Assembly (NCBI RefSeq): GCF_012396365.1
Contig: NZ_JAAXPG010000001.1
Span: forward strand, 186,001-250,000
Direction: 5' to 3'
From: Nocardiopsis alborubida
Lineage (GTDB): Bacteria > Actinomycetota > Actinomycetes > Streptosporangiales > Streptosporangiaceae
DNA length: 64,000 bases
The notes beneath the pieces are model-generated. The model worked only from the letters and a program-made list of their open reading frames with translations. It did not search any database and was not told the origin of the DNA. The translations under genes and the position numbers were made by a program. Of this stretch, positions 1-64,000 are shown in pieces. The stretch's first letter is position 1. Every line of letters begins with the position of its first letter.

Positions 1-408
1 GGCGCGCTCGGTCGCGCTGATCATCGCGACACTCTCCGGGGGCCTCGACCCGCCCACGACGAAGCTGATGGCGGAGTCCGCGGCGACCCCGCCCAAGGAG
101 ACGGCGAGGTCGAGTGTGAGCAGGTCGCCGTCGGCGAGCGCGTAGTCGTGGGGCAGCCCGTGGAGCACGGCGTCGTTGACCCCCGTGCAGATGTAGTGGC
201 CGAACGGCCCGCGGCCGAAGGACGGCGCGTAGTCGACGTAGCAGGACTGCGCTCCGGCCTCGGTGATCATCTCCCGGGCCCACCGGTCGATGTCCAGGAG
301 GTTCGTGCCGACCGTGCTGCGGCTCCGCACCGTCTGGAGGATGTGGGCGACCAGGGCGCCCGTGTCCTTCGCTCGGGCCAGCTCGGCGGGTTTGAGGATC
401 TCGATCAT
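1..408 (-). CDS. map: Methionine aminopeptidase, type I (3' end missing)
   Basis: Removes the N-terminal methionine from nascent proteins in the cytosol, using two active-site metal ions. The 136 visible codons start with ATG at 408 (MIEILKPAELARAKDTG) and run off the left edge. The start GTNLLDIDRWAREMITEAG, the segment GRGPFGHYICTGVNDAVLHG and LADGDLLTLDLAVSLGGVAADSA match the M24A fold; the D of LTLDLAV and the D of AADSA are the first two metal ligands. The remaining His/Glu ligands lie outside the window. It stands alone, with the next gene 220 bp away on the same strand. The promoter carries a duplicated ACTATACC box. Confidence 0.9.
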   Translation of the reverse strand, partial: MIEILKPAELARAKDTGALVAHILQTVRSRSTVGTNLLDIDRWAREMITEAGAQSCYVDYAPSFGRGPFGHYICTGVNDAVLHGLPHDYALADGDLLTLDLAVSLGGVAADSAISFVVGGSRPPESVAMISATERA

Positions 409-433
409 GCGGCGCCCTTCTCAGTGGCCAATA

Positions 434-455
434 ACTATACCGTCCATACTATACC
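434..455 (-). promoter_or_regulatory. Repeated ACTATACC box in map promoter
   Basis: Two identical 8-bp copies of ACTATACC (GGTATAGT on the coding strand) lie at 434-441 and 448-455, 14 bp apart, 26-47 bp upstream of the map start. Each copy contains TATAGT, a plausible -10 hexamer. The spacing of about 1.3 turns and the AT-richness in a GC-rich genome suggest an operator overlapping the promoter. The cognate regulator is unknown. Confidence 0.4.
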
Positions 456-629
456 GGTACGAGGGCGGGGCCATGGCCGGAACGCCGACCACTCCGTCGG
501 AGGGGGAGCGAGGGCAGCGCCCCGGCGCCTCCCGCGCCGCGGGAGGCGCTCAGCGCTCGGGACCGCGCGCGGCACACGCGTCGGAGGTCCCCCGGAGGAC
601 CGGGCCGTTCCGGCGTCCGAGGACGGGCC

Positions 630-1307
630 CTAGCCGCCGCGCCGCTCCCGTACCCACAGCGCGAGCCGGGTGCGGTCACGCAGCCCGAGCTTGCGCAGGA
701 TGCTCGTGACGTGGTTCTTGGCGGTCCCCTCGGTGATGAACAGGGCCCGTGCGACCTCCCGGTTGGTGGCGCCCGTGCCGACGAGGCGGGCCACCTCCTC
801 CTCGCGTTCCGACAGCCGGGGCGCGTCCTCGTGCCCTGACGAGCGGGGCGGGGCCGCCGCGGGTGCGGGGGAGGGGCCTTCGCCGAGCGCGGCGACCAGG
901 AGTTCGGCCGCTGGACCGCCGAGAACGGTCTCGCCCCGGGCGACGCGGCGGATCGCCGTCACCAGTTCCTCCGGCGGCACGTCCTTGAGCAGGTAGCCGC
1001 GCGCTCCGGCCCGCAGACCTCCGAAGACCAGTTCGTCGTCGTCGAACGTGGTCAGCACCAGGGCGGGCACGTCCGGGTACTCCGCGCGCATCCGGCCGAT
1101 GAGGGCGACCCCGTCCATGCGGGGCATGCGGGCGTCCACCAGGGCCACGTCCGGGAGCGGGTCTGCGGCCGACAGGAACTCCAGGGCCTCGACGCCGTCC
1201 GCGGCGTCGCCGACCACGTCGACGCCCTCCTCGATCTCCAGCAGTTTGCGCAGACCCTGCCGCATCAGGATCTGGTCGTCGACGATCAGGACCGAAACAG
1301 TGTTCAA
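630..1307 (-). CDS. NarL/FixJ-family response regulator
   Basis: DNA-binding response regulator, 225 aa. It has a receiver domain (about 5-120) with acidic pair D10-D11, phospho-acceptor D58 in VALVDARMPRMDG, and the conserved Lys of GYLLKD. A C-terminal LuxR helix-turn-helix follows (LSEREEEVARLVGTGATNREVARALFITEGTAKNHVTSILRKLG). The best start is TTG at 1307, overlapping the stop of the upstream kinase as TTGA, so the two are translationally coupled. It is the partner of the histidine kinase at 1304..2770. Its target genes cannot be read from the sequence. Confidence 0.9.
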   Translation of the reverse strand: MNTVSVLIVDDQILMRQGLRKLLEIEEGVDVVGDAADGVEALEFLSAADPLPDVALVDARMPRMDGVALIGRMRAEYPDVPALVLTTFDDDELVFGGLRAGARGYLLKDVPPEELVTAIRRVARGETVLGGPAAELLVAALGEGPSPAPAAAPPRSSGHEDAPRLSEREEEVARLVGTGATNREVARALFITEGTAKNHVTSILRKLGLRDRTRLALWVRERRGG

Positions 1308-2770
1308 ACGGTGCCCCCAGCCGTGCCGGGAACATTCTCCCGCGTACGGGCCCTCGCGGGAACCTCCGCGCGGAGCCGGAAACCGCGGAGACCCGCCGGG
1401 CGCACGCTCCTCAGCGCCGTGCCCTCCCGCGCGCGCTCCCGACAGGCCGGGTTCCCGGCTGCTCCGCCCTCCGGTGCCGCGTCCCCCCGTTCCCGGTCGG
1501 CCGCGTACACGTTGCCGCCGACCATCGTCCCGCCGACGGCCCCGACCCGTTCGGACAGGCCCCGCAGTCCGAACCCTGCGCGCACCGCCTCCTCCGCCGC
1601 GCCGCCGCCGTTGTCGGTCACCGTGACCGCGACACCGTCGGCGCGGGTCAGCACCTCCACCTCGACCACGTCGGCGCCCGAGTGGCGCATCGCGTTCGTC
1701 AGGCCCTCCTGGAGCGCCCGGTAGCAGACCAGCTCGGCCTCCTCCGACAGGTCGGGCCAGACGCCGGTGCCGGTGACGGCGAACCCGATCCGGATGCCCC
1801 CACCGTCGAAGGAGGCCGCCAGCGCCCGCATCGCGGTCAGCCCCGCACGCCCCTCCAACCGCAGGGGGCGCAGCGCGCGCACCCAGCGCCGGGTGTCGGT
1901 GAGCGCCTCCCGGGCCAGTTCGCGGGCCTGTTCCACCTCCTCCCACGCCGCGTCGGGCCGTGCGGTGCGAAAGCGCAGCGCGTTCGTCAGGGACACGGTG
2001 AGCACGGTCAGGTAGTGACCGGTGCTGTCGTGCATCTCCCGGGACATGCGGGCGCGCTCCTCGGCCACGGTGAGCTCGCGGATGCGTTCGGAGCGGCGGC
2101 GCAGCTCCTCGTGGGCCTCCTCCAGCGCGGCCAGGAGCTCCCGCGTGCGCTCGGCCCGCTGCGCGGCCACGGTCAGCCCGAGGAACACCGTTCCCGACGC
2201 CGCCACGATGAACAGCAGGATCACCCCGGCGAACAGCCCCACCGCGAACGGCAGCTCGGGGACCACCAGGGCCAGGCCGACGTTGAACACGAGCACGGCG
2301 GAGCCGTAGCCGATGCCGCCCGGCAGCCCGAACACGGCCACCGCGTTCATCGTGCCCACGCACAGCAGCAGGAAGGTCGTGTGGTTGCTGCTGAGCATGC
2401 AGAGCACGGTGAGGGCGAGGAAGGCGGCGCTGACGGCCCTGCGCGGCCACGGGGACGCCGGGGACCAGGCCAGGAACGGCCACAGCGCACAGCAGAGCAG
2501 CAGGACGCCGACGCTGACGAGCACGGCGGTGTTGGCGACCGGGTCACCGCCGCGAAAACGCATCTGGCCGCTCAGGAAAAGCAGTGCGTAAAGGCCGAGG
2601 GTGAGTGCCACCGCGCCCCAGAAGAGCAGTTCCAGAACGCGGGGCGGACGGTTCTCGTGCAACGTGACCCAGGATGACGGGTCGGTCGGGGAGCCGGGGG
2701 TGCGCATTCCTCCGAGCGTAGTCGGGACGATCCCGCGCGGGCAGCCGGAGGAGGCCATGGTCAGGGGCAT
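1304..2770 (-). CDS. DesK/NarX-type sensor histidine kinase
   Basis: Membrane sensor kinase, 488 aa. Residues about 45-205 hold five or six hydrophobic segments, followed by a short coiled coil and a HisKA_3 dimerization domain with phospho-acceptor His247 (EERARMSREMHDSTGHYL). The ATPase domain shows the N box (EGLTNAMRHSGA) and G1 box (VTDNGGG, near 384-390). An unusual arginine/alanine-rich stretch of about 40 residues (about 420-461) separates GLSERVGAVGGTM from the normally adjacent closing strand GFRLRAEV. The start chosen, ATG at 2770, has GGAGGT 12 bp upstream; ATG at 2707 is an alternative. It forms an operon with the response regulator downstream. Confidence 0.85.
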   Translation of the reverse strand: MPLTMASSGCPRGIVPTTLGGMRTPGSPTDPSSWVTLHENRPPRVLELLFWGAVALTLGLYALLFLSGQMRFRGGDPVANTAVLVSVGVLLLCCALWPFLAWSPASPWPRRAVSAAFLALTVLCMLSSNHTTFLLLCVGTMNAVAVFGLPGGIGYGSAVLVFNVGLALVVPELPFAVGLFAGVILLFIVAASGTVFLGLTVAAQRAERTRELLAALEEAHEELRRRSERIRELTVAEERARMSREMHDSTGHYLTVLTVSLTNALRFRTARPDAAWEEVEQARELAREALTDTRRWVRALRPLRLEGRAGLTAMRALAASFDGGGIRIGFAVTGTGVWPDLSEEAELVCYRALQEGLTNAMRHSGADVVEVEVLTRADGVAVTVTDNGGGAAEEAVRAGFGLRGLSERVGAVGGTMVGGNVYAADRERGDAAPEGGAAGNPACRERAREGTALRSVRPAGLRGFRLRAEVPARARTRENVPGTAGGTV

Positions 2771-2905
2771 GTCCGCACCATGACCTCCGGCATGCCCGCT
2801 GTCCGCGGACCGCGTGACCGCACCGTGCCTCGCGGTCGATGCGGTCCCGAAACCCCTTTTCCTAGTGTTGTGCCACGAGAGCGGCGAGGGAGAGGAAGAA
2901 ACGGA

Positions 2906-3610
2906 ATGAACGGCACGGACGATCCGGTGGAGGCGAATGTGGAAAGGCCCCGGATCCCCTTTTCGGGAATTCTCTTATCGGCGGCCGCGGTCGCCCTCAT
3001 GGCCCTCGTCTCCTGGACGGCCTGGCCCGACCTGCCGGGAACGGTGCTCAGCGGCCGGACCAATCTGGACGGCACCCCCGACACGGTCCCCCGGGCGGTG
3101 CTCGCGCTGGCCCTGCCCCTGACGACCGGGCTCCTGGCGGTCGTGCTGTCGGTCGCCGCGGTCTTCGGTTCCCGTCTCCAGAGCGGTCTCCAGGAAGCGC
3201 TGGGGCTACCGGCGGGGCCGACGCCGCGGAGCACCACGCGGGGCATGAACGCCCTCCTGTGCCTGCTGTCCCTGTTCCTGCTCGTGGCGCACGGCGTGCT
3301 CGTCCTGGGCCAGGCCGGATGGGACCTCCCCATCAGCCGGGTGATGGGCGTGGCGACCGGCCTGTTCCTGGCCGGTGTCGGCGCCGCCCTGCCCGCACCG
3401 GGGCCCGGGGCGGACCACGACACGCCCCTCGTCCGCTGGTGGTCGGCCGCGCACCGCCTCATGAGGGCCGGGTTCGTGCTGGTCGGCCTGGTGCAGGCGG
3501 CGGTCGTCCTGCTCGTGGACCACGCGCTGGTGTGGCTCCTCGCCCCGCTTCTGCTGCTGCCCGTGATGTGCGCGGCCATGGTGCTCCCGATCCTGCGCGG
3601 CCGGGCCTGA
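2906..3610 (+). CDS. Hypothetical multi-pass membrane protein
   Basis: 234 aa with about six hydrophobic helices: near residues 12-30, 62-88, 113-134, 148-164 and a long pair around 190-230. The start is ATG at 2906, preceded by the purine-rich GAGGGAGAGGAAG; an upstream in-frame ATG at 2780 would add a charged low-complexity leader and is unlikely. The layout (N-terminal helix, extracellular loop, then a WWSAAHRLMRAG turn before the last helices) is loosely like SdpI/DUF1648 immunity-type proteins, but I cannot assign the family. Transcribed divergently from the sensor kinase and so possibly its target. Confidence 0.7.
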   Translation: MNGTDDPVEANVERPRIPFSGILLSAAAVALMALVSWTAWPDLPGTVLSGRTNLDGTPDTVPRAVLALALPLTTGLLAVVLSVAAVFGSRLQSGLQEALGLPAGPTPRSTTRGMNALLCLLSLFLLVAHGVLVLGQAGWDLPISRVMGVATGLFLAGVGAALPAPGPGADHDTPLVRWWSAAHRLMRAGFVLVGLVQAAVVLLVDHALVWLLAPLLLLPVMCAAMVLPILRGRA

Positions 3611-3757
3611 GCGCACGGCGGGGACGGGCGGAAGACCCCCTGGAGGCCGCCGAAGGCCTCTGAGGGCTCACCGGGAGGAGGCGCCGAGCAGGTGCGGGGG
3701 AGGCGCGGAGGAGGTCACCGCCGCGACCTCCTCCGTTCGCCCTCGTCTGGTCCGGTG

Positions 3758-4246
3758 TCAGACCGCGATCTCCTCGGCGTTCACCACCACGCCGTCCTCG
3801 TCGCTGTAGAGCCACTCGCCCGGCGCGAACGTGACGTCGCCGAAGGTCACGGGCACGTCCACGCGCCCGGCGGCGTCCTTGAGGGACTTGCGGGGGTTGG
3901 AGCCCAGCGCCTTGACGCCCAGGTCCAGCCCGCCCAGGGCGCGGGTGTCGCGGACCGCGCCGAAGATCACGGTTCCGGTCCAGCCGTTGGCCACGGCGGC
4001 CTCGGCGATCATGTCTCCCATCAGGGCCGACCGCAGCGAGCCGCCGCCGTCCACCACCAGGACCGCCCCGTCGCCCGGGGTGTTGAGGACCTGCTTGACC
4101 AGGCCGTTGTCCTCGTGGCACCGGACCGTGCGGATCCGGCCGGAGAACACCGCGCGTCCTCCGAACTGGCGGAACTGCGTGGAGCAGCTGCGCAGGGTGT
4201 CGCCGTGGTCGTCGACGAGGTCCGCCGTGGTGAAGTTCGAGGTCAT
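3758..4246 (-). CDS. rraA: RraA-like aldolase / RNase E regulator homologue
   Basis: 162-codon protein of the RraA/HMG-aldolase family. In proteobacteria RraA inhibits RNase E; many homologues, including those of actinomycetes, are better regarded as 4-hydroxy-4-methyl-2-oxoglutarate or oxaloacetate lyases. Diagnostic segments are [10 protein letters not shown] (N-terminus), [20 protein letters not shown] (substrate loop) and [12 protein letters not shown], where the Arg-Asp pair contributes to the metal/substrate site. The length is normal for RraA. It is monocistronic and convergent with the membrane protein. Whether it acts on RNA turnover or as an aldolase cannot be decided from sequence. 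Confidence 0.85.
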
Positions 4247-4532
4247 CGGGGCTCCGTGTCGGGAGGGCGGATGGGCACCGCCGGGAGGGTGGTCACCCCC
4301 AAGCTACTCATCGGTACGCCGGTCCTCACGGGCGGCACGGCGACTCCTTCGTCGGTGCCGTCCGTCTCTTTCGTCGGTACGGCCGTTTCGCGGGTCCGGG
4401 AAGTCCCGGTTGATGACAGGATGAAGCCTTCCCTGTCACCGAAGCGTGGGATTCCCGTCACCTTTGGACGGGGCGTCGCCCAGATCCTCCCCCCTGCGCG
4501 ACCCTCCCCCCTGCCCGACCCAATGGAGAGAG

Positions 4533-4657
4533 ATGGTCTCTGAGATCCTCGCCGTCAGCGCTGCCTGGTCCCGGGCCCTGATCGGGTTCACCGCGGACCT
4601 GGACCCCTGGGTGCGGAGCGTCGCCTACGTGGGCACCGACCTCTTCCTCGGCGTGTT
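4533..4657 (+). pseudogene. PAP2 phosphatase, 5' fragment, cut by transposon
   Basis: The first 41 codons of a PAP2-type membrane phosphatase. ATG at 4533 follows GGAGAG; the product begins MVSEILAVSAAWSRALIG and ends in FLGV, the first membrane helix. The reading frame runs into the transposon terminus and stops at 4679. The other part starts at 25973. Joining 4657 to 25978 (one copy of GTGTT) gives FLGV-FAVLFLAAWW in frame, 235 codons including stop, so the gene was intact before insertion. The disruption is thus clean and probably recent. Confidence 0.85.
4653..4657. repeat. Target-site duplication, left copy (GTGTT)
   Basis: GTGTT immediately outside the left terminal inverted repeat; identical to 25973-25977. 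A 5-bp duplication is the hallmark of Tn3-family transposition. Confidence 0.9.
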
Positions 4658-4693
4658 GGGGGGCGACCGGAATACGTGACGGATCGGCAATAG
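4658..4693 (+). repeat. Left terminal inverted repeat of the Tn3-family element
   Basis: Begins GGGGGGCGACCGGAATACGT. The first 24 bp are identical to the reverse complement of the right end; over 36 bp there are three mismatches (positions 25, 27 and 34). It lies 109 bp upstream of the transposase start. Confidence 0.92.
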
Positions 4694-4802
4694 GCCCTGG
4701 GCTTGAACCTGATGGTGACGGTTTGACTACTTCCCGGACACGCTGCACCGAGTAGCGCTAGGTTGTCCGCGCCACTTCCGCTTCGTAGTCAAGGCAGGAC
4801 CG

Positions 4803-7800
4803 ATGGCGTCGATCGACCGCACCGCCTACCCCCGGTTCAAGAAGAGCGTGCCGCCCCAGGAGCTGTACGACGTCTTCACCCCCTCACCAAAGGAGATCGA
4901 GTGGGCCCAGCGCGCCACCCGCTCCGATGAGCACCTGCTCGCGCTGGTGGTCCAGCTCAAGGCCTTCCAACGGCTGGGGTACTTCCCCCGCATGGACGAG
5001 GTCCCCGACGCTGTAGTTGGTCATGTGCGCAGCCGCCTGGATCTGGCCGCCGATGTGGAGTGTGCCCACGATTCGGACCGGACCCGGCGCCACCACCGGG
5101 CACTGGTCCGCGACCGCCAGGGCGTCAACAGCGACCGCGAGGCCGCACGTGTCCTGGCCGAGGAGACCATGCGCGCCGAGGCGCGGGTCAAGGACAACCC
5201 GGCCGACCTGATCAACGTCGCCTTGGAGGAGCTGACGCGCAACAGCTTCGAGCTGCCCGGGTTCACCGTCTTGGACAAGATGGCCGCGCGGGTGCGAGCC
5301 GAGGTCAACTACGAGTTCTTCTTCGGCATCACCAAGCGCATGGGGGACGACGACATCGCCCGGATGGAAGGGCTGCTCCAGGTCCCTGCGGGACGGCGCA
5401 CCTCCCCGGCCGACGACCTCAAACAGTCCGCGCGCCGCCCGTCGCTGTCGCGGTTCAAGCAGCACCTGCGGCACCTGCGCGACCTGGACCTGCTCGGGCC
5501 GACCCAGGTGTGGCTGGAAGAGGTTCCCAAGGCCAAGGTCGAGCACTTCGCCGCTGAGGCGCGGGTGCTGGATATCTCCCAACTGCGCAAGTTCAACGAT
5601 GACAAGCGGATCGCGTTGGTGGTCAGCCTGGTCCACGTGGCCCGGGTGCGGGCTCGCGATGAGGTCGCGGGCATGTTCTGCCGCCGGATGGCGGCGATCC
5701 ACAAGAAGGGGCGCGAGCGCCTGCAGGAGATCCGCGAACGCCAGCGGGCCGAGACCGAACGGCTGTGGGGCGTGTTCGGCCGTATGCTCTCGGGAGCCCG
5801 GGAGGCCCACGCCCACGGCGAGGCCGCCGCGTGGGCGGAGTCGGCGGTGTGCGAGCGGGCCGGGGAGCTGATGCTCAAACCGCTCGCCGACGCCGGCGGC
5901 GTCGCCAAGGTCTCGCAGGAGCACGAGGAGATCTCCGCCCACCACGGCAACAACTACACGGGCCTGATGGCGGGGTTCTACCGCTCCCACCGGGCAGCGC
6001 TGTTCGAGCTGCTGGAGGTGTTGGAGCTCAAGCCCACCAGCGCTGATGACTCGGTGCTGCGGGCGGTGGCGTTCATCCGCGCCAACCGGCACCTACGCGG
6101 TGAGTATGTCCCTGACCATCTGGAGGGCTGCGAGGCGTTGGATACCTCCTTCGTCTCCGAGCACTGGGCCAAGACGATCCGCGAGCGCGGTCGGCCGGGG
6201 GTTTTCGTGCGCCGCCAGTTGGAGGTGTGCGTGTTCTCCTACCTGGCCTCGGAGCTGCGCACGGGGGACGTGGCTGTGGTGGGGGCCGACTCCTACGCCA
6301 GCTTCCTGGACCAGCTCATGAGCGCCGAGGAGGCCCAGGGCAAGATCGCCGCCTACTGCGCCGAGGCGGGCATCCCCGACACGGCCGACGGGCTGTGCGA
6401 CATGGTCCGGGGCCTGCTGGACGCGCACGCCGCGCGCACGGACGCCGCCTACCCTGACAACGCCGACCTGGCGATCGACGAGGACGGGGTGCCCACGCTC
6501 AAGCGGCGCCGCGGCCGCGAGCGCACCGCCTCCGCGCTCGCGCTGGAGGCCGCGGTCACCGAGCGCATGGACGAGGTCGGGCTGTTGGACATCGTCACCC
6601 GGACCGCGCACTGGATCGGCTGGTACCGCCACTTCGGGCCCTTGTCGGGGTCGGACCCCAAGATCAAGGACCCGTTGGGCCGCTACTCGGTCATCGGCTT
6701 CACCTACGGCACCAACCTGGGGCCGCACCAGATGTCGCGTCACCTGCGCGGCGGGCTCTCGCCGCACGAGATCGCCGGGCCCGCCCGCGAGCACGTCACC
6801 GCGCACAAGCTGAACCGGGCCAGCGCCGATGTGGTCAACGCCTTCAGCTGCCTGGACGTCACCTACTGGTGGGGCGATGGCTCACGGGTGGGGGCGGACG
6901 GCACCCAGATCGACACCTGGGACGACAACCTCCTGGCGGAGACGAGCGTGCGGTATGGCGGGTACGGGGGGATCGCCTACCGGCACATCGCCGATTCCTA
7001 TATCGCGCTGTTCTCCCACTTCATTCCGTGCGGGGTGTGGGAGGCCGTCTACATCTTCGAGGGACTGCTGCGCCAGGAGAGCGGCCTGGAGCCCGAGACG
7101 CTCCACGCCGACACCCAGGGCCAGTCCCTGCCGGCCTTCGGACTGGCCGCTTTGCTGGGGGTGGAGCTGCTGCCCCGTATCCGCAACTGGAAGGACCTGG
7201 TCTTCTACCGCCCCAGCGCCAACGCCCGCTACCGCCACATCGATGCGCTGTTCGGCGAGGACGCGGTCATCAACTGGAAACTCATACGCACCCACTGGAT
7301 CGACCTGATGCGCACCGTGCTGTCCATCAAGGAGGGACGGCTGTCCAGCTCGGTGCTGCTGCGCCGCCTGAGCAACGAGTCCAAGAAGAACCGGCTGTAC
7401 CGGGCGTTCCGTGAGTTGGGGCGGGCGATGCGCACCACCGTGCTGCTGCGCTACCTCAACGAACCCGAGCTGCGCGAGGGCATCACCGCCGTCACCAACC
7501 GGGTGGAGGCCTTCCACGGGTTCTCCTCCTGGCTGCGGTTCGGCAACAACGGCACCCTGGCCGACAACGACCCCGACCACATGGAGCTGCTGGTCAAGTT
7601 CAACGAACTGCTGGCCAACTGCGTGATCTTCTACAACGCCGTGGCCATCACCGCGGCCCTGACCCAGCTCAGGAACGAGGGCCACCGCGTCTACGGGCCC
7701 GACGTGGCCTGTCTGGCCCCGTACATGAGCGCGCACATCCGCCGCTTCGGCGACTACGTGCTCGATGTGTCCCCGCCCGGCGCGGCCCAGGCCCACCTGG

Positions 7801-7841
7801 AACTGGACGAGACCGACCAGACACAAGAGAGCACGCGGTGA
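4803..7841 (+). CDS. tnpA: Tn3-family transposase TnpA
   Basis: 1012 aa, the usual size for this family. It binds the 36-bp inverted repeats and catalyses replicative transposition, leaving a cointegrate that needs a resolvase. The N-terminal half is the DUF4158-type DNA-binding region (starts MASIDRTAYPRFKK); the C-terminal half is the DDE domain. The catalytic triad is visible: D699 (SRVGADGTQIDTW), D770 (ETLHADTQGQSLPAFG) and E902 (TNRVEAFHGFSSWLRFG). ATG at 4803 follows GGCAGGA. No frameshift or truncation is seen, so the enzyme should be functional. The resolvase role is probably filled by the tyrosine recombinase at 24891..25847. Confidence 0.95.
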   Translation: MASIDRTAYPRFKKSVPPQELYDVFTPSPKEIEWAQRATRSDEHLLALVVQLKAFQRLGYFPRMDEVPDAVVGHVRSRLDLAADVECAHDSDRTRRHHRALVRDRQGVNSDREAARVLAEETMRAEARVKDNPADLINVALEELTRNSFELPGFTVLDKMAARVRAEVNYEFFFGITKRMGDDDIARMEGLLQVPAGRRTSPADDLKQSARRPSLSRFKQHLRHLRDLDLLGPTQVWLEEVPKAKVEHFAAEARVLDISQLRKFNDDKRIALVVSLVHVARVRARDEVAGMFCRRMAAIHKKGRERLQEIRERQRAETERLWGVFGRMLSGAREAHAHGEAAAWAESAVCERAGELMLKPLADAGGVAKVSQEHEEISAHHGNNYTGLMAGFYRSHRAALFELLEVLELKPTSADDSVLRAVAFIRANRHLRGEYVPDHLEGCEALDTSFVSEHWAKTIRERGRPGVFVRRQLEVCVFSYLASELRTGDVAVVGADSYASFLDQLMSAEEAQGKIAAYCAEAGIPDTADGLCDMVRGLLDAHAARTDAAYPDNADLAIDEDGVPTLKRRRGRERTASALALEAAVTERMDEVGLLDIVTRTAHWIGWYRHFGPLSGSDPKIKDPLGRYSVIGFTYGTNLGPHQMSRHLRGGLSPHEIAGPAREHVTAHKLNRASADVVNAFSCLDVTYWWGDGSRVGADGTQIDTWDDNLLAETSVRYGGYGGIAYRHIADSYIALFSHFIPCGVWEAVYIFEGLLRQESGLEPETLHADTQGQSLPAFGLAALLGVELLPRIRNWKDLVFYRPSANARYRHIDALFGEDAVINWKLIRTHWIDLMRTVLSIKEGRLSSSVLLRRLSNESKKNRLYRAFRELGRAMRTTVLLRYLNEPELREGITAVTNRVEAFHGFSSWLRFGNNGTLADNDPDHMELLVKFNELLANCVIFYNAVAITAALTQLRNEGHRVYGPDVACLAPYMSAHIRRFGDYVLDVSPPGAAQAHLELDETDQTQESTR

Positions 7842-8070
7842 AGACTCACACCCCGAAGATGCAGGGCTCCCCGAGTCGTGAGGCGGCCCGACAGGTCGGC
7901 GGCCCCCGCGCGGCCTCTGTCACTTCTTGGGCGCGTCGGCTTCGGTGTCGCCGGAGCGCAGGGGCGGGGCCGTCGTCCGTCTGGACGCTGCAGCGCCCAG
8001 CGAGGATAGGCTGAGAGCGCTACTCCCCGGGAGAGCCGACGGCATACAGCACGGTAACCGATCACGCTGA

Positions 8071-8080
8071 ATGTCGGTGT
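8071..8080. promoter_or_regulatory. ATGTCG-type box upstream of sua5
   Basis: ATGTCGGTGT lies 29-38 bp before the sua5 start. It resembles ATGTCGTAT at 11007-11015 and ATGTCGTAC/ATGTCGTGT at 13723-13745, all within promoters of module A. Shared operator for the winged-helix regulators is inference. Confidence 0.3.
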
Positions 8081-8108
8081 GTCAGATTGTTGTTACGAGG
8101 GGTGAACG

Positions 8109-9134
8109 GTGATTTCGGACCAACCCGAACTCGTACTCGACCGCATCGAGTGCGCCGCTCGCACCTTGGGTGCGGGCGGTCTGGTCGCGTTCCCCACCGA
8201 GACGGTGTACGGGCTCGGCGCCGATGCCGAGAATGTCGGCGCCGTGGAACGTGTCTTCACGGTGAAGGGGCGGCCGACGACGCATCCGCTGATCGTGCAC
8301 CTCGGCGGCGCGCACCAGCTCGCTGAATGGGCGGCCGACGTGCCCGACACGGCGCACCTCATCGCCGAACGCTTCTGGCCGGGCCCGCTGACGCTGGTGC
8401 TTCGGCGGGCGGCCCGTGTTCCCCGTGTGGTCACCGGTGGCCTCGACACCATCGCGCTGCGGGTGCCGAACCATCCGGTCGCCTTGAAGATGCTGACGGC
8501 TTTCGGCGGCGGGGTGGCGGCGCCCTCGGCCAACCGCTTCGGCGAGGTCAGCCCTACGACGACCCGTCATGTCCATGCGGGATTGGGCGCGGACGTCGAC
8601 TATGTGCTCGACGGTGGCCCGTGCTCGGTCGGCGTCGAGTCCGCCATCGTCGATCTCACGGGTGAGCCGGCGATCCTGCGCCCCGGTGGTGTGAGTCGAG
8701 AGGACCTCGAGCACGTACTGGGCCGTGCCGTGTCGGTGCGGGCCAAGAGCGCTGTCCGGGTTCCAGGCCAGTTCCCGTCGCACTACGCGCCGCGGGCCCG
8801 GGTGCTCCTGGTCGAACCGGACCGGGTCCTCGACGAAGCCGAACTGCTGGCGGCGCAAGGGCAACGGGTCGGTGTCCTTCTTCCCCCCGAGTTCGCGGGT
8901 GATGCCGTGTCGTCTTCCGCGCAGCACGTGATCGCGGTACCGGACTCGGCCGCACAGTACGCGCAGCGGCTCTATGGGTTCCTCCATGACTTCGACCGGC
9001 ACGGATGCGAGGTCATCGTGGCATCACTTCCCGCCCTGGAGGGGATCGGATCGGCGATCGCGGACCGGCTCGGCCGGGCGGCCGGGCCCCGCGATCAGGC
9101 GAGTCGTGGCTCCGGCCGGTTCAGCGGTCGTTGA
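8109..9134 (+). CDS. Threonylcarbamoyl-AMP synthase (Sua5 type)
   Basis: Makes L-threonylcarbamoyl-AMP from threonine, bicarbonate and ATP, the first step of the t6A37 tRNA modification. The 341-aa protein has the complete YrdC domain (GGLVAFPTETVYGLGADA near 25; VKGRPTTHPLIVHL; WPGPLTLVL; RVPNHPVALKML; APSANRFGEVSPT) plus the C-terminal Sua5 domain after the HYAPRARVLL linker. GTG start at 8109 follows GAGGGG. It overlaps murF tail-to-tail by 14 bp. A transposon-borne copy is presumably a second version of an essential host enzyme. Its need for bicarbonate links it to the DabAB carbon-uptake genes on the same element (inference). Confidence 0.9.
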   Translation: MISDQPELVLDRIECAARTLGAGGLVAFPTETVYGLGADAENVGAVERVFTVKGRPTTHPLIVHLGGAHQLAEWAADVPDTAHLIAERFWPGPLTLVLRRAARVPRVVTGGLDTIALRVPNHPVALKMLTAFGGGVAAPSANRFGEVSPTTTRHVHAGLGADVDYVLDGGPCSVGVESAIVDLTGEPAILRPGGVSREDLEHVLGRAVSVRAKSAVRVPGQFPSHYAPRARVLLVEPDRVLDEAELLAAQGQRVGVLLPPEFAGDAVSSSAQHVIAVPDSAAQYAQRLYGFLHDFDRHGCEVIVASLPALEGIGSAIADRLGRAAGPRDQASRGSGRFSGR

Positions 9135-10509
9135 GGGCGGCGACGAGGTCTTCGAGGCGGGCGGCCCGGGAGGCCTTGATCAAGACGAGGTCGCCGGGGT
9201 GAAGGCCGCGGTGGAGGACGTCGTGGGCCTGCCGTGCGTCACGGACGGAGACGATGTCGAGGTGGTCGCATGCGGCGCGGGCGGCGTCGGCGATCAGGGC
9301 GGCGTGGTCATCGCCGACCACGACCAGGAGGTCGAGAGCGGCCTGTGCGGCGAGCACGCCCAGGTGGCGATGGGCTTGAGCGGCGTGCTCTCCGAGCTCG
9401 GCCATCTCTCCCAGGACCGCGATGCGGCGACGCGCGGTCACCGAGGTCAGCGCGGTGAGAGCGGCCGACATCGAGTCCGGATTCGCGTTGTACGCGTCGT
9501 GGATGAGGGTAATACCGTCATCCCGGACGATGGTCTGCATACGTCCGGCGGACCTGGGCCGTGCCTCGGTCAGCGCCTGGGCGATCATCGCGGTGTCCAG
9601 ACCCAGGCCATGAGCGGTCGCCGCGACGGCGAGTGCGTTGCCGATGTGATGCCGACCGGTGAGCGAGAGCGTGACGGGCGCGGTGCCCTCGGGGGTGCAC
9701 AGGGTGAATCCCGCGCGACCGTCCTGGGTGAGGCGCACGTCGCGGGCGTGCACGCGCGTCGGATGGGGGTGGTGGCTCCACCACAGAGGGCGGGCACGGG
9801 TGCGGTCCGCCATGGCTGAGACGAGCGGATCGTCGGCGTTGAGGACGGCGAGGCCGCCGTGGTCGGCGTCGGGGAGTCCGGCGACCAGTTCGCTCTTGGC
9901 CACGGCGATCCCGGCCTGTCCGTCGGGGTACTGGCCGATGTGGGCGGTGCCGACGTTGAGCACCAGGCCTACATGGGGCGTGACCAGGTCGCACAGGTAG
10001 CCGAGGTGCCCGCGGCCCCGGGCACCCATCTCCAGGACGAGGTAGCGCGTGTCGGGGGTGGCGTGCAGGATCGTGAGGGGGAAGCCGAGTTCGTTGTTGT
10101 ACGAACCGCCGGTGGCGGTGACGGGTCCGTGGTGCGCCAGCACCTGGGCGGCGAGATCCTTGGTGCTGGTCTTGCCGTTCGATCCGGTGATGCCGATGAC
10201 GGTCGCCGACAGGTGGCCCGCCACGTGGCGGGCCAGCGCGCCGAGCGCGACGGTGACATCGGCGACCTGGACGGCCGGGGCGGCCACCGGCCGTGAGGCG
10301 AGCACCAGCGCCGCGCCCGCGGCGATGGCGGCCGGGGCGTGGTCGTGCCCGTCGGTGTGCCGGCCGGAGAGCGCGGCGAACAGGCCGCCGGGGTGGACCC
10401 GGCGTGAGTCGATGCTTGCGGGTGCCGTGACCCACAGGAGGGGGTCGGTGCCGGCGGTCAGGCGACCTCCAGTGGCCTCGGCGATGGCGGTTGCGGTCAG
10501 AGGTATCAC
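9121..10509 (-). CDS. murF: UDP-MurNAc-tripeptide--D-Ala-D-Ala ligase (MurF)
   Basis: Cytosolic ligase that adds D-Ala-D-Ala to the peptidoglycan precursor. 462 aa, full length. ATP-binding loop GITGSNGKTSTKD with K113; central motifs VLNVGTAHIGQYP and AVAKSELV, whose K205 aligns with the carbamoylated lysine of Mur ligases; then NADDPLVSAM and the C-terminal DAYNANPDSMSAAL and AVLGEMAELGEHA. All motifs are intact, so an active enzyme is expected. GTG start at 10509. It lies directly behind a decayed DUF6671-like gene and the first winged-helix regulator, in one transcription unit. A normal host copy is presumably elsewhere, so this is an accessory MurF. Confidence 0.92.
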   Translation of the reverse strand: MIPLTATAIAEATGGRLTAGTDPLLWVTAPASIDSRRVHPGGLFAALSGRHTDGHDHAPAAIAAGAALVLASRPVAAPAVQVADVTVALGALARHVAGHLSATVIGITGSNGKTSTKDLAAQVLAHHGPVTATGGSYNNELGFPLTILHATPDTRYLVLEMGARGRGHLGYLCDLVTPHVGLVLNVGTAHIGQYPDGQAGIAVAKSELVAGLPDADHGGLAVLNADDPLVSAMADRTRARPLWWSHHPHPTRVHARDVRLTQDGRAGFTLCTPEGTAPVTLSLTGRHHIGNALAVAATAHGLGLDTAMIAQALTEARPRSAGRMQTIVRDDGITLIHDAYNANPDSMSAALTALTSVTARRRIAVLGEMAELGEHAAQAHRHLGVLAAQAALDLLVVVGDDHAALIADAARAACDHLDIVSVRDARQAHDVLHRGLHPGDLVLIKASRAARLEDLVAALNDR

Positions 10510-10651
10510 GTGGTTGGACTCCTGCGCGCGAAGGCTCTTGCCCGTCGGTGTCGACGTCGTCGGCGAGGACCAGGCCCGGGGTCCGCTGTTCGGCGTGTCC
10601 GGTGGCCAGTGCGACGCGTGCGTCCGTACAGGGGTGGGCGGTGGCGGTCAC
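10510..10651 (-). pseudogene. Decayed DUF6671-like gene (copy 1)
   Basis: A remnant of the gene intact at 12495..13367. The translation starts MTATAHPCTDARVALATGHAE (GTG at 10651, overlapping the upstream regulator by GTGA exactly as in copy 2), then jumps to GLVLADDVDTDG after an internal deletion, and loses homology just before the murF start. About 250 codons are missing. The surrounding regulator copy is intact, so only this member of the duplicated cassette has decayed. Confidence 0.75.
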
Positions 10652-10947
10652 GCCACCTGGTCAGGGTCGATGCGGGTGCCGATGAGCACGGCCAGGAGTT
10701 CTCCGATGGCGGTGTCGCGGTCCATCGGATGGCGCAGCGGCAACTCCGCGTGCATCCGGTACCGGTTGCGGCGCCCCTCGCGCTCTCGTTCCAGGTACCC
10801 GGCTTCGACGAGATCCGCCACGATGCGCTGTGCGGCCCGCTCGGTGATGCCCACCTGCTCGGCGACATCCCGCAACCGGGCCTGGGGATCCCGCACCACG
10901 CACAGCAGTACGTGGGCGTGGTTGGTGAGAAACGTCCACTCCTGCAT
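10648..10947 (-). CDS. Winged-helix transcriptional regulator (copy 1)
   Basis: 99-aa winged-helix DNA-binding protein of a MarR/ArsR-like fold: HAHVLLCVVRDPQARLRDVA (helix 1-2), EQVGITERAAQRIVADLVEA (recognition helix) and GYLEREREGRRNRYRM (wing). 93 of 99 residues match copy 2 at 13364..13672; differences cluster at the C-terminus. No cysteine or other sensing motif is evident beyond one Cys. It heads the unit regulator - decayed DUF6671-like - murF and is divergent from a broken universal-stress-protein gene. A box ATGTCGTAT at 11007-11015 in its promoter recurs in the copy-2 promoter, suggesting autoregulation. Confidence 0.8.
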   Translation of the reverse strand: MQEWTFLTNHAHVLLCVVRDPQARLRDVAEQVGITERAAQRIVADLVEAGYLEREREGRRNRYRMHAELPLRHPMDRDTAIGELLAVLIGTRIDPDQVA

Positions 10948-11006
10948 GCCAGTACCTTACCCCACCTTCCCGTAGTGCGTATCGCGTTTTTCGGCACGCG
11001 TATTTC

Positions 11007-11015
11007 ATGTCGTAT
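11007..11015. promoter_or_regulatory. ATGTCGTAT box upstream of regulator copy 1
   Basis: ATGTCGTAT sits 60 bp upstream of the regulator start, between it and the divergent universal-stress-protein remnant. Nearly the same sequence occurs twice in the 13673-13789 divergent promoter. Candidate operator for the two near-identical winged-helix proteins. Confidence 0.35.
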
Positions 11016-11018
11016 AAC

Positions 11019-11340
11019 TCGTCCGGCTCTGTGGTCGCCCTCGGCTGGGCCGCCGCGGAGGTCCGTTCGCGTCGCTCGAATCTGCGCCTGATGAACGCCT
11101 CGCATGTGCCGCGCACCATCCGCTCCTTCGGTGAACCGGACGTCGTGCCATCTTCGGCTGTTCTTCGGGAACGTGCGAAGACCGCACTGGCGGAGGCCCG
11201 TCGTCGGTCGCCCTTCAGGAACCCGGGGTCGAGGTCGAGACGTCGGTGGCGTCGCCGCCCGTGTTGGATGCCCTGGAATTCGCGCCCCACGACGCCGGAC
11301 TCGTGGTGTCGTCCGCGCCGGCTCGGGCTCGTGACCGCGC
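11019..11340 (+). pseudogene. Universal stress protein, frameshifted remnant
   Basis: The + strand reads NSSGSVVALGWAAAEVRSR...LRLMNASHVPRTI...RERAKTALAEARRRS, the order of a UspA domain after the VVGVDGS start. At about 11205-11215 the homology moves to the next frame: QEPGVEVETSVASPPVLDALEF...AGLVVSSAPARAR, matching the second half. The N-terminal dozen residues, the GSRGxG loop and the closing segment are lost. It is divergent from regulator copy 1, in the position that the dab operon has relative to copy 2. Confidence 0.55.
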
Positions 11341-11390
11341 CGGCGGCAGGCCTTGGCCGGCGATGGATGTTCTTTGACGCTCGGCCCGGC

Positions 11391-12410
11391 TCACGGCTCT
11401 TCGGTGGTGTCCTCGCGCCCGGCCTCGGCGTCGTGCGCGCGAAGTGAGCCCGCGTGGGCCTTGGCCGTAGGGTCGCGGCGGGTCTTGGCCAGGCTCGCCA
11501 CGGTGACCACGACCAGGATCACGATGATCACCACCAGGCTCGCCAGCGTCGGGATCTCCGGGACCCGTTCGTCCAGGTCCACGTGGGCCCAGTGCAGAAG
11601 CAGCTTCGCGCCGATGAACATCAGGATGAGCGCCAGCCCGGTCGAGAGGTACACCAGCCGGTCGAGCAAGCCCTTCACCAGGAAGAACAGTGCGCGCAGC
11701 CCGAGCAGGGCGAACGCGTTCGCGGTGAACACGATGTAGGGCTCCTGGGTGATCCCGAAGATCGCCGGGATCGAGTCCACGGCGAACAGCAGGTCGACGG
11801 TGCCGATCGCGATCAGCACGATGAGCATCGGCGTGACCACACGGCGGCCGTCGACCCGGGTGAAGATCCTGCCACCGACGAACCCGTCGGTGACCGGCAG
11901 GACCCGCCGGGCCAGACGCACCACGGAGTTGTCCTCGATCGCGGGGTCCTCGTTGCGGTGCCGGAACAACTGGATCGCCGTGTAGATCAACAGCAGGCCG
12001 AACACGAGGAACATGAAGGAGAACAGTGCCAACAGCGCGGCTCCGAGTGCGATGAACACCGCCCGCATGGCCAGGGCGAGCACGATGCCGAACGTCAGCA
12101 CCTTGTGCTGATGCTCGACCGGTACCGCGAAGGTGGTGATGATGATGACGAAGACGAAGAGGTTGTCGACGGACAGGCTCTTCTCCACCAGGTAGCCGAC
12201 GAAGTACTCGGTGCCGAGCTCACCGCCGTGAGCCAGGGTGAACCACACGCCGAAGATCAGGGCCACCGCGATGTAGAAGACCGACCACGCGGTCGCCTCC
12301 CGGAACCCGACGCGGTGCGGTTTCAGCGCGGCGATGGTCAGGTCTGCGGCGAGCAGGGCCACGATGACGGCGATCGTGACGATCCACGTGGTAAGGCCGA
12401 TGTCGAGCAC
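11391..12410 (-). CDS. terC: TerC-family integral membrane protein
   Basis: 339-aa multi-pass membrane protein. TerC proteins are linked to tellurite resistance and, in better-studied cases, to manganese export or metal loading of exported enzymes. About nine membrane segments are visible, with the two signature acidic motifs EKSLSVDNLFVFVI (near 76-89) and DLLFAVDSIPAIFG (near 205-218). The tail after residue 305 is charged and cytosolic. GTG start at 12410, with AAAGGA upstream. It lies 84 bp downstream of the DUF6671-like gene, probably in the same transcript. No room exists for a yybP-ykoY riboswitch in the 84-bp gap. Confidence 0.88.
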   Translation of the reverse strand: MLDIGLTTWIVTIAVIVALLAADLTIAALKPHRVGFREATAWSVFYIAVALIFGVWFTLAHGGELGTEYFVGYLVEKSLSVDNLFVFVIIITTFAVPVEHQHKVLTFGIVLALAMRAVFIALGAALLALFSFMFLVFGLLLIYTAIQLFRHRNEDPAIEDNSVVRLARRVLPVTDGFVGGRIFTRVDGRRVVTPMLIVLIAIGTVDLLFAVDSIPAIFGITQEPYIVFTANAFALLGLRALFFLVKGLLDRLVYLSTGLALILMFIGAKLLLHWAHVDLDERVPEIPTLASLVVIIVILVVVTVASLAKTRRDPTAKAHAGSLRAHDAEAGREDTTEEP

Positions 12411-12494
12411 GTCAGTCCTTTCGTGCTGGGGTCTGGTCTGCGCCGGTGGGCCCTGCCGACGGTCGCGTCGGTGATGTCGGACCGCGGGGTTCGA

Positions 12495-13367
12495 TCACGG
12501 ATTGCACCCGTCGCAGAACGTGGGGTCGGTGCTGACCCGACCGTCGTCTCTGGGGTGGCTGCTGCGATGAGGACACCGCTGGCATCCGTGGATGACGGCG
12601 AGGGTCTGTGATGTGGGCTCAGAGCAACTGTCGCACGGAAGGCCGGGTTCTCGGTCGACCTGGCCGTATCCGGGGGTGCCGCAGGCGGGGCACAGCGTGG
12701 CGAGGCGGTCGGTGAGCCGGTCGGCGAGCAGGCCGATCTCGCGCATGCGCGTGGGATTGAGGTGGGCGCGCATGTCGGTCTCCAGCCGGGCCAGGCCGTC
12801 CGCCGACCGTAGGGCGCACTCGTTGATCGCGGCGGCCAGTTCGGCGCGGGTCCGGATGCCTTTGCTGATAGGGCCGGGGTCCTGCGGATCGATTGGGGTG
12901 TGGGGGCGCACGATCATCGCGTGGGGGCCGAAACCGGTTCGGCCCAAGAACGCCTCGGTGGTCTCATCGAGGCGTCGGGCGGTGGTGTGGGCGAAGTTCG
13001 TGAGGCCCAGGCGGCGCTCCACGATGCACAGGTCCCGGGTGGTGTCGAGGAAGGCGAGGATCTCGTCGCCGGCACTGAGCATCGGAGCCATGGGATGCGG
13101 ACCGAAGGAGCCTTCGCTGGCCACGGCGAGCCCGAGGCCGGTCGACCGTAGACCGAGGCGTGCCTTGCGCACGGCGGTCACGGACGGCGATGCCGCGCGT
13201 GGGACCTCACCGGTGAAAGTGCCCAGCTCGTCGGTGTCGACGTCGTCGGCGAGGACCAGGCGCAGACCCGGGATGCGGGCCAAGGCCGGGCCCAGGACCC
13301 TCTCCTTGGCGTGTCTGGTGGCCAGTGCGACGCGTGCGTCCGCGTAGGGGTGGGCGGTGGTGGTCAC
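12495..13367 (-). CDS. DUF6671-like protein with C-terminal zinc ribbons
   Basis: 290 aa, function unknown. The N-terminal part (about 1-200) carries VALATRHAKERVLGPAL and ADDVDTDELGTFTGEV, which I associate from memory with the DUF6671 family. The C-terminal 75 residues contain paired cysteines (CPACGTPGYG, LPCDSCSE, CQRCPH, FCDGC), enough for two zinc sites. GTG start at 13367 overlaps the stop of regulator copy 2 as GTGA, so the two are coupled. It is placed between the regulator and terC and opposite the dab operon; a metal- or CO2-related role is possible but unproven. Confidence 0.75.
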   Translation of the reverse strand: MTTTAHPYADARVALATRHAKERVLGPALARIPGLRLVLADDVDTDELGTFTGEVPRAASPSVTAVRKARLGLRSTGLGLAVASEGSFGPHPMAPMLSAGDEILAFLDTTRDLCIVERRLGLTNFAHTTARRLDETTEAFLGRTGFGPHAMIVRPHTPIDPQDPGPISKGIRTRAELAAAINECALRSADGLARLETDMRAHLNPTRMREIGLLADRLTDRLATLCPACGTPGYGQVDREPGLPCDSCSEPTSQTLAVIHGCQRCPHRSSHPRDDGRVSTDPTFCDGCNP

Positions 13368-13672
13368 AGGGCCTCGTCAGGGCCGTTGCGGGTGCCGATG
13401 AGCACGGCCAGGAGTTCTCCGATGGCGGTGTCGCGGTCCATCGGATGGCGCAGCGGCAACTCGGGGTGCATCCGGTACCGGTTGCGGCGCCCTTCGCGCT
13501 CTCGTTCCAGGTACCCGGCTTCGACGAGGTCCGCCACGATGCGCTGTGCGGCCCGTTCGGTGATGCCGACCTGCTCGGCGACATCCCGCAACCGGGCCTG
13601 GGGATCCCGCACCACGCACAGCAGTACGTGGGCGTGGTTGGTGAGAAACGTCCACTCCTGCATATCCACCAT
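13364..13672 (-). CDS. Winged-helix transcriptional regulator (copy 2)
   Basis: 102-aa winged-helix protein, 93/99 identical to copy 1 from MQEWTFLTNHAHV onward. The start is taken at ATG 13672 (MVDMQEW); ATG 13663 matches the copy-1 start. It is the first gene of a unit regulator - DUF6671-like - terC and is divergent from the dab operon across a 117-bp promoter region holding two ATGTCGT boxes and a palindrome over the -10 hexamer. Most simply it controls both directions; ligand unknown. Confidence 0.8.
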   Translation of the reverse strand: MVDMQEWTFLTNHAHVLLCVVRDPQARLRDVAEQVGITERAAQRIVADLVEAGYLEREREGRRNRYRMHPELPLRHPMDRDTAIGELLAVLIGTRNGPDEAL

Positions 13673-13719
13673 GGCACCCCGTGGCAGGTGACTGATAGCA
13701 CGATTTTCATTACGCGCTA

Positions 13720-13760
13720 TTGATGTCGTACGATCCATGTCGTGTATACTAACACGCGTT
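13720..13760 (+). promoter_or_regulatory. Divergent promoter/operator of the dab operon
   Basis: TTGATG (13720-13725) and TATACT (13745-13750) could form a promoter with a long 19-bp spacer. ATGTCGTAC and ATGTCGTGT at 13723 and 13737 are direct repeats 14 bp apart. CGTGT...ACACG (13741-13756) is a 5-bp-arm palindrome covering the -10. A repressor bound here would block dab transcription. The strong ribosome site GGGAGGTGAG follows at 13776. Confidence 0.45.
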
Positions 13761-13789
13761 ATCAGTGACGTGCTTGGGAGGTGAGTGTC

Positions 13790-14116
13790 ATGGGTGGCAT
13801 CGAGATGGCGCGTGTGCCGACCGTTGGTCAGCCGACGGCCGACGAGGCTTCGCGGGGTCGGATGCACCGGTGGTCCCCGTCACCGGACGCGACGATCAAC
13901 ACCGGCTCGCCGGGCTCCATCGGTGCCCCCGGAGCGGGACGGGGACGGCCGCTCCGCCGCGTGACCCGCGGTGAGTCGGCACGGGTGCGGATCAGTGGTT
14001 TCCACGGACGTGCCCTGCCCGCACATCCCTCGGAAACCATCGCCGCCGACGTCACCGCGACCCCGGTCTCGGGTCGCGCCGCGAAGGGCGCTGAGACGGA
14101 AGGTGCGGCCGCGTGA
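13790..14116 (+). CDS. Small disordered protein, first gene of dab operon
   Basis: 108 aa, unrecognised. ATG at 13790 has GGGAGGTGAG 4 bp upstream, and its stop overlaps the dabB start (GTGA at 14113), so it is translated and coupled to dabB. The sequence is rich in Gly, Pro, Arg, Ala and Ser, with no membrane segment or signal peptide, and looks intrinsically disordered (GAPGAGRGRPLRRVTRGES). It may simply be a leader that delivers ribosomes to dabB, or an accessory/regulatory subunit of the DAB complex. Confidence 0.6.
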   Translation: MGGIEMARVPTVGQPTADEASRGRMHRWSPSPDATINTGSPGSIGAPGAGRGRPLRRVTRGESARVRISGFHGRALPAHPSETIAADVTATPVSGRAAKGAETEGAAA

Positions 14117-15693
14117 CGGGGATGATGCTGGTGGCCTTGGCGGCCCTTCCCGCCGTCGCGGCGATGACCGGATCGATCCGGAGCCTGCGACCCCTGGCAC
14201 CCGCGCTGGGCGCGGGCGCGGCACTGTCGACGACCGCACTGGCCGGGGCTCTGGCCGTGACGGTGGCCCTCGGCGGACCGGTGGCGATGGTGTTGGCCGC
14301 TCCGGACGGGCACGTCTGGACCGGGTTGGCGGCCGACCGCCTCGAGGCGATCGTGCTGTTGTTGGTGTGCGCGATCAGCGCGGTGGTCCAGGTGTTCGCC
14401 CTGCGCTACCTGCGCGGCGACCCGGCCGCGGCCGGGTTCGCCATCACGGCCGGGGCGCTGACCGCCGCGACCGCGGTGATGGTGGCCGCGGTCACGATGG
14501 TCACCCTGGCGGTGGCGTGGTCGCTGACCGGTGTCGCCCTGTGGCGACTCGTGGGGATGTACCGACCCGCCCCTTCGGCCATCGACGCCTCCCGCCGTAC
14601 CGCACGTGTGGTCATCATCGGAGACGTCGCATTGTGGTCCGGGGTGGTTCTCGCGGTCGCCGCCTGGGGCGATCTCGACTTGCGCGACCAGAACGGCGTA
14701 GCCTTCGGCGGCGCGGTGGGCACGGCGGTGGCCTGCTCGCTGGTGATCGCCGCAGCCGCACGGTGTGCGCAGTTGCCTTGGCACCGGTGGCTGTCGGCGA
14801 CTTTGGCGGCGCCGACCCCGGTCTCGGCGCTGCTGCACGCCGGCGTGGTCAACGCGGGCGGAGTGCTCCTGGTGAAGCTGTCGCCGATCTTCGGTGCAGC
14901 CCCGGCGGCGACACACCTGGCGTTCGCCATCGGCGCCGTCAGCGCTGTGGCCGCCACGGCGATCATGCTGACCCGCCCCGACGTCAAGGGCTCGCTGGTG
15001 CACTCCACGATCGGGCAGATGGGGTTCATGCTCATGACCTGCGCGCTCGGCCTCTACGCGGCGGCGGTGGTGCACCTGGTGGCGCACGGACTGTTCAAAG
15101 CCACCTTGTTCCTGGGCTCGGGGTCGGCGGTGCAGCGCCACACCCACCGCATCCTGGCTCCGCCCGCGCCCCGGTCGACCCCCGCGCGTTCGGCGCAGGT
15201 GGCCGTCCTCGCCGGAGCCGTCGCGGTTGCGGCCGTGGCCGTCGCGATCTGGTGGCTGCCTCCGCACGCCGGAGGCTCGGCGCTACTGATCTTCGCCGCG
15301 GCCACCGCCGCACGGCTGGCGTGGGGATGGCTGCGGCGCCACCCGACCGTGGGGGCGCTGGCCACCGTGGTGGTCGTGCTGCCGGGTGCGGTGATCGGCT
15401 ACCTGGGCGTGGTGGCCGTGGTTACGGAGTTCCTGGCCCCGAGCGTGCCCGTTGCCGCCACCGCCGCAGTTCCGGCCTGGTTGCCGGCGATCGTGGTGGC
15501 GGTGCCGGTGATCGGAGCGCTGTTGGTCCACCGGGCATCCGCACTCGGTCTCGGCCGCTGGCGCGACCGCCTCTACGTGTTGGCGTTGTCCGCCGGACAG
15601 CAGCGCACGCACACCACTCCGGGTCTCCCGTCACGTGCGGTGCCCGCACCGCACCCACGGCCGGTGCCCCTACCTGAGGGAGCCGGGGCGTGA
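14113..15693 (+). CDS. dabB: DabB, proton-channel-like subunit of DAB inorganic carbon pump
   Basis: 526-aa integral membrane protein of the NADH-quinone oxidoreductase subunit 5 / Mrp antiporter family. In DAB systems DabB pairs with DabA to couple cation flow to energized CO2 hydration and bicarbonate accumulation. About 13 helices are visible; signature segments are RCAQLPWHRWLSATLAAPTP, VSALLHAGVVNAGGVLLVKL and VHSTIGQMGFMLMTCALGLY, then HLVAHGLFKATLFLGSGSA. The lengthy C-terminal extension of true NuoL is absent, as expected for DabB. GTG start at 14113. DabA follows directly. Confidence 0.92.
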   Translation: MTGMMLVALAALPAVAAMTGSIRSLRPLAPALGAGAALSTTALAGALAVTVALGGPVAMVLAAPDGHVWTGLAADRLEAIVLLLVCAISAVVQVFALRYLRGDPAAAGFAITAGALTAATAVMVAAVTMVTLAVAWSLTGVALWRLVGMYRPAPSAIDASRRTARVVIIGDVALWSGVVLAVAAWGDLDLRDQNGVAFGGAVGTAVACSLVIAAAARCAQLPWHRWLSATLAAPTPVSALLHAGVVNAGGVLLVKLSPIFGAAPAATHLAFAIGAVSAVAATAIMLTRPDVKGSLVHSTIGQMGFMLMTCALGLYAAAVVHLVAHGLFKATLFLGSGSAVQRHTHRILAPPAPRSTPARSAQVAVLAGAVAVAAVAVAIWWLPPHAGGSALLIFAAATAARLAWGWLRRHPTVGALATVVVVLPGAVIGYLGVVAVVTEFLAPSVPVAATAAVPAWLPAIVVAVPVIGALLVHRASALGLGRWRDRLYVLALSAGQQRTHTTPGLPSRAVPAPHPRPVPLPEGAGA

Positions 15694-15833
15694 TCGCCGG
15701 CCCCTCGACGGGACCGCCGGACGGCGTCCGGCGCTCTGACCGGAGCCACCCGGGCCTCCCGGAAGCGCGGACCCAGGGCTTCACGCGGTCGCGCGTTCCG
15801 CCACCGTCATCACAGCAGGAGGAGTCGCAACCC

Positions 15834-18455
15834 ATGACCATCGGACCCATCACCAAGGCCGCTCCCGAGACCGCCACCTCGGCGGCCGCCGTGCGTGCCG
15901 TGATCGCCGATGCCGCCGCGTTCTTGGCGCCGACCTGGCCGCTCGCCGACTTCATCGCGGTCAACCCACTGTCCGGCCTGGTGGACCGCCCGTTCGCGGA
16001 CGCGGCCATCACCGCCGCGGACCTGCTCGGAGCGCGGGTCACCCCGGACGAGAGCTGGCTGCGGGCGGCCTGGCGGCACGGGCGGATCACCGACGACGAC
16101 GTGCGTGCCGCGCTGATCCGCCGCCACCCCGAGGTGCTGCGATGCCGACCGCTCACCCTCGGCGGCCGGCCCTACGACCCGGTCGAACTCCTGTCGGCCG
16201 ATCTGCACCAGGGCATCACCAACCCCCCGCCGATCCGCCAGGCACGCACAGCGACTGAAGCGCTGGCCCCGGACATGGCCGCCCTCCTCGACACCCACAC
16301 GATCCAGTGGTGCTCGGCCTATTTGGACGAGGGCCAGTCCACCTGGCGGATGCCCGGCCGCGACCGAGGCTTCTACCACGCGTGGCGGGCTCTGGCCGCA
16401 CACGACACGACCCTGCCGCGGCGCGTGCGTACACGTCTTCGGGACCTGCCCGAACGGGCCGAGCAGGCCGTTGCGGAGGCTCTGGCCGCCCTCGGTGTCC
16501 CGGACGACCAGCGCACCCGCTATCTCCAGGCCCATCTGGCATGCCTTCCCGGATTCGCCGCCCACATCCGCTGGCGGGGCGAACTGCAGGGCAGTGGTAT
16601 CGACCTGGTCGCCTACCTCGCCCTGCGGTTGACCACCGAAGCCGCCGCGCTCACCGAGACCCATACCCACGGTACGGCGTGGAACTCGGCCTCCGCCGAC
16701 CTGCTCGACACCGGGCAGGCCACCACCGAACCCGACGATCGGGCCCGCCACCTTCTGGCGGCCCTGGAGATCACCGACACCGACGCGGCACAGCGCACCG
16801 AATTGGCGCGGTTCCTCGACCGACTCCCGGTGGAGCAACGAGCCCTCGTCTGGCTGGACGCCTACGAAGACCACTACCGGAGCCGACTGCTGCGCACCCT
16901 GAGCCGCTCGGTGCCCGAGTGGACCGACGCCCCTCCGCGGGCACAGGTGGTGTGCTGCATCGATCCCCGTTCCGAGGGACTGCGCCGCCACCTGGAAGCG
17001 CTCGGTGACTACCAGACCCTGGGCTTCGCCGGATTCTTCGCCGTCGCCATGCGCTACCGCGACCTCGCCGGAGGAACCGCTCGTGCCCAGTGCCCGGGCC
17101 CGATCACGCCCCGGCACACCGTCACCGAACGCCCCAGCGAGGGTCGACGGCGCGCGGCCGAACGGTCGCTGACCGGCCGCCGGGTACTGGCCGCGGCCGA
17201 CCACTCCCTGCACGCCGCCAAGGACGACCTGGTGGCGCCGTTCGTGCTCGCCGAATCGGCCGGTTGGCTCCTGGGCCCGTTGGCCGCGGCCAAGACCTTC
17301 GCTCCCGGTGCCGTCGGCGCCGCCCGCGCGTGGTGGACCCGCCGTATCACCCCCGACCCTGCGACCGAGATCTCCCTCGAGGACGCCTTCACCTCCGAGG
17401 AGCGCACCGCGACCGCCGAAGGCATTCTCACGTTGATGGGTTTGACCCAGGGGTTCGCACGCCTCGTCGTATTCTGTGGGCACCGTGCCCACACCGACAA
17501 CAACCCCTACCAGGCCGCGCTGGACTGCGGTGCATGCGGGGGGCACCCCGGCGGTCCCAACGCCCGCGCCGCCGCCGCCCTGCTCAACGATCCGCAGGTT
17601 CGCCGACATCTCGCCGAACGCGGCATCGGCATTCCCGACGACACCCGGTTCGTTCCGGCCGAACACGACACCACCACCGACACCGTGCGCCTGTTGGACA
17701 CCCACCTCCTGCCCGACACCCACCGCCGGGACGTCGACCGGCTCACCGCCGATCTTCGCACGGCCGGCGCACACCTGGCCGCCGAGCGCTGCGCCACCCT
17801 ACCGGGCGCACCTTCCCGGCCCCGCCCACGGCACGCGGCGCGCCACACCCGCACACGCGCCCGTGACTGGGCCCAGGTCTTCCCCGAATGGGGTCTGGCC
17901 GACAACGCGGCCTTCCTCATCGCACCCCGCGCCCTCACCCGGGGCATCGACCTGCACGGCCGTCTGTTCCTCCACGACTACGACCCCGACCTCGACCCGG
18001 CCGGCACCGTCCTGGAGACCATACTCACGGCGCCGCTCGTCGTCGCGCACTGGATCAACAGCCAGTACTACTTCGCCGCCACCGACCCCCAGGCCTTCGG
18101 CGCCGGCAGCAAGGCCCTCCACAATGTCGTCGGCGGTGGCCTCGGTGTCATGACCGGTCACACCGGCGACCTTCGGTCCGGCCTGCCCTGGCAGTCCCTC
18201 ACCGACGGCCACCACACCAGGCACGAACCGCAACGCCTGCTCGCCATCGTGCAGGCACCCTTGCAGCGGTTGGACACCCTCATTGCGCGTCACACCGTGC
18301 TGCGCCACATGTTCGACCACGACTGGGTCGGTCTCGCCGCACGCGAGCGCCCCGATGAACCCTGGCTCCGTTACACCTCCACCGGTTGGCGGCCCTGGCT
18401 TCCGGCCACGGTCACCCCCGAGGGCAGCTGTCCGTCCGCACCGCTGAGCACATGA
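15834..18455 (+). CDS. dabA: DabA (DUF2309), carbonic-anhydrase-like subunit of DAB carbon pump
   Basis: 873 aa, UPF0753/DUF2309. DabA is a peripheral zinc protein related to beta-carbonic anhydrases that hydrates CO2 when coupled to DabB. The zinc/catalytic residues are all present: C375 and D377 (VVCCIDPRSEGL), H550 (VVFCGHRAHTDNNPY) and C565 (ALDCGACGGHPGG), with the 15-residue H-C spacing of characterised DabA. Start ATG 15834 is preceded by AGGAGG (15819 region); an upstream in-frame start at 15690, overlapping dabB, would add 48 low-complexity residues and is less likely. Same operon as dabB. No Rubisco or carboxysome gene is nearby, pointing to anaplerotic use of bicarbonate. Confidence 0.93.
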   Translation: MTIGPITKAAPETATSAAAVRAVIADAAAFLAPTWPLADFIAVNPLSGLVDRPFADAAITAADLLGARVTPDESWLRAAWRHGRITDDDVRAALIRRHPEVLRCRPLTLGGRPYDPVELLSADLHQGITNPPPIRQARTATEALAPDMAALLDTHTIQWCSAYLDEGQSTWRMPGRDRGFYHAWRALAAHDTTLPRRVRTRLRDLPERAEQAVAEALAALGVPDDQRTRYLQAHLACLPGFAAHIRWRGELQGSGIDLVAYLALRLTTEAAALTETHTHGTAWNSASADLLDTGQATTEPDDRARHLLAALEITDTDAAQRTELARFLDRLPVEQRALVWLDAYEDHYRSRLLRTLSRSVPEWTDAPPRAQVVCCIDPRSEGLRRHLEALGDYQTLGFAGFFAVAMRYRDLAGGTARAQCPGPITPRHTVTERPSEGRRRAAERSLTGRRVLAAADHSLHAAKDDLVAPFVLAESAGWLLGPLAAAKTFAPGAVGAARAWWTRRITPDPATEISLEDAFTSEERTATAEGILTLMGLTQGFARLVVFCGHRAHTDNNPYQAALDCGACGGHPGGPNARAAAALLNDPQVRRHLAERGIGIPDDTRFVPAEHDTTTDTVRLLDTHLLPDTHRRDVDRLTADLRTAGAHLAAERCATLPGAPSRPRPRHAARHTRTRARDWAQVFPEWGLADNAAFLIAPRALTRGIDLHGRLFLHDYDPDLDPAGTVLETILTAPLVVAHWINSQYYFAATDPQAFGAGSKALHNVVGGGLGVMTGHTGDLRSGLPWQSLTDGHHTRHEPQRLLAIVQAPLQRLDTLIARHTVLRHMFDHDWVGLAARERPDEPWLRYTSTGWRPWLPATVTPEGSCPSAPLST

Positions 18456-18504
18456 CGACCGGGCACGTGCAGCGCCACTTCACTCCAGGAAAGGGAAGTA
18501 CCCG

Positions 18505-19026
18505 ATGAACATGCTCCTGTTGGTTCGAAGCGTGGACGACGTCAGGTCCGCGGTCGAGAACGTGAGCGACTATCTGGTCAACCATCGACGGCAGTTCGGG
18601 GATGAACCGGGATCGAACCGGCTGCTCGGACTGTGGATCCGCCCCGAGCTCGAAGCCGGGCTGCCCGTCCTGCTCCCTGGCGCCGCTGACGTCACCCCCA
18701 CTCAACCGCCCTCTGAAGCGGTGGGGATCGAGAGGTCGTTCTCGCTGGCGGGCATCTGGACCCTGTGCTGGACGGACGGGCCCGCCCTGCGGGAAACACA
18801 GGACCCGTTCGAGCTGCGCAACCGGATCCTCGATGCCCTGGTGGCGGACGCAGCGCCCGAACCGGCCGTTCCGGAGGCGTTCGTTCCCGTATTCGCCGAG
18901 GACGATGCCGTGGAGACGAGCATGGCGGCGCTACAGGCCCGGTATCCGCGGCTGATCACCGAGCACTGGTACGTCGATGACCGAGAACGAGGAATCGTCG
19001 GGCCGCTGAAGACCACGGAAGGGTGA
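18505..19026 (+). CDS. Hypothetical protein downstream of dabA
   Basis: 173 aa, family not recognised. Starts MNMLLLVRSVDDVRSAVENV with AGGAAAGGGAAG just upstream, 49 bp after dabA, same strand, so probably the last gene of the dab operon. It is soluble, acidic, with no signal peptide, membrane helix or cysteine motif; a mixed alpha/beta fold is likely (ERSFSLAGIWTLCWTDGP, RYPRLITEHWYVDDRERG). Could be an accessory factor of the carbon pump. Confidence 0.65.
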   Translation: MNMLLLVRSVDDVRSAVENVSDYLVNHRRQFGDEPGSNRLLGLWIRPELEAGLPVLLPGAADVTPTQPPSEAVGIERSFSLAGIWTLCWTDGPALRETQDPFELRNRILDALVADAAPEPAVPEAFVPVFAEDDAVETSMAALQARYPRLITEHWYVDDRERGIVGPLKTTEG

Positions 19027-19156
19027 TCGCCTTTCCGTGCACCGCATCACCCAGCGCATCAGGGCAGGCGACCGGGGTGCCCGTCCCGGTCATCGATCAC
19101 GAGTCGAGGAGATTCCCGATGGAGTTGTCAAGCCGGAGCGGTGACACGCCGTGAGG

Positions 19157-19223
19157 CCCTCAGGCCACCGCGGCCAGCTTCACAGGTCCTTGACCTTCAG
19201 TCCACGTCCCGCTGGCCTGAGGG
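19157..19223. repeat. Inverted repeat between dab operon and IS30 remnant
   Basis: CCCTCAGGCC (19157-19166) and its exact complement GGCCTGAGGG (19214-19223) enclose 47 bp. The 280-bp gap 19027-19306 holds no gene apart from this and the left end of the IS30 remnant. It could be a terminator-like structure for the dab operon or a trace of another insertion. Confidence 0.3.
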
Positions 19224-19269
19224 AACGTCACCGCCTAGAGAAACGCCCCCTAGCTGGCCCTTGAGTTCT

Positions 19270-20085
19270 AGTGGTCGTTGCAACACCCCATCTCTGAAGG
19301 GGTGCGATGGACGACGAGATCCGCAAAGAACGCCGGATACCGCAGGGGCGCAAGAAGCTCGTCCGTGAGCGGGAGGAATACTTCCGGCTCACGGACCAGG
19401 GCTACAGCAGCAGAGAGGCCTGCCGGATCGTCGGCATCAACCGGCGTACCGGCAAGGTCTGGCGCAACGGTCGCAGAGCGCACAAGAGCCTGGAGAGGCC
19501 CGTGGCACCCCTCAGGGGCCCCGGGGCCTCTCCGGGCTCTTCGCGTTTCCTGAGCCAGCAGGAGCGGACGCAGATCGCCGACATGTTGCGTCTGCGGTCC
19601 TCGATCCGCTCGATCGCCGCCGAGCTGGACCGGGCCTCGTCCACGATCAGCCGCGAGGTCCGCCGCAACCGCTCCTACTACGCCTCCATCAAGAAACACC
19701 GGTACGGCCCCTACGCCGCCCAGGTCCGCACGGACGAGCGCAGGAAGCGACCCAAGACCCGCAAGCTCGACGCCAACTCGCGGCTGCGCGAGTATGTCCA
19801 ACAGCGCCTGGATCAGCGCTGGAGCCCCGAGCAGATCGTTCACCTGCTCCGCCGGGACTTCCCCGACGACCAGGAGATGCGCGTGGGCCACGAGACGATC
19901 TACCAGGCCCTCTACGTCCAGGGCCGCGGCCAGCTGCGCCGCGACCTGGCCAAGCTGCTGCGCACCGGACGCACCATGCGCCGGCCCCGCCGCTCCGCTT
20001 GCACCCGCCAGCCCCGCATGTCCAAGAACATGGTGATGATCAGCGAGCGCCCGGCCGAGGCCGCCGACCGGGCGGTGCCCGGCCA
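19270..20085 (+). mobile_element. IS30-family insertion sequence, right part deleted
   Basis: The left end starts near TGGTCGTTGCAACACC. The transposase frame opens at ATG 19307 and shows the IS30 N-terminal helix-turn-helix regions (DQGYSSREACRIVGINRRTG; LRSSIRSIAAELDRASSTIS), then RWSPEQIVHLLRRDFPDD and VMISERPAEAADRAVPGH. Homology stops exactly where the first catalytic motif (WEGD) should begin, at about 20085, and passes into antisense fetB. The DDE domain and right inverted repeat are gone, so it is inactive; the open frame continues to 20245 only by chance. Confidence 0.85.
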
Positions 20086-20260
20086 CGGCGAACAGCACAC
20101 CCAGCACCGCGCCGACAGCGGCCAGTTGCAACGCGGCGCGGACCGCCGCCCACAGCAGATCCCGGCTCAGGGCCAGACGCTGGGCATGGGCCAGTGCCAG
20201 GGCCAGCGCGACGAAGACGGTGCACAGCGCGACCACGCCCCATGACGGTGCCGCGGTCAT
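20086..20260 (-). pseudogene. fetB: FetB-type ABC permease, N-terminal fragment
   Basis: ATG at 20260 overlaps the fetA stop (ATGA). The roughly 58 codons read MTAAPSWGVVALCTVFVALA, then RLALSRDLLWAAVRAALQLA and VGAVLGVLFAVAG, the first two helices of the FetB/YbbM (UPF0014) iron-export permease. It is cut at the junction with the IS30 remnant; about 190 codons are missing. Without it the FetA ATPase has no partner here. Confidence 0.75.
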
Positions 20261-20922
20261 GGTCCCTCCATCAGGTAGTCCAGGCTCTGGGGTGGCCCGT
20301 GTGCGGCCAGGCGGCCGTGGTCGAGGACGAGTACGGCGTCGGCGGCGCGGATCCAGGAGCGGCCGTGGGTGGCGGCGAGCACACTGGTTCCGGCAGCCGT
20401 GAGGGTGCGGGCCACCTCGGGCACGACCCGGGCGGCGGCCCCGTCCAGCGCGCTGGTGGGTTCGTCCAACAGCAGCACCTCGGGCTGCAGGGCCAGGGCA
20501 CGCGCCAGGCACAGGCGCTGGGCCTGGCCTCCGGACAGGCCCGCGGTGGGGCGGTGGAGAAGACCGGTCGGCAGGCCGAGGCGACCCAGAAGATCGGCGG
20601 CAGCCGCCTGGCCGAGGTCGGGGCGCCCGACGCGCAGTTCGGCGGCGACGCTGTCGGTGAGCAGTACCGGGTGCTGGGCGACCAGCACCACACGGCGGCG
20701 CGGGGCGAGCACGTCGGTCTCGGCCAGCGGGCGGCCGTGGAAGGCGAGGTGCCCGCGGGTGGGCTCCGCCAGACGGTTGAGCAGGCGCAGCAGTGTGGTC
20801 TTCCCGGCGCCGCTGGGGCCGGTGACGATGGTCAGGCGCCCCTGGCCGACCTCGGCGTCGATCCCGTCGAGGAGGGGAGCCCCCTGCTGGTCGAATCCGA
20901 CACCGGTCATGGAGAACACCAC
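20257..20922 (-). CDS. fetA: ABC transporter ATPase, FetA/YbbL type
   Basis: ATP-binding subunit of a FetAB-type exporter (iron efflux and oxidative-stress protection in E. coli). About 221 aa, matching FetA. Walker A GPSGAGKTTLLRLLNRL, Q-loop VVLVAQHPVLL, signature GLSGGQAQRLCLARAL, Walker B VLLLDEPTSALDG, H-loop AATHGRS. The start chosen is GTG 20922, after GGGAG; the frame is open to 20955. The permease gene behind it is truncated, so this gene is probably an orphan. It diverges from the DUF1259 gene across a palindromic operator. Confidence 0.8.
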   Translation of the reverse strand: MVFSMTGVGFDQQGAPLLDGIDAEVGQGRLTIVTGPSGAGKTTLLRLLNRLAEPTRGHLAFHGRPLAETDVLAPRRRVVLVAQHPVLLTDSVAAELRVGRPDLGQAAAADLLGRLGLPTGLLHRPTAGLSGGQAQRLCLARALALQPEVLLLDEPTSALDGAAARVVPEVARTLTAAGTSVLAATHGRSWIRAADAVLVLDHGRLAAHGPPQSLDYLMEGP

Positions 20923-20966
20923 GCCCGCACACTCCCTGTTTCCTACACCCCACATACGGATAGTTA

Positions 20967-20982
20967 TGAAACCATGGTTACA
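20967..20982. promoter_or_regulatory. Palindromic operator between fetA and DUF1259/chr operon
   Basis: A perfect 10-bp palindrome AACCATGGTT (20970-20979), extended imperfectly to 16 bp (TGAAACCATGGTTACA), in an AT-rich patch between the divergent genes. Position 33-48 bp before the DUF1259 start. Candidate binding site for the chromate-responsive ChrB or another repressor. Confidence 0.45.
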
Positions 20983-21014
20983 TGTTCGGTGGAGGTACGG
21001 GGGAAGGAGTGGAT

Positions 21015-21980
21015 GTGATCACGCACCACAGCAGGTCGAAGGCGGCCCTGGCGCTGGGGTTGGTGGTTGTGCTGAGTGCCTGCTCGGCGGGCCAGGCGGA
21101 CCAGCAACAGCAGGACCAGCAATCGTCCGAGGCCCTGGTCGAGCCGGCCACCACACAGGCCCAGGACTGGGCGCAGGTGGCCGACGCGCTGGGACGGGAG
21201 GGACAGCTCTCCGATGACACGGTCTACCGGGTGGGCTTTCCCCGCTCCGACCTGGACGTGACCTCCCGGGGGGTGCAGATCGGAGCGGGGTTCGCCCTGG
21301 GCTCCTACGCGGCCTTCACCCGCTATGAGGACGGCACGACGATGATGATGGGCGATCTGGTGGTCACCGAGGAGGAGCTGCCCGGGGTCACCGACGCCCT
21401 GCAGGACAACGGCATCGACCAGACCGCGGTGCACCAGCACCTGCTCGACCACGAGCCCGCGGTGTGGTGGACCCACTTCCACGCCCACGGCCAGGACGCG
21501 GCCGCGCTCGCACAAGGGGTCGACGAGGCGTTGGAGGCCACCGCCACCCCGCGCGAGGCCCAGGACGGGCCGTCGCAGGAGCTGGATCTGGACACCGCGG
21601 CCGTGGATGAGGCGATGGGCACCCAGGGCCGCGCCCAGGGCGGGGTGTACAAGTTCTCCTTCGCCCGCACCGGCCAGGTCACCTCCGGTGACCACGTGCT
21701 GCCCTCAGGCATGGGGGTGGCCACGGTGATCAACTTCCAGCCCACCGGCGGGGGTAAGGCGGCGGTCAACGGCGACTTCGTCATGACCGCTGACGAGGTC
21801 CAGGGGGTGATCCAGGCGCTGCGGGAGGGCGGCATCGACATCGTCGCGCTGCACAACCACGCCCTCAACGACCAACCGCGTCTGTTCTACATGCACTTTT
21901 GGGCCAACGATGACGCGGCCACGCTCGCCAGGGCGTTGAGGAACGCGGTGGACCAGCACCAGGTCGAGCCCACCGGCTAG
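21015..21980 (+). CDS. DUF1259 (LppY/LpqO-type) lipoprotein
   Basis: 321 aa, secreted lipoprotein: the signal peptide ends in the lipobox VVLSAC. It contains two DUF1259 repeats, residues about 50-175 (QIGAGFALGSYAAFTRYEDG...THFHAHGQ) and about 195-315 (VATVINFQPTGGGKAAVNGDF...ALHNHALNDQPRLFYMHFWAND), each with His-rich loops that might bind metal. GTG start at 21015 with GGAAGGAG 5 bp upstream. DUF1259 proteins are recurrent neighbours of chromate transporters; here it is the first gene of the chr operon. Exact function unknown. Confidence 0.82.
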   Translation: MITHHSRSKAALALGLVVVLSACSAGQADQQQQDQQSSEALVEPATTQAQDWAQVADALGREGQLSDDTVYRVGFPRSDLDVTSRGVQIGAGFALGSYAAFTRYEDGTTMMMGDLVVTEEELPGVTDALQDNGIDQTAVHQHLLDHEPAVWWTHFHAHGQDAAALAQGVDEALEATATPREAQDGPSQELDLDTAAVDEAMGTQGRAQGGVYKFSFARTGQVTSGDHVLPSGMGVATVINFQPTGGGKAAVNGDFVMTADEVQGVIQALREGGIDIVALHNHALNDQPRLFYMHFWANDDAATLARALRNAVDQHQVEPTG

Positions 21981-22029
21981 CGGCCACTTCCGATCGATCG
22001 AGGACCACACCAGGAGAGGAGTCCCTGCG

Positions 22030-22245
22030 TTGCGACCGCAAAACGCGCTGGACTGGGTTGCTTTCGTGTTGCTGTTGATCGGCGCGTTCGCCTGGGGGGC
22101 GTTCGTCACCGACGTCAACGTGCTGGACCGCCTGCTCGAACCCATCGCCGACCCACTCGACGACACGGTGTTCATCCTCATCGCCGCAGCCGGACTGTAC
22201 TGGATCGCCCGCGTGATCGGTGTGGGCAGACGGGCCCGGCAATGA
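22030..22245 (+). CDS. DUF378-like small membrane protein
   Basis: 71 aa with two transmembrane helices: LDWVAFVLLLIGAFAWGAFV and FILIAAAGLYWIARVIGVG, the DUF378 layout. TTG start at 22030 with AGGAGAGGAG upstream; the stop overlaps the next start (ATGA at 22242). Second gene of the chr operon. Role unknown. Confidence 0.7.
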   Translation: MRPQNALDWVAFVLLLIGAFAWGAFVTDVNVLDRLLEPIADPLDDTVFILIAAAGLYWIARVIGVGRRARQ

Positions 22246-22739
22246 ACGCTGAGCCCGCCGCGCAGGGGCCGGGCGAGTGGGTGCTGTTGAGCTACCGGAT
22301 CCCGCGCGAGCCCTCCACCCCCCGCATCAGCGTGTGGCGCAAACTCAAACAGCTCGGCCCCGCCCAGATCAGCGACGGCCTGGTCGCGCTGCCGGCCGAT
22401 GCGCGCACCCGCGAACACCTGGACTGGATCGCCGAGGAGGTCGTGGAGGCCGGAGGGACGGCCACCGTGTGGCTGGCCCGGCCCACCGCCCGGGCCCAGG
22501 AACATCACCTGGCCCAGACCATGGCCCAGGCCCGCGCGGCCGAATACCGCGCCGTGCGGGCCGAGGCCGCCCACGCCCGTAGCCTGCCCGAACCCGAACG
22601 CCTCCGGGCGATGCGCCGGCTGCGTACCCAACTGCGCCGCATCGCCCGCCGCGACTACTTCCCCCCGCCCGAGCGCCGCACCGCACGCGAGGCCGTCGAG
22701 GCCCTACATCCAGACCACACCGAACAGGAGAGCGCATGA
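22242..22739 (+). CDS. chrB: ChrB N-terminal-domain protein (chromate-responsive regulator)
   Basis: 165 aa matching the N-terminal half of ChrB, the chromate-sensing transcription regulator: WVLLSYRIPREPSTPRISVWRKLKQLG and DGLVALPADARTREHLDWIA, then a long helical, Arg-rich C-terminus. It overlaps both neighbours by 4 bp. In proteobacterial ChrB this domain is fused to the domain encoded by the following gene; here the protein is split in two. It likely represses or activates the operon by binding near 20970, which is inference. Confidence 0.82.
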   Translation: MNAEPAAQGPGEWVLLSYRIPREPSTPRISVWRKLKQLGPAQISDGLVALPADARTREHLDWIAEEVVEAGGTATVWLARPTARAQEHHLAQTMAQARAAEYRAVRAEAAHARSLPEPERLRAMRRLRTQLRRIARRDYFPPPERRTAREAVEALHPDHTEQESA

Positions 22740-23167
22740 AGTGGTCCACCCGCGCCGGTATCCACATCGACCGAGCCGCCTGCGCCTGGCTGATCCGCCG
22801 CCGCATCGACCCCGAGGCCGAGTTCGTGTTCGTCACCGACCCCGCCGACGTGCCCGAGCAGGCCACCGCCTTCGACATGCGCGGCGTCGAGTTGGGCCAC
22901 CACGGCGGCGACTGCAGCTTCGAGACCATCCTGCGCCGCTACGACCTCACCGACGCGGCGCTGTGGAAGATCGCCGAGGTCGTCCACGAGGCCGACCTGG
23001 ACGACGAACGCTACGACGCCCCCGAGGCCCCCGGCTTGGACGTGGTCCTGCGCGGTTTGTCGATGACCGGTAGCGACGAGCGCACCCTGGCCGTCACCGG
23101 TCCCCTCTTCGATGGCCTGTACGAGTACTACCGGCGCCAGAGCCTCCTGGGACGGGAACCCGCATGA
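22736..23167 (+). CDS. ChrB C-terminal-domain protein (chromate resistance)
   Basis: 143 aa, Chrome_Resist family (C-terminal ChrB domain): MKWSTRAGIHIDRAACAWLIRR, FVFVTDPADVP, FDMRGVELGHHGGDCSFET and a C-terminal YEYYRR. Conserved Cys, His and Asp residues could bind metal or substrate. ATGA overlaps on both sides show tight translational coupling with chrB and chrA. Confidence 0.85.
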   Translation: MKWSTRAGIHIDRAACAWLIRRRIDPEAEFVFVTDPADVPEQATAFDMRGVELGHHGGDCSFETILRRYDLTDAALWKIAEVVHEADLDDERYDAPEAPGLDVVLRGLSMTGSDERTLAVTGPLFDGLYEYYRRQSLLGREPA

Positions 23168-24591
23168 GCACCGACCCCCACCACCCCACCACCGAATCCG
23201 ACGACGCCCCCGGCGGCGCCGGGGAAGCGCGGAGAGACGCCGCGCCCGTGGGCGACCTGGTCCCCTTCCGCACGGCCCTGCGCGTGTGGTTCCTGGTCTC
23301 CCTGCAGACCTTCGGCGGCCCGGCCGGGCAGATCGCCGTCATGCAGCGCACCCTGGTCGAGGAGCGGCGCTGGATCGGCCAGCAGCGCTTCAACCACGCC
23401 CTCAACTACTGCATGCTGCTGCCCGGCCCCGAAGCCCAACAGCTCGCGATCTACCTCGGCTGGCTGCTCAACGGCACCCGCGGCGGCATCGCGGCCGGCA
23501 CCCTGTTCGTGCTGCCCGGCATCCTGGCCCTGGGCGCCCTGTCGGCGATCTACGTCGCCTTCGGCGACACCACCGCCGTCACCGCCACCTTCGCCGGACT
23601 CGCCCCGGCCGTGCTGGCCATCGTCGCCCAAGCCGTCCTACGGGTGGCCAAACGATCACTCACCCACCCGGCCCTGATCACCCTGGCCGTGGCCGCCTTC
23701 GCCGCACTCGCCCTGTTCGCCGTGCCCTTCCCACTGGTGATCGCCCTGGCCGCCCTGGTCGGCTGGCTGCTCTCACGCCGCGACCCCGACTTCGCCCGCC
23801 CCGCCCGCGTGGGCGACGCCGCTGACGGGCCCGCGCCCCTGATCTCCGACGAGGCCCTGCACCACGACCGGCCCACCGCGAGCCGTTTCACCAGGATCCT
23901 GGCCATCGGGTTGGGGCTGTGGGCGGCGCCGGTAGCCGTAGTGGCCCTGCTGTTGGGATCCGAGAGCATCTTCACCACCCAGGGCCTGTTCTTCTCCCTC
24001 ACCGCGGTGGTGACCTTCGGCGGCGCCTACGCGGTGCTGTCCTTCATCGCCCAGCAGGCCGTGCAGACCTTCGGGTGGTTGGCGCCGGGAGAGATGGTGC
24101 GCGGCCTGGCCCTGGCCGAGACCACCCCGGGCCCGCTGATCATGGTCGTGCAGTTCGTGGCGTTCCTGGCCGCCTACCGCGACCCCGGCACCCTGGACCC
24201 CTGGGCCGCCGCGACCCTGGGGGCGCTGTTGACCACGTGGGTGACCTTCGTGCCCTGCTTCCTGTTCATCCTGCTGGGCGCCCCCTACGTCGAACGCCTG
24301 CGCCACAACACCGCGATCTCGGCGGCGCTGACCGGTATCACCGCCGCCGTGGTCGGCGTCATCGCCAACCTCGCCCTGTACTTCGCCCTCAACACCTTGT
24401 TCACCACCACAGGCACCTGGGACTGGGGCCCCCTGCACATCACCGTGCCCGAGGTCGCCTCGGTGAGCCCGGTCGCGGTGGTCATCACCCTCATCGCGCT
24501 CATGCTGACCTTCGCCCTGCGCTGGCCGATCCTGCGGGTGCTGGGCGTATGCGCCGCCCTGGGCCTGGCCAGCACCCTGCTGCCGCTGTGA
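23164..24591 (+). CDS. chrA: Chromate efflux transporter ChrA
   Basis: 475-aa long-chain ChrA of the CHR superfamily, exporting chromate across the membrane. Two homologous halves are visible: the first has LQTFGGPAGQIAVMQRTLVE and MLLPGPEAQQLAIYLGW (about 40-105), the second TFGGAYAVLSFIAQQAVQTF and GLALAETTPGPLIMVVQFVA (about 280-335). About twelve membrane helices with a charged loop in the middle. It is the last gene of the operon DUF1259 - DUF378 - chrB - chrB C-domain - chrA. Confidence 0.93.
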   Translation: MSTDPHHPTTESDDAPGGAGEARRDAAPVGDLVPFRTALRVWFLVSLQTFGGPAGQIAVMQRTLVEERRWIGQQRFNHALNYCMLLPGPEAQQLAIYLGWLLNGTRGGIAAGTLFVLPGILALGALSAIYVAFGDTTAVTATFAGLAPAVLAIVAQAVLRVAKRSLTHPALITLAVAAFAALALFAVPFPLVIALAALVGWLLSRRDPDFARPARVGDAADGPAPLISDEALHHDRPTASRFTRILAIGLGLWAAPVAVVALLLGSESIFTTQGLFFSLTAVVTFGGAYAVLSFIAQQAVQTFGWLAPGEMVRGLALAETTPGPLIMVVQFVAFLAAYRDPGTLDPWAAATLGALLTTWVTFVPCFLFILLGAPYVERLRHNTAISAALTGITAAVVGVIANLALYFALNTLFTTTGTWDWGPLHITVPEVASVSPVAVVITLIALMLTFALRWPILRVLGVCAALGLASTLLPL

Positions 24592-24762
24592 ACCGGGCCA
24601 GACGGACTCCACCGACGGCTGCGCGTGCACCGGCAGAGACGTCCTGGCACGTGGAAGTCAGCGCACTGACCTGAAATCCCGGAGGCGCGACGAACCGCAA
24701 AGACATGTGAGCATGACGGCACGCACTTCCAGCCCTGATGCTGCATCGCTGACACCGACAAG

Positions 24763-24875
24763 CCGTGTGACAGAGAATCAAATATTCTCTGTCACACGGA
24801 TCCGGGTGTGCCCCGCGCGGCCTGCGTCGAGGTGTTCGCCGGCCGCAGGTGACTCCGTAACATTCTCTGTCACAC
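24763..24875. promoter_or_regulatory. Putative internal resolution site (IRS) of the transposon
   Basis: A perfect inverted repeat with 16-bp arms, CCGTGTGACAGAGAAT (24763-24778) and its complement (24784-24799), around a 5-bp centre CAAAT. A third copy of 14 bp of the right arm (ATTCTCTGTCACAC) lies at 24862-24875, in direct orientation 78 bp downstream and 15 bp before the recombinase start. A palindromic core plus direct accessory copies next to a tyrosine recombinase is the design of the TnpI site in Tn4430. It also spans the recombinase promoter, so binding may autoregulate. Confidence 0.75.
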
Positions 24876-24890
24876 CAGCCGGGAGGTGTT

Positions 24891-25847
24891 GTGACCGTCC
24901 ACCCCCTGCCCCGCCCCGGCGCCCTCACCCTCGCCCAGGCGAGCGCCGAGTTCCTGGACCGGTTCCGCGGCCAGCCGCACACCCGCCGCGCCTACGCCCA
25001 GACCCTTGTTGCCCTGGAGCAGGCGGCCGTGTGCGGACCCTCCGCGCCGGTCGAGGTTGCCTTCACCCCCGACGCGGCGGCCGCCGCCCTGGCCCGCTGG
25101 GAGAGCGCGGCCCCGGCCACGTGGAACAAGCACCTGGCCGCCCTGCGCTCCTTCGCCTCCTACTGCGCGCGCCGGGAGTGGCTCACCACCGACCCCACCC
25201 ATCTGTTGGAGCGGCGCAAGGAGCCCCGCCGCGGTGACAAGTCCGTCCCCGCCGCCCGGCTGGAAGCCCTGTTCACCGACCCGGACGTGAGGCTGCGCGA
25301 GAAGGTGCTGTGGCGGATGCTGTACGAGACCGCGGCCCGCGCTGAGGAGATCCTCACCCTGGACGTGGGTGACCTGGACATGGCCATGCGCCGGGCCCGG
25401 GTTCGCTCCAAGGGCGGTGCGATCGAGTACGTGCACTGGGCCACCCCCACCGCCCGCCTGCTGCCCCGGCTGTTGAACGGGCGCACCACAGGCCCGGTGT
25501 TCTGCTCCAACCGCCGCTCCCCGACCGCCGGCGCCCGAGCCCGCGCCCTGGCCGACGTCGACCCCACCACCGGCCGGGGACGGCTGTCCTACCCGCGCGC
25601 GGAGTACCTGTTCAAGCAGGCCTCGAAGAAGTACGACCCGCACGGGCAGGGGTGGACGCTGCACCAACTGCGCCACTCCGCCCTCAAGCACCTGGCCGCC
25701 GAAGGCCGCAGCGCCCCCGAACTCCAGGCCAAATCACGCCACGCCCACCTGGCCACCCTGGGCAAGTACGTGCGCCTGGGCGAGGAGACCGCTGCCCGGA
25801 TCACCGCCGAACACGACCCGTACAACCGGCGCGCTCCACGCCGCTGA
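24891..25847 (+). CDS. Tyrosine recombinase, probable cointegrate resolvase (TnpI-like)
   Basis: 318 aa. The N-terminal SAM-like DNA-binding domain (about 10-110) is followed by the catalytic domain with Arg in ETAARAEEILTL, Lys in VRSKGGAIEY, His-x-x-Arg in WTLHQLRHSALKHLA, His in KSRHAHLATLG and nucleophile Tyr in LGKYVRLGE. GTG start at 24891 behind GGGAGG. It is the last gene before the right inverted repeat, and the palindromic site ends 15 bp upstream. Tn3-type transposition makes cointegrates, and the element has no serine resolvase, so this enzyme most likely resolves them. A phage-type integrase role is less likely because no att pair is seen. Confidence 0.87.
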   Translation: MTVHPLPRPGALTLAQASAEFLDRFRGQPHTRRAYAQTLVALEQAAVCGPSAPVEVAFTPDAAAAALARWESAAPATWNKHLAALRSFASYCARREWLTTDPTHLLERRKEPRRGDKSVPAARLEALFTDPDVRLREKVLWRMLYETAARAEEILTLDVGDLDMAMRRARVRSKGGAIEYVHWATPTARLLPRLLNGRTTGPVFCSNRRSPTAGARARALADVDPTTGRGRLSYPRAEYLFKQASKKYDPHGQGWTLHQLRHSALKHLAAEGRSAPELQAKSRHAHLATLGKYVRLGEETAARITAEHDPYNRRAPRR

Positions 25848-25936
25848 ACAGCGATCAACGTCGTGCCCTTCTCACCGTCGTCGACGGCCAGCCGGACGGC
25901 GTGCCGGTGGAGGAGCCTCACCAGGGGACATAAGCT

Positions 25937-25972
25937 CTGTTGCCGCTTCGTCACGTATTCCGGTCGCCCCCC
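25937..25972 (-). repeat. Right terminal inverted repeat of the Tn3-family element
   Basis: Read on the minus strand from 25972 it begins GGGGGGCGACCGGAATACGT and matches the left end at 33 of 36 positions. A TTG codon at 25940 inside it is in frame with the downstream PAP2 fragment. Confidence 0.92.
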
Positions 25973-25977
25973 GTGTT
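25973..25977. repeat. Target-site duplication, right copy (GTGTT)
   Basis: GTGTT directly abutting the right inverted repeat, identical to 4653-4657. Confidence 0.9.
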
Positions 25978-26557
25978 CGCCGTCCTCTTCCTCGCCGCCT
26001 GGTGGCGAGCCCGCTCCCTGGACTCCCGCCTGGTCGGCCTGGCCCTGTTCGCTCCCGTCGCCACCGTCGTCGCCTACGCGGTCAGCCGCACGGTGAAGTC
26101 GTTCTTCGAGCAGATGCGCCCCTGCCAGGCGATGACCGACCTGGCCACGATCGCCACCTGCGACCCGCTCGGCGACTGGTCCTTCCCGAGCAACCACGCC
26201 GCGATCGCGGGCGCCGCCGCCGCGGCGCTCATCCTGGCCTGGCGCCGCATCGCCGTCCTGGTCGTGCTGCTGGCCGTCCTGGAGGCCTTCTCCCGGGTCT
26301 TCGTCGGCGCCCACTACCCCCACGACGTCACCGTCGGACTCCTCGTCGGCGCCGTCGTCGCGGCACTGGTCTCCCTCGCCGCGTCCCGCCCGATGACCGC
26401 CCTCGTGGAGCTGCTCGCCCGCAACGACCGCCTGCGCCCGCTGGTGCGCGCCGAAGGGCCGGACGGCCCGGAGGCTCCGGACACCCCCGACACGACCGCT
26501 CCGCCCCCGTCCGAGGCCAGCGCCCCCGTCCGGGGCGGCCACGCCGCCCGACGCTGA
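25973..26557 (+). pseudogene. PAP2 phosphatase, 3' fragment
   Basis: The catalytic bulk of the interrupted PAP2 (lipid/undecaprenyl-type) phosphatase. It holds the three signature motifs: KSFFEQMRP (K-x6-RP), PSNHAA and SRVFVGAHYPHD (SR-x5-H-x3-D), plus several membrane helices and a Pro-rich tail. It lacks its own start; the first helix is at 4533..4657. The frame is open from TTG 25940 inside the transposon end, so a chimeric protein with 12 foreign residues could be made if transcription reads out of the element. Such a product would lack the first membrane segment. Confidence 0.85.
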
Positions 26558-26568
26558 GCGGACTCCCG

Positions 26569-26596
26569 TGCCCCGTCCCCTCCCGGGGGCGGGGCA
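26569..26596. terminator. GC-rich hairpin after PAP2 gene
   Basis: TGCCCCGTCCCC pairs with GGGGGCGGGGCA (one mismatch) around a 4-bp loop, 12 bp after the stop codon. No T-tract, as usual in this GC-rich genome. Confidence 0.5.
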
Positions 26597-26641
26597 CCCG
26601 CGTGCGCGGGGCCTCGACCTCCTTTCGCTGGTCGGGCACGA

Positions 26642-26665
26642 GGTCGGACACACGTGTGCCCGACC
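26642..26665. promoter_or_regulatory. 24-bp palindrome upstream of hemL
   Basis: GGTCGGACACAC pairs with GTGTGCCCGACC (one mismatch per arm) centred on ACGT, 115-138 bp before hemL. A second smaller palindrome TACACGTGTA lies at 26692-26701. Either could be an operator for haem/iron control of hemL, or a remnant terminator. Confidence 0.4.
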
Positions 26666-26779
26666 AACCGGGAATCCCGGCCGCCGCGAGATACACGTGT
26701 ACGTGCCCGACGCCGGGACCCCGGGCGACGCGAGGCGGGTCATGGTCCCGGTACCGGACACAGCTGACACACTGGTGAG

Positions 26780-28075
26780 GTGGGTACTCAACAGACTTCA
26801 GCAGAGCTTTTCCAGCGTGCCTCCGCCGTCGTGCCCGGCGGCGTGAACTCCCCCGTCCGCGCCTTCGGCGCCGTCGGCGGCACCCCGCCCTTCTTCGTCA
26901 AGGGCGAGGGCCCCTACCTCACCGACGCCGACGGCCGCCAGTACGTCGACCTGGTGTGCTCGTGGGGGCCGTTGGTCCTCGGCCACGCGGCCCCCGCCGT
27001 CGTCGAGGCCCTCCACGGCGCGGTCGACGCCGGGACCTCCTACGGGGCGCCGACCCCCGGCGAGGTCGAGCTGGCCGAGCTGATCGTCGGACGCACCCCC
27101 GTGGAGAAGGTCCGCCTCGTCAACTCCGGCACCGAGGCCACCATGTCCGCGATCCGCCTCGCGCGCGGCTTCACCGGACGCAGCAAGGTCGTCAAGTTCG
27201 CGGGCAACTACCACGGCCACGTCGACGCCCTCCTGGCCTCCGCCGGTTCGGGCCTGGCCACCTTCGCCCTGCCCGACTCCCCGGGCGTGACCGGGGCCAG
27301 CGCCGCCGACACCCTCGTGCTGCCCTACAACGACCCCGAGGCGGTCGAGCGCGCCTTCGCCGAGCACGGCGACGAGATCGCCTGCGTGATCGCCGAGGCC
27401 TGCCCCGCCAACATGGGCGTCGTCGCGCCCCGGGACGGGTTCAACGCCCGGATCAAGGAGATCGCGCACGCCAACGGCGCCCTCCTCATCCTCGACGAGG
27501 TCCTCACCGGCTTCCGCGTCAGCGCCTCGGGCTGGTTCGGCCTGGAGGGGGTCGCCCCCGACCTCATGACCTTCGGCAAGGTCATGGGCGGCGGCCTGCC
27601 CGCCGCCGCGTTCGGCGGCCGTGCCGAGATCATGGACCGCCTCGCTCCCGACGGCCCCGTCTACCAGGCGGGCACCCTGTCCGGGAACCCGCTGGCCACC
27701 GCCGCCGGACTGGCCACCCTGCGGGGCGCCACCCCCGAGGTCTACGCCCGCATCGACGAGGTCTCCGCCCAGGTTTCGGCCGAGGTCTCCAACGCGCTCG
27801 GCGAGGCCGGGGTCGTCCACCGGATCCAGAACGGCGGCAACCTCTTCACGGTGTTCTTCACCGACCAGGAGGCCGTCGACTTCGACACCGCGCGCACCAC
27901 CGACACCGCGGTCTTCTCCGCGTTCTTCCACGCCATGCTCGACCAGGGCGTGTACCTGCCGCCCGCCGCCTTCGAGGCCTGGTTCTTCTCCGCCGCGCAC
28001 GACGACGCCGCCGTGGACCGGGTGGTCTCGGCGCTGCCCAGGGCGGCCCGCGCCGCGGCCGAGGCCCGGGGCTGA
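26780..28075 (+). CDS. hemL: Glutamate-1-semialdehyde 2,1-aminomutase
   Basis: PLP enzyme converting glutamate-1-semialdehyde to 5-aminolevulinate in the C5 route to haem. 431 aa, full length. The Schiff-base lysine is K267 in [13 protein letters not shown]; other markers are [50 protein letters not shown] and [13 protein letters not shown] start at 26780, preceded by GGTGAGG. The histidine phosphatase follows 55 bp downstream, and the pair is likely one transcript. Confidence 0.95.
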
Positions 28076-28130
28076 CGCCCAGGGCCGGTACAGCCCCGAC
28101 GCCCACGACTCCGAACGAAAGACACACACG

Positions 28131-28766
28131 ATGACGACGACCACCGTCGTGCACCTGCTGCGACACGGAGAGGTGTACAACCCAGGCAAGGTGCTCTACG
28201 GAAGGCTTCCCGGCTTCCACCTCAGCGACAGGGGCCAGCAGATGGCGGAGATGGCCGCGGAGTGGTTCGAGGGCCACGACATCGCGGCGCTGTTCTCCTC
28301 GCCGCTGGACCGCACCCAGGAGACCGCCGTGCCCCTCCAGAAGGCGACGGACCTGCCCGTCACCCTGGACGACCGGCTCGTCGAGGCGGCCAACAAGTTC
28401 GAGGGCATGAGCCTTTCGCGGCGGTCGGTGCGCGACCCCCGCGTGTTCAGCCGGGTGTACAACCCGTTCCTGCCGTCCTGGGGCGAGCCCTACTCCGAGA
28501 TCGTCGCCCGCATGGTGGAGGCCGTCAAGGTCGCCCGCCGGGCGGCGTGGGGCCGCGAGGCCGTGTGCGTCAGCCACCAGCTGCCGATCTGGATGTCCCG
28601 CCGCGCGGCCGAGGGCAAGCGCCTCTGGCACCGTCCCGACCTGCGCGAGTGCAACCTGGCGAGCGTGACGTCGCTGACCTTCAGCGACCAGCGGCTGACC
28701 AGCGTCAGCTACGCGGAGCCCGCCGCCGTCCTGTACAAGGACGAGCCCGCACTTCCCGGGGCGTGA
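28131..28766 (+). CDS. Histidine phosphatase family protein
   Basis: 211-aa phosphoglycerate-mutase-like phosphatase. Catalytic His12 is in LLRHGEVYNPG; the second His is in AVCVSHQLPIWMS, with Arg in FSSPLDRTQETA. The length and the GpmB-like layout suggest a small-molecule phosphatase instead of a glycolytic mutase. It is regularly found right after hemL in actinomycetes, so a link to haem or thiol metabolism is possible. Substrate unknown. Confidence 0.88.
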   Translation: MTTTTVVHLLRHGEVYNPGKVLYGRLPGFHLSDRGQQMAEMAAEWFEGHDIAALFSSPLDRTQETAVPLQKATDLPVTLDDRLVEAANKFEGMSLSRRSVRDPRVFSRVYNPFLPSWGEPYSEIVARMVEAVKVARRAAWGREAVCVSHQLPIWMSRRAAEGKRLWHRPDLRECNLASVTSLTFSDQRLTSVSYAEPAAVLYKDEPALPGA

Positions 28767-28989
28767 CCCGGAGCGCGCACCCGTAACGGTAAGCTGGGCC
28801 TTCGGGTGCGGTAGGTGCGCGCTCTCAGCGCCGGACCCGGGGGACACCACCCCGGTCGCGCCGGCCGCTCCGGGCCCCGGGCACGCCGGTGTCCGAACGG
28901 CTCCGGTGACCGCATCCGAACCCCTTGCCGGTTTCCACCGCCCAGCGGTGCGGCATGTCCGTAACCTCCGTCAGCGAGAAGGTGATCCC

Positions 28990-29088
28990 ATGGGTTCCGT
29001 CATCAAGAAGCGCCGCAAGCGGATGGCGAAGAAGAAGCACCGCAAGCTGCTCAAGCGCACGCGTGTCGCGCGTCGCAACAAGAAGTAG
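28990..29088 (+). CDS. Small ribosomal protein bS22 (AURKAIP1/COX24 domain)
   Basis: A 32-aa, extremely basic peptide: MGSVIKKRRKRMAKKKHRKL followed by LKRTRVARRNKK. This is the actinobacterial 30S protein bS22, which sits in the decoding region of the ribosome. ATG at 28990 is preceded by GAGAAGGTGATCCC. Monocistronic. Confidence 0.93.
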   Translation: MGSVIKKRRKRMAKKKHRKLLKRTRVARRNKK

Positions 29089-29312
29089 GACCGGTAGCGG
29101 CGAACGTCGTCTCTCCGCGGGCGCGGGCGCGCTCCAGGCACGCCCGGACGCGGAGACACCGCCGTCCTTGCCCGGCCTTTGCCGCGGCAATGGAATTTTC
29201 TGGGTGAGGCGCTGTTGTGCCTCACGGGTCGCGGTCGCCGGTTCACCCTTGGGGTGAACGGTCCGCGGGCCTGCCGGAACAGCTCCCGTCTCCTCCCAAG
29301 GAACGTGTCGCC

Positions 29313-30251
29313 ATGGTTCGTGTCGTACTCGTCACCGGGGTTTCCACACCCCTGGCCGCCAGGGTCGCGCAGACCCTGAGCGAGGAGCCCGGTGTCCACC
29401 GGGTGATCGGTGCGGACTCCTCGCCGCCGCCCGCGGACGCGCCGGGGATCGAGTACGCCCATGTCGACCTGCACGACGGGAGCCTGGACAGGATCGTCGC
29501 CGACTCCGGCGCCGAGCTCGTCCTGCACCTGGGCCTGGACACCGTGGGCCGTCCCAACCGCGAGGACAACGTCCTGGGCACCATGCGGGTGCTCGGCGCG
29601 GCCCAGCGCTCCACCACCGTCCGGCGCCTGGTGGTGCGGTCCAGCGCCACCCTGGACGCCGACGACGCGGCCGAGGTCGAGCGGCACACCCGCGGTCTCC
29701 AGCGCCGCCGCCCCGACCTGTCGGTGGCCGTCCTGCGGTTCGCCAACCTCATCGGCCCCTCCGTGAGCACCCCGCTCACGCGTTACCTGGACTCGCGGTT
29801 CGTGCCCACCGTGCTCGGCAGCGACCCCGACGTGCAGTTCCTGCACGAGGACGACGGCGCCGAGGCGCTGGTGCGCATGGCGCTCAGCGACGGCACCGGG
29901 TTCTTCGACGTGGCGGGCGAGGACTCGGTCCGCCTCTCGCACTGCCTGCGCCGCGTCGGCGGCCAACGGCTCCCCGTCCCGGCGCGCGGCCTGCGGGTGC
30001 TGCGCGGCCTGGCCAGGCACGGTCGGATCGACTACGCGAGCTCCAGCACCGCTCGCGCCGTGAGCGCGGGCCTCAACACCTCGGGCATGCACACCGACTC
30101 CCTGGAGCGGGTGCTGGACTGGTCGCCCTCCTACAGCTCGGTGGAGGCCTTCGAGACCTACGCGGGCAGCCGCCGCGGTACGTCCTCGCGAGGAGGCGGG
30201 CTTCGGCCCGTCCACGTGCTCGCCCTCGCCAGGGCCACGCTGGGGCGCTGA
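29313..30251 (+). CDS. NAD-dependent epimerase/dehydratase-like protein
   Basis: 312 aa, short-chain (extended SDR) Rossmann fold: VLVTGVSTPLAARVAQTL at the N-terminus binds the dinucleotide, with ADVVLHL-type strand (ELVLHLGLDTVG) and VRRLVVRSSATL. The classical YxxxK catalytic pair is not evident, so it may be a non-catalytic or atypical member. Start ATG 29313 with AAGGAA upstream. It lies 225 bp downstream of bS22 and is conserved in this position in related actinomycetes as far as I recall. Substrate unknown. Confidence 0.8.
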   Translation: MVRVVLVTGVSTPLAARVAQTLSEEPGVHRVIGADSSPPPADAPGIEYAHVDLHDGSLDRIVADSGAELVLHLGLDTVGRPNREDNVLGTMRVLGAAQRSTTVRRLVVRSSATLDADDAAEVERHTRGLQRRRPDLSVAVLRFANLIGPSVSTPLTRYLDSRFVPTVLGSDPDVQFLHEDDGAEALVRMALSDGTGFFDVAGEDSVRLSHCLRRVGGQRLPVPARGLRVLRGLARHGRIDYASSSTARAVSAGLNTSGMHTDSLERVLDWSPSYSSVEAFETYAGSRRGTSSRGGGLRPVHVLALARATLGR

Positions 30252-30261
30252 GGCCCCTCCG

Positions 30262-30283
30262 GTCGGCCCCTTGTGCGGCCGAC
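30262..30283. terminator. Hairpin downstream of the epimerase gene
   Basis: GTCGGCC and GGCCGAC pair around an 8-bp loop, 11 bp after the stop. The rest of the 340-bp gap between convergent genes (30252-30591) shows no gene or other structure that I can recognise. Confidence 0.45.
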
Positions 30284-30591
30284 GGCACGAAACGCCCGGA
30301 AAGCGCATCTGAGGGCGTTGTGGACAGCATGAAGTGTTTCGGGCCCCTGGGCCCCCTTGATCCATTCCACCAGGCGGCCGCCCGCCAGCGCCACGCCTCC
30401 GCGTGACCTGTGGACGACTCCAGCCCCGGGCCCGCCGCCGTGCGGCGGCCCCTCCGGTGACCGGTCCCCCGCCCGTACGGGCTCTCTTGCCTTCCGGCCT
30501 TCGGGGCGCCCGGCTCAGCCTGGTCGGCCCCGCTCCCCCGCCCTTCCGGTCCGGGCCTCCCGTGCCCGGCGCCCGGCTCTTCCCGTCCGGC

Positions 30592-31380
30592 TCAGCCGGT
30601 CCGTCTCTGTCTGACCGCGTGCAGCGCCACGGCACCGGCGACGGCGCCCACGGCTGCCGGGACGGCCACGCGCAGCGCGTTCCGGTGCCGCCGGAAGTCG
30701 TGCACCGGCCACCCGTGCGTGCGGGCGTACCTGCGCAGGTCGGCGTCCGGGTTGACCGCGTGCGGGCGCCCCACCAGGGACAGCAGCGGCAGGTCGTTGG
30801 AGGAGTCGCTGTAGGCGGAGCAGGACGCCAGGTCCCACCCCTCCCTGTGGGCGAGGGCGCGCACCGCCACGGCCTTGGCCGGACCGTGCAGCAGGTCCCC
30901 GTTCAACCGTCCCGTGTACACCCCGTCGACGCACTCGGCCTCGGTGCCCAGCGCGCCGGTCAGCCCCAGCCGCCGCCGGATGATCTGGGCCAGTTCCACC
31001 GGCGTCGCGGTCACCAGCCACACCGGCCGCCCCGCGTCCAGGTGCCCCTGGACGAGCGCCCGGGTGCCCTCCCAGATCCGGTCGGCCATGGTGTCGTCGT
31101 AGATCTCCTCGCAGAGCGCGACCAGGTCGTTCACGTCGTGTCCGGCCACGAACGCCAGCGCGGCCTCACGCGCGGCGTTGATGTGCTCGGGCTGCTCGCT
31201 GCCGGTCACCCGGAACACCGTCTGCCCCCACGCGAACCGCATCAGGTCGCGGGTGGTGAACAGGTCCCGGGAGGCCAGGCCCCGGGCGAAGTGATAGATC
31301 GACGCACCCCGCATCAGGGTGTTGTCCACGTCGAAGAAGGCGGCCCCGCGCGCGTTCGGGGACACGGCGTCGTGTGACAC
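30592..31380 (-). CDS. HAD-superfamily hydrolase, subfamily IB (SerB-like)
   Basis: 262 aa. Motif I FFDVDNTLM (nucleophile Asp and acid/base Asp), motif II WLVTATPVEL, motif III lysine in HGPAKAVAVRAL, motif IV YSDSSNDLPLL. A hydrophobic segment near the C-terminus (VAVPAAVGAVAGAVALHAV) could anchor it to the membrane, a feature of the actinobacterial HAD-IB group. GTG start at 31380. Substrate unknown, perhaps a phospholipid or phosphoserine-like compound. Confidence 0.85.
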   Translation of the reverse strand: MSHDAVSPNARGAAFFDVDNTLMRGASIYHFARGLASRDLFTTRDLMRFAWGQTVFRVTGSEQPEHINAAREAALAFVAGHDVNDLVALCEEIYDDTMADRIWEGTRALVQGHLDAGRPVWLVTATPVELAQIIRRRLGLTGALGTEAECVDGVYTGRLNGDLLHGPAKAVAVRALAHREGWDLASCSAYSDSSNDLPLLSLVGRPHAVNPDADLRRYARTHGWPVHDFRRHRNALRVAVPAAVGAVAGAVALHAVRQRRTG

Positions 31381-31628
31381 GGTTCTCTCCTGGCTTGGGT
31401 GGGGGAAACGGCCCTTCCGGTGTCGGGGCGGCGCTCCCCGCGTAGTGCGAGCCTACGGCCACCCGCGGGCAGGGTGGAGCCCCTGGGATGCGGCGGCAAA
31501 CCTGGTGATGAAGCTCACAGTGTAAATCCCCGTTGTGGCCTCCACTCTGCGGGATCGTCGCCCACACTGACCCCCCAAATCTGCACCGAGTGCACATCCA
31601 CCCGCTAACGTGCAGCATCATTGTCGGG

Positions 31629-32774
31629 ATGGTGACGGTAGGACTGGCATTCATAAGCGCGTTGGTGGGCTGGAGCGCCACCGCCGCGCTCGCCGCGTAC
31701 GCCCAGCGCCGTCCCAGTGTGGCCACGGTCGGATGGCTCGTCGCCGCACTGGGTACGACGGTCGGCCTCAGCGCGGCCGTGATCGGCGCGATGTTCGACT
31801 TCGGCGGGCTCACCTTCCGGCTGCTGCATATCGGCATCAGCCTCCTGGGCCCGCTCTACATGGCCTGGGGCGCACTGGAGTACGGCGTCCGCTCGCCCCG
31901 CGGCCGGTTCACCTCGCGGCTGTTCCTCAGCGCGTTCACCATCGTCCCCCTGGTGGTGCTGTCCGTCGACCGGGTGAGCACCCGTTTCGACGCCTCCTAC
32001 CCCGCCTTGGGCGACCACTACGACCTCATCCCGCGCTCGCTCGTCAACATCGCGCAGGTCCTCGTCGCGGTCCTCCTCGTCACGGCGCTCGTCGCGGTCG
32101 CCAGGCGCGACTCCGACCACCGACGCACCGACCTGTCGGTGCTGGGGCTGGTCAGCCTGGCCGCGCTGCTCTCCGTCGTGGTCGGCCGCTTCGGCCTCGG
32201 CTTCGGGGGGCCGCTGCTCATGCTCGGCGCCGTCGCCGCGCTGTGGGGGGCCGTCGCCATGGCCGCGCGCCCGCGCCGAGACCCCTACGACGACGATGAC
32301 GACTACTACGACGACTACGACGACGGGGGCGCGGACCCCGACGACGAACTCCCGGAGGAGCCCGTGCGCCGCAAGCGTCGCCAAGCCGACCCCTACGACG
32401 ACTACTACGACGGCCCGCCGGTCCGCCAGGCGCCGCCCAGCAAGCTCCGCGGCGTCATCACCATCTACACGCTCGCCGACCGCCAGGGCCCGGGCTTCGA
32501 CCGCATCGCCGACGCCCTCGTCGCCCAGGTCTCCCGCAGCGAGCCGGACACCCTGCTGTTCGCCTGCCACACGGTGCCCAGCGCGCCGCTCCAGCGCATC
32601 GTCTACGCGATGTACCGCGACGAACTGGCGCAGGAGGAGCACGAGCAGCAGCCGCACGTCCTGGAGTTCGCCCGTCTCAGCCCCCAGCACGTGGTCGCCA
32701 CCAACGTGATCGAACTCTCCCTCGCGGGCGCGGCGGCCAGCGACGGCCTCGCAGCCATGCTGATGCCCCACTGA
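31629..32774 (+). CDS. Membrane protein with C-terminal ABM-like domain
   Basis: 381 aa. The N-terminal 215 residues form about seven membrane helices. A strikingly acidic, tyrosine-rich linker follows (DPYDDDDDYYDDYDDGG and DPYDDYYDG), then a dimeric ferredoxin-like domain (LRGVITIYTLADRQGPGFDR...LLFACHTVPSAPLQRIVYAMYRDELAQEEHEQQPH) resembling antibiotic-biosynthesis monooxygenase / quinol monooxygenase proteins. Start ATG 31629; the ribosome site is weak and upstream starts are possible. The fusion is unusual, and the function is unknown. Confidence 0.75.
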   Translation: MVTVGLAFISALVGWSATAALAAYAQRRPSVATVGWLVAALGTTVGLSAAVIGAMFDFGGLTFRLLHIGISLLGPLYMAWGALEYGVRSPRGRFTSRLFLSAFTIVPLVVLSVDRVSTRFDASYPALGDHYDLIPRSLVNIAQVLVAVLLVTALVAVARRDSDHRRTDLSVLGLVSLAALLSVVVGRFGLGFGGPLLMLGAVAALWGAVAMAARPRRDPYDDDDDYYDDYDDGGADPDDELPEEPVRRKRRQADPYDDYYDGPPVRQAPPSKLRGVITIYTLADRQGPGFDRIADALVAQVSRSEPDTLLFACHTVPSAPLQRIVYAMYRDELAQEEHEQQPHVLEFARLSPQHVVATNVIELSLAGAAASDGLAAMLMPH

Positions 32775-33024
32775 GCAGGGCCTGGAAGGCCCGCCGACAG
32801 GGCTGTCGAGCCCCGTTCCGCCCCGCGAGATGTCTCGAAACGGTTTATTCGTCCACGTGGGACAAACCGGTGGAAGACCCCGGGCATCCAACCTGTGGTG
32901 AAGTAACCTTCCGACAGGTTTCCATGACCGGCGCCCGTCGGGCGCCGATGGCGTGTGACCACGACCGGCGGGATGGCCCAGCCGAGAGCGCGCCGGAACG
33001 AAAGAAAGTGTGCTGGGATCTCCG

Positions 33025-33723
33025 ATGCGTAAGTTTCTCGTCGTTCTCCTGATCCTCCTGGCGGTCGCCGTGGTTGCGGCCGACATCGGGGCACGCGGCT
33101 TCGCGCAGAACATGGTCGCGAGCCAGCTGGCCCAGCGGCTCCAGATGGCCGAGGAGCCGGAGGTGTCCATCGAGGGCTGGGCCTTCCTGCCGCAGGCCCT
33201 CGGCGGCACCTACTCCGAGGTCAACATCACCGCGGCCTCGGCCACCATGGACAGCATCACCGTCGAGCAGATCGACGTCACCGCCACCGAGGTCGACGCG
33301 CCCCCCGCCGACCTGCTCAACCAGCCGACCGTGGTGGCGGGGCAGCTGGACGGCTCCTTCACCGTCCCCTACTCCTTCTTCAACGCCTACCTCCCCGAGG
33401 GCATCACCATCACGACCGAGGGCGGCGAGCCCCGCATCACCGGTGAGCTGGCGTTCCCCGAGTTCGGCATCAGCACCTCCGTCAACGCGGGCGGGGAGTT
33501 CACCGTCGAGGGCGACACCGTGACCGTCACCCCCGTCGACGTCCAGGTGGGCGACGCCCCCGTCGACCTCAGCGGCATGGCCGCGACCATGCTCACCTTC
33601 AGCGCCCAGGCCCCGCAGCTGCCGTTCGGCCTGACCGTCACCGAGATGGAGGCCACCTCCAGCGGCCTGCGGGTCACCGGTACCGGCGCGGACGTTCCGC
33701 TGATGGGCGCCGACGCGGTCTGA
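33025..33723 (+). CDS. LmeA-like (DUF2993) exported lipid-binding protein
   Basis: 232 aa with an uncleaved or cleavable N-terminal hydrophobic segment (MRKFLVVLLILLAVAVVAAD) and a DUF2993 domain with repeated beta strands (GGTYSEVNITAASATMDSITVEQIDVTA...). The mycobacterial relative LmeA binds phosphoinositides and supports lipomannan maturation. ATG 33025 is used; GTG 33010, preceded by GAAAGAAA, is an alternative five codons upstream. Acts at the outer face of the membrane. Confidence 0.8.
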   Translation: MRKFLVVLLILLAVAVVAADIGARGFAQNMVASQLAQRLQMAEEPEVSIEGWAFLPQALGGTYSEVNITAASATMDSITVEQIDVTATEVDAPPADLLNQPTVVAGQLDGSFTVPYSFFNAYLPEGITITTEGGEPRITGELAFPEFGISTSVNAGGEFTVEGDTVTVTPVDVQVGDAPVDLSGMAATMLTFSAQAPQLPFGLTVTEMEATSSGLRVTGTGADVPLMGADAV

Positions 33724-33928
33724 CACCCGTCCCGGCCGTCCCGCGGCGGTGCTGTCCCGGTCTGCGCCGGACGGTACGGCCGCGGGACCGGGAGCGTCCG
33801 CGAGCCACCGGGCGCGGACCGCGCTGATGCGCCTCGGGCGCCGGACCGCACCGGTCGACGGGGGGCGGCGCACCGGGAGCGACAGCCGGGGGACCGGTGG
33901 AGAGGCCACGCAGAGGAGGGGAAGCACC

Positions 33929-34267
33929 ATGGCGCGACAGGACGCGGGCACGGCGGGCGACGTGCTCACGGCGGAGGATGTCGGTGCCCCGCTGGGGGAA
34001 CGGGCCACCCTCGTGCAGTTCTCCACCGCCTTCTGCCAGCCCTGCCGGGCCACCCGGCGCGTCCTCGACGAGGTCGCGGCCATGGTCGGCGGCGTCGCGC
34101 ACGTGGAGGTGGACGCCGAGTCCCGCCTCGACCTCGTCCGGCGCCTGGACGTCACGGCCACCCCCACCGTCCTGGTCCTGGACGCCTCCGGTCGCGTGGT
34201 GCGCCGGGCGGCGGGCCAGCCGCGCAGGGCGGACGTGATCGCCGCGCTCGGTGCGGCGGTCCTCTGA
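33929..34267 (+). CDS. Thioredoxin-family protein
   Basis: 112 aa, single thioredoxin fold with redox motif FCQPCR (CxxC) after TLVQFSTA, and the cis-proline loop VTATPTVLVLDASG. ATG 33929 has GAGGAGGGGAAG upstream. Not preceded by a signal peptide, so cytosolic. The QP dipeptide between cysteines differs from the GP of classical thioredoxin, implying a different redox potential. Confidence 0.85.
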   Translation: MARQDAGTAGDVLTAEDVGAPLGERATLVQFSTAFCQPCRATRRVLDEVAAMVGGVAHVEVDAESRLDLVRRLDVTATPTVLVLDASGRVVRRAAGQPRRADVIAALGAAVL

Positions 34268-34365
34268 ACCGCCTCCCCGGGGAGGCGTCCCGCCGGCGCG
34301 GATTACCTCTTTGTGATCCAGCCCACCAGTGACAAACGCGTAACAGGGCCTGTAGCGTCTTCGGT

Positions 34366-34452
34366 GTGACCACCTTGACGAGCGCGTATCTGACGAAGCG
34401 ACGGGCAGTGGACTTCTGCCGCGTCGCCGCCGCGCTCTGTCTGTGTCCCTAG
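34366..34452 (+). CDS. Cysteine-rich leader peptide upstream of sulfurtransferase
   Basis: 28-codon frame from GTG 34366: MTTLTSAYLTKRRAVDFCRV then AAALCLCP and TAG. The motif RRAVDFCRVAAALCLCP with closely spaced Cys codons before the stop is typical of actinobacterial cysteine-attenuation leader peptides, which lie ahead of sulfur-assimilation genes. Ribosome stalling at low Cys-tRNA would raise expression of sseA-DUF1416. The downstream genes (rhodanese, DUF1416) fit. Confidence 0.8.
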   Translation: MTTLTSAYLTKRRAVDFCRVAAALCLCP

Positions 34453-34887
34453 GGCGGACGGGCCCCGGAGCCCACGCCCCCTCCGTGCGACTGGTTCTCG
34501 TTTTCCGTGTACGCATCTGGGGACAGCACACATGCGGGTCGACCCTCACGGGCGGTGCCTCGCGCCTGCCCTGACCACTTCTCTGCCAGCCGGAGCCCCG
34601 GCAGCCGCTGACCTGCGCGTTCTCGGCCGCCGTTCTCCGCTCCGCGCCAGCACGGTGGTCCGGACGGTCCGACACCTCCTCCGCAGCCCGCTGGCCGCCG
34701 TCCCCGTACGCCCGGGATCCGACGTGCCCCGACCCCCCGGCGCACGCCCGGCGACCCCGGCCCGCGCCGGAACCGGGAACCCCGCACCGCTCCGCAGACC
34801 TTCGACATCCCCCGCTTCCGGGACGGCAGCCCCCGGGAGCACCGACCGGCACACACGACACCGCACAAGAAACACAGGAGGTTCCCC
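34453..34887 (+). other. Long leader region between Cys peptide and sulfurtransferase
   Basis: 435 bp without a convincing gene. If the leader peptide controls the sulfurtransferase, the attenuator or a Rho-dependent termination zone should lie here. I saw no hairpin clearly overlapping the leader stop. Confidence 0.4.
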
Positions 34888-35733
34888 ATGAGCCGCTCCG
34901 ACGTCCTCGTGGACGCCGACTGGGTGGAGGCTCACCTGGACGACGCCGACGTGGTCCTGGTCGAGGTCGACGAGGACACGTCCGCCTACGACAAGGGCCA
35001 CATCCCCGGTGCCGTCAAGATCGACTGGAAGACGGACCTCCAGGACCCGGTCCGCCGCGACTTCGTGGACCGCACCGGTTTCGAGAAGCTGCTGTCCGCC
35101 AAGGGCATCGGCAACGACGACCAGGTCATCCTGTACGGCGGCAACAACAACTGGTTCGCCGCCTACGCGTACTGGTACTTCAAGCTCTACGGCCACACCA
35201 ACGTCCGCCTGCTGGACGGCGGCCGCAAGAAGTGGGAGCTCGACTCCCGCGAGCTCGTCAAGGAGGTCCCCGAGCGGGCCGCCACCCAGTACACCGCCCA
35301 GGAGCAGGACGCCTCCATCCGCGCCTTCCGCGACGAGGTCGTGCAGGCCATCGGAGCCAAGGACCTGGTCGACGTGCGCTCGCCCGACGAGTTCACCGGC
35401 AAGCTGCTCGCTCCCGCGCACCTGCCGCAGGAGACCTCGCAGCGCCCGGGTCACATCCCGACCGCGCGCAACATCCCGTGGGCCAAGACGGCGAACGAGG
35501 ACGGCACCTTCAAGACCGCCGACGAGCTGCGCGAGCTCTACACCGACGCGGGCGTGGACCTGGACAAGGACATCATCGCCTACTGCCGGATCGGCGAGCG
35601 CTCCTCGCACACCTGGTTCGCCCTGCACGAGATCCTGGGCCTGGAGAACGTCAAGAACTACGACGGCTCGTGGACCGAGTACGGCTCCCTCGTGGGCGTC
35701 CCGGTCGAGCTGGGGGAGGCCGAGGCCAAGTGA
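34888..35733 (+). CDS. sseA: Thiosulfate/3-mercaptopyruvate sulfurtransferase (two-domain rhodanese)
   Basis: 281 aa, tandem rhodanese domains: an inactive N-terminal one (VVLVEVDEDTSAYDKGHIPGA) and a catalytic C-terminal one with nucleophile C233 in AYCRIGERSSHTW. Transfers sulfane sulfur from thiosulfate or mercaptopyruvate to thiol or cyanide acceptors in the cytosol. ATG 34888 with ACAGGAGG upstream. It overlaps the DUF1416 gene by GTGA and is preceded by a Cys leader peptide, so expression is probably cysteine-responsive. Confidence 0.93.
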   Translation: MSRSDVLVDADWVEAHLDDADVVLVEVDEDTSAYDKGHIPGAVKIDWKTDLQDPVRRDFVDRTGFEKLLSAKGIGNDDQVILYGGNNNWFAAYAYWYFKLYGHTNVRLLDGGRKKWELDSRELVKEVPERAATQYTAQEQDASIRAFRDEVVQAIGAKDLVDVRSPDEFTGKLLAPAHLPQETSQRPGHIPTARNIPWAKTANEDGTFKTADELRELYTDAGVDLDKDIIAYCRIGERSSHTWFALHEILGLENVKNYDGSWTEYGSLVGVPVELGEAEAK

Positions 35734-36035
35734 GCGACAGCTGCGGAGCGCCGGTCGGCGGGGTCGCCCTCGCCGACGTCGACGCCGGGAACCAGGCGGT
35801 CATCCAGGGCACGGTCACCCGTGACGGACAGCCGCTGAGCGGGGCCTACGCCCGCCTGCTGAACGACTCCGACGACTTCGTCGGAGAGGTGGCCACCGGC
35901 GAGGAGGGCACGTTCCGCTTCTTCGCCGCCGACGGCTCCTGGAAGGTGCGCGTGCTGGCCTCGAAGGGCTTCACCGGCGAGTACGCGGTGCAGGCCGAGG
36001 TGGGCAAGGTCATCGACCTCCAGGTGCAGGCCTAG
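35730..36035 (+). CDS. DUF1416 protein
   Basis: 101 aa: VSDSCGAPVGGVALADVDAG, then a beta-sandwich (VIQGTVTRDGQPLSGAYARLL...GEEGTFRFFAADGSWKVRVL) resembling a carboxypeptidase-regulatory-like domain. GTG 35730 overlaps the sulfurtransferase stop, and this gene pair is near-universal in actinomycetes. The single N-terminal Cys could carry sulfur. Function not established; probably a sulfur-relay partner. Confidence 0.88.
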   Translation: MSDSCGAPVGGVALADVDAGNQAVIQGTVTRDGQPLSGAYARLLNDSDDFVGEVATGEEGTFRFFAADGSWKVRVLASKGFTGEYAVQAEVGKVIDLQVQA

Positions 36036-36059
36036 ACGGCCGGGCGACCTCAGGCGTAC

Positions 36060-36102
36060 GGGGCGCCGGTGCCGACGGGAGACCGTCCGGTACCGGCGCC
36101 CC
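36060..36102. terminator. Strong bidirectional hairpin
   Basis: A stem of about 19 bp, GGGGCGCCGGT... pairing with ...ACCGGCGCCCC, around the tetraloop GAGA, located between the convergent DUF1416 gene and the membrane protein at 36150. Confidence 0.75.
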
Positions 36103-36149
36103 GCGCCGTTCCCGGCCCTGTCCCTCCCAGGGTCCAGTCCCCGGGACCC

Positions 36150-36638
36150 TCAGTCCGGGGTCTCCTCCCGGTCCTTCTCGGCCAGGGGGAGGTTGAGCTC
36201 GACGGCGATGGCCGTGCGCCGCAGTATCCACAGCCGGTGCAGCTGCACAAAGAGCGCCAGCACCAGGCACAGGGCGGCGATTCCGGGGGCGAAGGGCAGC
36301 GTGTTCAGGGCGCTCTGGCCGACCATGAGGAACCCGAGCATCAGCAGGTTGCTCGTTTGGGCCGCCGCCATCCAGGGATTCTCCACCGCCCGTCGGCGGG
36401 TGCGAGCCCGCAGACACACAGTCGCGGCGGATTCCGGCTCGCCCACCGTCTCGCCTCGGCGTATGGCGCGGTCTGCCCGTCGGCGGGCCTGCCGTGACAG
36501 CCCACGCACACGAATGCCCTCTGCGTCATCGGTGACGGAGCCGGGCCAGCGGGGGCGACCGCGGCGACGGTTCCACCTGGCCCCCAGATACATACAGCTA
36601 CACGTGCAGACCAGGAAGAGCAAGACGGCGACGAGCAT
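36150..36638 (-). CDS. Small hypothetical membrane protein
   Basis: 162 aa from ATG 36638. N-terminal helix LVAVLLFLVCTCSCMYLGA, a basic cytosolic middle (RQARRRADRAIRRGE) and two further helices (SNLLMLGFLMVGQSALNTLP; GIAALCLVLALFVQLHRLWI). No ribosome site precedes ATG 36638, but AGGAG (36675-36679) lies 9 bp before an in-frame ATT at 36665, which would add 9 residues (starting IPEQLLSTL). Family not recognised. Confidence 0.65.
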   Translation of the reverse strand: MLVAVLLFLVCTCSCMYLGARWNRRRGRPRWPGSVTDDAEGIRVRGLSRQARRRADRAIRRGETVGEPESAATVCLRARTRRRAVENPWMAAAQTSNLLMLGFLMVGQSALNTLPFAPGIAALCLVLALFVQLHRLWILRRTAIAVELNLPLAEKDREETPD

Positions 36639-36665
36639 GAGCGTGGACAGCAGCTGTTCGGGAAT

Positions 36666-37090
36666 GGGGGGTCACTCCTCGGAAAGGGGGCGTCCTCTCT
36701 TCTTCTGTCCCCCTTCCCCTGCCCCCTGGGGAGGCGCCAACACGGCGGTGACTCGCCACCGGTGCCGGGAACGGGCGCCCCTCGGCGCGCGACCCTCCGG
36801 GAGCAGGGGCCGGGGCGCGCGGCCCCTCCGCCTCCGCGGGGTTCCCGGCGGGTTTTCCACAGGTCCGGGGCGGGGCTGGAAAGCGGTGCGCGCTGCTGCT
36901 TGACTGAGATCGACGGCCACTCCACCCGCGCTCACCGGCACCCTCCGTGCCCGTGACCGGTTCCGGCGTGGCCGTGACAAGCGCGGCGGGCGGGTGACAG
37001 CATTTCGCCCACGCTCCGGCCCGGTCCGGAGCCCCGCGTGAACGAGTCCCCGGCCGCCCCCGCGACGGCTGGTCAGGAGGTGTTCGGACG
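36666..37090. other. Intergenic region with no recognised gene
   Basis: 425 bp between divergent genes. Both promoters must lie here; I could not pick out a convincing -35/-10 pair, and no conserved peptide was seen. Confidence 0.4.
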
Positions 37091-39241
37091 GTGCCCAACC
37101 CCCGTTCGGGAGGAGCGTCCCGAGGAGAGGCAGGACGTACCTACGTCGGCTGGCGGCACGCCGTGCTCCTGCCGCCTCCCGGACCGGCCCCGCGGAGGCC
37201 GACCCCGGCCGACGCCGAGACCGTCAGCGAGGAGTGGGTCGCCGCCCAGCGCGACAGCGAGGCCCAGACCAACCGGCCCCTCTACTTCGCCCTGGCCGGG
37301 CTCGCCCTCCTCGCCCTGCTGCTGCCGCTGCTGTGGACCCTGCGCATCCTTCCCGGCAGCTTCGCCCTCGGCGGCGTGTTCGCCTGCGCCGCCATCGCCG
37401 CGCCCATCGGCTTCGCCCTCGTCCAGAGCCGCCAGGTCGTCGCCGACCGGCTGGAGAGGGCCAGGGAACGCCTGGCCGCCGAACGCCGGGAACGCGACCG
37501 GGTCCTGCGCGAACAACAGCACGAGCACGCCCGCAGGTACACCGAGTGGCAGGCGGCCTCCCGGGCCTACGAGGCGCAGCCGCTCTGGTACGGGGTGACC
37601 GTCCCCGCCGACAGGAGCGCCGTCGTCGTGGTGGGCGGGGACGACGCCGGATGGTCGGCGCTGCTCGCCACCGTCGGCGTCTCCCGGCTGCGCGAGGGCG
37701 GCGACCTCACCGTGGTCGACCTCACCGGGCGCTCCGTGGCCCGCGAACTCGTCCGGCTGGCCCGCCGCTGCGCCGTCGCCCCGCGCCGGTGGGTGCTCCC
37801 CGCCGACCTGCCCCGGATGACCCTGGGCACCAACCTGGACGCCGGCCAGCGCGCGCGCATCCTCTCCGCGGTCGCGTCCGCCTCCGGAGGCGCCGCGGAG
37901 GCCGACGCCGACGAGACGCTCCTGCTCCGCCTGCTGGAGGTCCTGGGACCGCACGCCGGGATCGCCGAACTCATCGGGGGCCTGCGCGCCCTGCTCACCC
38001 CTGAGGATGACGCAGCCGAGGACGACCCCGCGCTCGCCCTGCTCACGCCGGGGCAGCGGACCCGGGTGCGCGAGCGCTGCGCCTACGGGCCGCGCATCGG
38101 GGAGCGGGCCTGGGAGCTGGAGCGCCGCCTCAGCCCCTTCGAGGCCGTCGGCACCCGGGCGGACGACAACGACTACGCGCAGGTCAAGATCATCTCCACC
38201 GACCGGGCCTCCGGCGAGACCGCCGCACGCGTCTACGGCACCTACGCCGTGTCCGCGCTCAGCGAGCTGCTGGAGGCGCCCGAACCCAGGAACGCGGACG
38301 GCGTGCGCCCCCGCGTGCGCCCGGACCGGACCCGCACCGTCGTGGTCTGCGGCGCCGAGTCCCTTCCCGAGGACGAGGTCGACCAGGTCCTCTCCGCGGC
38401 CGCCGACGGCGGGGTCGAGGTGGTCCTGATGTTCCGCACCGCGGTCTCCGCCGCGCTCGCCCGGTTCTCCGACCCCGCCTGCCTGCCGGTGGTGATGCGC
38501 CAGGACGGGGATCGGGCGGAGGCCGTCGGGCGTGCCGTGGCCGCCGTGCCCGGTGTCACCGGGCACGGTTCCAGCGGGCTGCGGGTGCACCGCCTCACCG
38601 AGGTGATCGGCGAGGCCGTGGGCGGTGCGGCCACGGGTGAGCCGGAGGACCCCGACGCCGAACTGGAGGCCGACGACCGGTTCTTCCCCTCCCCGCACAC
38701 CGAGTCCGGCGCGGTGATCCGCAACGCCGCGGCGGCGGTCGCGCCCCTCGACCTCGTCCGCCATGTGAGATCCGCCACCGCCTGGGGGCGGGCCACCGTC
38801 CAGGAGGCCGGTACCGGTGGGTCCGCCGCAGTCGGGGACGGCGGCACGGCCCCCGGCCGCCCCTGCGGTCTGGACGCCGAGTCGCTGCGCGGGCTCCCCG
38901 CCACGGCCGCCGTGGTCCTGACCGCCGACGGTCCCGTGCTGGCCGACACCAACCCGGGTATCCTCACTCTGTCCACAGCCACACTCGCCACGGTGGACGA
39001 CTCTCGGAACGCCGGTAACACACCGGGCGTTGGAGACGGTGGCGCCGCGGCCGGAGCCGCGAGGGGCCGCGGTACCGCAGGCGGCCGCCCCCGCGTGCCG
39101 ACCGCGGATCCCACCGCCCCGACCGACACACCCGACGGCACCGCCGCCGCGGACGGGTCTCCCGCGCCGCCGGGGGCCGTCGACGAAGGGGTGCCGCCCA
39201 ACCTGGGGCCGCCGCCCGAGAGGTTGGACTGGCGGGTCTGA
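37091..39241 (+). CDS. Large hypothetical membrane-anchored protein
   Basis: 716 aa, not recognised. Two adjacent helices (LYFALAGLALLALLLPLLWT; FALGGVFACAAIAAPIGFALV, about 63-115) are followed by a charged coiled coil (RLERARERLAAERRERDRVLREQQ) and a large globular region with Rossmann-like strands (SAVVVVGGDDAGWSALL; RTVVVCGAESL). The last 170 residues are Gly/Ala/Pro-rich and disordered. GTG 37091 with CAGGAGGTG 10 bp upstream is a strong start. Its general design recalls accessory proteins of secretion or conjugation ATPases, but I see no Walker A, so no function is assigned. It precedes murT by 91 bp. Confidence 0.75.
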   Translation: MPNPRSGGASRGEAGRTYVGWRHAVLLPPPGPAPRRPTPADAETVSEEWVAAQRDSEAQTNRPLYFALAGLALLALLLPLLWTLRILPGSFALGGVFACAAIAAPIGFALVQSRQVVADRLERARERLAAERRERDRVLREQQHEHARRYTEWQAASRAYEAQPLWYGVTVPADRSAVVVVGGDDAGWSALLATVGVSRLREGGDLTVVDLTGRSVARELVRLARRCAVAPRRWVLPADLPRMTLGTNLDAGQRARILSAVASASGGAAEADADETLLLRLLEVLGPHAGIAELIGGLRALLTPEDDAAEDDPALALLTPGQRTRVRERCAYGPRIGERAWELERRLSPFEAVGTRADDNDYAQVKIISTDRASGETAARVYGTYAVSALSELLEAPEPRNADGVRPRVRPDRTRTVVVCGAESLPEDEVDQVLSAAADGGVEVVLMFRTAVSAALARFSDPACLPVVMRQDGDRAEAVGRAVAAVPGVTGHGSSGLRVHRLTEVIGEAVGGAATGEPEDPDAELEADDRFFPSPHTESGAVIRNAAAAVAPLDLVRHVRSATAWGRATVQEAGTGGSAAVGDGGTAPGRPCGLDAESLRGLPATAAVVLTADGPVLADTNPGILTLSTATLATVDDSRNAGNTPGVGDGGAAAGAARGRGTAGGRPRVPTADPTAPTDTPDGTAAADGSPAPPGAVDEGVPPNLGPPPERLDWRV

Positions 39242-39332
39242 CCCCGGGTGGACACTAGGCTTGGCCCGACACACCGCCCGCCGCCTCCCAGGAGCGAACG
39301 GCGCGGGCGGTCCAGCACTTACTGGAGAGTAG

Positions 39333-40589
39333 ATGAGCGAGCTTCCCCTGCGCGCCCAACTGGCATCGGTTCTGGGAAGGAGCGCGGCCAGCCTGTCCCG
39401 TGCCACCGGACGCGGAGACGGCTCCGTCATCGGCGGCCGGGTGGCGCTCAAGGTCGAACCCGACCTGCTCGCCAAGCTCGCCCGGGGGCGCAGGCTCACC
39501 CTGGTCAGCGCCACCAACGGCAAGACCACCACCACCAGGCTCATCTCGCACGCCCTGCGCGAGTTCGGCGACGTGGCCACCAACGAGCACGGCGCGAACA
39601 TGCCCACCGGGCACATCACGGCGCTGTCGGACAACCAGTCCGCCGTCAACGGCGTGCTGGAGGTGGACGAGAAGTACCTCCCGCAGGTGCTGCTCGCCAC
39701 GCAGCCCGCGTTCGTGGTGCTGATGAACCTCAGCCGTGACCAGATGGACCGCGCCTCCGAGATCAACCTGCTCGCCAAGAAGTGGCGCCTCGCGCTGGGC
39801 AAGAGCAACGCCCACGTCATCGCCAACGCCGACGACCCGCTCGTGGCCTGGGCGGGCCTGGGCGCGCCCAACGCCACCTGGGTGTCCGCGGGACAGCGCT
39901 GGAAGGAGGACTCCTGGTGCTGCCCCGAGTGCGGCGGCCACCTCAAGCGCGACGTGGACCCGTACTGGGCCTGCCCCGAGTGCGGACTGACCCGCCCCTC
40001 GACCACCTGGGCCGTGGACAACGCCTCCGACTCCCTCGTCACCCCGGAGGGGCAGAGCATCAAGCTGCGGCTGAACCTGCCCGGTGACGCCAACCGCTCC
40101 AACGCCGCGATCGCCGCCGCCACCGCCGCCGGGTACGGCATCCACCCCGAGCGCACCGTGGAGCGGCTGCGCGAGATCACCTCCGTCGCGGGCCGCTACA
40201 CCTCCGTGGTGACCATGGGCGTCGAGGTGCGGCTGCTGCTCTCCAAGAACCCCGCCGGATGGCTGGAGTCCTTCGCCGTCCTCGACCCGCCCCGCACCCC
40301 GGTGATCCTCTCGGTCAACGCGCAGGTCCCCGACGGCAAGGACACCTCCTGGCTGTGGGACGTGGACTACACCGTCCTTCGCGGTCGCCGCGTGTTCGTC
40401 ATGGGCGAGCGCCGCACCGACCTCGCGCTGCGCCTGGAGACCGACGGCGTGCGGTTCGAGGTGGCCGACCGGGTCGACGAGGCCCTGGGCCGCATCAAGG
40501 CCGACCAGCCCGAAATCACCAAGGTCGACCTCATCGCCAACTACACCGCCTTCCAGCAGATCCGCACGGCGTACGGCCGCGTCCAGTAG
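39333..40589 (+). CDS. murT: Lipid II isoglutaminyl synthase, ligase subunit MurT
   Basis: 418 aa. With GatD it amidates the alpha-carboxyl of D-glutamate in lipid II to D-isoglutamine. It is a Mur-ligase-type protein with ATP loop SATNGKTTTTRL, the MurT-specific zinc ribbon (WCCPECGGHLK...WACPECGLT) and DUF1727 C-terminal domain. ATG 39333 after GGAGAGTAG. gatD follows 11 bp downstream. Confidence 0.95.
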   Translation: MSELPLRAQLASVLGRSAASLSRATGRGDGSVIGGRVALKVEPDLLAKLARGRRLTLVSATNGKTTTTRLISHALREFGDVATNEHGANMPTGHITALSDNQSAVNGVLEVDEKYLPQVLLATQPAFVVLMNLSRDQMDRASEINLLAKKWRLALGKSNAHVIANADDPLVAWAGLGAPNATWVSAGQRWKEDSWCCPECGGHLKRDVDPYWACPECGLTRPSTTWAVDNASDSLVTPEGQSIKLRLNLPGDANRSNAAIAAATAAGYGIHPERTVERLREITSVAGRYTSVVTMGVEVRLLLSKNPAGWLESFAVLDPPRTPVILSVNAQVPDGKDTSWLWDVDYTVLRGRRVFVMGERRTDLALRLETDGVRFEVADRVDEALGRIKADQPEITKVDLIANYTAFQQIRTAYGRVQ

Positions 40590-40600
40590 GGAGACCACCC

Positions 40601-41311
40601 ATGACGAACACCAGCGCCCTGCGGATCGTGTGGATCTACCCCGACCTGCTGAGCACCTACGGGGACCAGGGCAACGTCCTGATCCTCAAGCGCCGCGCCG
40701 AGCTGCGCGGCATCCCCACCGAGATCGTGCACGTCCACTCCAGCGACTCCGTTCCCGAGCAGGGCGACATCTACCTGCTCGGCGGCGGCGAGGACCGGCC
40801 GCAGATCCTGGCCGCCGAGCGCCTGCGCGCCGACGGCGGCCTGGCCCGCGCCGCCGCCCGCGGCGCCTGCGTCTTCGCGGTGTGCGCCGGATACCAGATC
40901 ATCGGCGAGACCTACGGCGACGACGAGGCCAACCCGCTTCCCGGCGTGGGCATCATCGACATCCGCAGCGGCCGCGGCCAGACCCGCGCGGTCGGCGAGA
41001 TCGTCGCGGACGTGGACCCGGCCCTGGGCGTGGGACGGATCACCGGCTTCGAGAACCACCAGGGCCGCACGGCCATCGGCCCCTCGGCCCGGCCGCTGTC
41101 CACCACGGTGCGCGGCATCGGCAACGACGACCGCACCGAGGGCGCCTACCAGGGCCAGGTGCTGGGCACCTACCTGCACGGCCCGGCCCTGCCGCGCAAC
41201 CCGGAGCTGGCCGACCTCCTGCTGCGCTGGCGTGTGGGCCAGGTGGCCCCGCTCGCCCCCTCCTGGGGTGAGCGCCTGCACGACGAGCGCCTCGCCGCCG
41301 CCATGCGCTGA
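40601..41311 (+). CDS. gatD: Lipid II isoglutaminyl synthase, glutaminase subunit GatD
   Basis: 236 aa, class-I glutamine amidotransferase (CobB/CobQ-like). Nucleophile C95 in FAVCAGYQIIG and catalytic H193 in GTYLHGPAL; it supplies ammonia to MurT. ATG 40601 with AGGGAG upstream, 11 bp after murT, one operon. A hairpin terminator follows. Confidence 0.95.
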   Translation: MTNTSALRIVWIYPDLLSTYGDQGNVLILKRRAELRGIPTEIVHVHSSDSVPEQGDIYLLGGGEDRPQILAAERLRADGGLARAAARGACVFAVCAGYQIIGETYGDDEANPLPGVGIIDIRSGRGQTRAVGEIVADVDPALGVGRITGFENHQGRTAIGPSARPLSTTVRGIGNDDRTEGAYQGQVLGTYLHGPALPRNPELADLLLRWRVGQVAPLAPSWGERLHDERLAAAMR

Positions 41312-41321
41312 CACCGCGTCC

Positions 41322-41358
41322 CGAGGGGCCCGACGGGTACGTCCCGACGGGCCCCTCG
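41322..41358. terminator. Terminator after gatD
   Basis: Perfect 11-bp stem CGAGGGGCCCG / CGGGCCCCTCG around a 15-bp loop, 11 bp beyond the gatD stop. Confidence 0.7.
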
Positions 41359-41406
41359 CGTCCTCCCGTATGGAATGAACTCCGGGACGTGACCGCTGTT
41401 GTGTGT

Positions 41407-42327
41407 ATGAAGGCAATCGCACTACAGCAGTACGGATCGGTCGACGACCTCGCCCTGGTGGACCTTCCCGACCCGAAGGTCGCCCCGAGCGAGGTCCTCA
41501 TCCGGGTACGGGCCGCGGGGGTCAACCCGGTGGACTGGAAGCTCGCGGCGGGCGGTTTGGACGCCCTCATCGAGGCGGACTTCCCGCTCGTCCCCGGCTG
41601 GGACGTCGCCGGTGTCGTCGAGGCGGTCGGACCCGACGCGCACGAGTACGAGGTCGGTGACGAGGTCTACGGCTACGCCCGCAAGGACTGGGCCAAGAAC
41701 GGCACCTACGCCGAGCTGGTGTCGGCCAGCGTGCGCATGCTCGCGCCCAAGCCGGAGTCGCTGAGCTGGCAGGAGACCGCCGGCGTCCCGCTGGCGGGCC
41801 TCACCGCCCTCCAGTCACTCGAACGGGCGGGGGTCAGCTCCGGTGACACGGTGCTCGTCCACGCCGCGGCTGGCGGTGTCGGAGCGTTCGGCGTCCAGAT
41901 CGCCGTCGCCCGCGGCGCACGCGTCATCGGTACCGCCAGCGAGCGCAACCACGACTTCCTGCGCTCCCTGGGCGCCGAGCCCGTGGTCTACGGGGACGGC
42001 CTCGTCGACCGGGTCCGTGCCCTGGCACCGGAGGGCGTCGACGCGGTGCTCGACTTCGTCGGCGGGGGAGTGGCCGAGGAGTCACTGCCGCTGGCGGGCG
42101 GCCCCGCACGGATCGTGTCCATCGCCGACCCGAACGTCCAGGAGCTGGGCGGGCACTGGCTGTGGGTGCGCCCGGACTCCGAGGGCCTCGCCGAGCTGGC
42201 ACGCCTGGCCGACGACGGCAGACTCACCGTGCACGTGGACCGCGAGTTCCCGCTGTCCGAGGCGGCCGAGGCCTGGCGCCTGAGCCAGGCCGGACGCACC
42301 CGGGGAAAGATCGTCCTCACCGTCTGA
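41407..42327 (+). CDS. NADP-dependent zinc-free alcohol dehydrogenase / quinone oxidoreductase family
   Basis: 306 aa, MDR superfamily. N-terminal GroES-like domain (MKAIALQQYGSVDDLALVDL; RAAGVNPVDWKLAAGG) and Rossmann domain with VLVHAAAGGVGAFGVQIA, the quinone-oxidoreductase AxxGxxG nucleotide loop. No zinc-binding cysteines are present. Start ATG 41407; GTG 41389 in frame is possible. Bounded by terminators on both sides, so monocistronic. Confidence 0.9.
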   Translation: MKAIALQQYGSVDDLALVDLPDPKVAPSEVLIRVRAAGVNPVDWKLAAGGLDALIEADFPLVPGWDVAGVVEAVGPDAHEYEVGDEVYGYARKDWAKNGTYAELVSASVRMLAPKPESLSWQETAGVPLAGLTALQSLERAGVSSGDTVLVHAAAGGVGAFGVQIAVARGARVIGTASERNHDFLRSLGAEPVVYGDGLVDRVRALAPEGVDAVLDFVGGGVAEESLPLAGGPARIVSIADPNVQELGGHWLWVRPDSEGLAELARLADDGRLTVHVDREFPLSEAAEAWRLSQAGRTRGKIVLTV

Positions 42328-42345
42328 TCGGCCCCGATCCGCCCG

Positions 42346-42374
42346 AGGGGCCCGGCCGCACCGGCCGGGCCCCT
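42346..42374. terminator. Terminator after the oxidoreductase gene
   Basis: Perfect 13-bp stem AGGGGCCCGGCCG / CGGCCGGGCCCCT with a CAC loop, 18 bp after the stop. Confidence 0.75.
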
Positions 42375-42507
42375 GTCGTCAGCGACATCTCCGCTTTCAG
42401 CCGGGGGCGAGACCAGGAAGGCGCTGGCCGGGCGGGGCCATCTGGCCCCACCAGGCAGAAGGCGCCCCGGAGCGGAATGAACCGCGCGTGCCGTGCGTCA
42501 CACCAGC

Positions 42508-43257
42508 ATGAGCACCAGCGGCCGTCACCCACCACCGTCCAGAGGGCCCGGCTCCGTCGTACGGGCCCTGGCCGCACCCGTCGCCGTCCTCCTGGCCGGA
42601 GCCGGGTGCGTCGCCACCGTGGTCTCGTTGGAGAGCGCCCCGCTCCCCGAGGCCCGGTTGGTCCTGGAAGAGCCGGAACCCGGGCCCGGCACCGCCCAGG
42701 AGCCCGCCACACCGGATCCATCGGCGCCGGACCCCCCGGCACCGGGTCCCGCCACGCCGAACCCGGCCCCACCGGACCCTTCCGCACCTGACCCCACCGC
42801 GCCCGAACCCGGGCCCGGGCAGGAGGAACCGCCCGCGGGCGAGGCGGACCCCGACCCGCAGTCGGTACCGCCGGAGTCCTACAACGGGGCCTCCGCCGTC
42901 TTCGACACCTTCCTGGTGGAGGTGGAGGCGGCCTACACCGACACCACCGTCACCGACGGGATGGGGTCGTCCACCACCGCGCCCCCGGACTCCGAGTTCC
43001 ACGTCTACCGGCTCGACGTCACCAACCAGGGATCCGCGCCCGCGGTCTTCGACAGCTACGGGACCATCGGCGTGACCACCGAGGGCCTGGAGTACGCCAA
43101 CGACGTCGACGCCGAGATCGTCGTGGCGTGGGACTACTTCTGGGACGAGATCAACCCGGGGGAGAGCGTCACCACCCACATCCTGTTCCTGGCGCCGACC
43201 GGGACCGAGTTCGCCGAGGTCCACATCGGCGGACGCGGCCTCCTCGAACCCGCCTAA
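42508..43257 (+). CDS. DUF4352-like lipoprotein with proline-rich linker
   Basis: 249 aa. The signal peptide ends in a lipobox-like AVLLAGAGC; residues about 55-115 are a Pro/Ala/Asp-rich linker built of short PDPSAPDP-type repeats, presumably spanning the wall. The C-terminal beta domain (VFDTFLVEVEAAYTDTTVTDG...FHVYRLDVTNQGSAPAVFDSYG) resembles the immunoglobulin-like DUF4352. Extracellular; function unknown. ATG 42508 chosen over GTG 42493. It meets ygfZ tail-to-tail with a 4-bp overlap. Confidence 0.72.
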   Translation: MSTSGRHPPPSRGPGSVVRALAAPVAVLLAGAGCVATVVSLESAPLPEARLVLEEPEPGPGTAQEPATPDPSAPDPPAPGPATPNPAPPDPSAPDPTAPEPGPGQEEPPAGEADPDPQSVPPESYNGASAVFDTFLVEVEAAYTDTTVTDGMGSSTTAPPDSEFHVYRLDVTNQGSAPAVFDSYGTIGVTTEGLEYANDVDAEIVVAWDYFWDEINPGESVTTHILFLAPTGTEFAEVHIGGRGLLEPA

Positions 43258-44276
43258 CGCGGACGGCGGCGCAGCTCGATCTTGGCGTTGGCGCCCGTGT
43301 CGGGGTCCACCACGACCTCCTGCCCGGCGGCGATGCCGTCCACCACCAGGTCGGCGTCGGTGGGAGCCGCGCGCTTGACCACGCCCAGGGCGATCGGCCC
43401 CAGCTCGTGGTGGCGGGCCGACGTGCCCACCCGGCCCACGGAGCGCCCGTCCAGCTCGATGGAGGCACCCACCTCCGGCAGGCGCTCGGCGGTGCCGTCC
43501 AGGTGCAGCATGATCAGTCGCCGCGGCGGACGGCCCAGGTTGTGCACCCGCGCCACCGTCTCCTGACCCGGGTAGCAGCCCTTCTCCAGGTGCACCGCGC
43601 GGCCCACCCAGTCCACCTCGTGCGGGATGGTGCGCTCGTCGGTGTCCAGTCCCGCGCGCACCCGGTGCTCCGCGATCCGGTTCGCCTCGTGGGCCCACAT
43701 GCCCGCCGGGCGCACCCCGGCCGCCGTGAGCGCCTCGGCGGCCCCGACGAGCCGTTCGGCGGGCAGGAACAGGTCGGTCTCGCCCTCGGCCGCGCGCACG
43801 GGCACGTCACCGAGCGACGCGGCCTCCACGGCCTTGGCGCGGTCCGGGCCGAGCACGCTCAGCACCGCGTGGGAACCGCTCAGGTCCTCCACCTCGACAC
43901 GCAGCATGAACCGCATCGAGTCGAGGAACCCCGCCAGCTCCGCGCCGCCCTCCGGCTCGGTGTGGATCCAGGTGGCCTCGCCGTCGTCCACCAGCGACAG
44001 GTGGTGCCGCAGGTGCCCCTTGGTGTCCAGGACCAGCGCCTCGGTGGCGGTCCCCGGGGCCAGGCCCCGGGTCAGCTGGCTGGTGAGGTCGTTGAGCCAG
44101 CCCAGGCGGTCGGGGCCGGTCACCCGCACCACGCCCCGGTTGCTCCGGTCGACCCACGCGCTCGAACGTTCGATGGCGCGTCCCTCGTGCGCGGGGTCGC
44201 CGTAGTGCGCGGCGACTCCGGCGTCGGGGGACTCGGCGCTCACGGCGCCCGGTGTGCTCAGCAGCGGCGAAGTCAT
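43254..44276 (-). CDS. ygfZ: Folate-binding protein YgfZ / GcvT-like
   Basis: 340 aa, tetrahydrofolate-binding protein supporting Fe-S cluster assembly or repair. The family motif KGCYPGQETVAR is present, with R-V-H-N-L-G-R following, and GcvT-like N-terminal strands (VVRVTGPDRLGWLNDLTSQL). ATG 44276. A nitrobindin-like gene lies upstream on the same strand, 315 bp away. Confidence 0.9.
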   Translation of the reverse strand: MTSPLLSTPGAVSAESPDAGVAAHYGDPAHEGRAIERSSAWVDRSNRGVVRVTGPDRLGWLNDLTSQLTRGLAPGTATEALVLDTKGHLRHHLSLVDDGEATWIHTEPEGGAELAGFLDSMRFMLRVEVEDLSGSHAVLSVLGPDRAKAVEAASLGDVPVRAAEGETDLFLPAERLVGAAEALTAAGVRPAGMWAHEANRIAEHRVRAGLDTDERTIPHEVDWVGRAVHLEKGCYPGQETVARVHNLGRPPRRLIMLHLDGTAERLPEVGASIELDGRSVGRVGTSARHHELGPIALGVVKRAAPTDADLVVDGIAAGQEVVVDPDTGANAKIELRRRPR

Positions 44277-44352
44277 ACCGCCGAGACTAGTCGCCCCGCC
44301 AAGAGGTCGGAAACGCCGTCCCCACCTGCGGTTTCGCGCACAGAAAAAACAT

Positions 44353-44382
44353 TTGCCCCGCCTCCGGCACGGGACGTAGTGT
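44353..44382 (+). promoter_or_regulatory. Promoter of the 12-residue peptide gene
   Basis: TTGCCC (44353-44358) and TAGTGT (44377-44382) with an 18-bp spacer. A hairpin CCTCCGGCAC / GTGTCGGAGG overlaps the -10 region. Transcription would start near 44390, just ahead of the strong ribosome site. Confidence 0.45.
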
Positions 44383-44415
44383 CGGAGGCACGCAAGAAAG
44401 GAGGTGGTCCAAGAG

Positions 44416-44454
44416 ATGGTTGATCTTAGGACTGGCGAGGTGGCCGTCCGCTAG
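44416..44454 (+). CDS. Putative 12-residue peptide MVDLRTGEVAVR
   Basis: A 13-codon frame between two minus-strand genes. It is preceded by AAGAAAGGAGGTGGTCC (44393-44409), one of the longest possible matches to the 3' end of 16S rRNA (one mismatch). A promoter-like pair lies 33 bp further upstream. Nothing on the plus strand follows for about 880 bp, so it is not an obvious attenuator. It could be a genuine micro-protein, or part of a small RNA that uses the extended anti-SD match. Confidence 0.45.
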   Translation: MVDLRTGEVAVR

Positions 44455-44591
44455 GACGACGCTCGCGTTCGCGCGACGTCGTTCGCAGCGAATCCCAGAC
44501 GGACACCCGGACCCCGGGCCGCCGGAACTCGTCCGACCGGCCCCGCCCCAGCGGCGGGAGCAGCCCGGGGTCTGCCCGTGCCCGGGCCCGG

Positions 44592-45128
44592 CTACTTCGC
44601 GCCGACCCTCTTGAGCTGTGCCGACATGTACGAGCGCAGACTGTGGCCGCGCGCGGCCAGGTCCCAGGCGTATCCCAGCGTCTCCCGGTTGTCGCCGAAC
44701 AGGCCGTACAGCCGGTGCGAGGCGGTCGCGTCGATCCCGGTCTCGGTGTGCACCACCGCGTCGGTGGACATCTCCACCCGGTTCGCGAACACGTTGCCCA
44801 GGTACACCTCGTTGAAGCCCTCGGGGTGCGCGATCAGCACCTCCAGGTGCACGACGGGCTCGCCCTCCTCGGGCTCCGCGCCCGTCTCGGGCCGCACCCG
44901 CCAGTACCCCGACTCCTCGGTGACCAGCTCACCGCGGGTGCCCTCCGGGGTCATCCGCCAGGCCCTGCTGGTGAAGGTCAGGTAGGGCAGGCCCGCGTTG
45001 TGCGCGAACTCGATCTCCTGGCCGAACTGGAACTCCTCCACGTCGGCGTAGCCGGCGACGCCCACGCCCTCCCAACGGCCGAGCAGGAAGGACAGTTTCG
45101 CCAGATCGGGGTGTACGTCAGCGTCCAT
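44592..45128 (-). CDS. Nitrobindin-like FABP family protein
   Basis: 178 aa beta-barrel protein. N-terminal GRWEGVGVAGY is the GxWxGxG signature; family members bind ferric haem and isomerise peroxynitrite. In nitrobindins a C-terminal His coordinates haem; here the matching segment reads LRSYMSAQLKRVG, with no His at the place I would expect, so haem binding is uncertain. ATG 45128. Confidence 0.83.
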   Translation of the reverse strand: MDADVHPDLAKLSFLLGRWEGVGVAGYADVEEFQFGQEIEFAHNAGLPYLTFTSRAWRMTPEGTRGELVTEESGYWRVRPETGAEPEEGEPVVHLEVLIAHPEGFNEVYLGNVFANRVEMSTDAVVHTETGIDATASHRLYGLFGDNRETLGYAWDLAARGHSLRSYMSAQLKRVGAK

Positions 45129-45337
45129 ATCCCCAGAGCGTAGCGGCGGCTGGAGGCGGCGGTGACCGCCGACGGCGCACCGTGGCGACCGCCACTCCCC
45201 GGCCCCGGTCTGGACATGCCCAATTGGCCCCGCTTTCCCGGAGAACTGGTAAAGATTGTCAGCAGCGCGGTGCGGCCACGGGGCGTGTTCTGCCGACCGC
45301 GCCTAGACCTCCGACGCGTTTTCCAAAGGGGCGGCCT

Positions 45338-46111
45338 GTGTTACTGGTGATCGGTTCGGCGCTGCTCGTGGCCGCGGTGGTCCTCCTCCCCCTGACCGTG
45401 ATCGCCCTGCGGCGCTGGCTGCGCCAGCGGGGACTGGCCCAGCTGCGCCCGGGCGTGCTGGCGGCCAACGAGGGGCAGCGCGTCACGCTCACCGGCGTCG
45501 CGGCCCCCGGTCCCGACGGCCCCCTCTCCTCCGGTCTGGCCGGTGCCGAGTGCGTCTGGCACGGCCACGAGGTGCTGCGCCACTACTGGCCCCTCAACCG
45601 CGACCCGGTCGAGGGCGCGGTCCGCGAACGGGCCTGCGACTCCATCGCCGACTACGGTTCCGAGGACCTGTTCGGCATCGTCGCCGAGGGCCGCCCCGGC
45701 GACGGCAACCGGATCTTCGTCGACCCGGGCGACACCGAGCCGCGGGGCGCCGAGTTGTGTCTCAAGCGCGTGGTGGGCCGCCCGCAGCCGGGTGTGGCCT
45801 CACCCGCGGACGACCTGCTGCCCCGCGTGCGCGGCCGCATCTCGGGAGTCTTCCGGGGCGAGACCATCGAGTTCGAGTACCGGGAGTGGGTGATCCGGCC
45901 GGGCGCACGCATCCGCGTCACGGGCCGGGTCCAGGTGCGCGAGGGCCGCGTGGTCCTGGCCGCCTCCGAGGACGGAGCGCTCAGCATCGAGCACGGTGTG
46001 GACGACCAGCCGGTGCGGATCTCCCCGCGCCGCACCGAGGCCCTGGTGCTCACCGTCGCCCTCGCGGTCTGCTCGATCGCGGGCGCGGTGCTGACCGCGG
46101 CCGCGCTCTGA
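45338..46111 (+). CDS. GIDE-domain membrane protein
   Basis: 257 aa: an N-terminal helix (LLVIGSALLVAAVVLLPLTVIAL), a beta-rich domain of the GIDE/E3-ligase-like family (TLTGVAAPGPDGPLSSGLAGAECVWHGHEVL...RIRVTGRVQV) and a C-terminal helix (ALVLTVALAVCSIAGAVLTAAAL). No RING finger is present, as in other bacterial homologues. GTG 45338 with AAAGGGG upstream. The dsrE-like gene follows after 14 bp. Confidence 0.8.
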   Translation: MLLVIGSALLVAAVVLLPLTVIALRRWLRQRGLAQLRPGVLAANEGQRVTLTGVAAPGPDGPLSSGLAGAECVWHGHEVLRHYWPLNRDPVEGAVRERACDSIADYGSEDLFGIVAEGRPGDGNRIFVDPGDTEPRGAELCLKRVVGRPQPGVASPADDLLPRVRGRISGVFRGETIEFEYREWVIRPGARIRVTGRVQVREGRVVLAASEDGALSIEHGVDDQPVRISPRRTEALVLTVALAVCSIAGAVLTAAAL

Positions 46112-46125
46112 GTAGGCTGGCGGGC

Positions 46126-46488
46126 ATGTCTCGTTCCTTGGTGATCAAGGTCACCGCCGGGGAGGACGATCCCGAGCGGTGCAACCAGGCGTTCACGGTG
46201 GCCGCCGCCGCCCTGGCCAGCGGCGTCGGGGTCTCCCTCTGGCTGACCGGTGAGTCGGCGTGGTTCGCGGTCCCCGGTCGTGCCGAGCGGTTCTCCCTCC
46301 CGCACACCGCCCCCCTCAAGGACCTGCTCGACGCGGTGCTCGCCGCGGGTCGGGTGACGGTGTGCACCCAGTGCGCCGCCCGACGCGACCTGACCGGGGA
46401 CGACCTGATCGAGGGCGTGCGCATCGCCGGGGCGCCGTCCTTCGTCGAGGAGGCCGTCCAGGAGGGCGCGCAGGCCCTCGTCTACTGA
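46126..46488 (+). CDS. DsrE-family protein
   Basis: 120 aa, DsrE/YchN fold: LVIKVTAGEDDPERCNQAFTVAAAALASGVGVSLWLTG. Cysteines in VTVCTQCAARR resemble the sulfur-carrier Cys of DsrE/TusD-type proteins. In operon with the GIDE-domain gene. A sulfur-relay role is plausible, not proven. Confidence 0.85.
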   Translation: MSRSLVIKVTAGEDDPERCNQAFTVAAAALASGVGVSLWLTGESAWFAVPGRAERFSLPHTAPLKDLLDAVLAAGRVTVCTQCAARRDLTGDDLIEGVRIAGAPSFVEEAVQEGAQALVY

Positions 46489-46646
46489 GGCGTCCGGCGT
46501 CGTCCACAGGCCGCGACCGGCTCTGCGCGAATCCCGTGCACGGCCCCGGCCTGGCAGAGGGGGAGGCCCGGCCTCCGCCCGCCTCGGCATGCCCCGCGCT
46601 GCCGGGCCCCGGACCCCGGCATCCCCGCCCGACCCCGGACAGCGGT

Positions 46647-46677
46647 GTGCCCGCACCACCGACGGTGGCGCGGGCAC
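46647..46677. terminator. Terminator between dsrE-like gene and gpmA
   Basis: 15-bp stem GTGCCCGCACCACCG / CGGTGGCGCGGGCAC with one mismatch and a one-base loop, between convergent genes. Confidence 0.65.
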
Positions 46678-46702
46678 AAGAGCGGAGGGGAGCTTCGGCG
46701 TC

Positions 46703-47449
46703 CTACTTCTTGCCCTGGTTGGCGACGGCCTCGATGGCGGACTTGGCCGCCTCCGGGTCGAGGTAGGTGCCGCCGGGGTTGGTCGGCTTGAACTGGTCGT
46801 CCAGGTCGTAGCGCAGCGGGATGCCCGTCGGGATGTTCAGTCCGGCGATGTCGGCGTCGCTGACGCCGTCCAGGTGCTTGACCAGCGCGCGCAGCGAGTT
46901 GCCGTGCGCGGCGACCAGCACCGCCTTGCCCGCGGCCAGGTCCGGCACGATCGAGTCGTACCAGTACGGCAGGGCGCGCTCCAGCACGTCCTTGAGGCAC
47001 TCGGTGCGCGGCAGCAGCTCCGGCGGCAGTTCGCCGTAGCGGACGTCACCGGCCTGCGAGTAGGTGTCGCCGTCCGCGATGGGCGGCGGCGGGGTGTCGT
47101 AGGAGCGGCGCCAGATCATGAACTGCTCTTCGCCGTACTCCTCGCGCGTCTGCGCCTTGTCCTTGCCCTGCAGGGCGCCGTAGTGGCGCTCGTTGAGGCG
47201 CCAGGTGCGCTCGACCGGCAGCCAGTGCAGGTCGGCGGTCTCCAGGGCGAGGTTCGCGGTGCGGATCGCACGCTTGAGCAGGGAGGTGTAGACCACGTCC
47301 GGCCGTACGCCGGCCTCCTTGAGCAGCTCGCCGCCCCTGCGGGCCTCCTCCTCACCCGTCGCGGACAGGTCCACGTCCACCCATCCGGTGAACAGGCCCT
47401 TCGCGTTCCAGACGCTCTCACCGTGTCGCAGCAGTACCAGAGTTCCCAT
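46703..47449 (-). CDS. gpmA: 2,3-bisphosphoglycerate-dependent phosphoglycerate mutase
   Basis: 248 aa glycolytic mutase interconverting 3- and 2-phosphoglycerate. Catalytic His in [12 protein letters not shown], partner His in [19 protein letters not shown], substrate loop [15 protein letters not shown] 47449. Follows ybjN-like and mshA genes on the same strand, 80 bp away. Confidence 0.95.
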
Positions 47450-47529
47450 GGGGGCAAGCCTAGCCACCCGGGTGCCGCGCTCGGGCGTCCGCCCGCCCGC
47501 TTGCGGGGTGCGGACGGGACCGAGGCGGC

Positions 47530-48084
47530 CTACCCCTCGTCCCGGGGCTCGACCAGGTGCGCGAACGCCCGAAGGTTGCGCATGTCGTGGCCGCGCTCGG
47601 CGCGCCAGCGCCACTCCTTGCGGATGGCCGACGCGAACCCGCGCTCCAGCGCGCCGTTGAAGTTCTCGTCCGAGTAGGTGAGCACGCATCCCAGCAGCCG
47701 GTCGACCTCGTCCGGGGTGACGCCCTCCAGCGGCAGGCGGCCGCGGACGTAGACGTCGCCGGCCTCGTCCGCGACGAAGGCCATCCCGTACATGTCGGCG
47801 CTGCGGCGCATCAGCCACAGGTAGAAGTCGGCGTGGTTCTCGTCGGGCTGGCGGCAGAAGAACGACGTCAGGGTGAGGCTGTGCGGCCCCACCTCCAGCC
47901 ACACCAGGGTCTTGAGCTTGGCCTTCCCCGGCAGCGTGACCAGGAACGACCCCTCGCGGGGGCGCTCCACCTCCAGCCCGGCCTCCGCCACGGCCGAGGA
48001 GATCGCCTTGGCCGCGGCGTCGCGGGCGGCGTTCCTGTCCACAGCGTCCCTGTCCACCTCGTACGTCCCCTCCTCCTCGGTCAC
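47530..48084 (-). CDS. YbjN-domain protein
   Basis: 184 aa, soluble YbjN (DUF1790-type) fold related to type III secretion chaperones: [22 protein letters not shown] and [26 protein letters not shown] 48084 overlaps the mshA stop by 4 bp. The mshA-ybjN-gpmA order is conserved in actinomycetes; function unknown. Confidence 0.85.
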
Positions 48085-49379
48085 CGGCACGCCGCCAGGG
48101 GCAGCTCGCGGGGGGCGGTGCTCGCCCGGTACACGTCCAGCAGTTCGTCGACGGTCCGCGACCAGCCCAGGGTGGCGGCGTGCTCGGGTGCCGCCGTCGC
48201 CAGCTTGGCACGCCACGCCGGTTCGGCGATCATCCGGTGCAGCTCGGCCGCGTAGTCGTCCGGGTTGTGCCCCCGCACCAGGACCCCGGAGATCCCGTCC
48301 GCCACGGCCGTGGTCAGGCCGCCCACGCGCGCGGCCAGGACCGGGGTGCCGCACGCCTGCGACTCCACCGCCACCAGGCCGAACGACTCCGAGTAGGACG
48401 GCACCACGGTCACCGCGGCCGCGCGGTAGTAGTCGGCCAGCCGCTCGCGGCTCTGCGGAGGCTCGATCCGCACCACGTCCGCCACGCCCAGGGAGCGGGC
48501 CAGGTCGGTGAGCATCCCGGGCTCGCGCATCCCGCCGCCCGACAGGCCGCCGACCACACCCACCACCAGGCGCGAACGCAGCGAGGGGTCGCGCTCCAGC
48601 AGCGCGGCTGCGGCCCGGATGAGCACGTCGGGGGCCTTCAACCGCTGCACGCGCCCCACGAACAGCAGGAGTTCGGTACCCGCGGGCAGCCCGATCCGCG
48701 CCAGCGCGTCCCGGCGCGAACCGGGGCTGAACACCTCCAGGTCCACGCCCGGGGGGATGACGCTGATCTGGCCGTCGCGGGCGCCGTAGTGCTCCCGGAG
48801 CTGGCGGGCCTCGTCGTCGGTGTTGGCGATGAGCCGGTCGGCCTGGCGGACCAGCTGGTCCTCCCCGCGCAGCCGCGCCTCGGGCTCGGGGGCGTCACCT
48901 TCGGCCAGGGAGGCGTTCTTCACCCGTGCCATGGTGTGCATGGACTGCACCAGGGGCACGCCCCAGCGTCGGGCGGCCACCACACCGGCCTGGCCGGACA
49001 GCCAGTAGTGCCCGTGCACGAGGTCGTAGTGGTCGGGCTCGTTCTGCGCCTCGGCCCGCAGCATCCCGAAGATGAACGGACACAGGTGCTCGGCGAGGGC
49101 GGTCTTGTCCAGGTGGCCGTAGGGCCCGGCGGGCACGTGCCGCACGTTCACACCCGGGGCGAGTTCCACCACCGGGGGAAGGTCGGCCCGGGTCGCGCGG
49201 GTGAACACGTCCACGGCCACGCCGCGTTCGGCCATGCGCCGGGCCACCTCGACCACGTACACGTTCAGGCCTCCGGCGTCGCCGGTGCCGGGCTGGTCGA
49301 GCGGGGAGGTGTGCAGACTGACGGTCGCGACCCGGGACGGGACCGCCGTCTGCTCTCCCACGGGAACGATTCCAGACAC
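48081..49379 (-). CDS. mshA: D-inositol-3-phosphate glycosyltransferase MshA
   Basis: 432 aa GT4 glycosyltransferase that starts mycothiol biosynthesis by joining UDP-GlcNAc to inositol-3-phosphate. [24 protein letters not shown] at the N-terminus, [29 protein letters not shown] and the ExFGxxxxE motif in [17 protein letters not shown] 49379 chosen (AAGGGACC upstream), giving the usual length; the frame is open to 49439. Confidence 0.93.
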
Positions 49380-49488
49380 CGGAGGTCCCTTCAGGTCGTG
49401 TGCGCAGCCGCTGTCGTCAACAGCGACGAAGGTACACACTGTTCCCCGCTGGTCCGTGCGAGGGGGCCGGGTGTGCGCACCGCGTGAC

Positions 49489-50481
49489 CTACGGTGCCGA
49501 GGTCCAGCCCGAGACCAGGAAGTCGACGGCGTCGGCGAAGGAGCGCTTCCAGGTGGTGAAGTCGTGGCCTCCGTGCGGGTGGAGCGTGGCGACCGTCATA
49601 CCGTGTTCGGTGAGCAGGCCGGAGAAGCGCTCGGCCTCACCGTGGATGCTGCCCTCCTGGAGCGGGGTGTGGTCCTCGGTGCCCTCCACCAGCATGAACC
49701 TGAGGTCGCGCACCTCCTCGGAGCCGAGCAGCCGGTCGGGGGAGTGCGGCTCGGTGTCGCCGCCGAAGACGCCGTGCGGATCGTCCACCCGGAAGTACCC
49801 GGCCCAGGACACCACCTGGGTGTAGAGGTCGGGGTTGCGCAGCGCCAGCGCCGCCGCCCCGTACCCGCCCATGGAGAACCCGCCGACGGCGCGCAGTTCG
49901 CGGGGGCGCGTGTGCTCGCCCTCGACGGCCTCAACGGCCGCGCCGGTGACGAAGCTCTCCAGCGCGAACCCCCCGTCGGCGGCGTCGCCCCACTCGGTGG
50001 TGGAGCCACCGCTCTCCTGGCCGTAGGGGGCGGCGATGACGAACTCGACCCCCGAACGGCACATCTGCCGGTCCAGGAGCGCACCGATGTCCTCGTCCAT
50101 GAGCGTCTCGTGGGTGGAGGCCGACCCGTGCAGCAGGTAGAGCACGGGCAGGTTCGCGCTGTCGGGGCCCGAGGGGCGCCGGATCCACAGGGGGCGGCCG
50201 CCCTCGGGCGCGCCGGTGTCGGGCAGGGTGACGACCTCGTCCCTGCCGGGTGCGGCGCAGGCCGCGACCTGTCCGGGACGGGGCAGGAGCGCGGAGGCGG
50301 AGGGCTCCTGGCGCGGGGAGAAGCGCGTCTGGCTGTCGGCCAGCCGGGGCTCGGGGTCCAGGCCGGATTCGAGCCGCTCGGTCAGCTCCTCGGGCGGGAC
50401 CGTGGCCAGCGTCGCGGCTGCCGTGGCGACCACGCAGGAGGAGGCGAGCACGAAGGCCCGCCTGGAGAAGGACGCGAACAC
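49489..50481 (-). CDS. Exported esterase (Esterase D / antigen-85-like)
   Basis: 330 aa with a Tat-like or Sec signal at the N-terminus (FSRRAFVLASSCVVATAAATLA). Alpha/beta hydrolase with oxyanion strand LPVLYLLHGSA, nucleophile elbow GGFSMGGYGAAAL and a C-terminal HPHGGHDFTTWKRS that supplies the catalytic His. GTG 50481. Probably hydrolyses acyl esters outside the cell. Confidence 0.85.
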   Translation of the reverse strand: MFASFSRRAFVLASSCVVATAAATLATVPPEELTERLESGLDPEPRLADSQTRFSPRQEPSASALLPRPGQVAACAAPGRDEVVTLPDTGAPEGGRPLWIRRPSGPDSANLPVLYLLHGSASTHETLMDEDIGALLDRQMCRSGVEFVIAAPYGQESGGSTTEWGDAADGGFALESFVTGAAVEAVEGEHTRPRELRAVGGFSMGGYGAAALALRNPDLYTQVVSWAGYFRVDDPHGVFGGDTEPHSPDRLLGSEEVRDLRFMLVEGTEDHTPLQEGSIHGEAERFSGLLTEHGMTVATLHPHGGHDFTTWKRSFADAVDFLVSGWTSAP

Positions 50482-50599
50482 ACCGAAACCTCAGGGTCGG
50501 GTCAGCGGCACCCTGTCGGGGGACCGGAGGAACGTCACTGAGTGTAATGTGCCATGTGTGCCCGGTCGCGGAACGGGGGGAAACCTCCCCTCTTCGTGG

Positions 50600-51583
50600 T
50601 CAGACCGTGACCGCGTGCCGCAGTCGCAGGTCGTCCGGGTAGGGGCGCAGGTAGGTCTGGTCGCGGGCCCACCCGATGTCCTCCGCCGCGCAGTGGTGGC
50701 GCAGCAGCGCCACCGGGACGCTCAGCGGCACCTGTTCGTGCCGGTAGTCCTCGATCGCCCCCAGCAGGTCGTGCCTGCGGGCGTCGTCCAGCAGCGGGCT
50801 CAGCATCCCGAAGGCGTGCTGGAGGGCGTTGACGTGCTTGCCACGGCTCGGCCGCACGGCCATCGCCCGGTGGAAGGCCTCGGTGTAGACCGCCCGGACC
50901 TCCTCGGGGGCGTCGGTGCCGGCGCGCGCCACGATCCTGCCCGTCTCCCGGTACCCCTCCGGGGAGTGCGACATCAGCTGGAGCTTCTGGCGGGTGTGGA
51001 ACGCCACCAGGTCGCGCGGACGCCAGTCGGACTCCCACAGGTGACGCAGCCGCGCGTGCGCGAAGACGCGCTGGGCGAACAGTTCGCGCAGCACGGGGTC
51101 CATCAGGCGGCCCTGCTCCTCCACGGGGAGGGAGGGCAGCAGATCGGTGAGCCGCTGGGCGAAGGCGCCCCGGCCCCTGCCGTCCACCCGGCTGCCGCCC
51201 TGGTCGAACACGGGCAGGGCGAACAGGCCGCAGCTGGGCGACTTGTTCTTGAGCACGTACCCGTCCAGATGGCGCAGCTGGGCCAGGTGGCGGTCGGCGA
51301 CCTCGGCCAGTTCCTCGGTGCGGTCGGCGCCGTCCGCGCTGGAGACCACCCGGTCCAGCCCCTCCCGGCGTTGCAGGCGCAGGGTGGGGCGCGGGACCCC
51401 CAGTCCGATCTCCGCCTCCGGGCAGACCGGCAGCCAGTCCACGTGGCGGTCGAGCTCGTCGGTGAGGAAGCGCGAACGGGAGTGCCCGCCGTTGTAGCGG
51501 ACCGGAGCGCCGAGCAGACAGCTGGACACCCCGACCCTGGGGCGGACCCGCGGGTCGGGCACAGGAGGAAGCCGTGTGGTCAT
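50600..51583 (-). CDS. DUF523 and DUF1722 (YbgA-like) protein
   Basis: 327 aa. DUF523 half: RVGVSSCLLGAPVRYNGGH, WLPVCPEAEIGLGVPRPTLR and KNKSPSCGLFALPVF, with four cysteines likely binding an Fe-S cluster or metal; DUF1722 half from about residue 190. The homologue in E. coli lies beside the photolyase gene, and here a broken photolyase start lies divergently upstream. Recent work links this family to thiouracil/thioester desulfuration, though I would not assign a reaction. Confidence 0.85.
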   Translation of the reverse strand: MTTRLPPVPDPRVRPRVGVSSCLLGAPVRYNGGHSRSRFLTDELDRHVDWLPVCPEAEIGLGVPRPTLRLQRREGLDRVVSSADGADRTEELAEVADRHLAQLRHLDGYVLKNKSPSCGLFALPVFDQGGSRVDGRGRGAFAQRLTDLLPSLPVEEQGRLMDPVLRELFAQRVFAHARLRHLWESDWRPRDLVAFHTRQKLQLMSHSPEGYRETGRIVARAGTDAPEEVRAVYTEAFHRAMAVRPSRGKHVNALQHAFGMLSPLLDDARRHDLLGAIEDYRHEQVPLSVPVALLRHHCAAEDIGWARDQTYLRPYPDDLRLRHAVTV

Positions 51584-51640
51584 GCGCACTTCCTACCCGG
51601 TCAGCGGCCTGAGCACCGGCTTTTCCCCGGAGGATCCGGA

Positions 51641-51840
51641 GTGCCCGCGCGAACACGTCCGGTGGAGGAGCGCCGCTCGGCGCCCGCCACCATCGTCCTG
51701 TTCACACAGGACCTCCGCGTCCACGACCATCCCGCCCCGGCCGCCGCGGTCGAGCTCTCTGCTCGTCCTCCGGGGCGGCGCGGTCAGGGAGGTCGCCGTC
51801 CCGTGTCCGGGCCCGGCGCGAGCGGCGCGGGGCGGGGCCG
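51641..51840 (+). pseudogene. phr: DNA photolyase remnant
   Basis: GTG 51641 still has GGAGG upstream. The frame reads VPARTRPVEERRSAPATIVL then FTQDLRVHDHPAPAAAVEL, the N-terminal antenna-domain start of deoxyribodipyrimidine photolyases. Homology then jumps frame to SLLVLRGGAVREVAVP, which corresponds to a segment about 60 residues further on. Everything after, including the FAD domain, is lost. Confidence 0.55.
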
Positions 51841-51892
51841 CCGCGTGGTCGCGGACACGCCCGCCGCCGTGCCACCGTCCGCGTGCCGCGGG

Positions 51893-52423
51893 TCAGCTGG
51901 GGTCGAAGGCCCTGAGGAAGGCCTGGTGCGCGACGTCGTCGAACAGCACCAGGCGGATCTCCGGCACGCGCAGGTGCGCGGAGTGCAGGGCCCAGGCGGC
52001 GATGCGCGCCGCGTCCTCGACCGGCCACCGGTAGGCGCCGGTGGAGATCGCGGGGAAGGCGATCGACTCCGCGCCCAGCTCGTGCGCGACCCGCAGGGAC
52101 TCGCCGTAGCAGGAGGCCAGAAGGGCGCTGCGGTCCTCAGTGGCGCTGTACACCGGGCCGACGGTGTGGACCACCCACCGGGCGGGCAGCCGCCCGGCCG
52201 TGGTGGCCACCGCGTCGCCGACGGGCAGGCCGCCCCCGTAGTGGCCCGCGCGCAGCCGACGGCACTCCTCCAGGATGGACTTCCCGCCCTTGCGGTGGAT
52301 GGCGCCGTCCACTCCGCCGCCGCCCAGGAGCGAGCTGTTGGCGGCGTTGACGACGGCGTCCACGCTCTGCTCGGTGATGTCGCCCCGGACGACGTGGATC
52401 CGGGAGTGGTTCGGAGAGGCCAT
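51893..52423 (-). CDS. Macrodomain O-acetyl-ADP-ribose deacetylase
   Basis: 176 aa, MacroD-type: IHVVRGDITEQSVDAVVNAA, NSSLLGGGGVDGAIHRKGG, HTVGPVYS and FPAISTGAYRWP. Hydrolyses O-acetyl-ADP-ribose or ADP-ribosyl-acidic residues. ATG 52423 with GGGAAGGG upstream. It ends just past the photolyase remnant. Confidence 0.92.
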   Translation of the reverse strand: MASPNHSRIHVVRGDITEQSVDAVVNAANSSLLGGGGVDGAIHRKGGKSILEECRRLRAGHYGGGLPVGDAVATTAGRLPARWVVHTVGPVYSATEDRSALLASCYGESLRVAHELGAESIAFPAISTGAYRWPVEDAARIAAWALHSAHLRVPEIRLVLFDDVAHQAFLRAFDPS

Positions 52424-52649
52424 GGCCCTTCCCTTCCTGTGCCGTGGGTGTGCGGCGGTCGCCGCACTGCGGTGACGGGGGTCGCGTTGTGGGACGGGTG
52501 CCCGGGTTCCCTGGTTCGGTTGGGGCCCGGGGAACGCCCTCCGCGGTCGTCGTCGGAGGAGGTCCGGACCGGGTGCGGGGGAGGCCGATCCCACCCCGCT
52601 CCGGGACCGCTATCCCTTGTCCCGTAGGTGATGAGGATTTAACCTGGGG

Positions 52650-52668
52650 GTACGACAGCGGGTAGTAC
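52650..52668. promoter_or_regulatory. BlaI-type operator candidate
   Basis: GTACGAC and GTAGTAC form an inverted repeat (6 of 7 pairs) around 5 bp, 23 bp before the blaI-like start. It has the TAC/GTA flavour of actinobacterial BlaI boxes and would permit autorepression. Confidence 0.45.
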
Positions 52669-52690
52669 GACCCCAAGTAGAATCACGGGT

Positions 52691-53053
52691 ATGAATCGGC
52701 TTGGCGAACTTGAGCGTGCGGTGATGGATGTACTGTGGTCACGGAACGAACCAATGACGGTTCGTGAGGTCGGCAAGGCTCTGGCCGAGCGCGACCTGGC
52801 GCACACGACCGTCATGACCGTGCTCGACAGGCTCGCCAAGAAGAAGGTCGTCACCCGGGCACGTGAGGGTCGTGCGTGGCGCTACCGTCCGGCAGCCAGC
52901 CGTGAGGCATACGTCTCCGAGTTGATGTTCGACGCGCTCGGACAGACCGGGGACCGCGACGCCGCCCTGGCCGCCTTCGTCCAGTCCATGGACGGCGAGC
53001 AGGCTGAAGCGCTCCGGCGCGCACTCGCGGAAACCGAGCAGCCAAGGAACTAG
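52691..53053 (+). CDS. BlaI/MecI/CopY-family repressor
   Basis: 120 aa winged helix: LGELERAVMDVLWSRNEPMTVREVGKALAE and HTTVMTVLDRLAKKKVVTRAREGRAWRYRP. Repressor inactivated by proteolysis triggered by a membrane sensor. The M56 peptidase gene follows 5 bp downstream, the classical pair. Confidence 0.92.
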   Translation: MNRLGELERAVMDVLWSRNEPMTVREVGKALAERDLAHTTVMTVLDRLAKKKVVTRAREGRAWRYRPAASREAYVSELMFDALGQTGDRDAALAAFVQSMDGEQAEALRRALAETEQPRN

Positions 53054-53058
53054 TCCGT

Positions 53059-54003
53059 ATGGTCAGTGCCGCACTTCTCACCCTCGTCGCGGTCTGCTGT
53101 CTCATCGCGATGGAAGGCCTCCATCGGGCCAAGTGGCCCTCGCGGGGGCCCTACACGGCCGTGATCACGTGGCAGGCGCTCGGTCTGGCCTGGGGCGTGT
53201 CCACCATCGGCGCGCTGCTGGCCTTCGGGCTCTCCTCCTACCAGCTCGGCGCGGCCGGGGGGTCCATGGCCCTGGCCACGGACATCGTGACCGGCGAACT
53301 GCTGCTCGCCGAGCTCTCCCAGGGGCTTGAGGGCGTCAGCCACATCGCGGCCGTGGTCCTGGCCGTCGTGCTGACCCTGGTGCTCTTCTACGGCCTGGTC
53401 TCCTCCTTCGTGCACGTGGTCCGCGTCCGACGACGCCACCACGATCTCCTCGAACTCATCGCCAGCGAGCACCCCGACGTGCCCGGCGCCCGCGTGCTCG
53501 ACCACCCGGCGGCCGCCGCGTACTGCCTTCCGGGCGTGCTGCGCTCGCAGGTGGTCATCAGCGCCGGGGCCCTGGCGGTCCTCGACAACCGCGAGCTGGC
53601 CGCCGTCCTGGCCCACGAGCACGCCCACCTGCGCCAGCGCCACGACCTCGTGCTGCTGCCGTTCTCCTCGCTCAAGCGCGCCTTCCCGCGGTTCCGCCTG
53701 GTCCGCACCTACTACGAGAGCGTCGCGCTGCTCATCGAGATGTGCGCCGACGACCAGGCCAGGCGCAAGAGCTCCTCGCGCGAGCTGGCCATGGCGCTGC
53801 TGCGCTTCGGCGCCGCCGGACCGGCCCCGGTGCCCGCAGGCGCGATGGCGGCCGTTCCCGACGCCGAGCCCGGTGTGATGCGTCGGGTCAACCGCCTCCT
53901 GCACCCCGACAACGAGCTGCCCTACCACGCGGGCGCCTTCATCATGGGCGGTTCCGCCTTCCTGCTGGCCGCGGTCACCTGCCTCTGGCACATCCCGCTG
54001 TGA
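53059..54003 (+). CDS. M56-family membrane metallopeptidase
   Basis: 314 aa BlaR1-type zinc protease without a penicillin-binding sensor domain. Zinc motif HEHAH in AAVLAHEHAHLRQRHD; helices at about 1-20, 30-50, 85-115 and at the C-terminus. Likely cleaves the adjacent BlaI-like repressor after an unknown envelope signal. Confidence 0.9.
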   Translation: MVSAALLTLVAVCCLIAMEGLHRAKWPSRGPYTAVITWQALGLAWGVSTIGALLAFGLSSYQLGAAGGSMALATDIVTGELLLAELSQGLEGVSHIAAVVLAVVLTLVLFYGLVSSFVHVVRVRRRHHDLLELIASEHPDVPGARVLDHPAAAAYCLPGVLRSQVVISAGALAVLDNRELAAVLAHEHAHLRQRHDLVLLPFSSLKRAFPRFRLVRTYYESVALLIEMCADDQARRKSSSRELAMALLRFGAAGPAPVPAGAMAAVPDAEPGVMRRVNRLLHPDNELPYHAGAFIMGGSAFLLAAVTCLWHIPL

Positions 54004-54157
54004 CCCGCGCGGCCGCCGGTCGCGTGTCCTCGTCCGGGGCCGCCGCCGACCGCCGCTCCGACGCGTGTGTGACACCGGCCTCCGCGGGCACGATCAACGC
54101 GTCCCATCCGTTTACGGTGGAGAGCGGGCGGACTCCCCGCTCGGAACGTCGTCGGGA

Positions 54158-54466
54158 GTGTGCGTTTTGTTCGGACTGATCTGGCAGGCCATCTACCTGG
54201 CCACCTTCGTGGCGAGCCTGTACGCGCTGATCGAGGCGATCCGTACGCCGGCAGCGGCCTTCGAGCTGATGGACAAGCAGACCAAGAAGCTGTGGGTCAT
54301 CCTCACCGGTGTCGCCTCGGGCCTCTCCCTGCTGGCCGTGTTCTCCGGCAGCGGGATGTTCGTCATCCTCGGCCTGGTCGCCACCCTCGTCTTCCTGCTG
54401 GACGTGCGTCCGGCCGTCAAGGGCGTGGGCGGCAACAGCAACAACGGCCCCTACGGCCCCTGGTAG
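54158..54466 (+). CDS. DUF2516-like membrane protein
   Basis: 102 aa with three hydrophobic segments (LIWQAIYLATFVASLYALIEA; LWVILTGVASGLSLLAVFSG; MFVILGLVATLVFLLDVRPA) and the KxxWxxxL motif in KQTKKLWVIL typical of DUF2516. GTG 54158 is the likely start (TTG 54167 possible). Function unknown. Confidence 0.75.
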   Translation: MCVLFGLIWQAIYLATFVASLYALIEAIRTPAAAFELMDKQTKKLWVILTGVASGLSLLAVFSGSGMFVILGLVATLVFLLDVRPAVKGVGGNSNNGPYGPW

Positions 54467-54479
54467 GCCTCCCGCGATC

Positions 54480-56978
54480 TCATCCCGCGCTCCCCGCGGA
54501 GGCCTCGGAATCCGCGCTCCCGGCGGAGGCCGCACGCAGCGCCCGCGCCTCCATGGCGTCCAGCACCCGCCGCAGCTCCGCGGAGTAGGCGGGGTCGCCC
54601 GTGTAGTAGGAGTGGCCCAGGATCTCCGGACGTCTGGCCTCGCCGGGCAGGGCGTCGTAGGAGCGCGGGTCCGGCAGCGGTTCGGCCCGCTCCACGACGT
54701 GTGCGGCCCGGGCGCCGACGGAGGGGCCGAGCGTCCGCACCGGGCCGGCGATCGCGTCGGTGACCCGCCACAGGTTGCGCCAGTCCGTCACCCGCTCCCG
54801 CAGGTCCGCGAAAGGCCCCGGCCCGAAGTAGGCCGGGAAGTAGCGGGCGTACAGGCGGTCCAGCGGTGAGCCGTGCGTGATGAGCGCGATCCGGCCCAGG
54901 CAGTCGGTGGGCAGCTGCCAGACGGTGGCCGCCGCCAGCACCGAGCCCTGCGAGTGCCCCGAGAGCACCACGTCCGTGCCCTCCCGGCACAACAGGGCGA
55001 CCCGGGCGCACAGCTGGGGCACGGCCCGCTCCGCGTAGGAGGGCGGCGCCAGCGGGTGGGCCGCCCGGGGCCAGAACGTGCCCACGTCCCACACCGAGCC
55101 GACGGCCTGCCGCGTGGGCCGGTCGCGGTAGGCGCTGCGTCCGATCCAGGCCAGCGCCACCAGGGCGGCGCCGCCCAGCAGGGAGCCGACGCCGATCAGC
55201 CCCGACACCGTTCCCTGGGCGAACCCCCGCACCTCGCCCGGGACGGAGGACACAGCCGACACGGCCGTCGTCGCCGAGGCCGCACCCGCCGGCAGGTGCC
55301 CCGACAGCGTGGAGTGCAGTACGAGCACGCCCAGCGCCACCACCGGGAGCAGGAAGGCCGCCAGCACCCACGGCAGCGCCTCCGTCATCCGGCCCGCCGC
55401 CCGCGCGTGGGCGATGTCCCAGGTGCGGCGGTCGCGCACGCTGCGCGCGTAGTCCTCGGTGACCCCCTCCAGGTGCGACCGGGTGTCGCGGCGCAGCCGC
55501 AGGGCGAGCACCCCCACCACGACCAGCGCGATGGCCGCCTCCAACGCGAACGCCAGCTGGAGCCAGGAGTAGGCGGCCGGCACCGACAGCGGCAGGCAGT
55601 CCACCTCGGGGGTGGCCAGGGTGCCGCAGCCGCTCAGAGCCAGTGACCCCTGGTAGACGAGCGCGGCCGAGAACCCGCCGCCGAGCAGGGCGCCCAGGGC
55701 CGCCGTGGCCGGACCCGCCAGGCCGCGCATCGCCGCGCCGCCGTGGGAGCGGTCGGAGGCGAACAGGAACAGCGCCGCCGCCAGCATCACCAGTACCAGG
55801 ACCGCCTGGATCGCGAACAGCGTGTTGAGGATCGCCCCGTTGCCGGGCAGCCGTCCCGACGCCGCCCACTCGGGGCGGGGCCAGAGCGCGTACGCGGCCA
55901 CCGCCAGCCCCAGGACCAGGGTGGCGTCGCGCAGCAGGCGGCAGACCCGGTCGGCCCGGGCGTTCCAGCGCGGGTCGGTGCCCGGGACCAGCACGCTCAG
56001 GGTGCTCAACGTGACCACCGCGGCCAGCAGGGCCGAGAGGAGTGCGCCGACCATCCACGGCCCCGGTCCGTCGGGCGGTCCCGCCGTCGACGGTCCCAGG
56101 TCGTGCCGCAGCGCCGGTACGACCAGCAGGGCGGCCACCGTGCCCAGAGCCGCCGAGATGTGCGCCGAGCGCAGCCGGGCCATGGTCTCGCTGTTGCGCC
56201 AGAAGCCCTTGTGGCTCAACGGGGCGGCCGCGCTGGGGCGGGGCGGTATCGGGCTCTCCACGACCTCGTAGTCGGCCGCCGTGCGCCGCGACAGCAGCCA
56301 CAACACCACGATCAGGACCAACGGCAGCACCGCGCCCACCAGCAGGGCCGGGCCCGGCGCGGACAGCACCGACGAGGGCGAGCCCAGGAAGGCCAGCCAG
56401 GGGCGGGCCCGCACGCACTCCTCGCCCTGCCCGGAGGCGCACTGCCAGGCCACCAGGTCCATGCCGATCCCCGCCGCGGCCAGGGTGATGAGCACCGTCA
56501 GGGACAGCGCGAGCAGCCGCACGCCCCCGCCGTAGGCGTTGTTGGCCAGCAGCCGTGCCCCCGTGGGGTCGCGGTCCATCCGTCCGGGCCGCATCCAGTA
56601 CGCCACGTTGACGAGCATGAACGGCAGCAGCAGCAGCCAGAACGCCCGGGAGGAGCGCCCGGAGGTGAGGTTGCCCCAGGCGAAGATCTCCCGGCGCACA
56701 CCCGGGACGGTCTCGGTGTCGGACTCGCGGCGCCAGCGGAAGAACCCCGCCAGCCGGTCGCCGCCCACGCGCATCGCGGGTTCCACGTCCAGCAGTTCCT
56801 CGGCCTGGCCGCCGCTGACGCCGTGCACGCGCAGCTCGACCCGCTCGGCCACGGGGGAGCCCGGTCCGGTCGGGACGGGCGGTGGAGAGGCTTCGTCGGG
56901 GGAGGTCCCGGGGGAGCGGGGAGCGGGGGCGGTCGGTTCGGGCTCGTAGGGGCTGAGGGGTTCGGCGAGGTCCGACAT
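54480..56978 (-). CDS. Large membrane protein with lipase-like domain
   Basis: 832 aa. The N-terminal 45 residues are Pro-rich; then RVELRVHGVSGGQAEELLDV begins a hydrolase-like strand, followed by about ten membrane helices (100-600). A C-terminal alpha/beta hydrolase segment carries the nucleophile elbow GTDVVLSGHSQGSVLAAATV and LITHGSPLDRLYARYFP. ATG 56978 with CAGGA upstream; the frame is open much further but the extra part is low-complexity and covers repeats and the TetR gene. Putative membrane lipase; substrate unknown. Confidence 0.78.
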   Translation of the reverse strand: MSDLAEPLSPYEPEPTAPAPRSPGTSPDEASPPPVPTGPGSPVAERVELRVHGVSGGQAEELLDVEPAMRVGGDRLAGFFRWRRESDTETVPGVRREIFAWGNLTSGRSSRAFWLLLLPFMLVNVAYWMRPGRMDRDPTGARLLANNAYGGGVRLLALSLTVLITLAAAGIGMDLVAWQCASGQGEECVRARPWLAFLGSPSSVLSAPGPALLVGAVLPLVLIVVLWLLSRRTAADYEVVESPIPPRPSAAAPLSHKGFWRNSETMARLRSAHISAALGTVAALLVVPALRHDLGPSTAGPPDGPGPWMVGALLSALLAAVVTLSTLSVLVPGTDPRWNARADRVCRLLRDATLVLGLAVAAYALWPRPEWAASGRLPGNGAILNTLFAIQAVLVLVMLAAALFLFASDRSHGGAAMRGLAGPATAALGALLGGGFSAALVYQGSLALSGCGTLATPEVDCLPLSVPAAYSWLQLAFALEAAIALVVVGVLALRLRRDTRSHLEGVTEDYARSVRDRRTWDIAHARAAGRMTEALPWVLAAFLLPVVALGVLVLHSTLSGHLPAGAASATTAVSAVSSVPGEVRGFAQGTVSGLIGVGSLLGGAALVALAWIGRSAYRDRPTRQAVGSVWDVGTFWPRAAHPLAPPSYAERAVPQLCARVALLCREGTDVVLSGHSQGSVLAAATVWQLPTDCLGRIALITHGSPLDRLYARYFPAYFGPGPFADLRERVTDWRNLWRVTDAIAGPVRTLGPSVGARAAHVVERAEPLPDPRSYDALPGEARRPEILGHSYYTGDPAYSAELRRVLDAMEARALRAASAGSADSEASAGSAG

Positions 56979-57151
56979 ACGAAGCATCCTGCCACGCTCC
57001 GTATCCGGGCGACAGCGGTACTTCGAACCTGTGGACAACACCGGGGGAACTCCGCGTACGGCCCCGTCCGGGCACGGGGTCCGCACACGGAGGACGGTGT
57101 ACGGGGAGGCGCCGCGCGCAGGGGGCGCCGCCCACGAGGACGCGGCGCGTA

Positions 57152-57245
57152 CGGGCGCCCCCGCCCGCGTGCGACCCGCACACGGGCGCCCCCGCCCGCG
57201 TGCGACCCGCACACGGACGCACCCGCACACGGACGCACCCGCGCA
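57152..57245. repeat. Tandem repeats between lipase-like and TetR genes
   Basis: Two adjacent identical 31-bp units starting CGGGCGCCCCCGCCCGCGTG (57152-57182, 57183-57213) followed by two 16-bp units CGGACGCACCCGCACA/CGGACGCACCCGCGCA (57214-57229, 57230-57245). Slippage-prone; no gene. Confidence 0.8.
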
Positions 57246-57262
57246 CGGACTGCCCGCCGACG

Positions 57263-57856
57263 TCAGGAGGGCGGCGGCAGCCGTAGTCCCCGCAGCAGCA
57301 GTTCGACCATCCGGCGCGGGTCGTAGCGGGGGTCTTCGCGCCCGACGCAGAGGTTGCCGATGCCGCGCATCAGCTCGTAGGCCCGCGTGCCGGGCCCGAT
57401 CTCCCCGGCCTCGACCGCGGCGTCGAGCAAGCGCGTGCAGACGGGCACCAGGCGGTCGAGGAAGTAGGAGTGCAGAGCCTCGAAACCGCCGCTGTCCGAC
57501 CGCATCGCATCGGCCAGTCCGTGCTTCGTGACCAGGAAGTCGACGAAGAGGTCGACCCACTCGCGGAGCGCGGTGAACGGGGACCCGGCCTCGGCCAGCA
57601 GCCTCGGACCGGCCTCGGCGCAGGCCTCGACCTGGTGGCGGTAGACGGCGACGACCAGGTCCGCGCGCGTCGGGAAGTGGCGGTAGATCGTCCCCATCCC
57701 GACGCCCGCCCGGGCCGCGATCTCGCGGATCGGCGCGTCGACGCCGGAGGTGACGAACACCGCGGCGGCGGCGGTGAGCAGCTTCTGCTGGTTGCGCACC
57801 GCGTCGGCCCGCCTGCCGCGGACCGGAACCTCCTCCGACCCCCCTGTGCTGGGCAT
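57263..57856 (-). CDS. TetR-family transcriptional regulator
   Basis: 197 aa. N-terminal HTH: QKLLTAAAAVFVTSGVDAPIREIAARAGVGMGTIYRHFPTRADLVVAVY; the C-terminal ligand-binding domain is of the SbtR-like type. ATG 57856 with GGAGAG upstream. Divergent from the alpha/beta hydrolase at 58023, with two operator-like repeats between, so it likely represses that gene and itself. Confidence 0.9.
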   Translation of the reverse strand: MPSTGGSEEVPVRGRRADAVRNQQKLLTAAAAVFVTSGVDAPIREIAARAGVGMGTIYRHFPTRADLVVAVYRHQVEACAEAGPRLLAEAGSPFTALREWVDLFVDFLVTKHGLADAMRSDSGGFEALHSYFLDRLVPVCTRLLDAAVEAGEIGPGTRAYELMRGIGNLCVGREDPRYDPRRMVELLLRGLRLPPPS

Positions 57857-57887
57857 ACACGCTCTCCTTCCGGCGGACGTTGCGAAA

Positions 57888-57926
57888 CGGAACACTGCTC
57901 CGTATATTAAGAGGAACAGCGCTCCG
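57888..57926. promoter_or_regulatory. TetR operator repeats
   Basis: CGGAACACTGCTCCG (57888-57902) and GGAACAGCGCTCCG (57913-57926) are two near-palindromic copies with 10 bp between, enclosing TATATT, a likely -10 for one of the divergent genes. Strong candidate for the adjacent TetR protein. Confidence 0.65.
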
Positions 57927-58022
57927 CTTGCAGTCTAGCTGCGACGGGACACTTCTGCCCGCCCTGCCCGCCGCCGGTCCGACGAGGTCGGCGGCGGAGG
58001 GCCATCGAAGGGAAGACGCACC

Positions 58023-58985
58023 ATGAACAGCGCACCGACGCGCACGGCCGACGCCGTCAGCCCTCCCGCCCCCGTCATCTCAGTCAGCCCGGTCGTGCTG
58101 CCCACGCCCGACCGCGCCGTGGACCTGGAGGTGCGGGTCTCCGTGCCCGTGACCGGAGGCGAACTGCCGATCGTCCTCCTCTCGCACGGCCACGGCCACT
58201 CCCACCACCTGTCCTCGCTGAACGGCTACGCGCCCCTCGCCAACTTCTGGGCGGCCCACGGGTTCGCCGTGATCCAGCCCACCCACCTGAGTTCGAGGTC
58301 GCTGAACCTGCCCTCTGACACCCCCGAGGCGCCGCTGTACTGGCGGTCGCGGGCCGAGGACATGAAGCGCGTACTGGACCGGCTCGACGAGATCGAGGCC
58401 GCCGTCCCCCGGCTCTCCGGACGCCTGGACCGGAGCAGGATCGCCGTGGCCGGGCACTCCATGGGCGGGCACACCGCGAGCCTGCTGCTCGGAGCCCGGC
58501 TCACCGACCCGCACGACGGGAGGGTGGTGGACCTGTCCGAGCCCCGGATCACGGCGGGTGTGCTGCTCGCCTCGACCGGCGCGGGCGGTGACTCCCTCAC
58601 CGAGTCCACGGCCCGCGCCTACCCCTTCCTCTCGACCACGGACTTCTCCACGATGACGACGCCCGCGCTCGTGGTCGCCGGGGAGGAGGACGAGTCCGCC
58701 CACCTGACGGTCCGCGGCCCGGAGTGGCACGTCGACCCCTACCGCCTCGCCCCCGGGCCCAAGACCCTGTTCACGCTGTTCGGCGCGGAGCACGGGCTCG
58801 GCGGGGTCTCCGGGTACGACGTCGCCGAGACCACGGACGAGAGCCCCGAGAGGGTGTCGGCGGTCCAGCGGCTCACCTGGGCCTACCTCCGCGACCGGTT
58901 CCACCCCGGGGGCCCCGCCTGGCGGGCGGCGTGCGACGCGCTGACGGGCGGCCCGGACCCGATCGGGAGAATCGAGTCCCGGTAG
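58023..58985 (+). CDS. Alpha/beta hydrolase, chlorophyllase/dienelactone-hydrolase-like
   Basis: 320 aa, no signal peptide. LPIVLLSHGHGHSHHLSSL (oxyanion region), nucleophile elbow IAVAGHSMGGHTASLLLG, acid in VVAGEEDES and His in FGAEHGLGG. ATG 58023. Divergent from and probably controlled by the TetR regulator; a detoxifying esterase is the usual reading. Confidence 0.88.
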   Translation: MNSAPTRTADAVSPPAPVISVSPVVLPTPDRAVDLEVRVSVPVTGGELPIVLLSHGHGHSHHLSSLNGYAPLANFWAAHGFAVIQPTHLSSRSLNLPSDTPEAPLYWRSRAEDMKRVLDRLDEIEAAVPRLSGRLDRSRIAVAGHSMGGHTASLLLGARLTDPHDGRVVDLSEPRITAGVLLASTGAGGDSLTESTARAYPFLSTTDFSTMTTPALVVAGEEDESAHLTVRGPEWHVDPYRLAPGPKTLFTLFGAEHGLGGVSGYDVAETTDESPERVSAVQRLTWAYLRDRFHPGGPAWRAACDALTGGPDPIGRIESR

Positions 58986-59046
58986 GGCCCCTGCGGCGGA
59001 CCGGCGGACCGGCGGTCCGGGGGCGGCCCGGCCGGAGCGGGGGCTC

Positions 59047-59079
59047 CCCCGCGGAGGGCGCGGTCCGCCCTCCGCGGGG
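59047..59079. terminator. Bidirectional terminator
   Basis: Perfect 14-bp stem CCCCGCGGAGGGCG / CGCCCTCCGCGGGG with a 5-bp loop between convergent genes. Confidence 0.8.
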
Positions 59080-59098
59080 CCCGCCCGGCCCGGGGGGC

Positions 59099-60103
59099 TC
59101 AGTGCACCAGGGACTCGTCCGCCACGTCCCAGGTGTTGCACGCCCCCGGCCTCTGCTCCTCCAGGCCGGTCCGGGTCCACGCCACGCTGTTGTCCACCGA
59201 CCCGTGCGTGCGGTCCTCCTCCTCGCCGTCCTCGCGGTCGGCGGTGGCGGCGGCGTCGTCCAGCAGCGTCTCCACGTCCTCCTCGTCCAGGGGGTAGCTC
59301 ACCCGGACCGACCCCATGAACACGCCCGCCAGGCAGTTCGCCTGGAGCTCGCCGCGGCGCGTCCACGCGTTGCGCTCCAGCACGTCCTCCTCCAGCTGGC
59401 GCTGCCCGTGGTAGTACTCCAGCAGCCCCGACTCCCCCTGCACGTGGTGGCCGTACTCGTGGGCCAGCAGGGACGCGTACACCACGCTGTCCGTGGCGCC
59501 GTTCCACTTGTCCACCACGTCCGCGGTGCCGATGTAGATGCTCGTGCTCGCCCGGCAGTAGAACGCGCCCGCACGCGACGGGTAGGCCCGGCACGGGCTG
59601 ATCCCGGGTTCGTCCCAGAACACCCGCTCCGGAGGGGTGAAGGGGATGCCCGCGCGCAGGAACTGGGTCCGCCACGCGTCGTCCAGGCAGTCCGCGACCG
59701 TGTGCAGGAAGTCCTCCATCGACTCCGGGTCCTCCACGTCCAGCTCCGGCACCGGACACGGGCGCGGGCTCAGCCGCCCGGTCTCGTACAGCGGGTTGGC
59801 GACCAGGGCCCGGTACCCCGACGGGCGCTCCTGGGAGCCGAACCGCTCCGACGGCCCCGTCTGTCCCTGCCCGCCCGCCATGCCGGAGGGGGCCTGGCCG
59901 GGCTTGTCGTCGGAGTCGGCGTCCGCCCCGGGGACGGACCCGTCCGACGCGGCCCCGGGCGGGGGGCCGTCCTCGCCCGCGGCGGTCCACGACAGCAGCG
60001 CCAGCGCGAGCAGCACCACCATGAGGGCGGTCACCAGACCGAACACCCGGCGGTCGGCGCGGCGAGCCGCGGACGCCGGCGACCTACCGAACCCTGCGTA
60101 CAC
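59099..60103 (-). CDS. YpfJ-type neutral zinc metallopeptidase (paralogue 1)
   Basis: 334 aa. One N-terminal helix (VFGLVTALMVVLLALALLSWTA), a disordered Gly/Ser/Asp linker (45-95) and an extracellular zincin domain with HEYGHHVQ and downstream ELQANCLAG(V)F supplying the third ligand. Conserved cysteines suggest disulfides. 75 bp downstream of a paralogue of the same design. Substrate unknown. Confidence 0.88.
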   Translation of the reverse strand: MYAGFGRSPASAARRADRRVFGLVTALMVVLLALALLSWTAAGEDGPPPGAASDGSVPGADADSDDKPGQAPSGMAGGQGQTGPSERFGSQERPSGYRALVANPLYETGRLSPRPCPVPELDVEDPESMEDFLHTVADCLDDAWRTQFLRAGIPFTPPERVFWDEPGISPCRAYPSRAGAFYCRASTSIYIGTADVVDKWNGATDSVVYASLLAHEYGHHVQGESGLLEYYHGQRQLEEDVLERNAWTRRGELQANCLAGVFMGSVRVSYPLDEEDVETLLDDAAATADREDGEEEDRTHGSVDNSVAWTRTGLEEQRPGACNTWDVADESLVH

Positions 60104-60178
60104 CCCTGTCCGCCCGCCCTGTCGTCACCGTGGCCGGGCCGGACCCGCCCGGCGCCTGACCGTGCCCCCGGAAGCTCG

Positions 60179-61138
60179 TCACCGCACCAGCTCCTCGGGA
60201 GCGTTCCACGTGTTGCACGCGGCCGGATCCCTGCGGTCCATGCCGTGCGCCGTCCACAGGCGGCCGTTGGCCGCCGAACCGTGGGTGTGCTCGTCGCCCC
60301 AGTCGGAGCGCAGCCCGACGTCGTCGAGGATATTCTCCCGCTCGGACCCGCCGAGGCCCAGGTCCTCGCGCGAGGCCCCCAGGAAGACCCCGCCCAGGCA
60401 GTTGGCCTGGAGCTCGTTGCGCCTGGTCAGCTCATCGGCCTCCGCCTCGTCGGCGCCCGCCCGCTCGCTGTGGAACTGCGCCAGGATGCGCGACTGCCCC
60501 TGCACGTGGTGCCCGTACTCGTGGCTGAGCAGGAACGTGTACGCCTCGGGCTTGTCGCTGCCGCCGGAGGCCGCCACGATGTCCTCCACGCCCAGGTACA
60601 GGCCCTGGTTGGCCTGGCAGTAGAAGGCCGCCGTGCCCTCGCTGGGGAAGGCGCCGCACGGGCTGTTCCCGGCGGTGTGCCAGTACACGCGGTTGGGGGA
60701 GGTGAACTCCAGCCCCGCATCGGCGAAGTAGGCCCCCCACGCCGTGTCCAGGCAGTCGGCGATCTCGTGGACGAACGCCTCCACCGACTCCGCGTCCTTC
60801 TCGTCCAGCTCGGGCAGCTCGCAGGTGATCTCGCCCAGCTCGCCGATCCGGTACAGCGGGTTGTCGGCGAGCGGGTCGCCCTGTCCCGAGGCGGTCAGCG
60901 GCTCCTCGGCCGGTGAGGCCTGGGCCGCCCCGCCCGTCGAGAGGTCCGCGGACGCCACCGGGTGCGACCACGCGGGCTCCGTGGGATGCAGGGCCGCCGA
61001 GATCGCCAGGAAACCGGTGAACCCCACCGCGGCGACCCCGGTGCCCAGTGTGAGCGAGACCCCGAGCCCCAACCGCTGGAGGAACCCGGGGTCCTCGGGC
61101 CAGAAATCAGGCCCCCGGACGGGTCCGCGGCTCACCAC
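60179..61138 (-). CDS. YpfJ-type neutral zinc metallopeptidase (paralogue 2)
   Basis: 319 aa, same architecture as the gene at 59099: N-terminal helix (LGLGVSLTLGTGVAAVGFTGFLAI), short linker, HEYGHHVQ and ELQANCLGGVF, ending PAACNTWNAPEELVR where the other ends PGACNTWDVADESLVH. A tandem duplication followed by divergence. Probably co-transcribed. Confidence 0.88.
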   Translation of the reverse strand: MVSRGPVRGPDFWPEDPGFLQRLGLGVSLTLGTGVAAVGFTGFLAISAALHPTEPAWSHPVASADLSTGGAAQASPAEEPLTASGQGDPLADNPLYRIGELGEITCELPELDEKDAESVEAFVHEIADCLDTAWGAYFADAGLEFTSPNRVYWHTAGNSPCGAFPSEGTAAFYCQANQGLYLGVEDIVAASGGSDKPEAYTFLLSHEYGHHVQGQSRILAQFHSERAGADEAEADELTRRNELQANCLGGVFLGASREDLGLGGSERENILDDVGLRSDWGDEHTHGSAANGRLWTAHGMDRRDPAACNTWNAPEELVR

Positions 61139-61225
61139 GGCAGCTCCTCGCGGTACCGGGGCACGACGTCGGCCACCGTGCCCGGGGGGAACGGCGCACC
61201 GGGGGACCGGATAGGCTCTCGCGAC

Positions 61226-63067
61226 ATGTGGTGGGTTGGCTCCTGGCGCCCGGCCGTCGCGGTCGCGACGGCCGTCTTCGTGTTGTCCTCACTGGTCACG
61301 GCGCTTGTCGTCGCCTGGCCGGGTGGGGAGGCCCACGCCGCGACGGCAGCGGCACCGGTCCCCACAGTACCGGGGGGCTCCACGGCGGCCGCCAGCGACC
61401 GGTCGGGGCCGGTGATCACCAACGACGTCCGCCTCGAACTCGACCGCGCGGGCGTCCTCCACGGCGAGGAGACCATCTCCTTCTCCGGCGGCGCCCCGGC
61501 CACCTTCACCCGCTCCCTGACCGAGACGATGATCTACGACACCGAGTACGACCGGAAGTTCGAGGTCACCGGTGTGCGGGCCACCGACCTGGACGGCAAC
61601 ACCCTGGACGCCCGGGTGAGCAGGGACGACGGGTCCCTGTCCGTGGAGGTCCCCACCGAGGCCACCTCCGGGGTCGTGCTCTCCTACCGGGTGAGCGGGA
61701 CCGTGAGCGAGGTCTCCCAGGGCGTCCAGATGGAGTGGCGGGCCGTCGGCGCCTACAGCCACACCGTGAAGACCACCGACGTGACCGTCACCGCGCCCCT
61801 GCCGCCCGGGGCGCTCTCCTGCCTGGCCGGGGAGCCGCGCAGCGCCATGTACTGCACGGCCTCCGACATGGGCGCCGACGCGGGCGTGGCCCACTTCCTC
61901 CAGGCCGACATGGAGCCCAGCGACCGGCTCGACATCGTCGTCAACTACCCGCCCGGCACCGCGGAGGGCGAGCCGATCCTCACCCGCCGCTGGTCGCTGT
62001 CCTCCGCGTTCGCCGTCACCCCGGCCACCGCCAGCGTGTTCGGGCTTTTGCTGGCGGTGCTGCTGGGCGGCCTGGTGGTGCTGATCCGCGTCCGGGGCCG
62101 CGACGAGCGGGCGCTGCGCGACGAGGCCTCGGCCGGGGACCACGCGCCGGTGGCCGAGGGAGAGCACGGGCGTCTGCGGTTCGCCCCGCCGGACGACGTG
62201 CACCCCGGCCAGATCGGCACGCTCGTCAACGAGACCGTGGACATCACCGACCTCACCGGCGCCGTGGTCGACCTGGCGGTGCGCGGCTACGTGCGCCTGG
62301 AGGAACTGCCGCACGAGCACTTCACGTCCGTCGACTGGCGGCTGGTGCGGCTGGACGGTCCGCCGGAGGACACCCTCCGCTCCTACGAGTGGCTGCTGCT
62401 GGACGCGCTCTTCGGCGGGCGCCGGACCGTGCGCCTGTCCCAGGTGGGGTCGCCCCGGACCTCCGCCGACTTCCCGGCGCGCATCGACCGGGTGCGCGAG
62501 GAGCTGTACCGGGACATGGTGCGGCTGAAGTGGTTCGCCCACTCGCCCAGCAAGGTGCGCACCCGCTGGAGCACCATCGGCATGGCGGTGACGGCCGCGG
62601 GCGTGGTCCTGACCGGGGTCCTGGCGGTCTTCACCAGCGCCGCGTTCACCGGGCTGGCCGTCATCATCGCGGGCGCCGCCGTCACGGCGGGGGCGCAGTA
62701 CATGCCCGCCAAGACCGCCCTGGGCAGCTCGGTGTACGCGCACACGGTGGGCTTCCGCGACTACCTGCTGAGCCCGCGCTCGGCGACCGCGCCCCCGGGG
62801 CAGCGGGTGGAGCTGTACTCGCGCTACCTGCCCTACGCGGTGATCTTCGACGACGTCGACCACTGGGCCAACATCCTGGCCTCGGCCGCGCTCACCGACC
62901 TGACCCCCGAGGAGCTGACCGGTGACGGCCTGGCCTGGTACACGGGGCCCAGGGAGTGGCGGATCGAGGACTTCGCGGACTCCATCACCACGTTCGTGGT
63001 GACGCTGACCGGCATCATCACCAACGCCCGGCGGCTGCGGGCGCTCAACCAGTTCCAGCGGCGGTAG
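61226..63067 (+). CDS. DUF2207 membrane protein
   Basis: 613 aa. Signal segment ([21 protein letters not shown]), extracellular DUF2207 beta domain ([20 protein letters not shown]...), a helix at about 270-292 ([26 protein letters not shown]), a cytosolic region, two helices near 450-490, and a C-terminal part ending LNQFQRR. ATG 61226. Divergent from the metallopeptidases; function unknown. Confidence 0.85.
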
Positions 63068-63096
63068 GCCGCGGCGGACCCACGAGGGGAGGCACC

Positions 63097-63522
63097 ATGC
63101 GCGCGGTCGTACAGCGCGTGTCGCACGCGTCGGTGACGGTGGACGGCGAGGTGGTCGGACGGATCACCGAACCGGGCCTGATGGCGCTGGTGGGGGTGAC
63201 CCACACCGACACGGCCGCCGAGGCGGCCAGGATCGCCAGGAAGCTGTGGACGCTGCGGATCCTGGAGGACGAGCAGTCCTGCTCCGACACCGGCGCGCCG
63301 CTGCTCGTCGTCAGCCAGTTCACGCTCTACGGTGACGCGCGCAAGGGCCGCCGCCCCACCTGGCAGGCCGCCGCGCCCGGACCCGTCGCCGAACCCCTCG
63401 TGGACGCTGTCGTCGAGGAGCTGCGCTCGCTCGGCGCCGCGGTGGCCACGGGGGTGTTCGGCGCGAGGATGTCGGTCTCCCTCACCAACGAGGGGCCGTT
63501 CACGGTCGTCCTGGAGGCATGA
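63097..63522 (+). CDS. dtd: D-aminoacyl-tRNA deacylase
   Basis: 141 aa; removes D-amino acids (and Gly from tRNA-Ala) from t[20 protein letters not shown] at the start, [17 protein letters not shown] (SQFTL motif) and [11 protein letters not shown] (NxGPxT motif, here with Phe). ATG 63097 with GAGGGGAGG upstream, 29 bp after the DUF2207 gene. Confidence 0.94.
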
Positions 63523-63527
63523 CGGGG

Positions 63528-63557
63528 CCCGGGCTGTGGACACCGCCACGGCCCGGG
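63528..63557. terminator. Terminator after dtd
   Basis: 12-bp stem CCCGGGCTGTGG / CCACGGCCCGGG (one mismatch) around a 6-bp loop, between convergent genes. Confidence 0.65.
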
Positions 63558-63607
63558 ACACGGGAGACGACGCAGGAGGGGGAGTCCCCGGAGAGATCCC
63601 GTGCCCC

Positions 63608-64000
63608 TCAGACGTCGACGGTCACCGGCTCGAACTTGTAGCCCAGACCGCGGACGGTCACGATGTAGCGCGGGCTGCCGGGGTCCTCCTCGATCTTGGC
63701 GCGCAGCCTCTTGACGTGCACGTCGAGGGTCTTGGTGTCACCGACGTAGTCGGCGCCCCACACGCGGTCGATGAGCTGCATCCTGGTGAGCACCCGTCCG
63801 GCGTTGCGCAGGAGCACCTCCAGCAGCTCGAACTCCTTGAGGGGGAGCTGCACGTTGTCGCCGCGCACCGTCACCACGTGCCGCTCCACGTCCATCCGGA
63901 CGGGACCGGCCTCCAGGGCGGCGGGGAGCACGACCTCGTCCTCTCCGCGGCGGCGCAGCACCGCGCGGATGCGGGCCACGAGCTCGCGTGAGGAGAAGGG
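63608..64000 (-). CDS. OmpR/PhoB-family response regulator, RegX3-like (5' part missing)
   Basis: The last 130 codons of a winged-helix response regulator, running off the right edge. It begins PFSSRELVARIRAVLRRRG, the receiver end and linker, followed by the trans_reg_C domain: VQLPLKEFELLEVLLRNAGRVLTRMQLIDRVWG, TKTLDVHVKRLRAKIEEDP and VTVRGLGYKFEP. Closest in feel to RegX3 of the SenX3-RegX3 phosphate system; the kinase would lie beyond the window. Confidence 0.88.
   Translation of the reverse strand, partial: PFSSRELVARIRAVLRRRGEDEVVLPAALEAGPVRMDVERHVVTVRGDNVQLPLKEFELLEVLLRNAGRVLTRMQLIDRVWGADYVGDTKTLDVHVKRLRAKIEEDPGSPRYIVTVRGLGYKFEPVTVDV

Follow-up and report, generated by a model that had tools for sequence, protein, structure and literature searches.

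Inorganic-carbon transporters of the DAB type are spread over many phyla, including heterotrophs that possess carbonic anhydrase, and the reason why such hosts keep a DAB is at issue. This question is raised by a DAB operon in the 64,000-nucleotide stretch of DNA analysed here (the window), which comes from a Nocardiopsis soil bacterium and encodes a complete DabB-DabA pair at 14113-18455. DabA spans 747 of the 747 positions of profile PF10070 and is identical to DabA2 of Halothiobacillus (PDB 9rd0_A) at 300 of the 780 positions aligned by phmmer. In this alignment, C351, D353, R355, H524 and C539 of the Halothiobacillus protein pair with C375, D377, R379, H550 and C565, so that all zinc ligands (Cys-His-Cys; C375, H550, C565) and the Asp-Arg dyad (D377, R379) are kept, and the numbers that an earlier note had given for C375, D377, H550 and C565 were all right. 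The proton-path Glu444 of the finger motif corresponds to Glu474 in FVLAES in a 50-row alignment, the pairwise one having left Glu444 in a gap. Read by eye against NuoL-type chains and not DabB2 itself, DabB retains the motifs SALLH, KGSLVHS and HLVAHGLFK, carries Arg at the place of NuoL Lys229, and lacks charged residues where the second ion pair would sit. Altogether, the pair is intact at every DabA catalytic residue tested, and its sequence suggests a functional DAB.

The segment singled out in the earlier note, 13790-19026, begins with the start codon (ATG) of a short leader ORF, the stop of which overlaps the DabB GTG, and ends at the stop of ORF3. The operon is, however, part of a Tn3-family element bounded at 4658-25972 (21,315 bp), well beyond that segment, and its transposase scored 653 bits against NF033527 (cut-off 500). 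The element has inserted into a PAP2 phosphatase gene, which is intact in 29 of 29 aligned relatives (empty site), and the same 21,315 bp occur at 100% identity at a different site in Allonocardiopsis opalescens, flanked there by the duplication CACCT. Based on the exact ends, the target duplication, the empty site, and the identical copy in another genus, the element is real and has moved recently; the suggestion that the operon rides a transposon thus held. A scan with a Tn3 repeat pattern gave 55 matches against 44.7 expected, no better than chance, and was dropped. All features are compiled in the table.

Features of the transposon and its cargo in the window, with roles assigned by profile matches or, where so marked, inferred
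Feature	Position	Strand	Evidence
Left target duplication GTGTT	4653..4657		Sequence; identical to 25973-25977
Left terminal inverted repeat, 36 bp	4658..4693	+	92% complementary to 25937-25972
Tn3-family transposase TnpA, 1012 aa	4803..7841	+	PF01526 E 2.1e-126; NF033527 E 6e-196
Long-type Sua5, threonylcarbamoyl-AMP synthase, extra copy	8109..9134	+	PF01300, PF03481
MurF, extra copy	9121..10509	-	PF08245, PF02875, PF01225
Winged-helix regulator copy 1, then DUF6671 gene remnant	10648..10947	-	PF12802; direct repeat of 13278-13577, 90%
TerC/Alx family membrane protein	11391..12410	-	PF03741; TIGR03718 E 1.8e-109
DUF6671 protein, ITPase/HAM1/YjjX-like fold (predicted) and Cys-rich tail	12495..13367	-	PF20376; model pLDDT 84
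Winged-helix regulator copy 2, divergent from dab	13364..13690	-	PF12802 1e-06; similar genes adjoin DAB in relatives
Conserved block resembling a promoter/operator, between regulator and dab leader	13720..13800		5-locus alignment; function inferred
Leader ORF, 108 aa; longer in Pseudonocardia and Streptomyces	13790..14116	+	Sequence; alignment
DabB, proton-channel subunit, 526 aa, GTG start	14113..15693	+	PF00361 2.5e-33, PF00662; 9rd0_B (DabB2) E 5.4e-30
DabA, zinc subunit, 873 aa	15834 (ATG)..18455 (stop)	+	PF10070 E 1.7e-258; 9rd0_A E 2.7e-119
ORF3, kit-specific protein	18505..19026	+	Plasmid relatives
5' part of transposase gene	19307..20080	+	HTH domains; 72% nt match to L025 over 19260-20086
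ABC ATPase, FetA-like	20257..20955	-	PF00005; PRK10247 FetA E 3.6e-37, below cut-off
DUF1259 protein	20982..21980	+	PF07485 E 3.6e-88
ChrB as two ORFs (22242-22739, 22736-23167)	22242..23167	+	PF20229, PF09828
ChrA chromate transporter	23164..24591	+	PF02417 E 1e-68
Palindrome, candidate resolution site beside recombinase	24764..24798		Sequence; function inferred
Tyrosine recombinase, likely co-integrate resolvase	24891..25847	+	PF00589 E 1.9e-17; XerC-like, below cut-off
Right terminal inverted repeat, 36 bp	25937..25972	-	Sequence comparison of ends
Right target duplication GTGTT	25973..25977		Sequence

DabA was found in 3 of 40 genomes of the genus and 31 of 394 of the class, the patchy distribution of which the earlier note had spoken, and a DAB-delivering transposon with its ends, target duplications and second-genus copy explains this spread directly. 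In Amycolatopsis, Prauserella and Saccharopolyspora, a TnpA lies downstream of DabA at a distance of 8-9 kb. It was considered as a sign of the same transposon, a reading that was rejected since the inverted repeats belonging to this TnpA delimit an element of only about 7 kb (c. 40.9-47.9 kb in the assembled P. muralis stretch) that excludes dab; the wider stretch around those class II loci revealed single matches of 28-38 kb with at least 99.9% identity across genera. A search of phage sequences for DabA led to one unannotated 5.9-kb Staphylococcus phage record.

With regard to the host, a profile search for the RuBisCO large subunit (PF00016), with other CO2-fixation pathways outside its scope, gave no match in the Nocardiopsis genome itself (G000) or in genomes G009, G020, and G040, while 4 of the 18 carriers examined had one. 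A Calvin-cycle concentrating system is therefore not at work in these four genomes, and an autotrophic CO2-concentrating mechanism was rejected for this host. The beta-carbonic-anhydrase family (PF00484) has three matches in G000 and at least one in each of the 40 genomes of the genus; the host is thus not deficient in carbonic anhydrase, and substitution for this enzyme was rejected as the main reading. For the same reason, the idea that the operon confers independence from CO2 in one step appears weak, all the more so since co-expression of the DAB homologue MpsAB and a carbonic anhydrase is reported to bring no growth benefit in staphylococci (PMC8552792). A DAB in a presumed heterotroph, also pointed out earlier, is indeed present but not new in itself, as homologues are reported from heterotrophs and pathogens (PMC13144422).

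The cargo around the operon, absent from the earlier note, was judged the more interesting part. The Sua5 gene has a sole other match in G000, only 38% identical, and the next-best match of MurF there shows 50% identity. MurF requires a CO2-carbamylated lysine; by alignment to 1gg4, with positions counted by hand, Lys205 of the cargo enzyme pairs with Lys202 of E. coli MurF. Carbamylated lysine or bicarbonate use is a trait of the whole set of Sua5, MurF, PyrC, and IlvD. The bacterial Sua5-family enzyme TsaC is described as using bicarbonate (PMC11648230), and a high bicarbonate Km, 13 mM for TC-AMP formation, is given for human YRDC (PMC5951830). For the DUF6671 protein, the structure model predicts an ITPase/HAM1/YjjX-like fold (Foldseek RdgB E 7.2e-4; VIA Z 12.8 to YjjX, rmsd 3.2 over 139 residues). 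ORF3 had no match in Pfam and NCBIfam profile searches, and its structure model was weak (pLDDT 65); in Nocardia (L095:3380-4294), a single fused gene encodes both a winged helix and an ORF3-like domain. Our literature search found no paper on DUF6671, which may still be in print, or on IlvD with a carbamylated lysine. The broken transposase downstream of ORF3 is presumably of the IS30 type and breaks off in a gene that we take to be FetB-like.

Comparison with other genomes and plasmids pointed to a recurring association. The order Sua5-MurF-DUF6671-HTH-DabB-DabA-ORF3 is preserved across several diverged lineages, and related packages in Actinobacteria and Proteobacteria hold additional copies of Sua5, MurF, PyrC, and IlvD. 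All 12 plasmid records with DUF6671 contained an inorganic-carbon transporter within the fetched stretch (8 DAB, 4 SbtA, including one unannotated record whose SbtA was identified separately), compared to a rate of 123 DabA-bearing records among 72,556 plasmid records; the three ORF3 plasmid records likewise all lie in inorganic-carbon transporter loci. On pSDM007 of P. hygromyciniae, TerC, DUF6671, PyrC, IlvD, Sua5, ORF3, MurF, SbtA, and P-II are gathered within 10 kb. Of 16 island loci, 12 have IlvD close to DabA, and queries with Sua5, MurF, IlvD, and PyrC had no match in 20 control stretches.

The association has its bounds. Of the 12 plasmid loci with DUF6671, only 7 (6 without carbonic anhydrase) have a CO2-linked enzyme nearby, as judged by a list compiled after the loci had been inspected, and two of the seven come from one Arthrobacter strain. 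No such enzyme accompanies a second SbtA/DUF6671 locus in A. crystallopoietes, and an Aureimonas SbtA locus has TerC only. A general coupling of DABs to CO2 enzymes was tested and did not hold up: Sua5, MurF, IlvD, and PyrC were found in none of 20 class-wide DAB loci, and among six further DAB plasmids not picked via DUF6671 (one unannotated), clear CO2 genes (bioD, carbonic anhydrase) occur only in Sphingobium. Sua5 or MurF on a plasmid was rejected as a marker of a kit by itself, three of many such records having been inspected. The loci also contain cysD, isocitrate dehydrogenase, and SDR genes, an imperfect fit to the idea of a low-CO2 kit.

Based on these comparisons, the 21.3-kb transposon probably bears a module for CO2 scarcity, and the operon appears to be part of a recurring mobile package, which is the new point here. 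With somewhat more doubt, and as a proposal that may yet prove wrong, we suggest that bacteria exchange low-CO2 kits on transposons and plasmids, consisting of a DAB or SbtA, a regulator (winged helix and ORF3), DUF6671, and CO2- or bicarbonate-dependent isozymes tuned to scarcity (Sua5, MurF, PyrC, IlvD, BioD, and AIR-carboxylase-like ones), such as may prevail in alkaline mineral habitats. DabB would admit protons and DabA hydrate CO2 one way to bicarbonate, which would raise cytosolic bicarbonate when CO2 is scarce, e.g., at alkaline pH. Linkage and the gene fusion suggest that the winged helix, acting together with ORF3, and DUF6671 may regulate or support the DAB. The extra Sua5 and MurF could be spares, or forms suited to low CO2, of those housekeeping enzymes that are the first to fail when CO2 is low. 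In related mobile kits, SbtA would take the place of DAB, with PyrC, IlvD, a second Mur ligase, or carbonic anhydrase added. The identical element in another genus suggests that help with life at low CO2 is passed between bacteria as a package. Counting against the proposal, most DABs lack the package, the host keeps its beta-carbonic-anhydrase-family genes, and the DAB is itself a putative one. A wall habitat is suggested for 5 of 16 island carriers, four by epithet (L048, L049, L054, L062) and Murinocardiopsis, whose source we take to be a wall; type-strain sampling is a bias here. An alkaline setting would agree with the proposal: another carrier, N. metallicus, is reported from alkaline metallurgical residues and to tolerate pH 10.5 (PMC12654561), and Na+/H+ and Ca/Na antiporters adjoin one of the SbtA/DUF6671 loci.

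The same cargo could also be read as an ordinary DAB operon that gives bicarbonate for growth in air, with Sua5, MurF, and TerC as unlinked passengers. The majority of DABs examined without the companions, the DABs already known in heterotrophs, and the mixed remaining cargo (chrBA, FetA-like, DUF1259) agree with such chance cargo, but the gene order kept in diverged lineages and the return of Sua5, MurF, ORF3, and DUF6671 with SbtA on the Pseudomonas plasmid do not, so that we regard it as rather unlikely. Improbable to a higher degree is a metal or oxidative stress module, in which DabA, ChrA/ChrB, and TerC would guard against chromate or other metals. A Leptospirillum DUF2309 (DabA) gene is reported to have increased chromate tolerance in E. 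coli (PMC9080137), chrBA and TerC lie within the same element, and the source of N. metallicus would fit as well. However, a ChrA match among relatives was found, within the fetched flanks, only in the identical A. opalescens copy, and a transposase remnant separates the dab and chr blocks in the window. We give very little credit to a set of paralogues for zinc starvation: PyrC paralogues occur in zinc regulons and a Streptomyces yangpuensis plasmid carries Sua5 near genes for a GTP-binding protein, L32, and carbonic anhydrase, resembling zinc homeostasis, but none of MurF, Sua5, and IlvD is known as a zinc enzyme, DabA retains its zinc ligands, and Na-dependent bicarbonate transporters recur alongside the enzymes. 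Equally hard to credit are resistant copies of inhibitor or antibiotic targets (MurF, IlvD, Sua5, PyrC), since they would leave unexplained why DUF6671 is constantly linked with DAB or SbtA, even though a Streptomyces plasmid MurF adjoining a D-alanine-D-alanine ligase indicates that mobile MurF can serve other roles.

Should the companion enzymes prove to be low-CO2 versions, the make-up of the kit would point to the ordinary reactions that fail first at CO2 shortage, open to testing one gene at a time, and would provide a functional context for DUF6671 and the ORF3 family. If the low-CO2 kit is real, CO2 starvation would act on heterotrophs with enough selective force for mobile islands to be assembled, with t6A tRNA modification and lysine carbamylation as weak points.

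Among known systems, DAB2 of Halothiobacillus neapolitanus (DabA2-DabB2, PDB 9rd0, PMC13144422) is likewise a two-gene complex, and the window pair shares its zinc ligands, its Asp-Arg dyad, and the Glu of the finger motif. In contrast, the window operon lies in a host without a RuBisCO large subunit match and rides a transposon in the company of a regulator of its own, DUF6671, ORF3, Sua5, and MurF. MpsAB of Staphylococcus aureus, also a DAB homologue in a heterotroph, is reported to support growth there at air CO2 (PMC6689103); MpsAB and carbonic anhydrase are described as seldom coexisting in staphylococci (PMC8552792), while the host here retains beta-carbonic-anhydrase-family genes. With Tn3-family transposons that carry a tyrosine recombinase, the element shares TnpA, the recombinase, a 5-bp target duplication, and 36-bp inverted repeats opening with a G run, and differs in its cargo, an inorganic-carbon uptake module; judged from the listings of a literature search, no paper on such cargo in this family was apparent. 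Finally, SbtA-SbtB (Sbt_1 and P-II) has the same plasmid companions: four records, three from Arthrobacter and one from Pseudomonas, include DUF6671, three of the four also have IlvD, and the Pseudomonas record carries Sua5 and MurF as well. SbtA is, however, a transporter of another Pfam family (PF05982) than DAB.

An inverted-repeat scan of the window resulted in 171 pairs, and all of the 25 longest showed identities of 70–81% with the exception of one 36-bp pair (92%; see table). The gene for a Tn3-type transposase starts 109 bp past the left repeat, a tyrosine recombinase gene ends 89 bp ahead of the right one, and GTGTT is found on either side of the element. Joining of the two flanks restored an intact PAP2 phosphatase ORF of 234 residues. 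A search of the 39 other genomes supplied relatives of this locus from 29 (30 fetched loci including the window), and the match ran uninterrupted over the junction in all 29 aligned relatives. Based on the repeats, the GTGTT duplication, the rejoined ORF and the uninterrupted relatives, a Tn3-family element of 21,315 bp jumped into the PAP2 gene.

Positions of features in the window
Feature	Position	Remarks
Inverted repeats	4658-4693; 25937-25972	36-bp pair
Direct duplication	10540-10861; 13226-13577	c. 90%; winged helix and start of DUF6671 gene; DUF6671 reduced to a remnant in left copy; TerC between the copies
Winged-helix regulator	13364-13690	
dab region	13790-19026	small leader ORF, DabB, DabA, ORF3
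DabB	14113-15693	PF00361 match
DabA	15834-18455	whole PF10070 profile covered, E 1.7e-258
ORF3	18505-19026	
Transposase fragment	19307-20255	presumably IS30-type; broken off within another gene, which we take to be FetB-like; scar from an insertion followed by a deletion
FetA-like gene	20257-20955	partner left behind
Candidate resolution site	24764-24798; 24860-24879	palindrome around TGTGACAGAGAAT/ATTCTCTGTCACA and extra half-site adjoining the tyrosine recombinase gene

A relative of the transposase fragment (72% at the nucleotide level) was seen in another genome of the genus (L025:4992-5812).

The same 21,315 bp were found with 100% identity in Allonocardiopsis opalescens, at an unrelated site with CACCT flanks and with a nested 5.8-kb insertion in the recombinase gene. 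Contamination as the source of this identical copy is opposed by the differing flanks and target duplications. The exact pair of repeat ends was restricted to these two among 345 genomes of the order (G000, the genome of the window, and G459, A. opalescens), while some match with up to three mismatches appeared in 16 of the 345; in the genus, 2 of 40 genomes had a repeat-end match.

The dab genes carried by the element are intact, and no sign of a dead gene was detected in their sequence. The only solved chain matching the window's DabA at E ≤ 0.001 was DabA2 of the DAB2 complex (PDB 9rd0; E 2.7e-119), in which mutation of C351, D353, R355, H524 and C539 impairs growth (PMC13144422). These residues align to C375, D377, R379, H550 and C565, so that the four positions named in the earlier note were all recovered, with R379 as an addition. 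Glu444, the finger glutamate of DabA2, corresponds to Glu474 in a 50-row alignment; seven loci of a divergent DabA group (L134-L140) have Ala at this position. In another genome searched (G009, near 433-435 kb), the dabA match was split into two pieces.

Within the genus, three of 40 genomes contained DabA, and within the class 31 of 394. A protein search led to 34 loci from MAGs or named genomes (42–100% identity), 16 of which form an island clade (L038-L050, L054, L062 and L063; 79–100%). Nine of these, from Amycolatopsis, Prauserella, Pseudonocardia, Saccharopolyspora and Saccharomonospora, have 12–22.6 kb in common at 99.7–100%, with an additional shared piece of 1.6 kb in P. parietis (98.5–99.9%), and N. 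metallicus shares 16.6 kb with Murinocardiopsis flavida at 99.4%. Such near-identical stretches across genera indicate that the cassette moved several times. More than one vehicle must have been involved, given that in P. muralis, the one of the nine loci that was checked, dab lies outside the adjoining Tn3-type element.

When the window's cargo proteins were searched against these loci with tblastn, the gene order was found to be kept: Sua5, MurF, (winged helix, TerC), DUF6671, winged helix, DabB, DabA, ORF3. Among the 16 island loci, 14 contained Sua5, 15 MurF and 12 a downstream IlvD, though the nine near-identical copies mean that far fewer independent cases stand behind these counts. The P. 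muralis island also harbored isocitrate dehydrogenase, IlvD, an SDR and a second Mur ligase, and Microlunatus isocitrate dehydrogenase and an AIR-carboxylase domain. On a Nocardia cyriacigeorgica plasmid, whose DabA is only 52.6% identical, DUF6671, winged helix, Sua5, DabB and DabA again occur together. Here, winged helix and an ORF3-like domain are fused in one protein, so that the window's regulator and ORF3 probably each make up one half of a single regulator. Mycobacterial DAB loci had P-II and beta-CA downstream of DabA in 14 of 15 cases (confirmed by Pfam on plasmid copies) and a DUF6671 match in nine of 15, one of them weak.

Among 72,556 plasmid records, 12 contained DUF6671, and all 12 loci were inspected. 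Eight were linked to DAB (seven within three genes; Methylocystis at 12 kb) and four to the unrelated bicarbonate transporter SbtA (three by annotation, the Pseudomonas one via PF05982); the three records with ORF3 relatives all fall within the 12. CO2-linked enzymes, according to a list compiled after the loci had been seen, were present in seven stretches, namely Nocardia (Sua5), Mycolicibacterium (CA), Pseudomonas (PyrC, IlvD, Sua5, MurF), two plasmids of Arthrobacter U41 (IlvD), Methylocystis (many) and Fuscovulum (IlvD), and none were seen in the other five. Most striking was Pseudomonas hygromyciniae pSDM007 (L266:8040-17317), where TerC, DUF6671, PyrC, IlvD, Sua5, an ORF3 homolog (32% identical, E 3e-20), MurF, SbtA and P-II adjoin a Tn3-family transposase. 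The SbtA of this plasmid and the Arthrobacter SbtA share 88.7% identity, an exchange between phyla. Several genes of this cluster were annotated piecemeal or left unannotated.

One stretch of Methylocystis rosea pGW6_1 (L270) held DAB, bioD, bioA, crotonyl-CoA carboxylase/reductase, pyrC, ilvD, cysD, DUF6671, acyl-CoA carboxylase, formylmethanofuran dehydrogenase subunit A genes and a molybdopterin oxidoreductase. The second SbtA/DUF6671 locus of Arthrobacter crystallopoietes, on pLDW-10 (L282), was devoid of CO2-linked enzymes; its neighbors NhaA, a Ca/Na antiporter, TerC and two hemolysin-family genes point to alkaline or sodium stress. The DUF6671 structure model (pLDDT 84) matches the ITPase/HAM1/YjjX fold, and eight cysteines are invariant at residues 226-290 in 15 sequences; nucleotide clean-up or sensing may be guessed as its role.

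The controls consisted of 20 stretches from other places, each 20 kb long (16 in genomes of a class-wide DAB sample, four in G000, G009, G020 and G040), in which kit-enzyme queries gave no match and companion-gene queries a single one, to TerC. The class-wide sample comprised 20 of the 31 DAB genomes, omitting the window, the Jiangella island (G284) and a further nine, several of which are located on short contigs. None of its 20 loci revealed Sua5, MurF, IlvD, PyrC or ORF3, while CysD (2), DUF6671 (4, one partial), P-II (8), CA (6, one weak), winged helix (8) and TerC (2) were found. Six further DAB plasmids, chosen independently of DUF6671, carried bioD and CA (Sphingobium), only TerC (Pseudomonas ANT_J16), glycine cleavage genes (Phaeobacter), a Ca/Na antiporter (Sulfitobacter) and, more distantly, a purine NTP pyrophosphatase (Pantoea), with Rhizobium unannotated; absences based on these incomplete gene tables are soft. 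An Aureimonas SbtA locus had neither a CO2-linked enzyme nor DUF6671. On one Streptomyces plasmid, Sua5 adjoins CA with zinc-type genes also nearby, and on another it has neither. Thus, the proposed low-CO2 kit belongs to the DUF6671-type subset of loci.

MurF, PyrC and IlvD use a carbamylated lysine, and candidate lysines were present (MurF K205, aligned to E. coli K202; PyrC VK motif; IlvD GCDK). A carbamylated lysine has been described for the Mur ligase MurE (excerpt of PMC3829189). TsaC of the Sua5 family converts threonine, bicarbonate and ATP to TC-AMP (excerpt of PMC11648230), and t6A formation in human mitochondria is described as limited by bicarbonate, with a Km of 31 mM overall and 13 mM for TC-AMP (excerpt of PMC5951830). 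Both cargo enzymes are extra copies, since the host retains its own MurF (50% identical to the cargo copy) and, for Sua5, a short gene of that type (38%). When CO2 is low or the pH is high, the regulator might let go of the dab promoter, the proton gradient would drive DabBA, trapping CO2 as bicarbonate, and the extra Sua5 and MurF could sustain tRNA modification and wall synthesis. CA-bearing hosts may keep DAB because CA by itself brings CO2 and bicarbonate to equilibrium, with no ability to concentrate them.

In the portions available of the literature on DabA, transposons and inorganic carbon transporters, no report of DabA as transposon cargo was found, the one mention being a mutagenesis screen; titles and abstract starts likewise revealed none on DUF2309 mobility, and a chromate-tolerance role has been published for one DUF2309 gene (excerpt of PMC9080137). 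DAB operons and Tn3 cargo are already known, as are DABs in heterotrophs (excerpt of PMC13144422); a cross-phylum kit, if confirmed, would go beyond a variation on these operons and cargo.
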